Assembly (NCBI GenBank): GCA_015143295.1
Contig: CM026561.1
Coordinates: 42,908,875 to 42,972,874 of the forward strand
Length of the DNA stretch: 64,000 nt
From: Tetracentron sinense
Taxonomy: Eukaryota; Streptophyta; Magnoliopsida; Trochodendrales; Trochodendraceae
Reading direction: 5' to 3'
Part shown: positions 1-64,000 of the stretch, piece by piece
How the letters are laid out: each line of letters starts with the position of its first letter
Numbering within the stretch: the first letter of the stretch is position 1
Made by a program: the position numbers and the translations under genes
The notes under the pieces: generated by a model
Told to the model about the DNA's origin: nothing
What the model saw: only the letters and a program-made list of their open reading frames with translations
Databases searched by the model: none

Positions 1-236
1 GTAGATTTTTTTAGAACTAAGATATTTTCTATTCATGTACTTACAAGCATATCAATTATCTTCAGAAGGCCAGTTTGTTCTCAAAAATTGTGGCTAAATG
101 CGACTTTGGCAATAGTACTAACTAAATCTCTCAAGAGCTATTGCTGTCCACTTTTTAACCAAAGTGGTACATTACCTATCACGAAGTTCAAAACCATTTT
201 ATAAGTAGCTAATGAAGGAAAAGGGTTGAGGCTGAC

Positions 237-3200
237 CTGTACATGCATAACAAGAAATGCCGTGGCAGCCATGAATCCCAAGTGTAGAACAAAAGGAAGA
301 ACTAAGATGGATGAGTATCCTGACTTTACTGGAAATAAAAATGACTCCTTTTCTAATGGCAGGGGATTCTTAAGAGAATCAGTAAACTCTTCTTTGCTCT
401 TTTGTTTCCTCCGTCTAATTGCTTGATCTTCTGTTAAAAATGAAATAATAGCTTAAGAATGTTGTCTGTGTTGTGCAATCAAGATGGGATAAAGAAAGTA
501 GAATGATATATGGCATCTCCCGAAAAGGCAAAAATATGTATTTTACAACATGAGCAGCATGATACTTCTTGGTTTCCAAAAAAGGCCACTGTTAGCAACT
601 TATCCGAATTAGCTTCCTCCATCACACAAATTTTCTATTTACAAAAAGACAAATAACATCTACAATAATTGCTAGCTGTATATGGAAAATAACAAAAATA
701 TTCCCTTGTGACCATGTCCTGTGATTTCAATGGACAATGCATCAATATTTCTCTTAATCTTTCAACACAAGAATGTCCTCAAGTTTCTAGCTAAAAATCA
801 CAATCAAATACTCATCAAACGATGTATAACTAAGCTAGCTATATATATAGCACAGTACAATATAACAGTTTTAATTGAATAGAACTGATCCTTTCAAAAT
901 TACTAATGTCCAAAACCCAGGAGTTTTGTCGATTTTAATATACCAAGTTTACTACTCATGAAGTAAGGGAAATTCATCTATCCATTCAGACACCTAGAAA
1001 GAATGCAGTGCAAAATATATTTGAGCGTAGCAAAGTGGTATTAAAAGTTCATGCAAGTGCAAAAGAAGATATCCTTATAAATACATTAAAGGTAACTCAT
1101 GAGGTAACTTCTGTTCAAAAGTGATCTTTCTCCCCCTTATAAATACGTTAATGGGAACTCGTTAGGCAAATAGTGTTTGAAACTGATACCTCGCAATGCT
1201 TTATGAGAGGAGTTCTCTGAAAACTGAGCAACCTTTGATCTTTGGTCCGTCCCCAGAGTATAAAACACAGAAGCAAAATCTTTTTCCTTGCGAGAAATTC
1301 GGAAACCCAGGGAGAAAAAAATTTCAGGTCGTAACTCTGCATAACGTACAATTGAGAAAAGCGCCAGAGATAATATTGGAGTGGCAAGAAGAAAGTTTGG
1401 CAACTGTTTCAGTTGGAAATATCTCAAGAAACCTACACCCCTGACATAAAAGAAGCGGCCAATGAAATTTAGAAAATAATATCACATAATCTCCTTTCAC
1501 CAGAATGACAAAAATGCCCTTCAGATTTTGGCAGGCAAGTAAAGTGTAATATCATTGTCATTCCTTGCAGTTACTTTGAACCAGATTTATAACTGTCATG
1601 GGCAAACATAAAATATCAACTCTGTATCAGCTATAAACAATGGGTATTGAATACAAGTATAGAACTACTCCACTGATCACCAAATAAATATTTATTTTGG
1701 AATAGGACTCTGGAGCAATTATCAGAAAGATTACAAATTTCAGAATCTTTCATATATCTCAACAACCAGTGCTTCACAAGACGAAGGTGTAAGGCCTCCC
1801 TTCCTTTTTTAAGCCTCACACTCTTTTTTTTTAAAATTAATTAAATTTTTTATAAATGCAGAACATTCAGAAAGTAACCAAAGGCTATAGGCCCCTTTAA
1901 AAAATACACTTTAAAAATGTGGGTCCCACAAGAGAGAAGCGGCAAAAATAAGTTCAATCGGATGATTCTAGATCGTCTAATTAGACCCTAGTTTGTCAGC
2001 ATTAACCCCATAGGGTTCATAGACCAGTATCTCCAACTCCCTTTGACATCTAAGGGAAATCATTAATGTGAAATAGGGCATCAAAACGGTTTCACAAAAC
2101 CCTAAATACGTTGAACAAAACAAGTGAAGTGTTAATTTAAACAAAATTTAAAAGATGTTTAAAAAAAATCTCAGTGCTATGTCAAGAACCCTATTTTGGT
2201 TAATGTGTGAGGCGCATGCCTCATACACAAGCGAGCTTCAAGGAATGTGCACTTCACACTTTTAGGGGTAAGCTTCAGGGATATTTGAGCCTCTAAGGGT
2301 GCAGTTTGAGGCATTTTCAAAACCCTGAGGCATAAGCCTCATATGGATTTAAAATACAAATGCAAACATAAATATGACAAATACTTCAGCTATATTTGGC
2401 AAAAAATCTTTAACAGAATAATAAAAGCATTGAGTTTGAAACTGACAATGGAAATATATAAGAAGACCAGATGGGGGAAGTAACAATTGTTATAGAAACG
2501 AACATACCAATAATGACTTTGAAGATAATTGTACAGTAAAGGCAGTCTTGCTTTGCACCAAGGCCTCATTTCATATGGCATATGTCCAAGACAAATATTG
2601 TAGTATCCATACACTTGAAAAGCAATAAACGGAACAAAAATGCATAAAGATTGTACAGCTCCTGAAATAAGAACCTGCACTGCCAACTAGTAGAGATAAG
2701 GAAATTAATTAGAATAGCATCTTGTCTCATGCACTACCAGGAAAAAAGAAATCAGCTACGAAATAATTGCAATTTGAATAAAAAAATTCCACTGCAATAT
2801 AATTCATAATTGAGGTTAATCTAAAATTGTAGTAATGGATGTCTTAATATTCACACCTTTATTCTTGTGAAAAATTCAAAGAAATGAAAATTTGGTTTTA
2901 TAAGATCTATGGGTTTCATGTGCAACCAGGATTCAAGATCTGAAACTGCACTCGAGCTTGGAAAAAAAGCAATGCAGCTCCTACTGATGTCAAAACTAAA
3001 TTTCAAAGAAGTAGATTCAGCAATAACCATTTACCTACAACAGGTTCCCAAATTGACACTACTTAAACAACAAGAAAAGAGAAAGAAAGGGAATCTGAAG
3101 GAAGAGGCACTTCCTAACATAAGAAGATTTCAAAATCATGAACAGGCTTGTGAGCAATGAAGATGAGAATCCGATGTTGGGAAGGCTGATAGATTTAACA

Positions 3201-6200
3201 TTGCACAATGCTAGTGTTTCATTGCCAATGATATACTGGATAGTGCTTAAATCTACTGATTAAACAAAGCCATAGCAAATTGGAGAAGGCTGAGTTATGC
3301 TCAGATAAGGTAAAGCGTTGACATCTTCATACCCTGCTAAGACCAGTTACACACTTACACTACTAAAGGCATGGCATAAATCTATGAAATTTGGACTTGT
3401 ACCCTGCTCAGACCAGTTACACACTCACACTAATAAAGGCATGGCATAAATCTATGAAATTTAGACTCGCAGGTACATCAGTATCCTACACAGATTCGGG
3501 TGTCTGAGGTGGATATGAAATGTCAACATAATAAGAAAGCTTATCGGTGAAAATTGTAGGCACCTCCTTTTTGCACTCCCCTGTAGGGTCTATAGGATTT
3601 CCTGTGACTTACCAGAGGATCCCTTGAGAACCCAATTCCCGACTTCTACTAAAATGACCAAAATAACCATGAGTTGAAAAATGATAAAAATTCACATGAC
3701 TATTTCAAAAGAACCATTTTATCGTACCGTCACCAAAAAAACTTTTTCTAATAAAATTGAACTCTTTTTAGACCCTCAAAGCTTTCAAAAAATGGTGTAA
3801 TAATTTTAAGGCAATCGTAGGTGACATGTGTCCCCTAGGGCCTGTTCGTGAGAATTAGTTTTTTTGTCAAAAGTGTTTAGGGAAATTTTTAGAAGGTAAA
3901 TCCTCTAAAATTCTAAAGAAAATCCCTAAAAAAATTGCCAAAAAGTTCAAAGGAACGCCGAAGCAAATGAGGAAATTGCCAAAAATCAAAATTAGAAGTT
4001 GTTTGCACCTAGCGGTAGATATTCTACCGCCAACATGTTTTTTAGACCAATTTGAACTTCGAAGTTGGCGGTCATTATTCTACCGCCAGCTACCTGTTTC
4101 TAGATTTTGAACCAATTCGAATATTTGCCCTTAGCAACCCCTATTTTGGACCTCATTACACCTCTGTAAACCCCTCTGCAAGTCCAAATTAATGGTTGAT
4201 TGGAATCAAAGGGAAGTGTTCTAGGGCTCTAGGCTCTGTGACTTCTTTTATTGGGAGATTTTTTTTCAAGGATTCCTCTCTATTCTCTCTATACATCAAC
4301 TTGCATCAAGGAACTTAAGCAATTTGATATTTCTTCCTTCTACCTAGGGCTGTCAATTAGGCCCTCATGTGAGGGTACCCAGACCAACCCAACCCTCAAA
4401 AGCCAGCAAAAGCAAGGGCTTTTTCCCATTTATAAAGCCTGCAAGCCCAAGTGGGCCCAAAAAAACTAGGCGCCCGCTGACATGAGGGTCGGGTTTGGAC
4501 AATAATCCCTATAGCCCTGCCTAGGCCCATGCCCTCAATATATATATATATATATATGATGAATGTAAAAAACAAATCAAACAAAAGAAGTTAGAATCTT
4601 TTAAAGAAAAACTAAAAGCAACCAGTAAAAATCTTCAACTCAAAGAAAAACTAGGCCCATGCCCTCAATATATAATTTCATATTTTTAACTTAAAATTAC
4701 CTATATAACCTTATTTAACAAAATATTTATCGGGGTATGGTAGTATTTTCACTACCATATGCTCCTACTTAAAGACCACCCACCATCAAGAGACTTCTAA
4801 TTCAAATTATCTAGTCACCTCCCTTTCATTCTCTTTATTACTCTATCATCTTTGTAGTCACTCGTCTGCCAGTGGTGGTTTAGAAAAAAAAATTGATAAA
4901 CATCATGACAAAAAAGTTTCTCTTTATCTTCTTTTCAAGCCCAATTTTGACCCTGAGGGCAGGGCTTGAGCCTAGCTAGTTCAGGCCCTGCAAGGGCTTG
5001 GGCCGAACCCTTACGAGTGAAGGCTAGGCTTGGATAGATCCCACTATCCCAGCCCGGCCTGTTGACAGCCTTACTTCTACCTCTAGCAGCTCTATAGGAT
5101 CATTTTAAGTGCTTTCATGTATATGGAAAACCTTCTAAGTTCTAACCCTTGTTTTGTTTTATTCTTATATGTTTTAATAGCTTTTTTATTGAATGGGAGA
5201 AAACATGAGAAGTAATGACTATTGGCTAGCACAACCATGATAAAGGTCTAATTTGGAGTGCTTTTATTTCTGTTTTAATACCATTTTTTGTTGATTTAAT
5301 TAGACATAAGTTAATTAGTTAATCTATAGTTTAACTAAGGGTTTAAATTAAAATTTTGCTTTGAGAGTGTAAATTAGATGAGAATCCCCCCCATTTTCAC
5401 CTCTGGATCAGATCTCAGCCAGAGAATAGATCTGACTTGGGTAATTTACAATCTAGTCTACATCCACTGTTGAACATGCCTCGGTTTGCATGATGCGATC
5501 AACTCCTTATCGAATTTGAAATTTGATGAAATTGAGTTTCTGGATTACATTTGACACCTGGAATCTGAATGTGACCTCTGATTTCAATTCTGAAATCATA
5601 TTCCAGTACCTGGTAGTGCAAACCACAATCTGTTTGGCCTATTGACCTAACCCCAATTTTATTTTATTCTCATTTATTTCTATTTTATTCTTGGTATAAT
5701 TTGGAGAATGTAGGATTCCAAAAGCTCCGGTTATGGACCAGACAAGTCTCTGGTTTGTAGCAGGTTTCTGTGCAACTGTAGCACCGGTCCAGAGACTTGT
5801 CGCAATTTAAAACAATGACACTATTTTTTTGGCCTTTCTGCATTTTGTCAGTTATCAGTTTACAACCACTCTTTTATGAGTATTTGCAGACTGTCGATAG
5901 AAGATCTACCGCCAGCACAGTGTTTGCATTGTTTCAGCAGATTGCCTTGGGAATTGTGCCCCACAATGCACTATTCTGGAATTTTTGCGATATTCCCCAG
6001 ATTTTCAGATTCTGACCATTCCTTTTCAATTTAGTTATGACCCTTGGTTTAACCTAGGCTTGCCAATACCCCATGCACTACCCCTAAATGAGCTTAAACT
6101 ACTAAGGTCATTAAAAAAATACAGAAGTTAAAAGTCCTAAAAAATAGTCAAGCATGCTTGGAACTACATGACATTTTGTTTAAAAAATAAAAAATATTGA

Positions 6201-9200
6201 AATGGGCAGGTAGGCAGCCCCATGCAGGTTCATCTCCCCTAGGATAGAAATTTAGGTTAGTTTCCTTTTTTGATATTTTAACATTTTGTTAAAAAAAATT
6301 GAAATTGGCATGATCATATTTCAGGATGAAGGATGTTTGTCTTAGCATGTTCTTATCCTTACTTTGTAACTATTTTAGCATGATTGTTTATTTTAGCATG
6401 TTTTTAAAATAGAAAATTCCATTAAGGTTTCCACTTGTTTAATTTGGATTTAGGCAATAGGTAACCACATTTTGGTGGATGTCCAAGGGTGCCTAACACC
6501 TTCCCTTAGACATAAGTGAATCTCTTACCTAGATTTCGAAATGTAGCCCTTGCCTTATCCATCAAATTTAGGATTTTTATTTTCCCTCAAAGTTAGAATA
6601 GGAGGCGACTCTAAATTTTGGTAATTTTTCATTATTTCTTATTAGGGTTTTTCCCGATTTAGAATGGTGCTAAATTCCATATTCACAAAAGCATACGTAT
6701 TGTGTAATAAATATGCTTCACTTATTTCCATAAAAGTAAAAGCTCACATCTGACAGACACTCCATATTCTTTATGTATGTGGGCTACTACAACATAACTT
6801 ATCATTGATTTAGCACAGTTTGTATCTGTCTAAGTGTGTTCTTTCCATATTCTTTATATGTACGTGGCGATTAAATATCTTATGGTTATCATGTACATAT
6901 ACGAACTACCTTCCAAAAAAAAATGTATGTATTCGAACGTTCTAACGTTGTTCCTTGGTTTTCTATTGTTATCATATATTCACCCGATGTCTGTGTTTGA
7001 CGCAAAAAGATATATCCATGTCAAAACCTAGTCAAGTTAACTATAATATATATTATCAATTCCAAATATAGTAATAAACACAATTTAGAAAAAGTACAAA
7101 ATTATAGAAGTTTAAAGAGCTGTAAAAATAAGATGATTTAATAGGACAAATAAAGTTACAGTTTTCTAATACATTATGATACGTGTCTGATTTTTATCGT
7201 ATTTAACATGAATTTACTCCATTTTTAGTTTTTTCTAACTCTAATCTTATTGTCTCATCAAATACATCATTGCTCTCACCATTTAATTTAGAAATTCTAT
7301 CATTTTTTAGTATTGGAAATTTTATATTATCTTTTTTGCTAAGGAAAATAATTTATTAAAACATATAAGAAAATTCAAATAAGAAGAATATGAAAGTAAA
7401 ATTACAAAATTTACTGAATTTTCCATGCCCCAATATAAGTTCATCTTAAAGACTTGCCTTCTCATTAGCTGATCTTGAGACAAGAAACAACAAGATGTTC
7501 ATGCTAAGGGCCACTCACAGATTTCTCAAATGATGTTTGATAGTCCCCAAGGGCCTTTTCTTTTACTGGAAGCCCAAGCTAGCCTGTTGGTAATCACCTT
7601 CCACAACCAAGCTCTTGTGGACACAGTCCATTGCAATTCTAAGGCCATGGAATAGAGACAAGGATTTGACTTTGTTAAGTTGCTAACCCCAAGGGGTCCT
7701 AAAAAAGTAAACATGGTCCTACATCCGTTATCTATACAAAGTACAACCCTTCCCGCACTGCACTAGATTACCAAAAGAGTCCCCATCGAATTAAGTTTCA
7801 TTTCATTCTCCTTTGAAGTTTCCATTCCATGCACGACCTTTGAGAGTAAATGAATATCCCACCTTCCTCCTACTCTCAATAGATCATTACAACTAACATC
7901 ATGAAACTCTTTCAAATAAAGGATCTAATAAGAGACCATCATTTAATATTCTCAAAGAGTCTTGGGGTGCTTGAGGTCTTATTTTTGAAGCTCCTCCTAT
8001 TCCTCTACTCCCATATTCCCCAAAGAATAGCTAAGAAGGTAGATTTCCAAGGCATTCTTCCTCGCCTACAAAATGGAACCCTGTACTTTTGGCTCACCAA
8101 GTCAATAATATTAATGACTATATTGTACCAATAAGACATTGATACATAAATGCACGTACATGTCATCATGCGTCCACAATGTGCTTACAAGTGTTCCACA
8201 TGTCTCCGACAAAAAAAAGTTCAAGAATGGAGTACATTGATACATAAATGCACATACATGTCATCATGCGTCCACAAAGTGCTTACAAGTGGTCCACATG
8301 TCTCAGATAAAAAAATTCCAAGAACAGAGTGTACATAGATGTGGAACAGAACATATGCAAAGAACTATTTACATAAAAGGAAGTGATAGCACTAATCGCA
8401 TCAACCATTAATTGTCCTTAATCAGGTAAAGTCAAAATACTTTTTAGTGGGCCCCACATCCAAAATGTGTTTGACTTTCTATTTAAGGGGCGACTAATGG
8501 TTGCCGTGATTGGGGCTAACATTTTCCTTGCATAAATTATAGAAATAAATACCCATCATGTTTTAGCCTTACATTCTCTATAAATTTTCAACTAAAACAA
8601 GCACTAGATTTTAACTATAACTTGATTAATCAACATGGAAGCAAAAGAATATAACAGACTTACACCAACACGACCTTCATGGAAGATAGCATCATGAGCC
8701 TGATGCATAGCCTGGAAACAGAAATAGCCAGCATTAAGCACCCCATTTGACCTTGCAGAAGCAGAGAGGGCAAGTAGAATCACAGCCATCGTGTTTGAAC
8801 CAGATATTAGGTGGTATAGCCCTCCAAATGAAAATAAGGCATACAGACTTTCAGAATATCTGCCAAATCAGAAGGACAGACTAAACAATTAGTTTAATCA
8901 TTTACACCCTGGCAACAATCCCTTCTTATTTAGTTTAAAATGAAGAGAATGAGGAGATTACAATGATGAATAGAATATGGAAGCTGGATTGAAGCAAAAC
9001 AAAATGGATGCTCTGAATGCTGCCCCCGTGTCCTTTAAAATAATAACTGAAAGCCTGCAAAAATGATAGGCCATAAACAATATATAGAAATTCTAATTTT
9101 AGAGGAAACATGAATGTGAAAAACATCAATGTACTTTGGGAATTCTTTCCCCTAGCTGCTTCTTTTCCTAATAAATTCATTTTAGCGAAAATAAACAGTC

Positions 9201-11586
9201 AAACCATGTGATGATTAAAGAATTTAATCCAGCTTTTAGGATTACAAAGGAGTATAATTGCATATCCAAAAGTTCAGTTAAAGTAAGTGGAAATTTATTT
9301 TTTTCTAACCAACACATGAATGAAACTAAAGCATCAATCCCCAGCCACTTACAAAATAAGAACTTGATGCTTTTACCGAGAAAACTGGGAAAGTTATTAA
9401 GACTAAGGTGGCAAAATCCCCTGTCAAGCTTGAAAAATATCCCAAAATCTTTAACTATAACAAGTTACCAGCATGATCCTTGCAGTAGTTCTCTTGGCTT
9501 TTGTTGGAAAATTACAAGTGGATATTATCAGGCGAAAAATCATAGGCCATGATAGTGAATCGATGCAGCTAGTTAGAGCTTAGCAACTTGGAGCCTTTTT
9601 AGCTTGAGTATATTTAAATTAGATTATCCTTTACAGTTAATAATTAAAAATTTTAAACCAGACAAGCATACTAAAAATTTTAAACCAGACAAGCATACCT
9701 GAATCATATCACTTGACCAATGGAACATCATCAGTCCTTATTTCGTATTAACATACTTAGAAAATCAATAAAATTAATAGAAGTTTGCTTGTTTCTCCAA
9801 ATATGAAGAAAGTGGTAGGACTTTACGATTTCCTCTTCCTTGTCAAGACACCACATGGTCCTAGAGTGGACGTAATCCAGTGTCCAGATCAAGTTGGCCT
9901 TTGTGTTGTGATTGACTATTTTCCTCGTGGAGTTCACCAAATCATAGTCAACTTGGTCAAAATATTGATCCTCTGGTTTTATTTTTAAAGGAAGACCCTA
10001 CCTGGCTTATATCTCTTGCTCTCTATCTTGAGTCATGTGACAAAAATATTCCTCGACCAAATGCATAAACATAATGCAACGGCTGGAAAAAATTAAAACT
10101 CATATAGTGTATTATAGTAACCTCCTACTGCCATGCATGTGCAGTACCTGCTATGTTTTTTTTTTTTCCAGTTTTGGCATCCATAATGTTTATTATTTCA
10201 TTAAATCATTTCATTTTGCATGAATTTTGTCATGCTGCCATTATGGGTAGGAGGATGTGAGCAATGCTAGTGACTTTATATGTATTGTATTAATCTATGA
10301 TGTTTTAATAATTACCACTTTGACACATCACATGATAGTTTAGACAATCAAGCTTTTTTCCAATTGCCACAACTCTACACCTCCACCTAATTGTTAGACA
10401 CCAGAATGTAAGTCGCACTGCCATGTGAGGATTAACAAGTTTCAGTTTACCCATCACATAGTAGGTCATAGAACTGATGGCTTTTGGCTCCTACATCTCC
10501 CACTTGGATATTATGCCCGGTATGTTCTTAATTGCTTCTCAAGCCTATTAAGAACACATGTTTCCTAAAATTCTAAAAACACGTGGTTTATCTTCCAGCC
10601 AACTATACAACTTGTAACACCTCATTCTTTTGCATCGCATCTTGCGAGATATTGTGCGTCTCTTTGGGGATTAGGACTGATCCAAATGGGTTGGGGACAC
10701 CTTGAGTAATTTAAAAAAAAAAACTTATACAGGCCTATATTTCTCTCCAAAGCATACTTCGCTATTTCTTTCCATTGTACCGATAAGTATATGACAGTGA
10801 TTATCACAAAGGGAACTTGTAGTTGCAGGAATCTTCTCTACAACAAGATGCAAGTGTCAACCATACTAAACCATTTACTTTCTTCTTGGGATTATGTCAT
10901 TGTCGTAATTAATCTTTCAGCTACTACTATCACAAATGCATTGTGTTGGGAGTAGACGCTATCACCATTGACAATTTTAAAAAATTCAACAATTCAAATT
11001 TTCCAATACATACAAAGCACCCCTTTTATATTTTTCTCAACGTTGACGGTTTGACGTTTCAGAAAATTTCATGGTGTGGGACAATCATACTCAAAACAGA
11101 CAGAAATTAATCATGACTAAATCCCAATTTGGGGCGTTTGGATTGGTTTTTTTGGGCCAAAAATCAATTCTGGTAAAATTGATTGTGTATAAATTAATGG
11201 TCAAATAATCATTTTTTCATATAATAGTGTTCGAAGAATTCGTAGGTGAGTCTCTCAAACTATTATTTAAAAAAATGATTATTTGATCATGAATTTCTAC
11301 ACAATCAATTTTATCAGAATTGATTTTTGGCCAAAAAAATCCAATCCAAACGCCACCTGAATAGTGTCCAAATATCTAAAAACGAACAAGCAATCAACTC
11401 ACCTGTACAAATAAACCGCTGCAAACAAAAATGCAACGTTATTGATAAAATAGCCCGATAAACCCAAAACCGCTCTGTATCCAATAACTGGAATCAATGG
11501 CGCGAAAACTGGAACATAACACATCACAAACCATTTCAACTCTACAATTCCCACAAAAACACGAATAATAAAATTCCAAGATTGAA

Positions 11587-11618
<32 letters not shown>

Positions 11619-11991
11619 ATTGAATTCGCTCACCGGTTCGGGATAACAAACGAATGCAGATCGGGAAAATAGGTAAGAAGGCGTAGGTCTGTTCGTATTC
11701 GTATCCGCAGAGCGCGATCCTGAGGAAGTAGACTCCATCCCACACAATGCTGTCTTCGATCGCTGATCCGATTCTCGGCCATAGAACTGATTCTACCGCC
11801 GGAGAGGGATGGGTGGTGTTTGAAGAGAGGCAATTAGGGTTTAAGGAGGCGGAGGTGTCGTAGGGACTGATGAGAGACCTCCAGAACACGATTAGGACGA
11901 AAAGGAGAACCCTTGAAGCAATGGCAGCTCGGAATACACTGTGGGATCGTTCCGGTTCCTTGGTTTCTGAAATTGAGGAATCGTTCGACAT
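237..11991 (-). CDS. PIGV: GPI mannosyltransferase 2 (PIG-V type), seven exons, 3' end off the window
   Basis: Exons read on the minus strand: 11991-11634, 11508-11403, 9054-8962, 8859-8666, 2679-2508, 1440-1190 and 430-237. Every junction is GT-AG and every codon phase carries over, giving 456 codons without a stop. The product matches plant PIG-V, the ER membrane enzyme that adds the second mannose to the GPI anchor precursor. Visible family signatures are VWDGVYFLRIA and GYEYEQTYAFLP in exon 1 (the lumenal catalytic region of this GT-C family), FCFNPASIFYSS across exon 3, SARSNGVLNAGYFCFQ in exon 4, YGYYNICLG and MRPWCKARLPLLYNY in exon 5, and RYFQLKQLPNFLLA in exon 6. Exon 7 ends at FLVMHVQ; the C-terminal exon, normally the last roughly 50 residues, was not found in bases 1-236 and must lie to the left. 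The start at 11991 is the first Met of the frame. Intron 4 is 5986 bp and full of repeats. The gene looks functional. Confidence 0.93.
2680..4336. other. PIG-V intron 4, left part: no gene seen
   Basis: AT-rich intron sequence downstream (in gene sense) of the hAT element. Apart from the 70-bp duplication at 3331-3470 and a short palindrome-like stretch around 4013-4095 with repeated TCTACCGCC motifs on both strands, no coding or structured feature is supported. Confidence 0.6.
3331..3470. repeat. 70-bp tandem duplication inside PIG-V intron 4
   Basis: Two adjacent copies, 3331-3400 and 3401-3470, both beginning ACCCTGCT and containing AAAGGCATGGCATAAATC. They differ at only a few positions, so the duplication is recent. 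No coding potential. Confidence 0.85.
4345..5073. mobile_element. Non-autonomous hAT-type element, 729 bp, in PIG-V intron 4
   Basis: The ends are TAGGGCTGTCAA on the left and TTGACAGCCTTA on the right, inverted copies with one mismatch. The element is flanked by a perfect 8-bp direct repeat CTTCTACC (4337-4344 and 5074-5081), the target-site size of hAT transposons. The inside is non-coding, rich in GGGCC/GGCCC-type blocks, with a (TA)n run near 4540-4557 and a phrase AGGCCCATGCCCTCAATATA present twice. No transposase is present, so it would depend on an autonomous hAT. Confidence 0.8.
5082..7400. other. PIG-V intron 4, middle part: no gene seen
   Basis: AT-rich intronic sequence. Open frames here are short and none resembles a known family. 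No clear repeats beyond low-complexity runs. Confidence 0.55.
7526..8110 (-). mobile_element. Degenerate non-LTR (LINE) retrotransposon remnant in PIG-V intron 4
   Basis: On the minus strand around 8040-7960 a frame reads FLAILWGIWE, stop, RNRRSFKN, which fits the W-x-IW-x-ERN block near the C terminus of plant LINE ORF2 proteins. A second minus-strand stretch at 7714-7526 reads GVSNLTKSNPCLYSMALELQW, loosely like the LGIKNL/NKALLxKWLW block. In an intact LINE that block comes before IWxERN, whereas here it follows, so the remnant is rearranged or two fragments lie next to each other. Stops confirm that it is dead. Confidence 0.45.
8136..8333. repeat. 98-bp tandem duplication in PIG-V intron 4
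   Basis: Copies at 8136-8233 and 8234-8333 share ACATTGATACATAAATGCAC and CATGTCATCATGCGTCCACA, with a handful of substitutions. Non-coding. Confidence 0.85.
8388..8520. repeat. Imperfect inverted repeat, MITE-like, in PIG-V intron 4
   Basis: The left arm CTAATCGCATCAACCATTAA pairs imperfectly with the right arm around TTAGTCGCC/CCATTAG read backwards (8495-8520). The arms are about 30 bp and the centre contains GGGCCCCACATCC. No target duplication could be made out, so an element origin is likely but not shown. Confidence 0.4.
9055..11132. other. PIG-V intron 2, left part: no gene seen
   Basis: Intron between exon 2 and exon 3 of PIG-V. A 26-bp phrase ending ACCAGACAAGCATAC is present twice in tandem around 9645-9700. 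No open frame resembles a known protein. Confidence 0.55.
11133..11354. mobile_element. Foldback MITE, 222 bp, in PIG-V intron 2
   Basis: The element is almost entirely palindromic. GGCGTTTGGATTGG at 11133 pairs with CCAATCCAAACGCC ending at 11354, and pairing continues for about 95 bp per arm (through CCAAAAATCAATTCTG and AAATAATCATTTTTT), leaving a short loop around 11235-11260. It could form a very stable hairpin in the pre-mRNA. It ends 49 bp inside the exon 2 donor site. No exact target duplication is visible. Confidence 0.8.
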
Positions 11992-12035
11992 GGATCCAAG
12001 CGATAGCGAGAAAGAGTTTGTTTGAGAAAATGTGT

Positions 12036-12200
12036 CCCATCTTTGAAAATATAGGCGTGTATTCGAGCCCAGCCGGGCCTGGGCTTGAACATGTTCGAGC
12101 TCGGTCTGGGCTTGAACATGTTCGAGCTCGGTCTGAGCTTGATTCGACCCATATGTTTGGACTTAAGCTTGATTTCAACAAGCTTGATCGAGCTTTATTT
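12036..12200. repeat. Degenerate repeat with short tandem copies upstream of PIG-V
   Basis: The phrase GGGCTTGAACATGTTCGAGC is present twice in tandem (from about 12080 and 12109), followed by related AAGCTTGATTTC/AAGCTTGATCGAGC words. This CAAGCTC/GAGCTTG vocabulary also appears at 14290-14465 and 50080-50660, suggesting one degraded repeat family. It occupies the proximal upstream region of the PIG-V start. Confidence 0.5.
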
Positions 12201-12548
12201 ATGCTCTGTTGATGATGGTTAATAAAGATCATGACACGTGGCTCAATAGAAGATAATGAAGCCAAAAATATTTTGATTATTGAAGATTTTCCCGAATGAT
12301 TTGACAGCAGTTTTCCTACTAATAATGTTGAAGATGTCCCAATTTATATGTTTTCAAAATATTTTGATCAAAATGTTTTCAAAAGCTTTCAAGATTCAAA
12401 TATCACATACTGATGTTCAGTTATCTATGCTTATGAACGATGATTTAAGCTTTTATCCTGATGATTATTCCTCATAATTGTGATGTCACCTCAACGCTAT
12501 TGATGTTGTCTCAACTGATCGAGCGTCCTTAATATTGTTATAGTTCTA

Positions 12549-12645
12549 ATGTCTTTCTTATGGCTTCAATGCTTCTCTTATGGCTCTAATGTCTCTGTTA
12601 TGGCTCCAACGCCTTTCTTATGGCTCGAACACCTTTCTGATGCTT
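12549..12645. repeat. Short minisatellite, about 18-bp unit
   Basis: About five imperfect copies of a unit like TCTTATGGCTCCAATGC in a row. The frame reads repeated FLWLQ/SYGSN-like words, but this comes from the repeat rather than from a gene. Confidence 0.7.
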
Positions 12646-12904
12646 CAATCAAAACTCCAAATTGCTTTGTCAAGGGGACGAGAGGTATGGATTGTACCCC
12701 CCCCCCCCTCCCTCGTGGGAATGAGCGTGCGCTTTCCCCCCATTACATATTTGCTCTGGGCTAACAAGTTGTCAGACATGAAAGATTTGGGATGACGTCT
12801 TCCCCATTTCCTTGTGAGCTATGCGAGGGTTGTGTCCTTCATAGTCTCATTCTCTTACCCCACTAGTAGTATGAGGCTTGACAACAGATGCAAGTTCCAC
12901 CCTA

Positions 12905-13017
12905 GGTAGGGTGTCTTCGTCCAGCACCTACGATTGTCTCTTTTGGACTTGAGATTATTAGGGCAGGGTGCATTCGTCCAGCACCTATGATTGTCTCTAT
13001 TGGACTTGAGATTATTA
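12905..13017. repeat. 59-bp tandem duplication
   Basis: Two copies containing AGGGTG, then CGTCCAGCACCTA, GATTGTCTCT and TGGACTTGAGATTATTA, starting near 12905 and 12964. Non-coding. Confidence 0.75.
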
Positions 13018-13620
13018 TTATTACTATTATATAAAGAAGAGTGTCTTTGTACAAAACACCTGTATATTACCTCGTAAGGACAAGATGTTATAAAAGCGTA
13101 TGACCCGCTTTGATGACAAAATGATCAATAATTGAGGGGAGGAGGATGAGTTGTGATTTGGAGGTTTTGGAAGAAATTTGTTAAAGGATGAAATATCATG
13201 CCGCCTTTAACTTTTGAAGAGTTCATCCGAAAGGCTTTTTGGTCATAAATGCTTAAAGGAGTTTTAGTAAAGTCTGACTTTTCTTTGATGAAATCCGGTA
13301 TTTTTCTCTCTCAAAAGTTAGTTACAAAACATTTATTGATAGTTGTACATTAGTTGTAACCCCACCTAATTATCTATAAATAAGGATGATCCACTATCAG
13401 AAAGAAACAACAAGATTTTGAGAAACTGAGAAAGAAGAAAGGAACTGGAATTGTTCCGAGCAGAGAGAGATTTGCGGATTCATCGAGAAAAAGTTGCTTT
13501 CGCTAATGGAGTTCTTCATTATTCTTCCTCTCGCCCTCTTAATCACACTTTCTTTTTTCTCCTGTTCATTCTTCTAAGACCATTCTCACTCTATTACCAG
13601 TCACCCCTTTAAGTCATTCA
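13018..13620. other. Gene-free stretch with an LTR-like leader
   Basis: No coding frame. The stretch CTATAAATAAGG (13373-13384), followed by purine-rich leader-like sequence, resembles the TATA/R region of a plant LTR, but no matching end or partner was found, so no element is called. Confidence 0.3.
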
Positions 13621-15960
13621 GTTTAGAACGGTATGGATATCAGATTTAGGCTAACTGAAGTTGCAAGAAACCCAATTAAACTTCAAACTCAAAAAAATAC
13701 CAATGACCCCATTTTAGTAGTTTCCGTAAAAATCAATTCTACCCTTCTTCAAGCTCAAACTTTATTCAAGCCGTGCCAAGCTCATATGAGCTCAACCTTT
13801 TTTAAAAATTTTTTATCTAAGGTAACAATACCACAAGGTAAAGCTATAGTCAAACGGAAGGAATACACACACCATTCACACGTGTGCACACACACACACC
13901 ACTAACCACCCAACTCATGAAGCTTCACACCACATGAACCTCAAAACGAGTACCAACCATTTGAGGGCCATGGAACTTTATGAGCTAGAGTGGTCGTAGT
14001 AAACTACTGAGGTGGAACTAAACTCAAACTTGATTGATGTAATTATTTTATTTAACTTTAATAAAAATATTTATTAATAAATTATAAACAAATAACTCCA
14101 AAATTTAATACATATTTCCAAAATTAGATTTTTTTTAATAAAGAATCTAGATAGTTAGATCAAAGTTTTTGCTTTTTTTTTATTTATTACATTTATGAAA
14201 AGTTATAATGACAAATTTTAAAATAGTAATTTGTATTAATATAAATAATATTATCAAAAATATTGTGTGTATATATAAATATATATTTTTAGTCGAACAA
14301 ACCTAAACAAGCCAAGCTTTGAGTCAAGCCAAATCAAACATGGTCTAACATGAGCTTGGCTTGTTTAAACATTGAGCTCAAATAAAAGCTTAGTTTGATT
14401 TGTTCAAGCCTAAATGCTAGCTTGAGCTAGACTCAAATGAGTCAGCTTAGTTGAGCTGTCAAGGTAGCTTGCCTTAAGTGCAGCTACATAGAATGTAGTT
14501 TTTTTTTGGGTAACCACATAGAATGTTGTTACTGAGACATAAGTGGAAGAGGAATAATCCAAACCTCACTTTGGGAGTAGTGTCTCACCCCCTTTAACCC
14601 GACACGTGTCCCTTTTGACACTTATGGTTAAATCTTTGAGGCATTCATACTATAAGTCAACTCAAACTCTCACCCTTTACCAACCACTTGTCCATGTTTT
14701 TGGGTGAGAGAGTGCTTTAATCATTGCATAATGAAAAGAATGGAAAAGTAGTTGGTGAAGGGTGAGAGTCAGTGGTGGCAAATGGGTTGGGCTGGTCGAA
14801 GCACGATTGTTCGACTTGAAGTTTGAGTGGGTTGAGTCTTCCATAACTTAGGTTGGGCTGAGTTTGGACAAGAATATAGGCCCAAAATAAATATTGGGAC
14901 AAGCTTAGGTTGCCCTTAACTCAGCCCGGATTCAGCTTAGCTCGAACTAATTAAATATATTTTATATATAATATGTATAGATAAGAGAAGGCCCACGACC
15001 TAATCTCATTATCATTCAAATGGAATTGATGTCCTTTATATAGAAAAACTACTTTTATGCTGCTATCTAAGAATGTTACTAGTAGTATCTATACTAATAC
15101 TATATGCTCACGTGGCATGCTACCTTTAACCGAACCAATAAGTTGGTGCCACGTCGTCACTAATTAAGCCAAGTATTGGGTCACATTAATAAATCTCTAA
15201 AATTAATTGCATTAAATTATATTTATATTGACTTGAGCAAATCAAGAGTCTCATCCACTCTCTTTTTACATTAATTTTTATTAATTATTAATTACTTACT
15301 ATGAAACCCAAGCATGTGGTTGGACACATGGCGGCCTTAGAGATTGTGGACACGTGTCAATTTTATAGAGTGTTGTTTTAAACTGACGCCCCAAAATCCC
15401 ATGTTGGCCTAAATAGGACTTTGGACCTGTGACACTGCATTCCATATCCATATTCGTATAACTTGCAATGCAAACTAAATATGAGTTTGTAAATTTCTTC
15501 TTTATTAAACCAAATAGAACTTCAATCTAACAATATAAATCAACTGTCGACCAACTAACAAATAATAATCCGGTCACCTATATGATCTCAATACTGAATT
15601 TAAAACCTAAGCAACATATTTAATTTTGTCTTATTACATTCATCTCAATTGAATTAAAAAAAATGTATCTAAAGATCGATAATATGGATAATAATTTGGA
15701 TTGATTTTCCCCCTGAGATAATCACTCTCCTGTTCTTCTTGATACTTTTCTTCAATCTAAGGTCTTGGAGCATATATATCGAACCCTCTTGAAACTACCG
15801 ATATAAAAGTACAGTTGAGCAAACGAAAGCCCAATGCATGTAAAGTACAATTAAGATTATAACATATCATGCAGTTGCATACATATCCATACCATATATA
15901 ATCAAAGTGTGGAAACATAAAAGCAATGTCTATACCATCATGCCATGCAAGACTTGTGAG
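13621..15960. other. Intergenic region with repeat fragments: no gene seen
   Basis: Contains a (CA)n-rich stretch (13865-13905) and a block with the words AAGCTTCAC and GTACCAACC that recurs at 46100-46280. Another block starting ACTATGAAACCC near 15299 recurs at 59872. There are also AAGCTTGAGC-type degenerate repeat words (14290-14465). Open frames are short and unrecognised. Confidence 0.5.
14667..14769. repeat. Short foldback repeat
   Basis: CTCTCACCCTTTACCAAC on the left pairs with GTTGGTGAAGGGTGAGAG on the right, about 100 bp end to end. MITE-like; no target duplication seen. Confidence 0.55.
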
Positions 15961-17892
15961 ATGAGTCTGGTCCTCAAATGACCGATTCTAGGGTGCAACC
16001 TCTATTGATGTGAATACATCTAATATATTTTTTTAAAAATAGCCATATAGTTGTTTTGAGTCCAAAAATAACAACGCTCCTCAGTTTACATTGCACCCCC
16101 TGCTAGACACAGATGGGCAACAGCGCAACACCGAGTATTGTTTCCCATCCGAACTCCTTAACGTTGAGTTTAGATGGTTAACAGTGCTCGTTGTTGCATT
16201 GTTACCTGTCTGTGTCTAACCACCGGGTGAGGCCTTTACAGAGTTCAATTGGGGTGTGCCCTTGTTGATGTTTGGCCCACCCTCTCCTCGATACAGATGG
16301 GAAACAGTGCAACTATGAGCGCTATTGCCAATCCGAACTCTTTAACGTCGAGTTTGAATGGGCAACGATCCTCGGTGTTGCGTTGTTTCCCATCTGAGTG
16401 TAACTACCAGGTGGGGCCCATCTTCTGTTCACATGGGGTCCACCTCTATTGATGTTTGGCCCACCGACTGATTGAAACAGACGAGCAACAATGCAACTTA
16501 TTCTAGGTCCAGTAAAATATCTCTCTCAAAACCGTAGAGAGAGGGATGGGATATGTTAGCTAAAAATTTGATGAAATGGACTTCTAAGATACAAAACTTA
16601 CCTTTCATTCCTCTTTTAAGTTTTAGAAAACATAGTGCGCATCAGGAGAGAGAGAGAGAGAGAGAGTGAAAAAAAGAGAGAGACATGTCTCAGTTGCTCT
16701 CTCAAAGACTTTAATGGGTTGCAATTATTTGCTAAGGGGATTTATTGCTCTTCTACAGAAATGGAATCGTATTAATTTTTATTTAATTTTAGAAGTATTT
16801 CTTGATCAGGAGAGAGAGAAAGAGAGAGCTAGTTGTGCATGTAGAGGGTGCCCTCCCCTCCCCATCTCCTTCTATATATGAGAGATAGATTGAATACCGT
16901 TTTGTAAACCATTTTCCGGCAATCTAACTCTTGGTTTTTTTTTTAAAGATGAACCAACCGAACTCACCTCCTCTATTTCCTCAAACCTAGAATACCCCAA
17001 CTATACTCCTCTGGTGCTTTTGTTTCGTAAGAGCATTACAACTTCGGATCTTAAAAGCCTCCAGTTGACTGGACAGACTATGAACTAATTCAGGGATATT
17101 GATTTTGTAGACCGGGTTGGGCGTAAAGGAATAGAGATAAATGTGTGCACACTGTACAAAAAATCACACTGCCGGCTAAATATTAGCAGCAAAGAAACAT
17201 ATAATCGGCAAACACCGTGACCCAAAATCTATCTTGAAAACTATTTTAGTCATCAAAGTGAAATTTATTGTTGGTTTTGCCTCAAACGAGGCAAAGAAAT
17301 GGTAGATATTAATATGCTTCTCATTGTGGTGGCAGCACCACCGCCTTTGAACCAAGTTGTGGTGGTGGCAGCAATGCCGCTTCCGAACTAGGTGGTGGTG
17401 GCAACAACGTCGTCTACGAACCAGGTGGCGGCTTCTCCAAACCCAGCATAGTTTATGTTGTTTGTTTGTGTTTGTTTATGTTTTGGCTTTTTTCAATTCG
17501 CTGTGGTACCATCCTATCCGGTCCGGCCCCTTACTCCTTTTTCACTTTAATTGAATGAAAAATAGTTTAATATCTACAATTAGGGGTGGTTAAATTTATA
17601 ACCATAATAGTTAGTGACTAACGTATGTGGACTATACACATTGTTTGGGTCTGCATCATTTGGATATAAAAATATGGGTGTCAATGAGACGGGGTTGAGT
17701 TTGTATTTTGTGATTTACGAATAGGCCCAACCCAAATGCTACAGTATATAATAGGTTTTTGAAACCCGATTTCGGCCCATTGACACCCCCTAGATCGAAG
17801 GAGAAGAGTCCTGACTTTGGTGCAATGGTACCCTTTCGACATGTTAAAGAGCAAGGCTAGCTCAGTAAAGCTTGAAGGCCCAAAACAATGAG
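15961..17892 (+). repeat. Array unit 1 (1932 bp)
   Basis: Full-length unit. Hairpins at about 16106-16216 and 16290-16400, half hairpin at 16474-16505, GA repeat at 16645-16668, TATA at 16873, reading frame from 16949, nested inverted repeat at about 17674-17793. The boundary is set at the GAGTCTGGTCC phrase for convenience; the true amplification joint is unknown. Confidence 0.85.
16949..17451 (+). pseudogene. Decayed array ORF, unit 1
   Basis: Starts MNQPNSPPLFPQT and then meets a TAG, because one base is missing relative to the other copies (AAACCTAG against AAAACCTAG). The homologous sequence continues to the shared end CCCAGCATAG at 17451, including a Val/Pro/Ala-rich tail region. The length is not a multiple of three. 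Non-functional as read. Confidence 0.75.
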
Positions 17893-19699
17893 ACGAGTAA
17901 GGTCCTCAAATGGCCGATTGTAGGGTACATCCTCTATTGATGTAAATGCATAACAAAGATGAAAAAAAAATAGGAATATAGTTGTTTCAAGTTCAAAAAT
18001 AACAGAGTTCTTCAGTTTAAATTGGGTCCAACATTGTTGATGTTTGGCCTACCTGATGTTAGTCACAGATGGGCAACAGCGCAACACCGAGCATTGTTTC
18101 CCATCTGAACACCTTAACGTCGAATTTGGATGTTAAAACCTCTCGCTGTTGTGTTGTTGCCTGTTTGTGTCTAACCACCGGGTGGGTCCCTTCCTCAGTT
18201 CATATTGGGTCCACCTTTTTGATGTTTGGCCCACACTCAGCTCGATACAGATGAGAAACAGTGGAACAACGAACATTGTTACCCATCCGAACTCCTTAAC
18301 GTCGAGTTTGGATGTGCAACAACGCTCGGTGTTGAGTTGTTGCCAGTCTGTGTCTAACCATCGGGTGGGGCTCATTCTCTATTCACATGGAGTACATCTT
18401 TGTTGATGTTTTTTCCATTCTTTGTTAGACACAGACAAGTAACAATGCAAAATATTCGAGACCCAGCAAAATATTTTTCACAAAATCAAAGAGGGAGAGA
18501 TGGGATATTTCATTCCACTTTTAAGTTTTAGAAAATATAATGCACATCAGGAGAGAGAGAGAGAGAGAGAGAGACATGTGTCAACTGTTCTTTCAGTGAC
18601 TTCAATGGGTTGCAATTATTTGCTAAGATGATTCATTGCTCTTCTACAGAGATGGAATCGTATTAGTTTTTATAACGTTTTAGAAGTATTTCTTTATCAA
18701 GAGAGAGAGAAAGCTAGCTGTGCATGTACAGGGAGCACTCCCCTCCCTATCTCCTTCTATATATAAAAGATAGATAAAAAACCATTCTGTAAACCATTTT
18801 CCGGAAATCTAACTCTTGGTTTTATTTTTTAAAGATGAACCAACCAAACTCACCACCTCCATTTCCTCAAAACCTAGATTACCCCAACTACACTCTAGTG
18901 TTTTTGTTTCGCAAAAGCGTTACAATTTCGGATCTTAAAAGCCTCCAGTTGACTGGAAAGACTGTGAATTACTTCTCAGATATTGATTTTGTAGATGGGG
19001 TTGGGCGTAAAAGAATAGACATTAATGTGTGCACACCGAACAAACAATCAAGCCACTGACTAACAATTAGCAACAAAGAAACATATCATCTGCAAACACC
19101 GTGGCTTCCAATTTATCTTGAAAACCATTTTAGTCTTTAAATTGAAATTTATTGTTGGTTTTGCCTCAAATAAGACGTAAAAAATGGAATATATTACTAT
19201 ATTTCTTGTGGAAGTGGCTGCTCCGCCGCCTCCGAACCAGGTTGTGGAGGTGGCAGCAGCGCTGCCTCTGAAGCAGGTAATGGCGCCTCCCAACCCAGTA
19301 TAGTATATGTTGTTTGTTTATGTGTATTTGTGTTTTTTATTTGTCAATTTGCTGTGGTACCATCCTCGCCATTCCGGCCTCTTAGTCCTTGTTTTTTGTT
19401 AATTAAATGAAAAATAGTTAATGACTAACATATGTCGAGTAAACACATGTTTTGGGTCTACATTTGACTACAAAAATAAGGGTGTCAATCAGTCGGTGTT
19501 ACGTTTGTATTTTAGATTTACTAATTGGTCCAACCAACCCAAGTGCAACAATATACAATAGGTTTTTGAAACTCGATTCCGGCCCGTTAACACTCCGTAT
19601 ATCGAGGGAGAAGAGTCCTGACTTTGGTACAATGATACCATTTCCAAATGTTAAAGAGTAAGGCTAGCTCAGTAAAGCTTTAAGGCCCAAAACAATGAG
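17893..19699 (+). repeat. Array unit 2 (1807 bp)
   Basis: Full-length unit. Hairpins at about 18062-18173 and 18243-18357, half hairpin at 18425-18455, GA repeat at 18551-18574, TATA at 18758, reading frame from 18835, nested inverted repeat at about 19479-19600. Confidence 0.85.
18835..19303 (+). pseudogene. Decayed array ORF, unit 2 (74 codons open, then TGA)
   Basis: Open for 74 codons from MNQPNSPPPFPQNLDYPNY to a TGA at 19057. Other copies have CGA there, so a single C-to-T change ended it. Downstream homology (SSKETYHLQ, PWL, YLENHF) continues to the shared stop region near 19303, with further indels. Consensus features shared with the other copies: a proline-rich N terminus, then VFLFRKS, SDLKSLQLTG, then DFVD and NVCTPN. 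The spacing of SDLK, TPN, YxLQxPW and LENHF faintly recalls a plant B3 DNA-binding domain; this is a guess. Confidence 0.7.
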
Positions 19700-20951
19700 A
19701 CGAGTCTGGTCCTTAAATGACCGATTCTAGGGTGCAATCTCCATTGATGAGAATACATCTAATATATTTTTTTAAAAATAGTCATATAATTGTTTTGAGT
19801 TCAAAAGTAATAGTGCTCCTCAATTTACATTGGGTCCACCCTTGTTGATGTTTGGCCCACCTCCTGCTAGATACAGACGGGCAACAGCGCAACACCAAGT
19901 ATTGTTTCCCATATGAAGTTCTTAACGTCGAGTTTAGATGGTTAATAGTGCTTGTTGTTGCACTGTTGCCTATCTGTGTCTAACCACTGGGTGAGGTTTT
20001 TTCTAAATTCAATTGTGGTCTACCCTTGTTGATGTTTGGCCTACCCTTTGCTCGATACAGATGGGAAATCGTGAAACAGCGAGCACTATTGCCAATCTAA
20101 ACTCTTTAACGTCGATTTTGGATTGGTAACAACGCTCGGTGTTACGTTGTTTGCTATTTGAGTCAAACCACTAGGTGGAGCCCATCCTTTGTTCATATGG
20201 GTCCACTTCTGTTGATGTTTGGCCACCGACTACTTGACACAGACGAGGAATAACGCAACTTATTCGAGGTCTAGTAAAATATATCTCTCAATACCGAAGA
20301 GATATGTTGACTATAAATTTCATGAAAATGACTTCTCAAAGACACAAAACTTACCTTTCATTCCTCTTTTAAGTTTTAGAAGCATTTCTTTATCAGGAAA
20401 CAGAGAAAGCTAGTTGTGCATGTACAGGGAGCACTCCCCTCCCTATCTCCTTCTTTATATAAGAGATAGATAGAAGACCCATTTGTAAACCATTTTCCGG
20501 CAATCTAACTCTTGGTTTTCTTTTTTAAAGATGAACCAACCGAATCCATCCCCTCCATTTCCTCAAAACCTAGATTACCCCAACTATACTCCTTCAATCT
20601 AGTCACAGAATGAATGGTACCATCCTGGCCATTCCGGCCCCTTACTCCTTTTCTTTGTAATTAAATTTAAAATAGTTTATGACTAACATATGTAGAGTAA
20701 ACACATGTTTTGGGTCTGCATTTGACTACAAAAATGGAGGTGTCAATGAGTCGGGGTTACGTTTGTTTTTGATTTACTAATAGGTTCAACCCAAGTGCAA
20801 CAATAGACAATTGGTTTTTGAAACCCAATTTCAGCCCATTAACACCCCCTAGATCGAAGGAGAAGAGTCCTGACTTTGGTGCAATGATACCCTTTCCAAA
20901 TGTTAAAGAGTAAGGCTGGCTCAATAAAGGTATAAGTCCCATAACAATGAG
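19700..20951 (+). repeat. Array unit 3 (1252 bp, internal deletion)
   Basis: Hairpins at about 19870-19980 and 20052-20164, half hairpin near 20232. TATA at 20454, nested inverted repeat at about 20729-20852. Compared with its neighbours it has lost the long GA-rich segment and most of the reading frame, which accounts for the short length. Confidence 0.85.
20531..20616 (+). pseudogene. Truncated array ORF, unit 3
   Basis: Only the first 21 or so codons of the family (MNQPNPSPPFPQNLDYPNY) remain. After the ACTATACTCC phrase the sequence jumps to the 3' flank with GGTACCATCC, a deletion of roughly 450 bp relative to unit 2. Confidence 0.75.
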
Positions 20952-22798
20952 ACGAGTCTGATCCTCAAATGACCAATTTTAGGATGCAACCTCTATTGAT
21001 GTAAATACATCTAATATAATTTTTTTTTAAAAATAGACATATAGTTGTTTTGAGTACAAAAATAATGGCGCTCCTCATTTTACATTGGGTCCACCCTTGT
21101 TGATGTTTGGCCCACCTCATGTTAGACACAAATAGGTAACAGCGCAACAACGAGTTTTGTTTCCCATCCGAACTCCTTAACGTTGAGTTTAGACGGTTTA
21201 CAACGCTCGTTGTTGCACTATTGTTTGTCTGTGTCTAACCACTGGGTGAGGCTTTTCCTGAGTTCAATTGGGGTCTATCCTTGTTGATGTTTGGACCACA
21301 CTCTGCTCGATAGAAATGGGAAACATTGCAACAGCGAACACTATTGCTAATCCGAACTCTTTAACGTCGAGTTTGGAAATGCGACAATGCTTGATGTTGT
21401 GATATTTCCCATCTTAGTCTAACCACCAGGTGGGGCCCATCCTTTGTTCACATGGGGTCCACCTATGTTGATGTTTGACCCACCGACTGCTTGACACAGA
21501 CGGGCAGCAACGCAACTGATTTGAGGTCCAGTAAAATATCTCTTTCAAAACCAAAAAGAGAGGGAGGGATTTTCATAAAATAGACTTCTCAGAGATACAA
21601 AACTTACCTTTCATTCCTCTTTTAAGTTTTAGAAAAGATAGTGCACATCAGGACAGAGAGAGAGTGAGAGAGAGAGAGACATGTGTCACCTGCTCTCTCA
21701 GGGACTTCAATGAGTTGTAATTATTTGCTAAGGGGATTCATTGCACTTCTAAAGAGATGGAATCGTATTAGTTTTTATACAGTTTTAGAAGTATTTCTTA
21801 ATTACGAGAGAGAAAGCTAGCTTTGCATGTACAGGGAGATCTCCCCTCCCTATCTCATTTTGTATATAAGAGATAGATATAAGACCGTTTTGTAAATCAT
21901 TTTCTGGAAATCTAACTCTTGGTTTTCTTTTTTAAAGATGAACCAACAAAACCACGCCCTCCATTTCCTCAAAACTTAGATTACCCCAACTATACTCCAG
22001 TGTTTTTGTTTCATAAGAGCATTACAACTTCGGAGCTTAAAAACCTCCAGTTGACTGGACAGACTGCGAATTACTTCCGAGATACTGATTTTGTAGACTG
22101 GGTTGGGTGTAAAAGAATATACGTTAATGTATGCACACCGAACAGACAATCATACCGGCGACTAACAATTAGCAGCAAAGAAACATATCATTTGCAAACA
22201 CCATGGCCTCAAATTTGTCTTGAAAACCATTTTATTATTTAAATTGCTATTCATTGTTGGTTTTACCTCAAATGAGACGAAAAAAATGATAGATATTACT
22301 ATATTTCCTGTGGTGGTGGCTGCACCACTGCCTTCAAACCAGGTCATGATGGTGGTAGCAACGCCGCCTCTGAAACAGTTAGTGGTGCCGCCTAACCCAG
22401 CATAGTATTTGTTGTTTGTTTATGTCTATTTGTGTTTTTTATTTTTCAATTCGCTGTGGTACCATCCTGGCTGTTCCGGTCACTTACCCCTTGTTTTTTT
22501 AATTAAATGAAAAATAGTTAATGGCTAACATATGTCGAGTAAACACATGTTTTGGGTCTGCATTTGACTACAAAATAGGGGTGTCGATGATTAGGGGTTA
22601 CGTTTGTATTTTAGATTTACTAATAGGTCCAACCAACCCAAGTGCAACAATATGCAATAGGTTTTTGAAACCCGATTTCTGCCCGTTGACAACCCTTAGA
22701 TTGAAGGAGAAGAGTCCTGACTTTTGTTCAATTATACTCTTTCTAAATATTAAAGAGCAAGGCTATCTCAGTAAAGCTTTAAGGCCCAGAACAATGAG
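20952..22798 (+). repeat. Array unit 4 (1847 bp)
   Basis: Full-length unit. Hairpins at about 21124-21237 and 21308-21420, half hairpin near 21490, interrupted GA repeat at 21654-21680, TATA-like TATATAAG at 21863, reading frame region from 21938, nested inverted repeat at about 22577-22693. Confidence 0.85.
21938..22405 (+). pseudogene. Decayed array ORF, unit 4 (frameshift after the start codon)
   Basis: One base is missing about ten codons after the ATG, so the ATG frame soon stops. The shifted frame, however, stays open from the proline-rich N-terminal part to LENHFII at 22240, the longest surviving stretch of the family (roughly 100 residues). A second open stretch carries the tail VVVAAPLPSNQ and ends PPNPA at 22405. 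It shows that the ancestral frame joined the B3-like part, the PWPQ motif and the Val/Pro-rich tail. Confidence 0.7.
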
Positions 22799-24120
22799 AC
22801 GAGTCTAGTCCTCAAATGACCGATTATAGGGCGCAACCTCCATTGATGTGAATACATTTAATATATTTTTTAAAAAATAGCTATATAGTTGTTTTGAGTC
22901 CAAAAATAACGGCACTCCTCAGTTTCCATTGGATCCACCCTTGTTGATATTTGGCCCAACTCCTGCTAGACATAGACGGGCAACAACATAACACCGAGTA
23001 TTGTTTCACATCCGAACTCTTTAACATCGAGTTTAGATGGTTAACAGTGCTCATTGTTGCACTGTTGCCTGTCTATGTGTCTAACCACCAGGTGGATCCT
23101 TTCCTGAGTTCAGTTGGGGTCTACCCTTGTTGATGTTTGGCCCACCCTCTCCTCAATACAGATGAGAAACAATGCAATAGTGAGCGCTATTGTCAATCTA
23201 AACTCTTTAACGTCGAGTTTGGATGGGCAACAACCCTCAGTGCTGTGTTGTTTCCCGTATGAGTTTAACCATAGGTGGGACCCATCCTCTATTCACATGG
23301 GGTCCACCTCATTATATGTTTGGACCACCGACTGCTTAAAATAGATGGGTAATTATTTGTTAAGGGGATTCATTGCTTTTGGTTTTCTTTTTTAAAGATG
23401 AACTAACCGAACTCACCTCTCTATTTCCTCAAAACCTAGACTACCCCAACTATACTCCTCCAGTATTTTTGTTTCGCAAGAGCATTACAACTTCGGATCT
23501 TAAAAGCCTCAAGTTGAATAGACAGACTGTGAACTAATTCAGGGATATTGATTTTGTAGACCGGGTTGGGCGTAAATGAATAGACATAAATGTCTGCACA
23601 CCGTACAAACAATCACACTGTCAACTAAATATCAGCAGCAAAGAAACATATAATCTGCAAACATCGTGACCCAAAATCTATGTTGAAAACCATTTTAGTC
23701 CTAAAAGTGAAATTTATTGTTGGTTTTGCCTCAAACGAGACAAAGAAATGGTAGATATTAATATATTTCCCGTGGTGGTTGCAGCAATGCCGCCTCCAAA
23801 CTAGGTGGTGGAGGCAGCAACGCCGACTGTAAACCGGGTGGTGGCTTCTCCCAACCCAGCATAGTATATGTTGTTTGTTTGTGTTTGTTTATGTTTTGGC
23901 TTTTTTCAATTCGTCGTGGTACCATCCTATCCGGTCTGGCCCCTTACTCCTTTTTGACTTTAATTGAATGAAAAATAGTTTAATATACCCGATTTTGGCC
24001 CGTTGACACCCCCTAGATCAAAGGAGGAGACTCTTGACTTTGGTGCAATATAATGATACCCTTTCCACATGCTAAAGAGCAAGGCTGACTCAATAAAGCT
24101 TGAAGGCCCAGAACAATGAG
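22799..24120 (+). repeat. Array unit 5 (1322 bp, promoter segment deleted)
   Basis: Hairpins at about 22969-23080 and 23154-23265. Right after the half hairpin (about 23350) the sequence jumps to the few bases before the reading frame, so the GA repeat, TATA box and most of the leader are gone. Only the 3' half of the nested inverted repeat remains (near 23985-24013). Confidence 0.85.
23398..23864 (+). pseudogene. Decayed array ORF, unit 5
   Basis: The third codon is TAA (ATG AAC TAA) where unit 2 has CAA. Homology continues through the KSITTSDLKSL region and DFVDRVGRK to the shared end at CAGCATAG (23864). It also lacks the TATA box, so it is doubly dead. Confidence 0.75.
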
Positions 24121-25050
24121 ACGAGTCTAGTCCTCAAATGGCCGATTGTAGGGTGCATCCTCCATTGATGTGAATGCATCTCATAGATTAAAAAAAATAG
24201 CCATATAGTTGTTTTGAGTCCAAAAATAATAGTGCTTCTCAGTTTACATTAGGTTCACTCTTGTTGATGTTTGGCCCACCTCCTGCTAGACACAGATGGG
24301 CAACATCGAGTGTTGTTTCCCATCCGAACTCCTTAACGTCGTGTTTGAATGGTTAACAACACTCGCTGTTGCGTTGTTACGTGTTTGTGTCTAACCATCG
24401 GGTGGGGCCCTTCCTCAGTTCACATGGGATCCACCCTTGTTGATGGTTGGCACACCCTCTACTCGATATCGATGAGAAACTGTGCAACAACAAGCACTGT
24501 TGCCCATCCGAACTCCTTAACGCTGAGTTTGGATGGGCAACAACGCTCGATGTTGCACTGCTACCCATCTATGTCTAACCACAAGGTGAGGGCCATCCTC
24601 TGTTCATATGGCGTCCACCTTTGTTAATGTTTGCCCCTTGCTAGACATAGACGTGCAACAACGCAACATATTCGAGGTCCAGCAAAATATTTCTCACAAA
24701 ACCGAAAAGGGAGGGAAGGGATATATTGACTAAAAAATTCATGAAATTGACTTCTCAGATAGCCAAAACTTACCTTTTGTTAATCTTTTAAATTTTATAA
24801 AAACAATGCACATACAGGAGAGAGAGAGATAGTGAGAGATAGAGAGAGATGTGTGACCTGCTCTCTCAGGGACTTAAATGAGTTGTAATTATTATTATTA
24901 TTAATAAGGGGGTTCATAACTCTTCCCAGAGATGGAATCATATTGGTATTTACATAGTTATAGAAATACTTCTTTATTAGGAGAGAGAGAGAGAGAGAGC
25001 TAGCTGTGCATGTACAGGGAGACTACTGTCATCCCCTCCCCATCTCCTTC

Positions 25051-25060
25051 TATATATAAG
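25051..25060 (+). promoter_or_regulatory. TATA box of the array ORFs (unit 6 shown)
   Basis: TATATATAAG, 77 bp before the ATG. The same box lies 76-77 bp before the ATG in units 1 (16873), 2 (18758), 3 (20454), 4 (21861) and 7 (26913). It is preceded by a conserved block GCATGTACAGGGAG and a GA-dinucleotide run. The fixed distance in diverged copies suggests a genuine core promoter and a short leader in the ancestral unit. Confidence 0.6.
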
Positions 25061-25127
25061 AGATAGATAGGAGACTCTTTTGTTAACCACTTTCCGGCAA
25101 TCAAACTCTTGGTTTTCAGTTTTAAAG

Positions 25128-25400
25128 ATGAACCAATCGAATTCACCCCCTCCATTTCCTCAAAACCTAGAATATCCCAACTACACTCCTCCAATGTTTT
25201 TGTTTCGTAAGAGCATTACAGCTTCAGATCTTAAAAGCCTCTGGTTAATTGGATATACTGTGAACTATTTCAGGGATATTAATTTTGTAGACCGGGTTGG
25301 GTGTAAAGGAATAAACGTAAATGTGCGCACATCGAACAGACAATCACACTGTCAGCTAAAGATCAGCAGCAAGGAAACATATAATCTGCAAACACCGTGA
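25128..25400 (+). CDS. Array ORF, unit 6: 90-residue protein, the best surviving copy
   Basis: ATG at 25128, 77 bp after a TATATATAAG box, then 90 codons to a TGA at 25398. The protein starts MNQSNSPPPFPQNLEYPNY, then MFLFRKSITASDLKSL, FVDRVGCK and SSKETYNLQTP. The stop replaces the TGG (Trp) seen in units 2, 4 and 7, so it is probably a truncated form missing PWPQ...LENHF and the Val/Pro tail still readable to 25597. No signal peptide or membrane segment. Function unknown; the layout faintly recalls a plant B3 domain. It might be translated, but a pseudogene is more likely. Confidence 0.45.
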   Translation: MNQSNSPPPFPQNLEYPNYTPPMFLFRKSITASDLKSLWLIGYTVNYFRDINFVDRVGCKGINVNVRTSNRQSHCQLKISSKETYNLQTP

Positions 25401-26383
25401 CCCCAAATATATCTTGAAAACCATTTCAGTCTTCAAAGTGAAATTCATAGTTAGTTTTACCTCAAACAAGATGAGAAATAGTAGATATTAATATATTTCA
25501 TGTTGTGGTGGCAGCATCGCCTCCTCCGAACCAGGTCGTGGTGGTGGTAGCAACGCCGCCTCTGAACCAAATGGTAGCATCTCCCAACCCAGTATAGTAT
25601 ATGTTGTTTGATTGTGTTTTTGCTTTTTTCAATTCGTTATGGTACCATCTTGTCCGGTCTGACCCCTTACTCCTTGTTCTTTTTAATCAAATGAAAAATA
25701 GTTTAGTTTTTGGAATCAGGGGTGGTTAAATTTATTAACCATAATGGTTAGTGACTAACATATGTAGAGTATACACATGTTTTGGGTCTACATCATTTGA
25801 ATATAAAAATAAGGGTGTCAACGGGGCCGGGGTTGAGTTTGTATTTTGTGATTTATGAACAAGCCCAAACCAAGTGCAACAGTATACAATAGGTTTTTGA
25901 AACCCGATTTTGGTCCGTTGGTACCCCCTAGATCGAAGGAGAAGAGTCCTGACTTTGGTGCAATGATACCCTTTCCACATGTTAAAGAGCAAGGCTAGCT
26001 CAGTAAAGCTTGAAGGCACAGAACAATGAGACGAGCCTGGTCCTCAAATGGCCAATTGTAAGGTGCATCCTCCATTGATGTGAAATAATCTCAGATATTA
26101 AAAAAATACACATATAGTTGTTTTGAGTTCAAAAATAACAACGCTCCTCAATTTACATTGGTTCCACCTTTGCTGATGTTTAGCCCACCTCGTGCTAGAC
26201 ACAAACGGGCAACAGAGCAACACCGAGTGTTGTTTCCCATCCAAACTCCTTAACGTCGAGTTTGGATGGTTAACAGAGCTCGTTGTTGCATTCTTGCATG
26301 TCTGTGTCTAACCACCGGGTGAGGCCCTTTTCCTCAGTTTACATGGGGTCTACCCTTGTTGATGTTTGACTCACCCTCAACTC

Positions 26384-26496
26384 AATAAAGATCGGAAATA
26401 GTGCAAAACCGAGTGGTGTTGCCCGTCCGAACTCCTTAACGTCGAGTTTGGATGGGCAACAACACTCGATGTTGCACTGTTGCCCGTCTGAGTCTA
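26384..26496 (+). repeat. Representative array hairpin (about 16 full copies in the window)
   Basis: Two nested pairings share one axis. The inner arms GTTGCCCGTCCGAACTCC and GAGTTTGGATGGGCAAC flank the short loop TTAACGTC; the outer arms, around AGTGCAAAACCGAGT and ACTCGATGTTGCACT, extend the stem to about 50-55 bp. Every copy keeps the loop CTTAACGTCGAG or a near variant. A spacer with GGTGGGGCCC and TTGATGTTTGGCCCACC separates neighbouring copies. Confidence 0.85.
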
Positions 26497-26989
26497 ACCA
26501 CAGGGCGGGGCTCATCCTTTGTTCACATTGGGTCCTCCTTTGTTGATGTTTGGCCCACCCCCTGCTTGACATAGACGGGCAACAACACAACTTATTCGAG
26601 AGAGGGAGGGGATATGTTGACTGAAAATTTCATGAAATGGACTTCTCAAACACTCAAAACTTACCTTTTATTCTTCTTTTAAGTTTTAGAAAATATAGTG
26701 TATATGCAGGAGAGAGAGAGAGAGAGAGAGAGATGTGTGACCTGCTCTCTGGGGGACTTCAATGAGTTGCAATTATTATTATTATTATTTGCTAAAGGGA
26801 TTCGTATTGGTGTTTGTACAGTTTTAGAAGTATTTCTTCATTCGGAGAGAGAGAGAGAGAGCTAGCTGTGTATGTACAAGGAGCCCACTCTCCTCCTCTC
26901 CCTATCTCCTTCTATATATAAGAGATAGATAGAAGACCCTTTTGTAAACCACTTTCCAACAATCTATCTTTTGTTTTTCTTTTTTAAAG

Positions 26990-27458
26990 ATGAACTAATC
27001 GAACCTCCCTTCCATTTCCTCAAGACCTATAAGAACCCAACTACACTCCTCCAGTGTTTTTGTTTCACAAGAGCATTACAATTTCAGATCTTAAAAGCCT
27101 CTAGTTCACTGGACATACTGTTAACTACTTCAAAGATATTGATTTTGTAGATCGGGTTGGGCGTAAACGAATAGACATCAATGTGCGCACATCGAACAAA
27201 TAATCACTCTACCGGCTAAAGATCAGCAGCAAGGAAACATATCATCTGCAAACATTGTGGCCCCAATTCTATCTTGAAAACCATTTTAGTCTTCAAAGTG
27301 AAATTCAATGTTGGTTTCGCCTCAAACAAGACAAAGAAATGGTAGATATTACTATCTTTCTTGTGGTCGTGGCAGCACCACCACCTCCGAACCAGATTGT
27401 GGTGGTGGTAGCAATGCTACCTCTGAACCAGGTGGTGACGCCTCCCAACCTAGCATAG
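26990..27458 (+). pseudogene. Decayed array ORF, unit 7
   Basis: ATG AAC TAA, the same early stop as unit 5, suggesting these two share a more recent ancestor or that the stop arose twice. The 3' part is well kept: from 27255 a frame reads WPQFYLENHFSLQSEIQCWF, KQDKEMVDITIF, then VVVAAPPPPNQ and ends at 27458. This copy shows best how the family's C terminus looked. Confidence 0.75.
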
Positions 27459-27889
27459 TATATGTTGATTGGTTATGCTTGTTTGTGTTTTTGCTTTTTT
27501 CAATTTGTTGTGGTACTATCATGTTTAGTCTGACCCTTCACTCCTTGTTCTTTCTAATTATATGAAAAATAGTTTAGTTTTTGGAATCAAGGGTGGTTAA
27601 ATTTATTAACCATAATGGTTAGTGACTAACATATGTAGAGCATACACATGTTTTGGGTTTGCATCATTTGGATATAAAAATAGGGGTGTGAATGGGTCGG
27701 GGTTGAGTTTGTATTTTGTGATTTATGAAAAGGCCCAATCCAAGTGCAACAGTATACAAAACCTGATTTCGGTCCGTTAACACCTCCTAGATCGAAGGAG
27801 AAGAGTCCTGACTTTGTTGCAATGATACCATTTCTACATGTTAAAGAGCAAGGCTAGCTCAGTAAAGCTTGAAGGCCCAGAACAATGAG

Positions 27890-28545
27890 ACGAGCCTAGT
27901 CCTCAAATGACCGATTGTAGGGTGTATCCTCCATTGATGTGAATGCATCTCATAGTTTTCAAAAAAATAGCCATATGAACTCCTTAACGTCGAGTTTGGA
28001 TGGGCAACAATGCTCGGTGTTGCGTTGTTGCCCGTCTCTGTCTAACCACCGGGTGGGGCTTGTCCTCTGTTCACATGGGTCCACCTTTGTTGATGTTTAG
28101 CCAACCCCCTACAATACACAGATGGGCATTAACAATAAGTGTTGTTGCTCATCTGAACTCCTTAACATCAAGTTTGGATGGTCAACAATGATCGTTGTTG
28201 TGATGTTGCCCATCTGTGTCTAACCACTGGGTGGGGCCCATACTCAATTCACATGGGATTCACCCTTATTGATGTTTGGCCCATTCTCTGCTAGACATAG
28301 ATGAGTAACAATGCAACAACGAGCGTTGTTGCCCATCCAAACTCATTAACGTCGAGTTTGGATGATTAGCAGTGCTCGTTGTTGCCCATTTATATCTAAA
28401 CATCGGGTGGGGCCCATCCTCTATTCACATGAGGTCCACCCTTGTTGATGTTTGGCCCACCCTTGCTAGCCAGAGACGAGCAACAACGAGAGTTGTTGCT
28501 CTTCCAAACTCCTTAACGTCGAGTTTGGATGGGCAAACAATGTTA
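27890..28545 (+). repeat. Array unit 8: partial, hairpins only, extra tandem copies
   Basis: After about 85 bp of leader the sequence enters the right half of a hairpin (27976-28043), then two full hairpins (about 28117-28222 and 28300-28398) and a left half with its loop (28473-28545), spaced 167-185 bp. There is no GA repeat, TATA box or reading frame. The hairpin block has thus expanded alone at this edge of the array. Confidence 0.8.
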
Positions 28546-29184
28546 GCCAAAACTCAATTTTGGTGTCGTACGCCCAGTGACGTACCATATTTGCAATAAA
28601 CAAATCCGTATTGTAGCTAAGACACGTGTAGTGAAGTGTAATATCCCTAGTGATACTGCATAAGTTATAATCGATGTTAAAGCTACTTATTTTCTTTCTT
28701 GTATTTGATTAAAACTTATATGTGGAAATAACTGCAAAATAGTTGTTGAATGATTAATCAGTTCATAATTTTTCTAGTTTGCTTGAATAAAAGTTACTGG
28801 TGGCAATTCTGTAAACAAACCGCCAACCTACAAGAACCTATCTTTTTTCTTTTTCTTTCCATGTTTTGGGTTGAAGTATAGAGAAAGACTCACAAAATGT
28901 AGATGCCCTTGAAATCATTGCATCTTCATTTTGACTCTCGGTTTCCATCACGAAATGCAAACCCACAACAGATGAAAAATCAAAATAAAAAGTGATTAAA
29001 AACTCCCGATAGGTCCGATAACACCAAACATAAAGTAGGGTAAAGAGATCAATAATATACCGACAAATTTCTTAAAGCTTTTTTTTTTTTTTTTAATCTG
29101 GAAGCATGCATGAAAAGGAAGAAAAAAAGATAATCAAAATCCAACAACAAATCGTCTCATAATTCAAGCCTCTGTTGCCGGCGG
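28546..29184. other. Gap between the hairpin array and the Helitron: no gene seen
   Basis: AT-rich sequence without a recognisable frame. It may contain the 5' end of the Helitron, which starts with TC and has no inverted repeat and so cannot be placed by eye. Confidence 0.5.
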
Positions 29185-30733
29185 TTGGGGGCTACTGTCT
29201 GTTGGGCGGTGCTTAAGCTATTGCGGCGGGATGGACTCCCGGTTGGGCGGCTACTTCAGCTATCATCACTTGGTAACAAACCAAAGTTTACCCAATTATA
29301 TGTCCATAACAGCAAAAATGAAATACAATATCGTATTGAAGTTGTGAATTTCAAAAGTAATCCTACAAAAATTGAAGCTTTTGTGTTACGTGGACCACAA
29401 TGCATGTTGGATGATATCAATTCTTATGTGAAAGTGTTCCACAATGCTAGAGATACGTTAACCGAAAGTCACATTCCTAACTTGAGTATATGAATTCTAG
29501 GGTCTAGAGATGGGCGACAATACACTAGACCAATGACCAATGAAATTGCTACATTAATAATTGGTGATGGAACTGAAGATGTGGAAAATCGTGACATTAT
29601 TGTGTGTACTATAGACGGGTACCTAAAAAGGATAAATGAGAGACACCCCTCTTACATGCCGTTGCAATATCCTCTACTCTTTCCATATGGAGAAGATGGA
29701 TGACGAAAAAAAATATCTTTCACAGTTGATTCGATTCGTTCTTGAAAAGGAGGTTTCAATAAGAGAATATTATGCATTTAGATTATAATTTTGAAATAAA
29801 GAAGGGGACACATTATTTCAATGGCGGCCATTTGTTTCAACAATTTGTGGTTGATACTTATGCAGCTATTGAACATAATCAACTAAACTGGGCATGAATG
29901 AATCAGTGTAAATTGCGTTTAGACTTATATAAGAGTTTAGAAGATACTGTAACTATTAGAGATGTTGAAGCATCAACTGTGGGGAGGAGATTTATTTTAC
30001 CATCTTCTTTTATTGGATGTCCGCGTAATATGATACAATATTATCAGGATGCTATGACAATATGTTGATGGGCAAGTCTTCCAGATCTTTTTATTACGTT
30101 CACATGCAATCCAAAGTGGTTTGAATTACAACTAGAACTTGAAAGATTACCTGGACAACGACCTGAAGATAGGCCAGATGTAGTGGCACGAATATTTAGG
30201 ATCAAATTGAAATAATTGATGTTAGATTTAAAGAAGATAAACATTTTTGGAAAAGTTATAGCTGGTAAGCTTGGATTCGTTCTACGTATTTATATTTTTT
30301 TCTATGTTTTAAATACGCATAATGTTATTATACATTTTTTTAACGTATTTTATTTTTTAACAGATGTTCATGTAATTGTGTTCCAAAAAAGAGATTTTCC
30401 ACATGCACATATATTACTAACATTGGCAAAAGATGACAAGCTAGTTTCACCAGATGAAATAAATGATAACATCTCTGCAAAACTTCGTGATCAGCGGACG
30501 GATCCTTTGGCATATGAAACAATTGTGAAGTGCATGATACATGGTTCATGTGGTGTTGTCAATCCTAGGTCTCCATGCATGGTAGATGGGAAGTGTTCGA
30601 AAAGATACCCAAGGAAATTTGTGAAGGAAACAAGAATTGATGAAAATGGATTTGTTATTTATCGACGTCGAGATGATGGAAAAAGTGTGAATATTAATGG
30701 TTTTGATGTCGATAAACGTTGAGTCATCCCATA
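29185..30733 (+). pseudogene. Helitron Rep/helicase, N-terminal part (Rep domain), broken
   Basis: One frame reads FTQLYVHNSKNEIQYRIE, then after an in-frame TGA at 29491 continues GSRDGRQYTRP, INERHPSYMPLQYPLLFPYG. After frameshifts it reads LPDLFITFTCNPKWFELQLE and, past an intron-like gap (30265-30363), the HUH motif region FQKRDFPHAHILLTL, then YETIVKCMIHGSCG and CSKRYPRKF. These are landmarks of the Helitron-like N-terminal Rep domain, which nicks DNA for rolling-circle transposition. The reading ends at VIPY, where an insertion starts. At least three stops or frameshifts make it dead. Confidence 0.9.
30265..30363 (+). other. Putative intron in the Helitron Rep gene
   Basis: GTAAGC at 30265 and TTTTTAACAG ending at 30363 bracket a 99-bp AT-rich stretch. 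Removing it joins FGKVIA to DVHVIVFQKRDFPHAH in one frame, as in Rep proteins of other plants. Confidence 0.6.
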
Positions 30734-32444
30734 TGTAACGACCCCAAATCTTATTTTGACCGAAATAGGACACTGGGTCGTCGCATTTCTTAAACCTGCT
30801 TAAATCTCATGATATACAAAGCATACAGCACTAGTCTCCAAAAATGAGAATAATAAAATTTCGCTATAAACCAAACCATCTTGCACAAATGTAATTTGCC
30901 CAACATAACCCACCATGATTAAAATCCCCAAAGTATAAACTTTATGCAACATCATCTAAAACTATTACAATTCTCTTAAAATGAAAATAAGAAACCTAAT
31001 AGTAAGGAGACCGGTCTAGGTCTCTCACTTCCTCGGTGAAGAGATCTCCTTCTTCCTCTTCTCCGTACGCCTTCTCTTTCCAAGACTCCGCTATTTGTTC
31101 CGACTCTAAACCTACCAATAATAACAGATCGACTGAGTATTGAAAATACTAAGTGGATAAGTAGTTTAACCCACGACATAATATCGATTTAATATATTCA
31201 ATAACATAATCATTTCTTAAAATTAGAGTGCGTAAGAGCATGCGAGACATATCTTCATCTTGACTCGTGTAGACCTGTGAGTGTGAGAGACTCTTAGACT
31301 TGATCTTACATGATGCATGTTTTTATGAGCTTGCGAGGTAATTCTTATGTGATTCCATGTCTCTTCCGTGGACTAATACTTATGAGCTTGTGAGATATTC
31401 CTTATGCATGCATGCTTGTGAGAGATGTGAGACTCATGAGACTTATAGACTTACAATGCAAGTGAACGTGTGCTTGAGTGTCGTAATTGACATTCAAGTT
31501 GGTCATCGCTTAGATTATGATCTCCCACCATGGAAACTCCACTATATTGTCCATACCATATAGTTAGAGAATTCTTGGTTTGAAAGATTTTCCTCTAAGT
31601 ATTGGCTTACCCGAATATCAATCACTAATCAATATACATAGGGCATAATTTAACACAAGAATCATACTTAACATTTTAGTTTAATCTAGCATAAGAATCA
31701 TAGTTAACATTTTAGCATGATTTACCAATTTCCATATTCCATTCCATAATATTCAATTCATCTCACTCTCATTCATACATAAAAAACAAACACCCTTCCT
31801 TCATTTCATCTAGCTCATCCTACATTCAAACTTACATCACCATAAATATACATCCAATCCCATCACCATCCATTCAAGCCCAATCCATCATCATTTTCCT
31901 TCCACCATTTCCAATGATTCATTAATTAACAAAGCATAGAGCATAAACTACTAACTTTCATCATTTTAAACACATGTCAAAATCCTCATTTCATGAATAG
32001 AATCCCTCATTCATCATTATATACCATTTTCCCATGAAAATCTTGTAAGAAATCTCTTAATCAACATACTTAAGCTTAGAGATTACTTAATAGAGTAAGT
32101 TAGAAACCATATCGACCTTTGGGATCCTTCCCTTGAATCCAAATCGTAAGATGAAGCTCCTTGAAGCTTTGGGGTTAATCTCCAAGCAAATCTTCTTCTT
32201 CTCCAAGCAAAACTCTTCTCCTCCAAGTCAAATCCTCTTGAAACCCTAGGTTTTCTCTCCCTTTTTTGCCAAATTAGGTTAGAAACCCTTTAGAGTCTAA
32301 AACACTCGAATTAGAAGTGCTATTTATAGGCTAGGGGTTTAAAACCCTCATTTCCGTAACTCTTTTAAATACCTGAATTGCGACTTGCGATCGATGGTCA
32401 TATTGGGAGATCGATCATCGCTCGCCTGACGATCGATCGTCGCA
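30734..32444. mobile_element. Probable solo LTR (TGTAACGACCCC type), 1.7 kb, inside the Helitron
   Basis: It begins TGTAACGACCCCAAATC right after the Helitron codons for VIPY and ends GATCGATCGTCGCA just before codons for AIESCWRIF, where the Helitron resumes. TG...CA ends and the CGACCC start are typical of Ty3/gypsy LTRs. No target duplication is visible. Judged by other Helitrons, about 90 Helitron codons between VIPY and AIESCWRI are also missing, so a deletion went with or followed the insertion. Confidence 0.45.
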
Positions 32445-33347
32445 TTTGCTATTGAATCCTGTTGGCGAATTTTTGATTTTGAACTCCAACAACAATATCC
32501 GCGTGTTGAACGCTTGTAGTACTATCTACCTAATGAACAGTTTGTTATATTTATGAGACTCTAACAAAATTGAGTCAGTAATGGCATGACTATGCATTAA
32601 AGATGCAATGCTTACGCAGTGGTTTGAAATAAACATAGCACATGAAAATGCAAGATCATTAACTTATGCTGAATTCCTATAAGATGGGTTTGGACTAAAG
32701 ATAGGCGAGAATGGACAAGACGGGAGAACAAATTTTCTATCAGAAAGTTATATTATGCACATCCTAATTCAAGAGAACGTTACTATCTATGGATGTTGCT
32801 AAATATTGTTCGAGGATCAACAAGTTATGACGATATAAGAACTATTAATGGCAATATATATCCTAACTTTAAAGCTGCTTGCTCTGATCTTGACTTATTA
32901 GAAGATGACAATGAATGACATGAATCACTAACAGAGGCATCGACTTGGGCTACAGGAAAACAGTTGTGCAATATGTTTTGTTCAATGCTAATATTTTCCG
33001 AGACAAAAAATCCACTTAATATATGGGAAAGACATTGGGAGGACCTTATTGATGACCTTCAAAGTACAACAAGAAGAGAAACAAGTGACTCAGAACTATG
33101 TTTGGACATAGAAGTATTAAAAGACATGAGCTTGAATGAAATTGAAATGATTTTAAACCGGAATGAGAGGTCTCTTAAAGAGTTTGCACGTATGTCAATA
33201 CCAAATCGTCAATATATAAAACTGGTTTCAAATAGACTCATCGGAGAAGAACTAAGTTATGATGTTGAAGAGAAGGAAAGTCAATTCAAGATTTTTGCAT
33301 TCAGGATTAAATCAATATCAAAGATTGGTGTTTGAAAAAGTAGTTGA
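32445..33347 (+). pseudogene. Helitron Rep/helicase, middle part, broken
   Basis: It resumes with AIESCWRIFDFELQQQYPRV and ERL, then after frameshifts FSIRKLYYAHPNSRERYYL, NIVRGSTSYDDIRTINGNIY, WATGKQLCNMFCSMLIF, and ends LNQYQRLVFEKVVD. This is the linker between Rep and the Pif1-like helicase domain. It is interrupted at VVD by the long solo LTR. Confidence 0.88.
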
Positions 33348-36263
33348 TGTGAACGCATAAATTTACCGCCTTTCCTCCCCTCTCAACTCTAAGTATCGGA
33401 ATAAGGTCCGAGAGTGGAGGAATAACGCTAAATCTATTTTTAAGAGTCGCCACCTACTTAGGGGAAGTAGGATACCGAGATAATCCAAATGAGGGGGTCT
33501 ACGGTCCAGAATAGTCTAGGTAAGAGATCCCTTTAGGTCCTGGGGAAGGGGTTAGGCACCCCAGGACCTCCATCTGATGATGGTAACCTACTCATTAGGT
33601 CTAAATCAAACATTAAAAAAAAATCACTTAACATTTCCTAAAATTTATTAATTTTGCTAATCGAAATCAAAAGGGGGTGTAAAAAAAGTTTATTTTTGGT
33701 TGGGGTCGAACCCTGATTGGGCTGCCTACTTATCCGGTTAGTCGGAATCAGACCCTCATAGTAGTTCGGGATCCGTGACTGTTTTTATACTCGTTTCGAA
33801 GTGTGGTCACTTCCAACTCGTGTTTGAGTTGGGGAGGGGAAGTGGAATTGAGATTTATGAATCTCAACCCGGGAGATGGCCGCGTAGCTAGGTGCTCGTG
33901 GGGGAGCTCTAGGGGGCGTTCATTTATTAGGGTAAGTCCTTTTTGCATTTTGTGGGTTTTTAAATGTTTTTGTATTTTTTATTTCTTTTTTTTTTGTATT
34001 TTTTAATTTTGGCAAGTTTTAACTAGTCAAGAACTAAACTAAATGCCCAAGGTAGGCAAAAAGGAAAATAAAGCCTAACTGACTTAATTAACTTAAAGGC
34101 AAAGAGCAGGGCGGATCGAGCGGCCTTAAACCAAAAGAGGCTATGGTTTAAATATGGACCCTGCTCTAGGTCCCAAGGGAAGATAGACCAGTACCTTTAA
34201 TTTATTTTAATCTTTTTATATTTTTTTTGTTGTTTCTTTTTTGTAAGACTAACTAACGGGGTGGGCCAATTATTTAGGGTTAAAAAAGGAAAACTATCTA
34301 AGTGCCCAATGTAGGCAAAATAGGAAAAGAAAAATCGCGGCCTATCTCTATTGCACACACATGGATAATATATACATACACAACAAAATAGATGGGTCCC
34401 AAGGGAAAGTTAATGGGCCAAGGCCCATTGACCACTAATGGTCAATTGGCTTTGGTCCGCTATCTTTCTAAGGTCTCGAGAAATAGGCCCTATCTAAGGG
34501 CCCAAAAGATTCAAATCTCCTACTCAAATTATGAACTATCAAAACATTATACTACAATAAAATAAAATAAAGAGGGAAAAGATATACCTGCGAGGGTTGT
34601 TAGGAGAGTTGATGACGATTGAGAAGTAGAAGGACCGCTCTATCTCTCAAAAAAAAAGAAAAAAAATCCACAGAACAATGGATAACAAAATAATATTTAA
34701 AATAAACAAAAAAATGAGAGATAAGAGCACTGGAATGGAATTTTTTCTCCTGCACAGATCAAGAACATAAGCAATTAATAATAATAATAAAATAAATAAA
34801 TTAAAATCACTAGAATTTCCAAATGTATAAATCTAGATCTAGAAAAGTTGGGATGAGAGAGGGACAGGGACGAATGGAATTCTGGAGCCTGCAAGGAGTG
34901 AGGTGGAGGGGAGATAAATCTGTAACTGGGAAAAAAGGAGTTGCAGACCAAATTATGAACCAAAATGGAAACACATGAATAAATAACTAAATCAATATGA
35001 AAGGAATTCTCAAAATATACAGAGATCTAACAAAAAAATAAAAAATAAAATAAACAAATAAATAAAATAAAAAAATAAATGGTTCGCCTGAGACCGGACT
35101 TGGCCGGATTTTAGGGGTGGTTGCATGAGTGACGAACACGAGAGATCATAACAAAAATCAGCAAACATAGATCTAGATCTATAGATCCGGATTCAAAACT
35201 CTTGATCTCTTGATCTATGGATCTAGATCTAGAAGGAAAAGGGAATTGGGAATAAGAGAAGCTTACAAGGGTTGCACAGGAACTTGGAATGGTGAAGAGA
35301 ATCTCAGAACGACTCGGCTAGAAACGGCAACGCCGGGGAAGATAATCGGAGCCTGCTGCCGCCGACGATGGAATGATAGGCTAGATCTGTGATGGAGTAA
35401 GATGATGGCGTGAGGTACTGCCGATGCACTAAAAGGAACTCAGGTGAAGAACTTTGAGGTTTAGATCTGGAATTTCCAGATCTAAATCTAAGAAAACTGA
35501 AATGGAAGATGAAACCCATACGATTACCTGCTTACCGGAGCTGGTAGTGACGGCTTGGCTCGCCGGAGGGGAAAAGTGAAAATGGATCTTGGGATGGATC
35601 GGGACAGAATTTGGGGGCGTACAGCTGCTACCGGCCGAGAACGAGAGATCAATGGTGTTTGATCTCTCCGATCCTCAAAACCCAAGGAGATCTAGAAGGG
35701 AGGAGCTGCTACGCTGGTGGAGTTGCAGACGTCGGTGATGGGCTGACAGAACCTTCGTAGATAGGTTGTCACCGGAGAAGATGGAGGAATAGCGGCTCGC
35801 CGGAGAAATCGTGGTATAGGCGTGATGGTGCGCCTGCCGCCGGACTGATGTTGCCTTGGATCAGAGATGTAGGCTCGGTGTTATACCGTTTTTGCCAAAG
35901 AAAGAGAAAAGAGAGGAGAGAAATCGGGAAGGAAGGAGATGGGGCTACTAACCGAATGAGGTTAGGGTTTGAAAACCCTCCCCTTTGGTTTATATAGTAA
36001 CGGGTTTTTTGGGCTTGAATGTTATAGGCCCTTTAAGGGATTGGGTTTTGCAATTGGGTCGTGGATCACAAGATTGCCCATGGGCTCTGGATACGGGATA
36101 TCCTCTACTCTCTCTCTCACACACGAAATAATAGTAAATAAATAAAAATAAATAAATAATAAAGAAATAAAAAATAAAAATAAATAAAAAAAATAATAAT
36201 AATAATCAATAATATTGAATTTGCCAGGAGGATTTTCAAGGGTGTAAAAATGGGGTGTTCACA
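33348..36263. mobile_element. Long solo LTR, 2916 bp, inserted in the Helitron (Ogre/Tat-like)
   Basis: The ends are TGTGAACGC and GTGTTCACA. A perfect 5-bp target duplication GTTGA lies at 33343-33347 and 36264-36268; removing the insert restores the Helitron codons VVEACN exactly. It has no internal domain, so it is a solo LTR or a non-coding derivative. It shares the modules AAGAGTCGCCAC, GGGTTAGGCACCCC and TTGGGCTGCCTAC with the element at 60110. The great length and these motifs point to the Ogre/Tat group of Ty3/gypsy elements (inference). It contains T/A-rich low-complexity runs (36117-36210). Confidence 0.8.
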
Positions 36264-36600
36264 GTTGAAGCATGTAATAACAAGAAAGAAGGCCTTTTCT
36301 TTGTTTATGGAAGCGGTGGCCCTAGAAAAAATATTTGTGGAAAACACTCATTGCAAATACGAGAGCAAAAAAGAAAATCATTTTATGAGTTGCTTCTTGG
36401 CATTGCTGCATTGCTTTTACCAGGGGGCGTACAACACATTCACGATTTAAAATACTATTGCAATTAAATGAAACATCGTGTTGCCTTGTTTATCAAGGGT
36501 TTCGAAACTAGTTATTTTGCTATTGAAAAATACCTCAAAGAAGTTATTGCTAGTTAAAGGAATTAAGAACCAAGATCAATGATTGTGTTATATCACTAAA
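36264..36600 (+). pseudogene. Helitron helicase, Walker A part, broken
   Basis: It continues from the middle part: VEACNNKKEGLFFVYGSGG, then PRKN where an active Pif1-type helicase has TGKT, so the ATP-binding loop is destroyed. IAALLLPGG follows, with a frame change. The remaining helicase domain is absent and no CTRR end with its hairpin could be placed. Confidence 0.85.
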
Positions 36601-37380
36601 CTAGAAATCTATTTACTAAACAAGTCCATGTGCATTGTAAATAGGTGTTTAAGGGAAAGTTGACATATAACAACATAATAATTCAATCTAGATTCGGCCT
36701 AAACTCAGCCCACAAGCTACTTAATTTGGCCTGAATTGAACCCAAACTCAGCCTATTTGAGGGTCAAAACTTGGGCTAGGGTGTTCGAGCTGAGATTGTG
36801 TTGAGGGTTGACCTTAGGCTAAAGTTTTGGACTTTGGGCTGAGCTTGGGCTAACTCGTCCAACCCAGTCTGTTAGATTGCCACACCCCTAAGAGTAGGGG
36901 GTTGAGTGAGTCACTTTGCTTAGGTTATGATCTCAAGAATGTGTGTCACGTCATAGATAAACTGCGGTTTGTGATCCTCATGGTCCTTTAATCCCTGCTT
37001 GTTAATTTTTTTTTTTTTGAGATATGGGAATGCAGAGCGAAACATGTGTATAGGGAAGGGAATTCCTTGCCGGACTGGCTTGCCAATAATGGGCTATGTC
37101 TTTCTCTTGACTTGATGACTTTCGCAGATCCCCTTGATGGTCTTAAGGTTTTACTTGGAAATGATGTTACGAGGGCTACCACCCCTCGGTTATGTCCCGT
37201 GTAGTTTTGTGGGCTTTGCCCAAGTGAACCCAAAAAAAAAAAAAAAGTCATATAATCAAACGATTAAGATTATCCGATCAATAGATAGTCCATCCGACAA
37301 AAGCAGAGTGTTTCTCTAGTTTTGGGGGTGCGCCGGTTTAGCCCGTATTCCCCCCGGGCGTAACTTAAAGCCAATCCATA
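36601..37380. other. Intergenic region with a poly(A)-ended retroposon-like block
   Basis: 36660-36895 is a GGCCTAAACTCAGCCC-type degenerate repeat. 37010-37245 is a block ending in about 15 A after TTTGCCCAAGTGAACCC, the shape of a truncated LINE or processed retroposon tail; no target duplication is visible. No protein frame is supported. Confidence 0.4.
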
Positions 37381-37389
37381 CAGAGCGAG

Positions 37390-37424
37390 TATAAAATGGA
37401 AGAGAAAGAACCATCTAGGGTTTA
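37390..37424 (+). promoter_or_regulatory. RPL21 core promoter: TATA box and telo-box
   Basis: TATAAAA at 37390-37396 is followed at 37416-37424 by TAGGGTTTA, the reverse of the AAACCCTA telo-box often found at plant ribosomal protein gene starts. The ATG is about 43 bp further on. The arrangement fits a short 5' leader. Confidence 0.6.
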
Positions 37425-37466
37425 GGCAGAGAGAGAGAGCAGAAGGAACCCTAGGAGTTTTCGACA

Positions 37467-40375
37467 ATGCCGGCAGGCCATGGTTTGAGGTCACGGACGA
37501 GAGATCTGTTCTCTCGCCCATTCAGGAAGAAGGGATACATCCATTTGACGACTTACCTGAGAACCTATCGTATCGGAGACTTCGTAGACGTCAAGGTGAA
37601 CGGTGCTATCCACAAGGGTATGCCCCACAAGTTCTATCATGGCCGTACCGGTAAAGTCTGGAACGTCACCAAACGAGCCATCGGTGTCGAAGTCAACAAA
37701 CAGGTTTCCATCTCATCTTAACCTATTTCTCTATCTCCATTCTTAATACGGTTGTTTTATTTGATGATTCCTATGTGTTGTTAGCTCTGATTATAACTGG
37801 TTTTGGTTTTTTAAGCTCAATGATCTTTTTGTTTGTTTAGAAATGGTAGTTTAGTTTAAGGGGTTTTGGGATCTGAGGAAAGAAAGAGAATAGCCCAGTT
37901 CTTTAATTGGTTTCGATTTTGAGGGTTTGAGGTTTTTTTGGCGAAGAAATGGTAGTTTAGTTTTATGGGTTTTGTTTGAATTTAAAAAGAAAGAAAATAG
38001 GTCAGCTATCGAATCGGTTTGATTTTGAGTGTTAAATTTTTATTGCAGTAGAAATTGTAGTTTAGTGTAGTGGATTTTTTGTTGGATTTGGGGGTTAATG
38101 GATCTGAGGAAACAAAGGAAACAATTTTATTGATGATTTCATTAAGTTCGCCGATGTGAGAATTATTATGAGTATACTATAGGTAATCTACTGGTGTGGT
38201 TAAGTTTAGTGGATTTTCTGTCCTTACTGCGGCATTGGTCCAGTAGTGTGTTATCCATTTTTTTTTTAAAGTAATGGAGTAGTTGCCGGATTCAGAAATC
38301 TTTGATGAGAGTTCTAGAGTTTGTTTGGATTGGTGCGGGCTTCGGATAGCCAATCAAAATGGCAGAAATGAAAGCTGTTGGCAAAATAACAGATTCTGTC
38401 TTAAATTTGTGGCATTGTTGTGTATTTATTTATGTGCGCGGCATGGATTGTGGACCTATGGTGTTGGGATTTGTTTATAGTTCTATTAAGTACAAAATTA
38501 TATTATTATGGAGTTTTCTTTTAGAATTGTAATTTTGAGAAGAGCAATAGTTCGCTCCTCACTCTCAAATAGCTGTCCCTTCAACTGTCATAAACTCGGG
38601 TTAAATTTTTTTAATCTTGTGGTAACTTTTTATTATTTTATTTTTCTAAAAACCAAGGGTAGATGGGTGAACCCTAGGGGCGAGTGATTCTTAGCCACAG
38701 TTAAATGGAATTAAAAGGGTGGCAAGAAAATGAGAGCCAAGACGCCCCTCCTCACGTCACCGACCAAGGAGGTGATTATTTTCCTTTTGAGAATTCTTAA
38801 TTGGTTTTGGAGTTGAGTTTAGGTTCTAAAGCCCATAAACATGACCTAGTGTTTCGGCTTATTGTATGGACGATGATGTGTAAAGTGATCAGGGATTTCA
38901 AGGAGACCAGGACTCTGTTCGAATAACTCTCAAGAAGGAGAGCGGATGACTCTCAAGAAGTTGTGATTACGGTTAACCCTAGTGGCTCTCATAGAGTCCA
39001 ACTTTTTTACCATGTAATCTATGCACCATGGAAATTCTTGGATTTTCTTTGCTCGCATATGTAGCCATATATTAAGTGAACCATGTAAAATATTGAGTTG
39101 TGCTTGTGTGTTTATTCTATACCTTTCTTTCTCCATGTTTCCCCCCTTGCCATCAACCTTATGATTACCTTTCTGCACAACATATGGAGTGCAAGGTGGG
39201 CACCCGGAAATGCAGTGTGCACATTTGGAAATGCCTATTGTGTTTCAAGGTCATTAGTGTTTGAGTTGGTTGTAGTTTGGCAGGAGGCCAGGAGCTCAGT
39301 GATTGAGCAATAGTCCTTGTTGGATTGATTAGGTGAGTCAGTTGACTTCAGGTCTTTGATACTCCATGTAGAGCAGTGAATGCCTTAATTGTTGTATTGT
39401 TTCATGTCTTGGTGATTGGTTCCGAGGGATCTTTGTATCCTAGGAGAGCTAATGTAATCTCTGGTCACTTGGTTCTCTTTTTCAGTGGGCCTATGATAAC
39501 CTTTTCATATTGTTATAAATTTCTCTAGAAGTTAAATCTTTGGGATGTAGAATAATATATTGTGAGATGTCCTTGCTACTGTTACCATGAGACATATTGA
39601 TGGTTTCATTGGAAGGCTTTTGATCTATAATTTGTTAATTTATTCTTTATGTGAATATGCATTGAAAAGGAATTATATGATGGAACCAAGTTCCATCAGT
39701 CTTGATGGACAATGAATTTGCAGGAAGAATCTTACTAAATAGAAAATAATTAGGTAATAATTCGCAAGTCCAGTGGTTAGAACTGTCCAATAAGTTTTAT
39801 TTTAGGGTTATGACCCCATTTAAATGGATGCCCACCAATTTAACAGTCCATATTGATTACTTGGTGGGCCACATGCATGTTATGGAGGTTTTACCGAGGA
39901 AGATGGACCTTTTGGGTCCTTAACACATGTTCTCAATCAAAACTTGATACCGTTTAATGGGGTTCTGTCTTTTACTTGTTATCTAATTTGTTGCATGTAC
40001 TAGTTTGATGCAGTGGTGTTTAATGATGCCCTGCTTCCATCTTCTTAATTTTCATTATGTGGCTTCTGTTTGTTGACAAATAATCAAACTAATTTTTGGT
40101 GCATATACAACGATCAGGTAGGCAACAGGATAATCAAGAAGAGGATTCATGTGCGTGTGGAGCACGTGCAGCCTTCAAGGTGCACAGAGGAATTCCGACT
40201 GAGAAAGTTGAAGAATGATCAATTGAAGGCCGAGGCAAAGGCCAGAGGTGAAGTCATCAGCACGAAGAGGCAGCCACAGGGTCCTAAACCAGGTTTCATG
40301 GTGGAAGGTGCCACCTTGGAGACTGTTACCCCAATCCCTTACGATGTTGTCAACGATCTCAAAGGCGGTTACTAG
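37467..40375 (+). CDS. RPL21: 60S ribosomal protein L21 (eL21), two coding exons
   Basis: Exons 37467-37703 (79 codons) and 40118-40375 (85 codons and stop), joined at a phase-0 intron (CAG/GTTTCC ... GATCAG/GTAGGC). The product has 164 residues, the usual length of plant L21. It begins [19 protein letters not shown] and carries [44 protein letters not shown] and VGVE-type KOW/SH3-like segments; the C-terminal half has [16 protein letters not shown] and ends [11 protein letters not shown]. It is a structural protein of the large cytosolic ribosomal subunit. No lesions are visible. The intron is 2.4 kb. Clearly an active housekeeping gene. Confidence 0.97.
37841..38100 (+). repeat. Three imperfect tandem copies inside the RPL21 intron
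   Basis: Each copy of roughly 100 bp begins near AAATGGTAGTTTAGTTT (37841, 37946 and, more diverged, 38051) and contains GGTTT, GATTTTGAG and a GGGTTT run. They diverge in the A-rich centre. Such T/G-rich 5'-proximal intron sequence could influence expression, but nothing shows it. Confidence 0.6.
38530..38740. repeat. Dispersed repeat copy in the RPL21 intron (also at about 42930 and 47170)
   Basis: Read backwards it contains TAACTGTGGCTAAGAATCAC followed by a CCCTAGGGTTCACCC-like stretch. Closely similar words are found at 42975-43010 and 47195-47240 (GTGGTTAAGATTCACCCA, CCTTAGGGTTCATCCA). It is probably an old MITE family; its ends could not be fixed. Confidence 0.5.
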
Positions 40376-40737
40376 TTAGCCACTCATTGGTTTTGTTTTG
40401 TTGTTGGCGTTTGGTTTGCAGACTTCTACAGATGGTAGTAGTTAATTCAGGTATGATTTTTCTTTGTAGGTGTTTTCCCTATTCAACATCTAGTTTATTT
40501 GTTGTCAGTGTTGGATTCAATAGTTTTTTTCCCCCTGTAGACAGATACTAAACTTAAAATGAATGGTGATTGCTTAGACTAACCATAGTGAAGTTTTTTT
40601 GTTTTGTTTTAACTTCTATTCTGTCTTAGCACCAAAGATTGTCCCTTAGAGAGGATTTTCAAACATGGTGAATGTTTGATTGTTTGACGTAGTTTGTAAT
40701 GGTTTCTATTTGATGCATTTGTTTATGCACCATTCGG

Positions 40738-40904
40738 CGGATTAGAAAGGATTTTCGAAGGATCTGAGTCTGAGGCAAAGTCTTCAGGGTTTCAAGGTCA
40801 GAAAGATCTGTTCTCCTGACCGGATTAGAGAGGATTTTCAAAGGATCTGATTCTGAGGCAAAGTCTTCAGGGTTTCAAGGTCAGAAAGATCTGTTCTCCT
40901 GACT
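40738..40904. repeat. 83-bp tandem duplication downstream of RPL21
   Basis: Copies start CGGATTAGA at 40738 and 40821 and both contain AAAGTCTTCAGGGTTTCAAG and AGATCTGTTCTCCTGAC. The two differ at about five positions. Confidence 0.85.
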
Positions 40905-41220
40905 GGAAACTTCTGCAACTGACTTAAATCAGTTTTCCCTTGTGAAAATTTCTGATATTTTTAAGGTGGTAACTCTTATTTTATTTAATAAGAGCTGTTT
41001 ATAATAAATTTAGAAAATAAGAGATGTTTATCATAGGTTTTTCTTTTGAATAATCTGTTTGATAAAATTAACTTTGCAGAAGGAAAAAAAGAAGAAAAGT
41101 TTTTTTAATTTTTATATATAATATAATAGCTTTTATTAGATCATATAAGAGTTGCCCACATGGAAGTAACTTTGAGGTTACTTATCAAATCAGATAAAAT
41201 ATTTAGAAGATTTGTCAAAT

Positions 41221-41435
41221 GGCTTCGGTTTACCTTTGCTGGATGCCCGAGATGCATCATTGGACATGTGGCCTTTTAAAGGAGGAGAGATATCAAGTGG
41301 GAAAAAGTCAAAATCATGGGGCGAAAATGAAACGATTTCTCCCCCAAATTTTCGCCATCACCAGGTGCTTGTGCCCAATGATGTGTGGATGCCCGAGGTC
41401 CCACCTTGGGCATCCACCAGAGGTAAACCGAAGCC
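41221..41435. mobile_element. Palindromic Mutator-type MITE, 215 bp, with a 9-bp TSD
   Basis: The ends GGCTTCGGTTTACCT and AGGTAAACCGAAGCC are exact inverses. Pairing continues through GGATGCCC/GGGCATCC and CATCATTGG/CCAATGATG for about 65 bp per arm. A perfect 9-bp direct repeat TTGTCAAAT flanks the element (41212-41220 and 41436-41444), the target size of Mutator-like elements. No transposase. The frames crossing it come from the palindrome. Confidence 0.88.
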
Positions 41436-41867
41436 TTGTCAAATAGTTTTATTCAGAACTAATAGAGACTCTGCAATTGGTGTGAATAAAAAAAATAAAA
41501 AATAAATTTCTATTCTCTATCCCTTTTATCACAATCCCTTAAAACTAAAATTTTTCTCTATACTCTCATCTATTGATCTTTCTTATCTCTCTCTTATCAA
41601 AATCTCTTAAAATTTTTCTTTACATTCTTTATTTATCCTTCTTATCTCTATCTCTCGTCACAGTCTCCTAAAATCTTTCATTGGTTTTTGAATTGTGATT
41701 GAGGCTTGTGAGAGAAAGAGAGTTTATGGTTCTCACTTTTGCCATCCCCCATCTCCAATGGGGCCCGGTCATTGGTGGTTAAGAACTTTTTTCACTCTTG
41801 AAGGCTTTTCAGTAGATTAGAGATAGAGTCGTGGAGGGAACAATTTACTAAAATCCTTCTAATGATT

Positions 41868-42425
41868 TTTGAATTGAGATGGAGACGTGTGAGAGAGAGT
41901 TAACGGTTGAGATTAAAAAAGGTGTCACGTGACATCCTTAAAATAGAACTCATAAGATTCTTTGAATTGAAGATTGAAGAGCAAAGAGGGGGGGAGTTAG
42001 GTGTCATTTATTTCTTTATATTATACTAGCAAAGCTTCCACGAGAGTATAAAGAAAAATGGAGAATAACTAAAAAAATAGTTGAGATAAACGTGAGAGGA
42101 CTTTTGAGTCAATATGAGATACATAAGGAAAATTTTAAGAAGAGATAATTGAAAGTTTTTTTGGGATCAAATAGAAAATGAGGAGACTTAATATGTGAGG
42201 ATAGAGAGGGAAAAGATGGGGGAGGGACATGTCTGTACACACCTTTATCCGTGTGAGAAAATAGAGGACTACAATCTCTTAAAATCTCTTAAATGATTTT
42301 TGAATTGAGGAGAAGACGTGTGTGATAGAAATAGTTAACAGTTGAGATTAAAAAAGAGTGCCATGTAGCATCCTTAGTGGAGAGCAAAGAGGGAGTTATG
42401 GGACACTAATTTCTTTATATTATAG
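41868..42425. repeat. Direct repeat pair of about 130-165 bp
   Basis: 41868-42034 and 42297-42425 share TTTTTGAATTGAG, GACGTGTG, GGTTGAGATTAAAAAA-like and AGAGCAAAGAGGG, and end TTTCTTTATATTATA. The first copy has an extra internal stretch. No gene is seen between or around them (41436-44220). Confidence 0.55.
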
Positions 42426-42429
42426 ATAG

Positions 42430-44290
42430 ATTTTAGTATAGATAAGAGAACATTTTAAAATCTTTTACAACCTGATAGACATTACTAGAATATGTGACTT
42501 ATAAGGCTCTTTCATCTTATCTTTACTCAAGATAGACATTTTTTTTGTAAAGATGTGTTTCAGTCTCATGAGCCCGTGTGTTGGCCTACCTTGCTTGTTT
42601 TTTGTCCATGATTAGTTTTTACATGGGAAACAAATTTGAAAGAGTTTTGAGAAGAGGATGGCAAGGTCCCTTTCCTAGCTGATTGCACTTTTAATCATTT
42701 TTTAAAATTATGATTAAGTTTAATTAAATTATGATTAATATATATTTTTTTTTAAAAATAAGGTTGGATGGATGAACCAAAAAATGAGTGAATCTTATTC
42801 TGGGCCAATGAGATGGGTGGGTCTGTTTTCCATTTCCTAGTATGAAACAGTTGAAATACTATACACATGGAGATTAGAAGGTGAGATAAATAAAAGAAAG
42901 TGCTTAATTTACAGTGGTTTCCATTTAACTAAATAGCCGGTTCTCATTAGTCCACGACCCACTTTTTAATACTCATCAACTATGGTTAAGATTCATTTAA
43001 CCCTAAGGTTAAGAAATCCCACTTTGGTTTTTAAAAAAACAAAAAACAAAATTTTAACTTTAATTCAGTCAAGCTTAACCAGGATTAAAGGGGTGTTAAA
43101 AGGGACCTGATGACACAACGGTAAGTTAACTCGGGGACCCCCCCGGGTCCGCAAATCACTGCTCAAAAATAAAAATTGAAGTGAGAAATTGCAGCTTTCG
43201 TGAGGTTTAAGTCTATTTCACATCCCAATACCCACAGAAAGTCAAATTACATACTAGCAATGTGGGATTTACTATAATTAGACTACTCCAACACAGTTTT
43301 TAGAATAACCCAGGACAGAGTTAACTCCTTCATTTCTTGTGATGGATAGGCTCTTATGGTGTCCAAGGTTTCAGAAGATTTTAGACATTTCCATGATAAG
43401 ATAAACACCCCTTCTCGGTGAGGCACGCCCATTTGTGTAGCCTATAACAGTTGGAAGCCAAACAGCTCGTCACCCTTAGTCTATCTAGGGCGGAATTATG
43501 CCCGCATCCATACGGCTACGCAACTGATCTAATGTTTACAATTTTTTTTCTTTTCAAAAATGTTCTAATATTTACACAAGCCCTAACATTAGACACATAT
43601 CTGACATATGGGAATGGGAGACATAGATGTGCACCTGTATATAGTTGTCAATTTTATTTAAATGAAAAGAATTCAAAAAATATCACTTTAGGAAAGGTTA
43701 TTAGTTATATGGGGTTTTTCCTTGATTACTCCTCAACTTTGGGATTGTTCCCCAAATAACGAAAATTTAAAAACCTTTCTCCGAATGCCCCACATACATG
43801 TGAACGAGTTCACACATGCAAATTTTTTTTATTTTGAACTATTTTTAGCCAAATCATTTGAATGAAAGACATTTGTGTCCCCTCCATTCTCATCAACTAT
43901 GGAGAACTCCCTTCATTCTTTACCAATAACAAAGTTCTTCTGTTGATCAAGAAGAGTCCCCAAACATTTTATTATCTATCGTTTCAGACTAAGATTTCTA
44001 CAAGAGAGTTTCGTTATGTTAAACTACTAACTACGACGGTGAGAGAATGCCACTAACAAAAGAAAAACACCAAATTTTCGGGTTTCTTGTGTTTTTTTAT
44101 TTATTTAAAATAAATTAGTTTAATCTTAAAAAAATGATTATAATCATTGCATTTATGAATTTAAACCTTATATATCATGTTAGATGGTTTTACATGTGTT
44201 TTCTTTATATTTTTTTTAATGATTTGTAGTGTGCGGTCGATACTGGTTGTGTTCCAAGGTTGAAGACTATCTGTATCGATATTATCGATA
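42430..44290. other. Intergenic: no gene seen
   Basis: A/T-rich DNA. The stretch GATGACACAACGGTAAG near 43108 recalls the box A of tRNA-derived SINEs, but no matching box B or poly(A) end was identified. Open frames are unrecognised. Confidence 0.45.
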
Positions 44291-44292
44291 CA

Positions 44293-44417
44293 GTTCAATA
44301 TGAGTATCGATATCATCAATAAAGTTAAATATGAGTATCGACATTATCGGTACAGGTCAATATGAGTATTGATATTATCGATACAGGTCAATATGAGTAT
44401 TGATATTATCAATACAA
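44293..44417 (+). repeat. 31-bp tandem repeat, four copies
   Basis: Units start at 44293, 44324, 44356 and 44387, each containing CAATATGAGTAT, GATATTATC and GATACAG or close variants. ATCGAT/TATCGATA words make each unit partly self-complementary. Confidence 0.75.
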
Positions 44418-44847
44418 GGTGTATCAACCAATATTGATCATACGTGCAAAAACTTCGTTAAAACACGATTTTTTTTTGCGAAATTTTTATCTTTTTCAAG
44501 AAAATTTGTATTAGAACATCCATTAAAAGATAATAGAATGAGGAGTTTCATGAGATATAAAGACGAAAGTGTGAAGCTTCTCCAATCTCATATGCACATA
44601 CATGAATCCCTTTTTTCCTCTTCTTCTTTCAAAATCATTCTTTAAAGTATTGGTGATAGTGAAAGGGTGTTTCAGACTTTACATAAATAAGGAATTATGA
44701 GAAGATAGTCATAAGAGCATTATGAGAATGGTTTTAAAAGCAGGGTATTTTGAGAACAAAGGTAAACAACATGGGCAATAAGGGAAAAACCCCTAGTTAT
44801 ATTCTATTCTAGGATTACATTTCCTTTCCATAGATAAAAAGAGACAT

Positions 44848-45032
44848 TCCCGGGTCTAATCCCACATCAGTTGGGAAGTGGACTTCACAAGGGTGTATGA
44901 GGCTCCTTAAGACATACCCTTTTGGAGTATTGCTTGGACTTACCTTATGGCACCTTAGGGGGCTACCTTAGGTATGGTTGTGTGTGTAGAGAGTGTGTTA
45001 GTTGCATGATATTATTTCAACCCAAAAAAAAA
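44848..45032 (+). repeat. Possible SINE-like or TRIM-like fragment ending in poly(A)
   Basis: Begins near CGGGTCTAATCCCACATCAG and ends with an A11 run after TTTCAACCC. The phrase CCCACATCxGTTGGGAA recurs in many plant short repeats. No target duplication could be assigned. Confidence 0.3.
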
Positions 45033-45043
45033 AAGATAAAAAA

Positions 45044-45184
45044 GAGCAATGCTAAGTCCACTTTCCTCCCCATCCATTTTCCAAAATAAAGTGATGGACC
45101 CCACAAAAAGATGCCATTATTTTTTGTTTATTTGCTTAAAAAATGATAAAATGGATGAGGAGAAAAGTGGACCTAGCATTGCTC
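45044..45184. mobile_element. Foldback MITE, 141 bp
   Basis: GAGCAATGCTAAGTCCACTT on the left pairs with AAGTGGACCTAGCATTGCTC on the right with one mismatch, and pairing continues for about 37 bp per arm (CCATCCATTTT/AAAATGGATG). About 400 bp upstream of the first defensin-like gene. No clear target duplication. Confidence 0.7.
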
Positions 45185-45506
45185 ACGTCATTAAAGCCAA
45201 TATTATCGAAAAGAGGAATGCTTAGCATATTCTCACAATCCTTAATCACTCTTCACCCTATTTGGATGATAAAACAAATGGCAATGTGTCAGCCTACTTG
45301 GGCATGATAGTCTGGTGTGCACAAAACCATTGAAGATGATGGTTCCCCCTCCCCATCGATCACATGCTGGTCCTTGATTGATCTTAGACCTTCCAATCAA
45401 TACTTTATGAAATTATTAGGATAACCAGACGATAACCCACACCATCATCGGTGGTGCTGAGCCCCACACCATCATTTCTTCTATCAACGAGGCTCCTCCA
45501 TTCTCC

Positions 45507-45516
45507 TCTATTTAAA
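45507..45516 (+). promoter_or_regulatory. TATA-like box upstream of the first defensin-like gene
   Basis: CTATTTAAAC, about 80 bp before the ATG at 45591, a normal distance for a short-leader plant gene. Not otherwise supported. Confidence 0.4.
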
Positions 45517-45590
45517 CCAGGAGTGGAAGCTTTTTTTAAACAATGCACACACCTGAAAGAGAGAGGGAGAGAGTAATTGGTGAAGTGAAG

Positions 45591-45931
45591 ATGAAGCTGT
45601 TCTACAGTCACTGTTTCCTCCTTGCTCTTCTTCTTCTTTCCTCTGGTATTTTTCCTCATCTGGAATGTTTCTTATAATCAATGTATGCATGGACATATAT
45701 ATATATATATATATCTTATTGTGCGCTTGTGCTGATGAATGTTTGTTAATTTGGTGGTATTGATCAGTGGGGGAGTCAGTACCCGTGGCGGGAGCGCCCG
45801 TTGCCTGCACTATTTACTTGCCAATTTCGCCATGTGTGCCGGGCAAATGCTTAGATAGCTGCGACGAGTACTATCGTGGACTCGGACAGTGCGATGTCAA
45901 AGGATGTCGCTGCAACTACAACTGTGGATGA
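45591..45931 (+). CDS. Defensin-like secreted cysteine-rich peptide, two exons
   Basis: Exon 1 45591-45645 encodes the signal peptide (MKLFYSHCFLLALLLLSS). After a 122-bp intron, exon 2 45768-45931 encodes the mature part. The total is 72 residues. The mature region has eight cysteines spaced C-x8-C-x4-C-x3-C-x9-C-x4-C-x-C-x3-C, with the CxxxC and CxC pairs expected of the cysteine-stabilised alpha-beta fold of plant defensin-like (DEFL) proteins. Such peptides are secreted and act in defence or cell signalling; which applies here cannot be told. The intron after the signal peptide, in phase 1, is typical. No lesions. It pairs with the gene at 57624-58154. Confidence 0.82.
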
Positions 45932-46406
45932 TCAATGGAGTTCTCTTGCCTTTGAAAAAAAAAATATCTGTGGATGTTTCCCATTAATAAAGGAATTAAG
46001 AAAGATCTAACCCATCTTGTTTTGGAGGAACCTTTTTTTTTTGGTAAACTCAATAACACCGCAAGATGATTACTGAAGGCAAGACAAGGAAACACTCACA
46101 CCACGCACCCATGCAGACCACACACACACCATGCAAACCACACACACGCCACACATGCAGCCCAAATAAGCTTCACCTAAGAGCTTCTCAAAACAAGTAC
46201 CAACCGTTTGAGACGCTAAGGAACTTATAAGGGACAACATGCTCGGATAACAATCCGATGTGGGACTAACACCCCTCAAAGGTTTTTGTTTTTTTGGTAA
46301 ACTCACTAACATCAGGATCATGATTTTAAAATTTTTATGTAGACTAATTCTTTGAGTTAAAGTCAGTCCATGGGTACTCCCAAACACACACACACTCACT
46401 CACACA

Positions 46407-46442
<36 letters not shown>

Positions 46443-47724
46443 CATCTTTACTAATATGAAGAGGATACCCATGTTCACACGTTGATCGAATCTTTTGTAA
46501 TTCTAAAATTATCCTATGCTCTTATCTCATTTTCTCCTCGTCCTTATCTTATATAGAATTAGTGGACAACACGAGAGGGAGGGAGGGAGGGAGGCTGGCT
46601 GGCTGGGAAGAAGGATCTTAGCTGGTGAGGGTATTTTGATAAAAAAAATTAAATATTTTGGGTATTGAAACTTAAGGGACTTTTTAGATTACAACAAATT
46701 GTGCAGGACACGTTAGTATAGAAAGAGACATTTTGATAACCAAAAAAAGTCATAATTTTCTCTTGAAAAGTAGTTACCAGTAGGAGAGAAGATAAGGATA
46801 AAGATTTGAAGGAATTGTGGAGATAAAGATGGATTATTGTTAGTTGTAATTGATATTACTTCAATACTCTTACTAACTTTTCTCATGTAACCTTATTAAG
46901 TACGTTCACAATAAGATATAGAATGAAATTGAGACTTATTAGAAAAAAAGTCAACCAACTTTTTAACCCCGCCTCTCTCATTATAATAGTAGAGATAAAC
47001 CCTTGGAAATATAGATGAAATTCTACAAAATTCCCAAACTATCCTTATCATAATAATTACAAATACTTAATTGAATATTTGCATAATTTCCATACTACCC
47101 CTCACTCATCTGTCTATTAAGCTTGAAATTTTCAACGGTTATAACTGGACTCTTACGCCACGGAGGTCGTCATGCATGTGTCTCTTTTAACACTCTTTAG
47201 CTGTGGTTAAGATTCACCCACCCTTAGGGTTCATCCACTTATTATTGGATTTTAGAAAAAAAATTAATCCTAGGAATTAGTGGATTTTTACTAGGGTTTA
47301 AAAAAATCAATATTTTTTTCTTTCTAAAAACTAAGGGGTCGTTTGGTTCGGATTAAAATAAGCACTTAGTGCTTATGAAAGGATTATTATTGATAATAAC
47401 GTTTGGTTGGATTTTTCATAAGTGCTTATTCTATAAGCAATTACAAAAATAACTGGTGAATCAGTGATCAGTGTGGGGGGTGCTTATGGGGGGGCGATAA
47501 ACGGTTACACGGGATTACTCGGGAATTTATTTGACGGAGAATACGACCCTTTATATTCTACCCTGAACGAACTCTCTTCCTAAGGATCTTCTCATCGTTC
47601 CCTCATCTGCATATGGAACGTCGGCAGTAGGTACCCTCTTCTTCTTCTTCAGAATCTTCAATAGTGTATGAATATTCCAGAGTGTAAATAGAGGACGTTT
47701 CCTCTTTTCTTTTCCTAGTTTTTG
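45932..47724. other. Intergenic with microsatellites and repeat fragments
   Basis: 46080-46290 shares AAGCTTCACC, GTACCAACC and a CCGATGTGGGACTAACACCCC stretch with other repeats here (compare 13865-13990). A (CA)n-like stretch is followed by (TC)n then (TA)n at 46406-46442, with GGAGGGAGG/CTGGCTGG runs at 46580-46614. 47170-47330 is the third copy of the dispersed repeat described at 38530. 47337-47470 holds CGTTTGGT/AAGCGCTTAT-type MITE words. No gene. Confidence 0.5.
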
Positions 47725-47970
47725 GTTGAAGATTTGAGCCGATGGGAGTTCAGGTTGAGTTTGTTGGCCTGACCTTCTGGGTCTTGCGGTCACTGTACCT
47801 TGTGAACTAATTAATAATAATATAGTCGGGTTATCAATGGATCGGATAAGGATCTAATAATTGAATAAGATCTGATGGGAGTGGATCTTGATCTAATTGA
47901 AATTCTGTGGGATAAGATTTAAATCATGATTTTTCGAATGCAATTTTATTCATATGGAATTCAGAACTAT

Positions 47971-48006
<36 letters not shown>

Positions 48007-48536
48007 GAATGCTCTCATTCACTATTTTAGGTGATCTCTCTTGGCTTGTTGTGAAGTTTGTTCAACCTTGCTATTACCGACCAAGTTTAAGAAAATGTCC
48101 TTCTCCCGGATGAGTGCTTGTACGTCGTCAGTAGTCAGTCCAGCGACCCAATCTGGCCAAGGTATGCATGGATTGTCAGGGTTGTATGAAGGTTCACCCT
48201 AGTGACGGGGTTATGGTCATGCGACGGAACGTAGGAAGTTGATACGGAATCATCGAAATTCCTGGAAGCCCTTTTGTTGGCCTGACCCTAATAGAGGTCT
48301 AAACGTTGTTGAAAGGTGTTCGGCACTGCACTGAGTTGAACTCGGGTCTCTCGTTGTTGCTCTATTATTTGTATTACCTGCATGAGTATCAGAAATTGCG
48401 GTCTCTCATATTGTTGAAAACTTCCAGATTGATCATCAAACTGGTGACCCGCATCTACATAGTCCCCAGGTGGGTGATGAACAGCCATATCGTTTCCAGT
48501 ACCTTTCCTCCCAGTAGCTTTCAAGTTACTTTTGAA
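47725..48536. repeat. Dispersed repeat, copy A (second copy at 59171-59860)
   Basis: Shares long stretches with 59171-59860: GTTGGCCTGACCTTCTGGG, AATAATATAGTCGGGTTATC, GTCGTCAGTAGTCAGTCC, ATGGAATCATCGAAATTCCTG (as GAAT...) and CATCTACATAGTCC. Copy A has an additional (TA)n stretch at 47977-48002. On the minus strand both keep a frame with DYVDAGHQFDDQ and QFLILMQ, like the glutamine-rich start of a Ty3/gypsy gag, so this may be a retrotransposon fragment reading leftwards. Confidence 0.6.
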
Positions 48537-48819
48537 TAAGAAAGGACAAGTGACCCTTGAGAAGTTTCCCACATATGGCCCCAATTTTTGTGGTGGGAAA
48601 ATACTTCTCACAGTCGTAAGCTCCACTTCTTCATGGTTTACTCTTAGAAGGAAGAAGCTCCATCAGCTCCCCAAGGGGCAGTCGTCTGACCAGTCAAAGA
48701 CTCCAATTTTAAAGTCAGTCGTTGTTTCTCACCCGTCCCTCCTTTTCGACCGTGTCCCTTTTTCGTTACCTCTACTTGCCTACCTAATCTCCCTCTATCC
48801 CGTCCGTCTCTGACCCATC

Positions 48820-50854
48820 GCCTTACTCCTTTGTGCCCATTATCATTCGTATCATAAATGATTAATAATTTTCTGATTGATGTGACCTGATCACGGCAAT
48901 AGACTGATGTGTTAAAAGCCTTCACTAAGACTTCAGTCGGTTGAGGCCTATGGCTGTAAAGAATTTTCTCTTCATTATATAAATATTATTATTTTATTTT
49001 TAAAATTAATATATAAAATTTTGAAATTTCAAAAAAAAATATCAAAATATTAATAAAAAAATTATTTAAAAATAAATTTTCGAAATATTGTCGAAATTCC
49101 GAAATCTTTGAAATCCAAAATTTGACCCGAATTTTTCGAAATTTCGGCTAAAATCTGTTTTTTGAAATAAACTCAATATTGATGTCGTTGGGATTGGGGT
49201 TGGACGGAACCAAAATTTCATGAAATTTCAACGAAATTTAAAGCCTTAGTAACAACTGGCTGCTTGACTAGATTTACACTTGTCACGGCAATTTATTACC
49301 CTTACAATAAGTATCATAACTCCTATTTCTATTATTTAATTTGTTGAGATTTATTATTTAGTAACTCAAAAAGTGGTCTTGAAATAAGTGAAAAACTTGT
49401 GATCAAATTAGATTTTTATTATTATTAGACAATATTAGTTATTAGAAAGCCTTTTCTTATATCAAACCTCTAAAAAAAGGTTTCAATTGATGTTTAGAGG
49501 AAGCAAATCGTCTGTGTTCTTCCCAGGGTTCTTCTTGTGTCCATGAGTGATAGAAGGTCAGGGCCAAATTGTCCGTACGGATTTAACAACTGTAATAAAC
49601 ACATGATGGAGAGATTCTGGCCTTCAAAAACTCTGGCCATAAGAAGAACACAGACGATATGGTTCCATGTTTAGAAGCATGAATCTCATGGAACCCATTT
49701 TTCTTAGATTACTTACTAGCAAAACCCTTGCAGTGCAGGAGAAGGGAGAAAAAAATGTAGGAATGTATGAATAAAATCGGTTGATAGAGCACAAATCTTC
49801 TAATATGTCCCATGCAGGATTTTTCTTGCATAGGCCTACCAGTACCAATCACAAATGTGGAAAGTGTTCTGATACACTAAAAATTACTAGACGAACAAAT
49901 AGATAGAGTAAGAGAAAGTATCCATTTTGGAGATGCAAGAAAAATACTATACGACCCAAAAACAATTCTCTCCTTCTCTGTCAATCTGTTGTTTTCTCTT
50001 CCCTCAAAAAAATTTTCTCCTTTGTTTGGGGTACTCCATCTTGACTGAGGTTGTATACTATTATGACCTCTGGTCAGGTCTTGATTTAGCTTGAGCTCAG
50101 ATTGGAACGAATAGAACTATTGTATATATAATTATTTTTTGAAATGTCATTTATATTAATATATAATAATACTTTTTTTATAAAGAGGTAGCTAGACTGC
50201 CGGAAAATAGGTTGAATTTCATTTAATTTGGTTATGGAAGTGAAAGTCTACTTTCTTTATCAACACTTTTTAACTTACATTAAATAAGTTTAGGATAGCA
50301 AAAGAAAGTTTAGAAGTTAAAAGCAAAAATGTTGACCGTAACTCTGACTAAAGGATTATGCTCATGTGTTATTTTGGTGTATGAATGTGTTAATTATGTG
50401 TAATTTTAATAATAAAATTTTAATTAAAAATTATATAAATTTGACCTAAATAACCATGCGAATTAAGCTCGAGCCAATTGGAGCTCAACTCAGCATGAAT
50501 CAAGTTTAAGCTCGAGTAAAATTCAAGCTCAGTCAGTCAAGCTTGTTCAAGCCGAGCTCAACCAAAAATAAGAGCTTTGGGGTTTCATTAACATTCGAGC
50601 TTGAATCAAGTTCAAGCTGAGCTTGATCATGTTCAAGCTAATCCTGGCTAAAATACAAGTCTATTGAAAAGAAAGAGCCGTATTCACAACAGAGCTTAAA
50701 TGCAACAAATCGGTAGCTTCTGCATGCAATGGAATAGCTGCACAAGCCTCTTGAGGGATGTCATGCCAAATTTTAGGGTTAGGATTCAAATGGAGCTAAG
50801 GAAACCTGAACCTAACCCATGAACCTTAATCCTAAAACCTGACATGGTATCCCT
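48820..50854. other. Intergenic: no gene seen
   Basis: A/T-rich. 50080-50660 carries many short AAGCTTGAGC/CAAGCTC words of the degenerate repeat family also seen at 12036 and 14290. No frame is recognised. Confidence 0.5.
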
Positions 50855-51397
50855 TGTTGTACCTTTGGTGATTGGTTCAAAATTAATTAAATAAAAGAAT
50901 TAAATATTAATTTATTTAATTTTACTATAGCCATTAAAGGCTTTAATGGTAGGAAACGTTTTAAAAGTTTATTATCATAATTATTAGTCACTAATGTGAC
51001 AGTTTTAGAATTCTAAAAACCTATTTAGTTTTCTATATATATCATATGTAATATCTCATCTTTTTGTAAGAAAAAAGATTAGAAGAGGGTTTTGTCAACT
51101 ATAATATTTTCTTATGCTTGAGAATTTTTCTTTTGAGAGATTGCTGGGTAAGAAACAGAGTAAGGTGTGCGACTATAGGTTATGCACGCCTATAGTCAGG
51201 GTTAGATTTGTGTGGAGCTGTTGTATCCTGGAGGCATCGTGTCTGTCAACCCAGTGCATTTGTGGGGGGCGCGAAATGTCTTAAAGAAAGTGAAGTATCC
51301 GTGCCTCACTTCACACGAGCTACCAATTTCTAACTGTTTTTAAGTGCGGAGAATTTTTGGATTGCGATTTCAGGTAATTTACCCCTATGGAACAACA
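50855..51397 (+). repeat. 5' LTR of the copia element
   Basis: 543 bp, TGTTGTACC to GGAACAACA. Contains TATATATATCATATG (a likely promoter TATA region) and TTAGTTTTC before it. The usual TGGTATCAGAGC primer-binding site is not found directly after the LTR. Confidence 0.88.
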
Positions 51398-52057
51398 ATT
51401 TTAAGACAATTTTTCACTTTTGATTACCGGATCCAAGATCCAAATATTTCTGCAATAGAAGGGGCGTATGCTAAGCTTTCCATTTTGAGACGACCGTGAA
51501 TGTCATGACCGCCGAATCTGGCTGGTCCTGTGGGCAGACTCTTCATCAAAAGGGTTTGGGACACTCGACGACCTGGGGTCGCAAGAGTGGGATCTCTCGT
51601 GCGGACATTACAAACATGGTTTTCATATAAAGAGGTTTCCTTGTTGATAGAGGTCTATCCCCGAATTCGTGGCCGTAGATCTGAGACTACCGGTAGAAAA
51701 CATTGCGACTAATGAGGCGAAACAGAAGTAAGAAACGTCTGTTTTCTCTTTTACCAAAGAAAGGGCCATTAAAGTTTGAGACCTCATTCTCAAGTCATCC
51801 ACAAGCCCAGGGAAGATGATTCAAGCAGTCATGCTCGGTACTACACGATTGCTTTTCTTGCTGAGACTGAGGACGAAATCTGAAGTTAGACCAAAGGCCA
51901 ATTCATCATTGCCATCGTTGACTATTGAAAGGGGAAAAATCCCGTGCATGCCACGCGTCTGTAGCTGCTTAGCTGGTAGAGGAATGATAGCAAAACTCCA
52001 CCTATGAATGAGCCTAAGGGGGCGGGTGTGCACCCTGAAATATCTCCGATGATAAAG

Positions 52058-52270
52058 TCAGTATAAGGCACATAGCACAGTATAAGGCACAAGCACAGCA
52101 TAAGACACAAGCACTATATAAGACACAAGCACTGTATAAGGCACAAGGCACAGGCACAACATAAGGCACAAGGCACAAGCACAGTGTATGGCACAAGACA
52201 CAAGCACAGTGTATGGCACAAGCACTGTATAAGGCACAAGGCACAGACACAACATAAGGCACAGTATGGT
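52058..52270. repeat. Minisatellite with GTATAAGGCACAAGCACA units
   Basis: A dozen or so variants of a 13-20-bp word (ATAAGGCACAAGCACAG and shorter) in a row. The long minus-strand frames here (CLVPYTVLVSC and similar) are artefacts of the repeat. Confidence 0.85.
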
Positions 52271-52429
52271 ATAGAGATACTTATCGTGAGGGCATTGGGC
52301 ATATGCACTTGAGGACGAGCTCTGGTGTTATGCTCTGGAGATTGTAGCTCAGGAGGCACAAAAGGATATAGCTCAGAAGGCACAAAGAACTCAGCTCGGA
52401 TGGCATAAAGACCTCAGCTCACTCAGCTC

Positions 52430-52810
52430 GGGACAACGTAATTTGGACAACGTAGCTCTGACAACGTAGCTCGGATAAGGCACAGACAACGTAGCTCGGG
52501 CTCAGACAACGTAGCTCGGATAAGGCACATACAACGTAACTCGGATAAGGCACAGACAACGTAGCTCGGGCTCTGACAACGTAGCTCGGATAAGGCACAG
52601 ACAACGTAGCTCGGATAAGGCACAGACAACGTAGCTCGGGCTCTGACAACGTAGCTCGGATAAGGCACAGACAACGTAGCTCGGGCTCAGACAATGTAGC
52701 TCGGAACTATGCACAACACAACGGGACAACGGATTCGGCACCATTCACAACGGGACAACGGATTCGGCACTATTCACAGCACAACGTATTGGGCACTATT
52801 CACAGCGTCA
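52430..52810. repeat. Minisatellite with GACAACGTAGCTCGG units
   Basis: About ten copies of ACAACGTAGCTCGG, alternating with ATAAGGCACAG or GCTCTG linkers, then ACAACGGGACAACGGATTCGG-like units to about 52810. The linker shares the ATAAGGCAC word with the preceding minisatellite, so the two arrays are related. The Arg/Leu/Ser-rich frames across it are not genes. Confidence 0.85.
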
Positions 52811-54379
52811 GGCACAAGTTCAAGTGTGATTGCATTCAACAGATGATCAACTGCAAGGCCCTGCAAGTGGCAGTGTGACCATTCATGAAGAGCATCAGGC
52901 GGACATGGCCTATTTGAGAGGATCTGACGGCCATAAATGCTTGTGAGGCCATAAAGAGCACCATGTAGCCGGATAACTCCAAAGGAAGATGAGAGAATCG
53001 GATGAGTGGCCATCTACACAGCACTTCAGGGTAGGGGTGTGAATGACTCAAGTTTCTCAGATCTCCCTCTTCCTCTTCCTCTTGCTCTTCCTCTTCCTCT
53101 TGCTCTTCTTCTTTTTCTCCTCTTTCTTGCCTTTCGCACCATCCTCCTTGCCTTTTGCACCATCCTCCTTTTCTTGCATACCATCCATTTCTCTAGCGCA
53201 CCATCCATCCCTTCTCTCTGGTGATTCTTACTTATTTACAAGCATTTGGAGCCATCATGACTTGTGCAGTCATGATAAGACCACCTGTCAGACAACACTC
53301 AAGTGATCCAGCACATGGCCCAAGTGGGCTTATGACGGCTAAATTGTCAGAATTTCTGAGCATGAGAAATCACTATTTTACCCCTTCTTTTTGCTCTATT
53401 TTATGAATTTTATCCGTTACAACTATAATTGCATGGATGCAGCCAACGATTGTAATTGCATAACGCAGCCGGAGAAACCCCAAGAAACTGTAACTCTTAT
53501 TCTTGCAAGGAAAGTGTTTATTGGGGTCAGGTTTTCCTTAAGCAGAAGAAACGTTCTCTTGTGGGCAGGCGTTGAAGAATAACAAAGAGATAAAACAAAG
53601 GTTTTGCTACGGTGCTTTAGCCTATTAGCTTTACAATACACCGGTTTTCTGCTCATATATAAAACGTAAAGCTTTGAGTGTTAAAAGATAAGTATTGGAA
53701 GAAAAATTAATGTATTGAGCTCATACATCATATTGATGTATTAGCTTTGTTTTTCCAAGACACCTGGTCTTCAAATGAGACCAAGCCGGTTCCTATCATG
53801 TTGGGTATAAGCCTTTGGTGTGAGATGAGGTGCAACACTATGCAAGTTAAGCTTTGAGTACGGATTCAAAACCGAGCCAAACCAAATGAAATTCAGCCAA
53901 GGCCAAGCTATCTCAACTCAAAGGGACCGAAGCCAAGCCGAGCTGACCCGACCCGATCCGAGCCATTGAGTTCAGACAAGTCAAAGCAAAGAAGATTTTG
54001 CCAACTTGGGTGTGTACGGACGGACTATGATCCGTTTGAGTCGGCGGGTCTTGGAGATATGAAGAACATAATAATGGATGAGTTGCGGTTCAGAAAATCA
54101 GGAGTTGCACTACGGTAAACTCCAATTGAATGGTCAGATTTCTTAAACTCATTTTTTTATCAATTAATTTACTTGTGAAATTGCATGCTTTATTTTACTA
54201 TCATATATGATTATATGATTTAATAAATTGCAATGGTTGGACACAAGTACGAAGATAAATTAACTGAATATATTAAAAATTGGAGAAGTGAAATCTTAAA
54301 TTAAATTAAAAATTCAAAATCTAATTGGAACTAGTATTTTTAATACTAGTGTGCTCATATCTCCAAATGAAGGAGATAG

Positions 54380-55950
54380 TGCAAGACAGAATATGAAATA
54401 TGGAAAGATCCAAATTTAAATTATTTCAGTACTTGGGGATATTAAGCAATGGTTAGATTTAATTATCCTAAAATAATTAAATTAGGACCTACACTAGGAG
54501 ATGTGTTTTTACTGGTTATGTGATTAACAGTAAAGCTTATAGGTTCTTATACATTTGAGAAAAAAAAATGTTATATTTGAATAAAAAGAAGTAATCTTTT
54601 TCTTTTTAATTATGAAAATAGTGGGGGTTTAAAACTAATGATTTTAGTTCTAAAACTCTTGTATTGATTAAATCAGATGAGACTGAAATTGAAAGAGTAA
54701 AAGAACTAAATTTTTTTTAAAGATTTTGGATCTGGCTTTTATCCCTCTATGATAGAGAATAGTCGTATTTCTTTAAATGAGGTATTTGAGTCACATGAGT
54801 CTTCTTTTGGAGAGAAGCTGTGGAAAATAAAATGGTTTCAATAATGTCTAATCATAATTGGACATTACTTGTTCATCCTCCTAGAATTAGAACTATAGAT
54901 TGTAAGTGAGTATTTAAAAAGAAATTTAAGACTGATTAATCTATAGAAAAATATATGGCTAAATTAGTAGCCAAGGGATTTAAGTAAAGAGAATGAATAG
55001 ATTATTTTGATGCATATTTACCTGTATCAAGAATTACATCTATTCGAGTATTATTTTCTATAACATCCATATAGAATTTAATAATTCACCAAATAGATGT
55101 TAAAACAACATTCTTAAATGGTGATTTAGATGAAGAAATTTATATGGCATGATAATAACTCATGGATATAATACAAATGAAAGTGATATATATTACAAAT
55201 ATAATGGTGATAGTGGAGTAATCATTAGTATTGGTGATTGTGGAGTAATCATTTGTTTATATGTAGATGATTTACTGATTTTTGGAATAAATCAAAAAAT
55301 CATAAATGGGACAAAAGAATTCGTGTCATCGCAATTTGACATGAATGATATTGGAGAAACAAATTTAATTATTGGAATTAAAATAATTAGAATGGATGAT
55401 GAGATAAGTTTATCTCAATATCATTACATTAAAATTATTATTAAAATACAATCATTACTATTGTAGTAATATTTGTACTCCAATTGATCCTAGTGTTTAT
55501 CTATCACCTAATGAATGAGATAATATAAACAAAAATAAATATGCTAGTGTAATTGAAAGCTTGATATATGCTATGAACTGTACTCATATGCAGTTGGGAA
55601 ATTAAATAGATACACTAGTAATCCCAATAGGGAGCATTGGGATGCATTTAGCAAAGTGATTAAATATTTAAATATATTTAAATATTTAAAGAAAATCATA
55701 AATTCTGATTTTTATTATGGGAGATACCCTTCTTAAATTGAAAGGTATAGTAACGCTAATTGGAATTACATTTCTAATGAATATAAAATAACAAGTGGTT
55801 ATATATTCATTATTGGTAGTGGTAATGTTTCTTAATATTGTAAGAAACAATTGAGTCTATTTCTACTATGAAATCGACACTAATAGCTCTAGCTTAGCAG
55901 GAGAAGAAGCTGAGTGGCTTCAGAACTTTTTGTTCGATATTCCTTTTGGA
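54380..55950 (+). pseudogene. Decayed copia polyprotein: integrase end, RT and RNase H
   Basis: Recognisable blocks in shifting frames: integrase C-terminal words YL-TWG, KLGPT and NSKAYRF-like (54430-54550); RT words EIYM and IDV-TTFLNGDLDEEIY (55080-55147); the catalytic YVDD in ICLYVDDLLIFG, followed by SSQFDMNDIGE and LSQYHYIK (55149-55466); RNase H words SLIYAMNCT, NPNREHWDA-like and STMKST-IALA (55560-55910). Many stops and frameshifts: non-functional. All blocks read on the plus strand, which fixes the element's orientation. Confidence 0.88.
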
Positions 55951-56847
55951 ATAAAATCATCCCTGCAATTAAAATTAATTGTAATTGCAATGTTACAATA
56001 AGTAGAGCTAATAACACTCGATATAATGGTAAGTCTCGAATTTTATTTGAGAAGATTTCCAAAATTATATTCGAGAGAATTCCTATGAGATGAAATTATA
56101 TTTGAGAAATCCTATGAGATGGAGTTATATCTGAAAATGAAATTAGATGGCTAGAAAATTTGACAATTCCCTTTACTGAAGACCTAGTAAGGTAAGAATA
56201 CATCGAGGGGAATGAGACTTAAGCTAATTGAAAATAAACCAACTGTAATGGTAACCCAACCTGAAGACTGGAGATCCTAAGAACAGGTTTAATGAGAAGA
56301 ACAAGTTACAGAGTGGTTTGAGGTAAAGCACTATAATAGGAGAATAATAGTAATAATATTATTACTCTCCAAGTCTCTTCCTATGGTGCGAATAGTGTAT
56401 AAAGTATGTGACGATTAGAGGTTGAGGGTTTCCTCTTAATGAGATCTATAGCTCTATTGAGTAGGATGTAGAGTCACATAGGCATCCTTGACAGACTCAC
56501 CTATATAAGTGTGGAAGTGGGGCCGCTTCCTATGAGAAATTGGCTATTTTTCTAGAGCACTTATTAAACCGGGATAAAGCACATGGCCGAAAAATGCTGG
56601 CTTAGACACCTGTAGACTCTGTAAGAGTTAATGTGTTTAAGGTATAAAGACTCATCACTAAAAGAGCTCAGTTTTGAATACCAAGATCTATGATCTATGG
56701 TAACTGAGTATCTGGTGAGAATTTTACTTTAAACTATGCAAATGTTCAAATCTATGTGACACCTTTTGCTTATACATTAAATCTAATTTTACCCAGCAAC
56801 TTTATTTTTTCTTCGCGGTTTTATTATTTTTGAATCAAGTGAGGGAT

Positions 56848-57400
56848 TGTTGTACATTTGGTGATTGATTCAAAATTAATTAAATAAAAGAATTAAATAT
56901 TAATTTATTTAATTTTACTATAACCATTAAAGGCTTTAATGGTAGGAAACGTTTTAAAAGTTTATTATCATAATTATTAGTCACTAATGTGACAGTTTTA
57001 GAATTCTAAAAACTTATTTAGTTTTCTATATATATCATATGTAATGTCTCCTCTTTTTGTAAGAAAAAAGATTAGAAAATGGTTTTTTCAACTATAATAT
57101 TTTCTTATGCTTGAGAATTTTTCGTTTGAGAGATTGCTGGGTAAGAAATAGAGTAAGGTGTGCGACTATAGGTTATGCACGCCTATAGTCAGGGTTAGAT
57201 TTGTGTGGAGCTGTTGTATCCTGGAGGCATCGTGGCTATCAACCCAATGCATTTGTGGGGGGCACGAAATGTCTTAAAGAAAGCGAAGTATCCGTGCCTC
57301 ACTTTACACGAGCTACCAATTTTTAACTGTTTTTAAGTGCAGGTATTTCTGGAGAATTTTTGGATTGCGATTTCAGGTAATTTACCCCTATGGAACAACA
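56848..57400 (+). repeat. 3' LTR of the copia element
   Basis: 553 bp. Compared with the 5' LTR it has a short extra stretch GTATTTCTGGA near its end (about 57345) and scattered substitutions. Preceded by AAGTGAGGGA, a plausible polypurine tract. Confidence 0.88.
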
Positions 57401-57512
57401 TCCCTCATCAGCCGCTCAACTTCATAAGCCTCTTAGGCATCAAAAGAAGAAAACAATAAATCAATGGGAAAAAATGCAACCCAACCCTTTATTATTATTA
57501 AGTTTGCTGGTA

Positions 57513-57513
57513 C

Positions 57514-57545
<32 letters not shown>
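57513..57545. repeat. (GA)n microsatellite
   Basis: About 15 GA dinucleotides, roughly 80 bp past the stop codon (in gene sense) of the second defensin-like gene. Confidence 0.85.
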
Positions 57546-57546
<1 letters not shown>

Positions 57547-57623
57547 AAACTAAGCAATGGTATTGGTAGCAGCAAACACAACTGTTGGAGGAGCCGGCAT
57601 CGCAGACACTGTAAACCTCAAAC

Positions 57624-58154
57624 TCAGCAATTGTAGTAGCAATCACATCTATAGGCAGAGACAACGCCACCACCAATATCAACACAAACTCCATTGCCAT
57701 TATATTGTTGAAGACATTGTTGCCTACAAGCCGAGAGATCGCAGCTGTTAGCGTTCAATACAACTTGACATCTTGCTGCATCTGCTAAAGGCGCCATCCA
57801 CACAACTGTGAAAGCCATGACATTAAGCAAACAAGGTATTAGAAATGAAAGTAAAAGACTATCACATCCCAACGATGAGATGTATGGGAAGGATAGAACT
57901 AAGAGAATTTATTTTTAAATTGTGACTATCCAATTGGATCTCAAACTCCTTGAATAATCAAAACCTTGGAAAATATAAGTTTAATTAATGGTGGGGTACG
58001 TAAAGAGCTACGCCCTTCCATATTTACTATATCGGATATGGAGTACATCAAGTATGAGTCCGTCATTCACATCAAAGCTACTAGAGGAAATCAACAAACC
58101 TGAGAAAACAAGGAGGGCCAGGAGGAAGAAGTGGGTGTTAGAAAGCTTAGCCAT
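57624..58154 (-). CDS. Defensin-like secreted cysteine-rich peptide, two exons
   Basis: Exon 1 58154-58100 (55 bp, signal peptide MAKLSNTHFFLLALLVFS) and exon 2 57805-57624, stop included, give 78 residues. The mature part has eight cysteines spaced C-x8-C-x4-C-x3-C-x9-C-x12-C-x-C-x3-C, identical to the gene at 45591 except for the longer fifth loop. Exon 1 length and intron phase are also identical. It is therefore a homologue in the opposite orientation, 11.7 kb away. Ends CDCYYNC. No lesions. Same caveat on function as for its homologue. Confidence 0.82.
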
Positions 58155-58233
58155 TGCCGTCAAGAAAAAAAAAAGAATATGTGTTTTCTCTATTGAATGG
58201 TGAAGTCGATGTTCCTAGAGCCTAGAGTGGTTG

Positions 58234-58242
58234 AATTTATAG
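58234..58242 (-). promoter_or_regulatory. TATA box of the second defensin-like gene
   Basis: Minus-strand CTATAAATT, about 85 bp before the ATG at 58154, a distance close to that of the TATA-like box of the other defensin-like gene. Confidence 0.5.
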
Positions 58243-58249
58243 TTTGTTG

Positions 58250-59170
58250 GGATTATGTATGGCTTGCATGAGTCAACCCAAGAGTTTCCTAGGATTGAAT
58301 GCTTGATTTCGGAAATATCTTGGATTTCTAAAAATTTCCAACTAAAGCAAAGTAGATAATATTGTAATTAACTCTCATATTTAGTAACTACATTTAATCC
58401 TAAAATCATGGTAGATACCATTAGTAATTGTGCAAACCCGACCCATAAATCCATATCAAAACCTACCCCCATATTTGACGTTTGAGGTCATGGGCCCATT
58501 TGAGTTAGGGTTGGGTTTGCTGGCCTGGCCTTCTGGGCCCTACTACCTTGTCAACTAATCAATAATAATATAGTAGGGTTATTAATCTATCAAATATTCC
58601 ATTCTGGTCCGAGAAGAGCAGATCTTAATCTAATTGTAGACTATCAGATCAGATAAAGATCTTGATATTTCAAATTAAAGAATTGTAATCGGACCGAATT
58701 CACGTCTATGGTAATCTTATCTGATTAAGATCTAATTCGATTATTATTGTATATCCATATAATAGAATAATATTTTAACTTACATTGAATATTTTGCTTG
58801 GATTTATTTAAATTATTTATGAATTTTTATATGTTTAAAAATTCGTTTTAGGGATTTAATATTAATCGAACCAGATTCGGACCAAATTAGAATATTTATG
58901 ACTAAATAATTGGATTTGAACTCATAGTACCGTAGGGCTAGTGGGTTTAAATCTTGCATGAATCAACCTAAGAGCTATAAAAGTATATAAATGCTTGATT
59001 TTGATATTATCTTGGATAGCTAAAAGTTTCAAAGTAAAGCAAAGTTCATATCATTGACTCTTATATTTAGTAATTACATTTAAGCAAAAAATCATGGTAG
59101 ATGCCATTTGTTATTTTGATGGTCCGACCTGTCAATCCACACCAAAACCTGCCCCACATTTTATAGGTAT
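58250..59170. other. Intergenic: no gene seen
   Basis: 58500-58590 contains a diverged copy of the GGCCTGGCCTTCTGGGCCCT/AATAATATAGTAGGGTT words that also start the dispersed repeat at 47725 and 59171. The rest is A/T-rich and featureless. Confidence 0.5.
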
Positions 59171-59860
59171 TGGTTGAAGATCTGAGCCGCTGGGAGTTCA
59201 GGTTGGGTTTGTTGGCCTGACTTTCTGGGCCTTGTGGGTCACTGTACCTTGTGAACTAATTCATAATAATATAGTCGGGTTATCAATGGATCGGATTAAG
59301 GATCTAATAGTTGCATCCGATCTAATAAGAGTGGATCTTGACTATTATAGGTGATCTCTCTTGGCTTGCCGTGTAGTTTGTTCAGCCTTGCTATTACTGA
59401 CCATGTTCAAGAAAATTTTCTTCTCTGTTCAGATGAGTGCTCATACGTCGTCAGTAGTCAGTCCGACGAGCCGATCTGACTGAGGTATGAAAAGTATGCG
59501 TGGATTGTTAGGGTTGTATGAAGGTTCACCCTAGTGATGGGGTTGATGGTTATGTGGCGGTTGAACATAGGAAGTTGATATGGAATCATCGAAATTCCTG
59601 GAAGCTTTTTGTTGGCCTGACCCTAATGGAGATCTAAATGTTGATGAAAGGCGTTCGGCACCACACAGAGTTGGGCCGGGGTCTCTTGTTGTTTTTCCAT
59701 TATTTGCATTAGCTACATGAGTATCAGAAACTGCGAATCGTTCTCAAATTGTTGAAAACTTCTAAATTGATCATCAAACTGGTGACCCGCATCTACATAG
59801 TCCTCAGGTGGGCGACGAGCAGCCATATCGTTTCCAGTACCTTTTCTCTAAGTGGCTTTC
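59171..59860. repeat. Dispersed repeat, copy B (first copy at 47725-48536)
   Basis: Same order and strand as copy A but without about 130 bp around its (TA)n stretch. The minus-strand gag-like frame (DYVDAGHQFDDQ) is also kept here, with different stops. The two copies lie beyond the two defensin-like genes, 11.4 kb apart. Confidence 0.6.
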
Positions 59861-59871
59861 TAGTTACTACC

Positions 59872-59960
59872 TATGAAACCCGAGCAGGTCGGTGGACACG
59901 TGTCGGCCTTAGGGAAGGTTTTGGACACATGTCAATTTTAGAAGAATTTTGGGTATTATG
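59872..59960. repeat. Repeat fragment shared with 15299-15375
   Basis: CTATGAAACCC, GGTxGGACAC, CGGCCTTAG and GACACxTGTCAATTTTA occur in the same order at both places, next to a TTAATTAATTA run. Probably pieces of one dispersed element. Confidence 0.5.
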
Positions 59961-60109
59961 TCTTTTATTTATTAATTAATTAATTTTTACAATGATTAAA
60001 GAGAGAAGGGGTGGGGTCTATTTTTTGAGGATGTAACGTTCACTCTCTATCCGCCCACGCCTCTTGCAATTTTAGAAGAGTTTTAGGTATTCATTCATAA
60101 TATAACAAC

Positions 60110-63100
60110 TGTGAGCACGGGATTTCACTCCCTAAAAAATCTCACAAGATTTGTTAAGAGTCGCCACTTATTAATTCAGAAGGGATAAGTCCCCGGGAAT
60201 TTTGGATAAGGCTTGGTCCGCGATCGGAGATCGGGGTAAGAGGTTCGGTTAAGTTCGGGGAAGAGGTTAGGCACCCCGACACTTCCACATAAAGTGGTTC
60301 TCTACTTGCTAGGTTTAAACCAAAGTTAAGATCGAGATTAATCAAATGCCAAAGTGTTTAACTTATACTAACCGGAAGAAAGTAAAAGCTAACTAGGGTC
60401 GGGCCCGTGTTGGGCTGCCTACGTACTCACATTAGGGGTGAGACCAGACCGAGCGTAGTTCTAGCACATGAGCCCGTGCTAAGGCGAGATGGTGTGTGTG
60501 TGTGCATCAAGGGCGGCTTAGAGGCCTAATCCGGAGATTAGGGTTTTGCTTGACCGAGGTTGGTCAATGTGCAAAGGGGTTGAGCCCGGAGGCCAAGGGT
60601 AAACCCGGAGACTAGGGTTGAGGCCCGGTAGGCCTAGGGTAAAGCCCGGAGGCTAAGAGGGGTGTTAACCGGGGGTTGGGTTTGCTAACCGGGGTTAAGA
60701 GGGTGTTAACCATGGTTAGGGGTGCTAACCATGATTAAGAAGTCCAAGATTGACATTTTTTGGTCTTTTGCATTTTTCTGATTTTTTAGGATTTTTCTGA
60801 TTAAAGTCCAATCTAGAGTATGAGAATCAACTAGGGTTAAGTTTAACCCTAGTTAGTGGTTTAAGCATGGTCCTAGAATGAATGCATGGCCTAGAATGGC
60901 CTCCTACATATTCTGGACTATTAGTAAAGTTGGTTTAATTAGGGTTAATTCAAACCCAGTTAAAGGTCAAGTATGGTGTAGGGGATTAATTAACCCAAGT
61001 CGAGATCCAAGAATGGTCTCCAAATGAATGCGGGGCCTAGAGTGGCTTCCCACATATTTGGGACCCAATAATAAAGTCGGTTTACTAGGGCTAGTTAATC
61101 CTTGATCTAGCATTATTACCATATGAGGGTCTCCAAGGGGTGAAGACCTCAAATGATAAATAAAGCCAAGATAAACACCCCAAGACAGTTTTGATTTCAG
61201 CACTATTATTTTGGACAAGAAATGAGGGGGGGTCCTACTCAGGTTAAGTTTAACCCTGGTTAGTCCATGGGACAAGAGGGTTGAACCAGGGTTAAGTTTT
61301 AACCCTAGTTTTGGGGCATGCAAATCACCCAACAGCTGATTCTCACATGTTTAAGCACCCAAAACAGTGCTGTTTTTTAGAACTTTTTGGATAAAAAAAG
61401 AAAGGGAAGACTCATGGGGTTAGCTAGGGTTAAGTGTAACCCTAGTTTGAGGTCTAAGGGACAAGGAAAGTTAACTAGGGTTAAGTTTTAACCCTCATTA
61501 ACCGTGCAAAGCATCCCAAAACAGCACTGTTTTTGGATTAAAAAAACAGTAAAAAGGGGTCCTATTGGTTAACTAGGGTTAAGTGTAACCCTAGTTAGAG
61601 GTCTGGTGGACAAGAGGGTTTAACTAGGGTTAAGTTTAACCCTAGTTTGAGGTCTATGAGGGTTCACCAAATGCCCGAGGGTAGTTTGCAAAGCTTCACA
61701 AATGAAGGCTTACAAGCAACAAACACACGACAGTGCTTATTTCAACACTGTTAAATAAGGGAAATAAGGCACCTAAGCTAAGGCCACGATAAGCGATTGT
61801 TTTGGTCGTGGCACACCGGTCAGGGGGACTGTCCAGAGTCAAGTGCAAGCCCTATGCCGACCACCTATGGAATCTGAAATGACTTGGATGCTTCACATAG
61901 ATCAAGTGGTCTGCTACTTCTGTTGGGGAAAAACAAAACAAAAAATAAAAAAACTTAGGTAGTATTTTTAGTAATGTTCTTTAGAGTTTCTCCTTCCCCC
62001 TTTGAATTATGTAACGGCTGGTGCATTTGGAATCCAAATGACACAGATGGTGGGAAGGGCCAAGAGATAGATGAATCTCAGTCTCTAGCAAAAAAACAAA
62101 GGCCGGGGGAGAAGGTGTGAAGGATGCGATCCTGGGCAAAGCTCCTAACAAAGCAAAGCCTTAGCTGCCTTTGGTTTGGGCGATCTCAGAGAGCCTACCC
62201 AAAGCTTGCATACTTCCATCAAGGTCTAGGGGTCTTGGTTCTAGATTTACGTGGCCACTAAGCTTGCAAACTGTGCAAAGAAAAAACAGTAAAAGAATAA
62301 AAATAAAATAAAAAATAAAAGAGAGGGAATGCCTCCCTACCACCCGGCTATGAGACTTGTGGCTTCCATGGGTGGTCTTCTATCCCATTGAAAGGGATGA
62401 AGACCTTCCCATTTGCTCTAATGGAGGTCAGACTTTTAGGAAAAGCACCCCTAGAAGAGTCCACCTCCGGCCATGGCTAAAATGCAATCTAAACCACAAA
62501 AAAGAGGAGCTTGGCTTTCTGCACACCAACTTGGAGCTTCCTCATAGGTGGCCTTCTATCCCATTGAAAAGAGATGAAGACCTTCCCATTTGCTCTAATG
62601 GAGGTTTAAAGTTTGAACTAAAAGGAACACCCCTAGAAGAGGACTAGGGGTATATAGATTATACAAAACCAGTAGATGATGAAAGAATATAACCTCTGTT
62701 TTTTTTTAAGAAAAGAAGGATGAGCTTCTAAAATGGGAGATACCTACGGCCAAGTGAGTGACCTTATTGAGGGGAGCTAAGGTATTCCCTCTGATATTTC
62801 CTCAAACTCTAAAGGCCAAAATCCACTCCCAAAAAAGGATTCAAACTGATTTTTTTTTGGATCTCCCTTTTAGCTTGCCTACGGGTGAGTTTTATAGATG
62901 TTGAGGGAGAGTTGGGGGCAAAAGGGTAATTATGGAAGAGGTGGGTGGTAGTGTTGGAGGTGATTAGGGATCAAACTGACACACTTAAGGATGCTAGAAA
63001 TCCCAGCTGCACAGGCTGGTCCTCTTCTTTTTAATTTGAATTCTATCATCAAAGAGGGAGACTTTGGGTTTGGTGGAGAGCTGGCCGAGACACTCAACAA

Positions 63101-63334
63101 GGAATTTTGGGCTTATGCCAGGAGGGCAAAAACTTGGGCTCTTGGGCTTGGGCCTAAGGCTCTGGTCTTGGGTGTTGCCCTTGGCTTGGTAACTTGGTGA
63201 TGGGCATGGCACCATGGGCTTGGAGGTTTTAGATTGGGCCAAGACTTAGGGTTATACCTAAGGTTAAGGTGATTTAGCCATGGTTAAAATATTTAATCAT
63301 GATTAAGGGGGTGTAAAAAAATTGGGTGCTTACA
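60110..63334. mobile_element. Long solo LTR, 3225 bp (Ogre/Tat-like)
   Basis: The ends are TGTGAGCAC and GTGCTTACA, inside a perfect 5-bp target duplication ACAAC (60105-60109 and 63335-63339). It has no internal retrotransposon domains. It shares the modules AAGAGTCGCCAC, GGTTAGGCACCCC and TTGGGCTGCCTAC with the element at 33348 but is otherwise diverged, so these are two subfamilies. Inside are repeated palindromes of AGGGTTAAGTTTAACCCT (60800-61650) and two copies of a 50-bp phrase with ATGAAGACCTTCCCATTTGC (62396 and 62574). The short frames here are not recognised. Confidence 0.8.
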
Positions 63335-63339
63335 ACAAC

Positions 63340-64000
63340 GTTTCAACCCTTGTCTCCGGTCTTTGAATTGTAACTCCTTTAGCATTAAATCTTGATGATA
63401 ACTACAAGGAGAGGGCCTTTAACGAGTTGAACTTGGAAGTTGTAACGTACATGATCATTTTTCTCTATTAAAATCATTTACTCAGTTGTAACGGTTCCAA
63501 CATTATCTCTATTAAAAGGTGTGATGGTTCCAACCTTATCTTTAAGGGGATGAGCCATATGCAGAATTTGGATGGATATATATGCATGAGTCCAACCAAT
63601 TCAAAATCAAAAGATATGCACGATAACAAATGTTACAAGAGATATATATTCTGTATCTAACCTGCAACCCACATAGGAGTGCATCTATGTCTTTTCTTTG
63701 TTGTTGTTAATCTTTATCAATGGCAACTGAGGTGAAGCGAAAGTTGTGATCCAGTCTTAGGTGGCGTAAGATAGCCATGGAAGAATGTGTGTCATCCTCT
63801 TAGGTTTACAACCAAGAGTAATGGTACTCAGTTAGATGGAAGAAAGTATGAAATTTGTGATGGCAATGGACCCTACCCCACCATGTAATGTAAGTAACTC
63901 AAACATTCAATTTTTGATCCATCCGATTCAAAGCAGGAAAGAGACTATCTTGGTGTTTGCTTGCTTATATGGCTGTAACATTAGGTTTGCACATGATCTA
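63340..64000. other. Right edge: no gene seen
   Basis: AT-rich DNA with no recognised frame, repeat or signal. Confidence 0.5.

Follow-up and report, generated by a model that had tools for sequence, protein, structure and literature searches.

Mutator-type MITE strings and decayed gene copies share a tandem array in Tetracentron sinense

How does one tandem array come to combine long hairpins with a promoter and a reading frame? The question is raised by a stretch of 64,000 nucleotides (the window) from the genome of Tetracentron sinense. A preliminary description offered three answers: a small-RNA locus, an amplified non-autonomous transposon with a captured gene, or a decayed gene cluster. 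That interpretation proves partly correct. The parts of the repeated unit have separate origins: the hairpins derive from a Mutator-type MITE, and the reading frame is a former host gene. The locus is a clear example of a hairpin MITE string amplified together with its neighboring gene, with copying continuing after the gene had died. Comparable strings at other loci of this genome give a hint of the way such MITE fragments multiply side by side.

The array

Self-BLAST and unit alignment bear out the tandem arrangement described earlier: seven head-to-tail units, U1 to U7, are followed by an eighth that is mostly hairpin (Table 1). The seven range from 1.25 to 1.93 kb, with large deletions in U3 and U5, and their pairwise identities are 79.6–88.7%; those of U8 are 72.4–76.7%. 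With copies 11–20% apart, duplication during assembly looks unlikely, and an assembly artefact was discarded as an explanation. The array is located at 42.92 Mb on C11, and a Helitron_like_N remnant lies at 29898–30212 of the window, about 1.35 kb to the right of the array.

Table 1. Features of the array, in window coordinates
Feature	Position	Strand	Remarks
Whole array	15957-28545	+	self-BLAST and unit alignment
U1	15957-17888	+	1932 bp
U2	17889-19695	+	1807 bp
U3	19696-20947	+	1252 bp
U4	20948-22794	+	1847 bp
U5	22795-24116	+	1322 bp
U6	24117-26026	+	1910 bp
U7	26027-27886	+	1860 bp
U8	27887-28545	+	short left remnant, then hairpins
U1 MITE block	16101-16497	+	nhmmer; right part of MITE 1, complete MITE 2 (about 16166-16340), MITE 3 without about the last 27 bp
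U2 MITE block	18013-18451	+	nhmmer
U3 MITE block	19824-20259	+	nhmmer
U4 MITE block	21059-21517	+	nhmmer
U5 MITE block	22902-23351	+	nhmmer
U6 MITE block	24241-24668	+	nhmmer
U7 MITE block	26152-26591	+	nhmmer
U8 MITE block	27977-28545	+	nhmmer and hairpin centres; one MITE end, three near-complete MITEs, start of another
First of 18 spacers between adjacent MITEs	16157-16165	.	CTTAACGTC or close variants; hairpin loop of the preliminary description
GA tract	16648-16668	+	U1, upstream of ORF; homologous tract at C23
TATA-like box	16873-16879	+	U1; aligned with TATATAT at C23
TATA-like box	25051-25058	+	U6
U1 ORF remnant	16949-17451	+	
U2 ORF remnant	ATG at 18835	+	
U3 ORF remnant	ATG at 20531	+	
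U4 ORF remnant	ATG at 21938	+	
U5 ORF remnant	ATG at 23398	+	
U6 ORF remnant	ATG at 25128	+	
U7 ORF remnant	ATG at 26990	+	
Inverted repeat	17676-17788	+	U1, near unit end; GGGTGTCAAT...ATTGACACCC

Hairpins as MITE junctions

The array contains 18 hairpin centres, two each in U1 to U7 and four in U8. A third, incomplete element per unit accounts for the "2.5 hairpins" counted previously. Each hairpin marks the place where two tandem copies of a MITE of roughly 173 bp meet, an element also dispersed in the genome, and each long stem consists of the facing terminal inverted repeats of adjacent elements. Delimited with nhmmer, using four dispersed copies as the query, 24 elements lie head to tail within the array; MITE blocks stand on either side of each gene copy and delimit the array at its two ends.

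Copies of the element occur throughout the genome. Terminal inverted repeats of the GAGTTCGGATGG type recur in 23 single copies, giving the element defined ends, and 18 of the 23 isolated full-length copies examined are flanked by a target-site duplication of 9 bp, with 8 or more of its letters matching, versus 2 of 690 controls. The hairpin element thus has two of the features of a Mutator-type MITE: terminal inverted repeats and a target-site duplication within the expected 9–11 bp.

Within the window, adjacent MITEs are separated by 9 bp at every one of the 16 junctions scored. By its size and position, this loop, CTTAACGTC, is most likely the target-site duplication; the outer flanks of the MITE string are truncated, so in the window the duplication is readable only as these spacers. 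When hairpins are compared, they group by position in the unit (a versus b), not by unit (0 of 500 shuffles are as clustered; branch support 84/79). The MITE string is therefore older than the amplification of the unit.

A former host gene

GA tracts and a TATA-like box are present, as described. The reading frame of about 155 codons exists only as a consensus: no single copy is open (7 of 7 array copies are broken), and the consensus itself carries TGA at codon 91, where U2, U4, and U7 have TGG. An intact relative of 152 codons lies on contig C23, with a promoter similar to and alignable with that of the array. The frame is a former host gene. "Decayed gene cluster" is thus apt for this part of the unit.

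Two premature stops follow the unit tree: stop 47 is common to U1 and U5, and stop 103 to U2 and U4, both of them sister pairs. Stops held in common by sister units show that copies already dead were duplicated further. Stop 91 (U1, U5, U6) and stop 3 (U5, U7) can be placed on the tree only by assuming reversal, conversion, or parallel change. Divergence of the ORF is 0.173, versus 0.109–0.193 in other parts of the unit. Among private codon changes within the array, N/S is 2.29, where the absence of selection would give 3.02. Both comparisons speak for nearly neutral drift. Variation is lowest at second codon positions (0.144, versus 0.185 and 0.191). With N/S somewhat under the neutral expectation and second positions the least variable, some gene copies may have experienced brief selection.

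A B3-domain protein was considered as a candidate identity for the product. Pfam, searched up to E 10, returned no family for the consensus, a U4 piece, or the C23 protein, and one chance-level match for a distant paralog; PDB sequence searches matched no B3 entry. Assignment to a known protein family was dropped on these grounds. A structure predicted from six read-through copies had a mean pLDDT of 34.3, and was set aside.

The nested inverted repeat is likewise present, with a correction: in U1 its arms are 27 nt long and 74% complementary. A stretch at C23 is 75% identical to this region, in reverse orientation. The repeat looks like another MITE, a putative one whose target duplication is not established, and presumably of hAT type.

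Tandem strings elsewhere

Tandem strings of a single MITE family offer natural end-to-end junctions, in which the length and sequence of the spacer can be read. Strings of this MITE occur at 12 other loci. Unexpectedly, the spacer is 5 bp at 9 of the 13 tandem-MITE loci read in the genome. At 6 of the 7 such loci with a readable flank, these five bases are the first or last five of the adjacent 9-mer (matches counted by hand); four of those six show microhomology of at least one base. At locus L085 the spacer is 8 bp long, ATTAGCTA, and the right flank reads TATTAGCTA.

One conceivable source of a 5-bp spacer is a second MITE landing in the end of the first. This predicts four extra terminal bases at an outer flank; they are absent at L075 and L077, and the model was set aside. 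Template switching at microhomology (0–3 matching bases) may contribute, but alone does not explain the constant spacer length.

Origin of the array

The best explanation, and in our judgment a probable one, is that a MITE string arose beside a host gene and was later co-amplified with the promoter and gene, the copies decaying meanwhile. A Mutator-type MITE would have landed next to a small host gene with a single exon, or next to a duplicate of that gene, and multiplied in place to form a head-to-tail string; its 9-bp separations would most likely be the insertion's own target-site duplication. The segment made up of string, promoter, gene, and 3′ region would then have grown into roughly seven copies, with unequal exchange between the repeated MITE blocks as the probable mechanism. 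Gene copies would have broken while amplification went on, followed by almost neutral drift, and the array presumably has no present function. Several observations count against this explanation: the truncated outer flanks of the string, the signs of brief selection on some gene copies, the two stops at odds with the unit tree, and a spacer better conserved than the stems (pairwise difference 0.136 versus 0.253).

The string might instead reflect repeated insertion at one site, the second copy entering the target duplication of the first. This predicts a spacer of target-duplication size, finds a possible parallel in the spacer and flank at L085, and corresponds to a model set out in PMC9659126 for the P element of Drosophila. 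However, exactly the same 9 bp would have to be reused more than once, and most other strings in the genome have 5 bp; we rate same-site insertion as possible but on the unlikely side. A living gene family, with hairpins as regulatory or insulating elements, would fit the promoter region (positions 690–970, 0.136) and a 3′ stretch (0.109) being the least divergent parts, but with all seven reading frames broken it is scarcely credible. Hardly less remote is the idea of a composite unit that is a transposon in its own right, such as a Helitron with a captured gene, and that amplified here. MITE-like inverted repeats in every full unit and the nearby Helitron_like_N remnant speak for it. Against it, a genome search (17 of 17 candidates scored) found promoter plus ORF in the array, at a single locus on C23, and nowhere else; the nine other matches were 35–60-bp stretches at the GA tract, and there were no dispersed whole units with defined ends. 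The unit is therefore not a dispersed transposon, and the earlier "non-autonomous transposon" applies to the hairpins and not to the whole unit. Nor did comparison of the array edges reveal a direct repeat of 5–8 bp or an inverted repeat of 7–9 bp.

MITE hairpins often feed small-RNA pathways, and the stems might be kept as double-stranded RNA precursors. Four complete hairpins indeed fold at z −8.6 to −12.5, which 0 of 200 shuffles equal; a fifth stretch, entered as a centre and one arm only, gave z −1.5. Across 58 stem pairs in 16 hairpins, however, there is no excess of compensatory change: two-sided changes occur at 9 pairs versus 10.6 in shuffles, paired cells amount to 77.6% versus 77.2%, and the covariation score is 0.150 versus 0.141, with 67 of 500 shuffles attaining the observed value. 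Rfam gave only four matches, all under gathering scores, and a known RNA family was rejected accordingly. The independent variation of stem pairs gives no support to a small-RNA or RNA-structure locus under selection, and we consider such a locus improbable. Co-amplification of a MITE string and its neighboring gene remains our preferred reading.

Comparison with known systems

Like Mutator-like (MULE) MITEs, the element is short, non-coding, and dispersed, with terminal inverted repeats and a 9-bp target duplication; it differs in its nested palindromic arms and its head-to-tail strings in place. The P element of Drosophila has a target duplication of 8 bp. Tandem P-element insertions, for which double insertion was inferred (McGurk and Barbash 2018, as cited in PMC9659126), also place sequence of target-duplication size between elements, but the element there is a P element and here a Mutator-type MITE.

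MITEs are a source of tandem repeats in MITE-derived satellites (PMC9659126, PMC12628747), and the same holds here, except that each unit has only 2–3 MITEs, within a gene-bearing unit. The Tetris foldback transposon of Drosophila virilis, placed in the Mutator superfamily by its 8–10-bp duplications, and the TIR-220 satellite likewise exemplify transposon-derived tandem repeats in satellite-like arrays (PMC4079207). There the repeat sits within the inverted repeat; in the present array entire MITEs stand in tandem, and a host gene was co-amplified with them.

The strings with 5-bp spacers at other loci resemble the circle junctions of the bacterial IS256 family, whose transposase is related to that of MULEs, and in which either end may attack and the ends are joined through a short flank-derived spacer of 5, 6, 7, or 19 bp (PMC7780238). 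Those circles were seen experimentally; the present case offers nothing beyond tandem junctions of a plant-type MITE in genomic sequence, and the spacer in the window measures 9 bp. By this analogy we suggest, tentatively and as a rather long shot, that in plants the two ends of a Mutator-type element can be joined through five bases of its flanking target duplication. On this view the 5-bp junctions would be fossil traces of a copy-out-like strand transfer in eukaryotic Mutator elements. The reaction would seed tandem strings, among them the one that later brought a host gene into the array of the window, whose 9 bp would represent another route or a longer form of the same one. Should the 5-bp rule extend to other Mutator-like families, genome sequence alone would suffice to test whether eukaryotic Mutator elements ever take an end-joining, replicative route.

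Hairpins built from tandem MITEs

Each hairpin of the array joins two neighbouring MITEs, the right arm of the first and the left arm of the second being separated by nine bases. The repeated element is about 173 bp long, starting mostly with GAGTTCGGATGGGCAACA (left-end variants include GAACTCGG) and ending with TGTTGCCCATCCGAACTC. A 161-bp hairpin query gave at least 83 matches in the 1.16-Gb assembly (1479 contigs); 40 of 372 candidates were scored, so the family is larger than the matches listed. A model built from four copies was used to search the array and 31 dispersed loci (19 + 12). Of the dispersed copies, 23 are full-length and have no close neighbour; in 18 of these a 9-bp repeat matching at eight or more positions borders the element, vs 2 of 690 displaced positions within the same loci; an 8-bp repeat flanks 21 of the 23, vs 6 of 690. 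As read from sequence, this pattern is that of a Mutator-type MITE.

The array holds 24 MITEs or MITE parts in series. Each unit contains the right part of one MITE, a complete MITE, and a third lacking about its last 27 bp; the eighth unit, U8, contains three near-complete MITEs. At 18 hairpin centres the spacer reads CTTAACGTC or a close variant of it, and all 16 scored junctions have nine bases. Copies differ less in the spacer (0.136) than in the stems (0.253) or the rest (0.270).

The hairpins fold strongly, as is to be expected of facing inverted repeats, and they give no sign of RNA selection. In 16 complete hairpins (58 stem pairs) compared with shuffles, two-sided stem changes were not in excess (9 vs 10.6); pair types (45 vs 45.1) and pairing (77.6% vs 77.2%) were equal; and the covariation score was slightly higher (0.150 vs 0.141), a value reached by 67 of 500 shuffles.

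A gene remnant between the MITE blocks

The preliminary description named an amplified non-autonomous transposon with a captured gene as one of three possible readings of the composite unit. A 971-bp promoter-ORF query (E up to 0.001; 17/17 candidates scored) gave 18 matches: eight in the array, one on contig C23, and nine elsewhere, these last being 35-60-bp matches to the GA tract. Judged by this query, the composite unit is not a transposon.

The 155-codon reading frame described earlier stands as a consensus length; as an open frame it fails, with an internal stop at codon 91 and stops in all seven copies, most of which also carry frameshifts or deletions. A genome protein search (22/22 candidates scored) found the array itself; an intact 152-codon relative on C23 (65% identity over 136 residues); a distant 124-codon frame, also on C23; and weaker stretches, some on C14 and C23, others with E 0.35-0.5 on C5 and four small contigs. 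The region upstream of the intact gene can be aligned with the GA tract, TATA-like box, and leader of the array. Between the C23 gene and the array consensus dN/dS is 0.38; the gene therefore was constrained for part of the time separating them. Within the array, private changes have an N/S of 2.29 vs 3.02 expected, and the third-position excess over other positions is matched in 41 of 300 permutations. Pfam and PDB searches with the ORF proteins found no family; a candidate B3-domain identity failed in the Pfam test.

Two further features were seen on C23. Downstream of the intact gene, at a distance of about 0.9 kb, another tandem array begins; its period is about 1.88 kb, and it extends past the fetched piece. 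There is also a second copy of the C23 promoter with an ATG (about 96.5% identity to the first over 720 bp), whose reading frame ends early, soon after the start.

Amplification of the units

Self-comparison bore out the seven head-to-tail units and the eighth, which is mostly MITEs. Units U1-U7 are 79.6-88.7% identical in the unit alignment, with large parts missing from U3 and U5. A tree of these seven pairs U1 with U5, U6 with U7, and U2 with U4 (bootstrap at least 95 on all four inner branches). U1/U5 and U2/U4 are not adjacent, so the array did not grow by simple one-by-one addition at an end. Sister units share stops: 47 in U1 and U5, 103 in U2 and U4. Thus already-broken gene copies were duplicated. 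Stops 91 and 3 are at odds with the tree.

Hairpins, including those of U8, cluster by position in the unit, first vs second (0 of 500 shuffles as clustered; branch support 84/79). By this split, the MITE string is most likely older than the amplification. MITE blocks stand at both array ends, giving eight blocks and seven gene segments; this count fits unequal exchange between blocks as a probable mechanism.

The window spans positions 42908875-42972874 of contig C11; its PIG-V exon, its Helitron remnant, and its overall composition point to a plant. Elsewhere in the window, the 554-bp direct repeats look like the two LTRs of one retrotransposon, and the outer pair enclosing them like a nested, putatively older LTR element.

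Features of the window, C23, and tandem-MITE loci (loci as contig:Mb)
Feature	Position	Strand	Details
PIG-V (GPI mannosyltransferase 2) exon	window 11545-11991	-	Pfam E 2.6e-22
Unit array	window 15957-28545		U1-U8
Helitron_like_N remnant	window 29898-30212		broken pieces; E 2e-6 (just under curated cut-off) and 4.8e-13; ~1.35 kb right of array
Tandem repeat	window 44273-44416		31-bp period, 4.6 copies; short palindrome GTATCGATATTATCGATAC
Outer direct-repeat pair	window 47716-48530 / 59164-59868		84-90% identity
Inner direct-repeat pair	window 50854-51397 / 56847-57400		554 bp, 94.9% identity, 6 kb apart
Short tandem repeats, clustered	window 52059-52806		periods 18-70 bp; CACAA and CAACGTAGCTCGG motifs; within putative LTR element
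Tandem array	C23:20393000-20406154		
Second promoter copy	C23 ~20411112-20411418		
Exact-pattern MITE locus	C7:26.53		5 bp, TCTTA, within CTCATCTTA
Exact-pattern MITE locus	C6:42.87		5 bp, CAATT, within CAATTGTAA and CAATTGAGG
Exact-pattern MITE locus	C3:25.78		5 bp, TCCAA, within TCCAAGTTG and TCCAAGTAG
Exact-pattern MITE locus	C4:11.27 + C1100		5 bp, TGACA, within TGACAGAGG; one locus (97% identity over 884 bp)
Exact-pattern MITE locus	C6:9.10		5 bp, ATAAT, within ATAATAGTA
Exact-pattern MITE locus	C671		5 bp
Exact-pattern MITE locus	C2:49.38		5 bp by hand reading; pattern match includes extra terminal 12-mer
Exact-pattern MITE locus	C6:26.31		8 bp
Exact-pattern MITE locus	C9:32.20		8 bp
Locus from fetched set	C10:1.61		5 bp, TTCTA, within TTCTAGTGA
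Locus from fetched set	C2:25.43		5 bp
Locus from fetched set	C2:45.06		6 bp

Spacers of tandem MITEs elsewhere

Counting junctions between intact ends, with gaps up to 20 bp, the spacer is 5 bp at 28 of 29 junctions in six fetched strings (L028 on C7, 6/6; L029 on C10, 10/11; L071 on C2, 7/7; L075 on C6, 2/2; L077 on C3, 1/1; L079 on C1100/C4, 2/2); the single junction of another locus, L072, is 6 bp. A genome-wide search for the exact end-to-end pattern, with a gap of 0-20 bp permitted, found 20 forward matches vs 0 in the control, and among these loci a 9-bp spacer occurs in the window only. Together, 13 tandem-MITE loci were found, nine of them with 5 bp (eight without C2:49.38). Under a uniform 0-20 spread the chance of this peak is about 1.6e-8, on a crude model and with loci that are not a random sample.

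The 5-bp sequence varies from locus to locus. Of the nine 5-bp loci, seven have a readable outer flank (all but C2:25.43 and C2:49.38). In six of these the spacer repeats the five bases at one end of the neighbouring 9-mer, read as the flanking target duplication; at C671 four of five bases match. Matches were read by hand (an automatic version missed C6:42.87), and a match at any one position has a background rate of 0.7%. Four of the six matching loci have a next flank base identical to the base with which the element begins; microhomology may therefore play a part in the 5-bp spacers.

Formation of the junctions

How might such junctions form? One study describes IS256 circle junctions that take in 5, 6, 7, or 19 bp from the flank, either end attacking, and a transposase related to those of MULEs (PMC7780238). 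By analogy, the 5-bp MITE junctions could be products of copy-out, a reading we consider rather unlikely. As an ordinary route it is disfavoured because an active mosquito MULE, described as a close relative of IS256, belongs to a family described as cut-and-paste (PMC5225508). The 9-bp spacer of the window is better matched by double insertion, or by exchange at the duplication, than by copy-out. The open-licence literature, as far as searched, includes work on MITE-derived satellites and IS256-type junctions and reviews that cite the double-insertion model; no 5-bp junction rule for a eukaryotic Mutator element was found in it. The 5-bp MITE strings resemble IS256 circle junctions in having a short spacer that usually equals flank bases; the difference is that here the junctions are genomic only.
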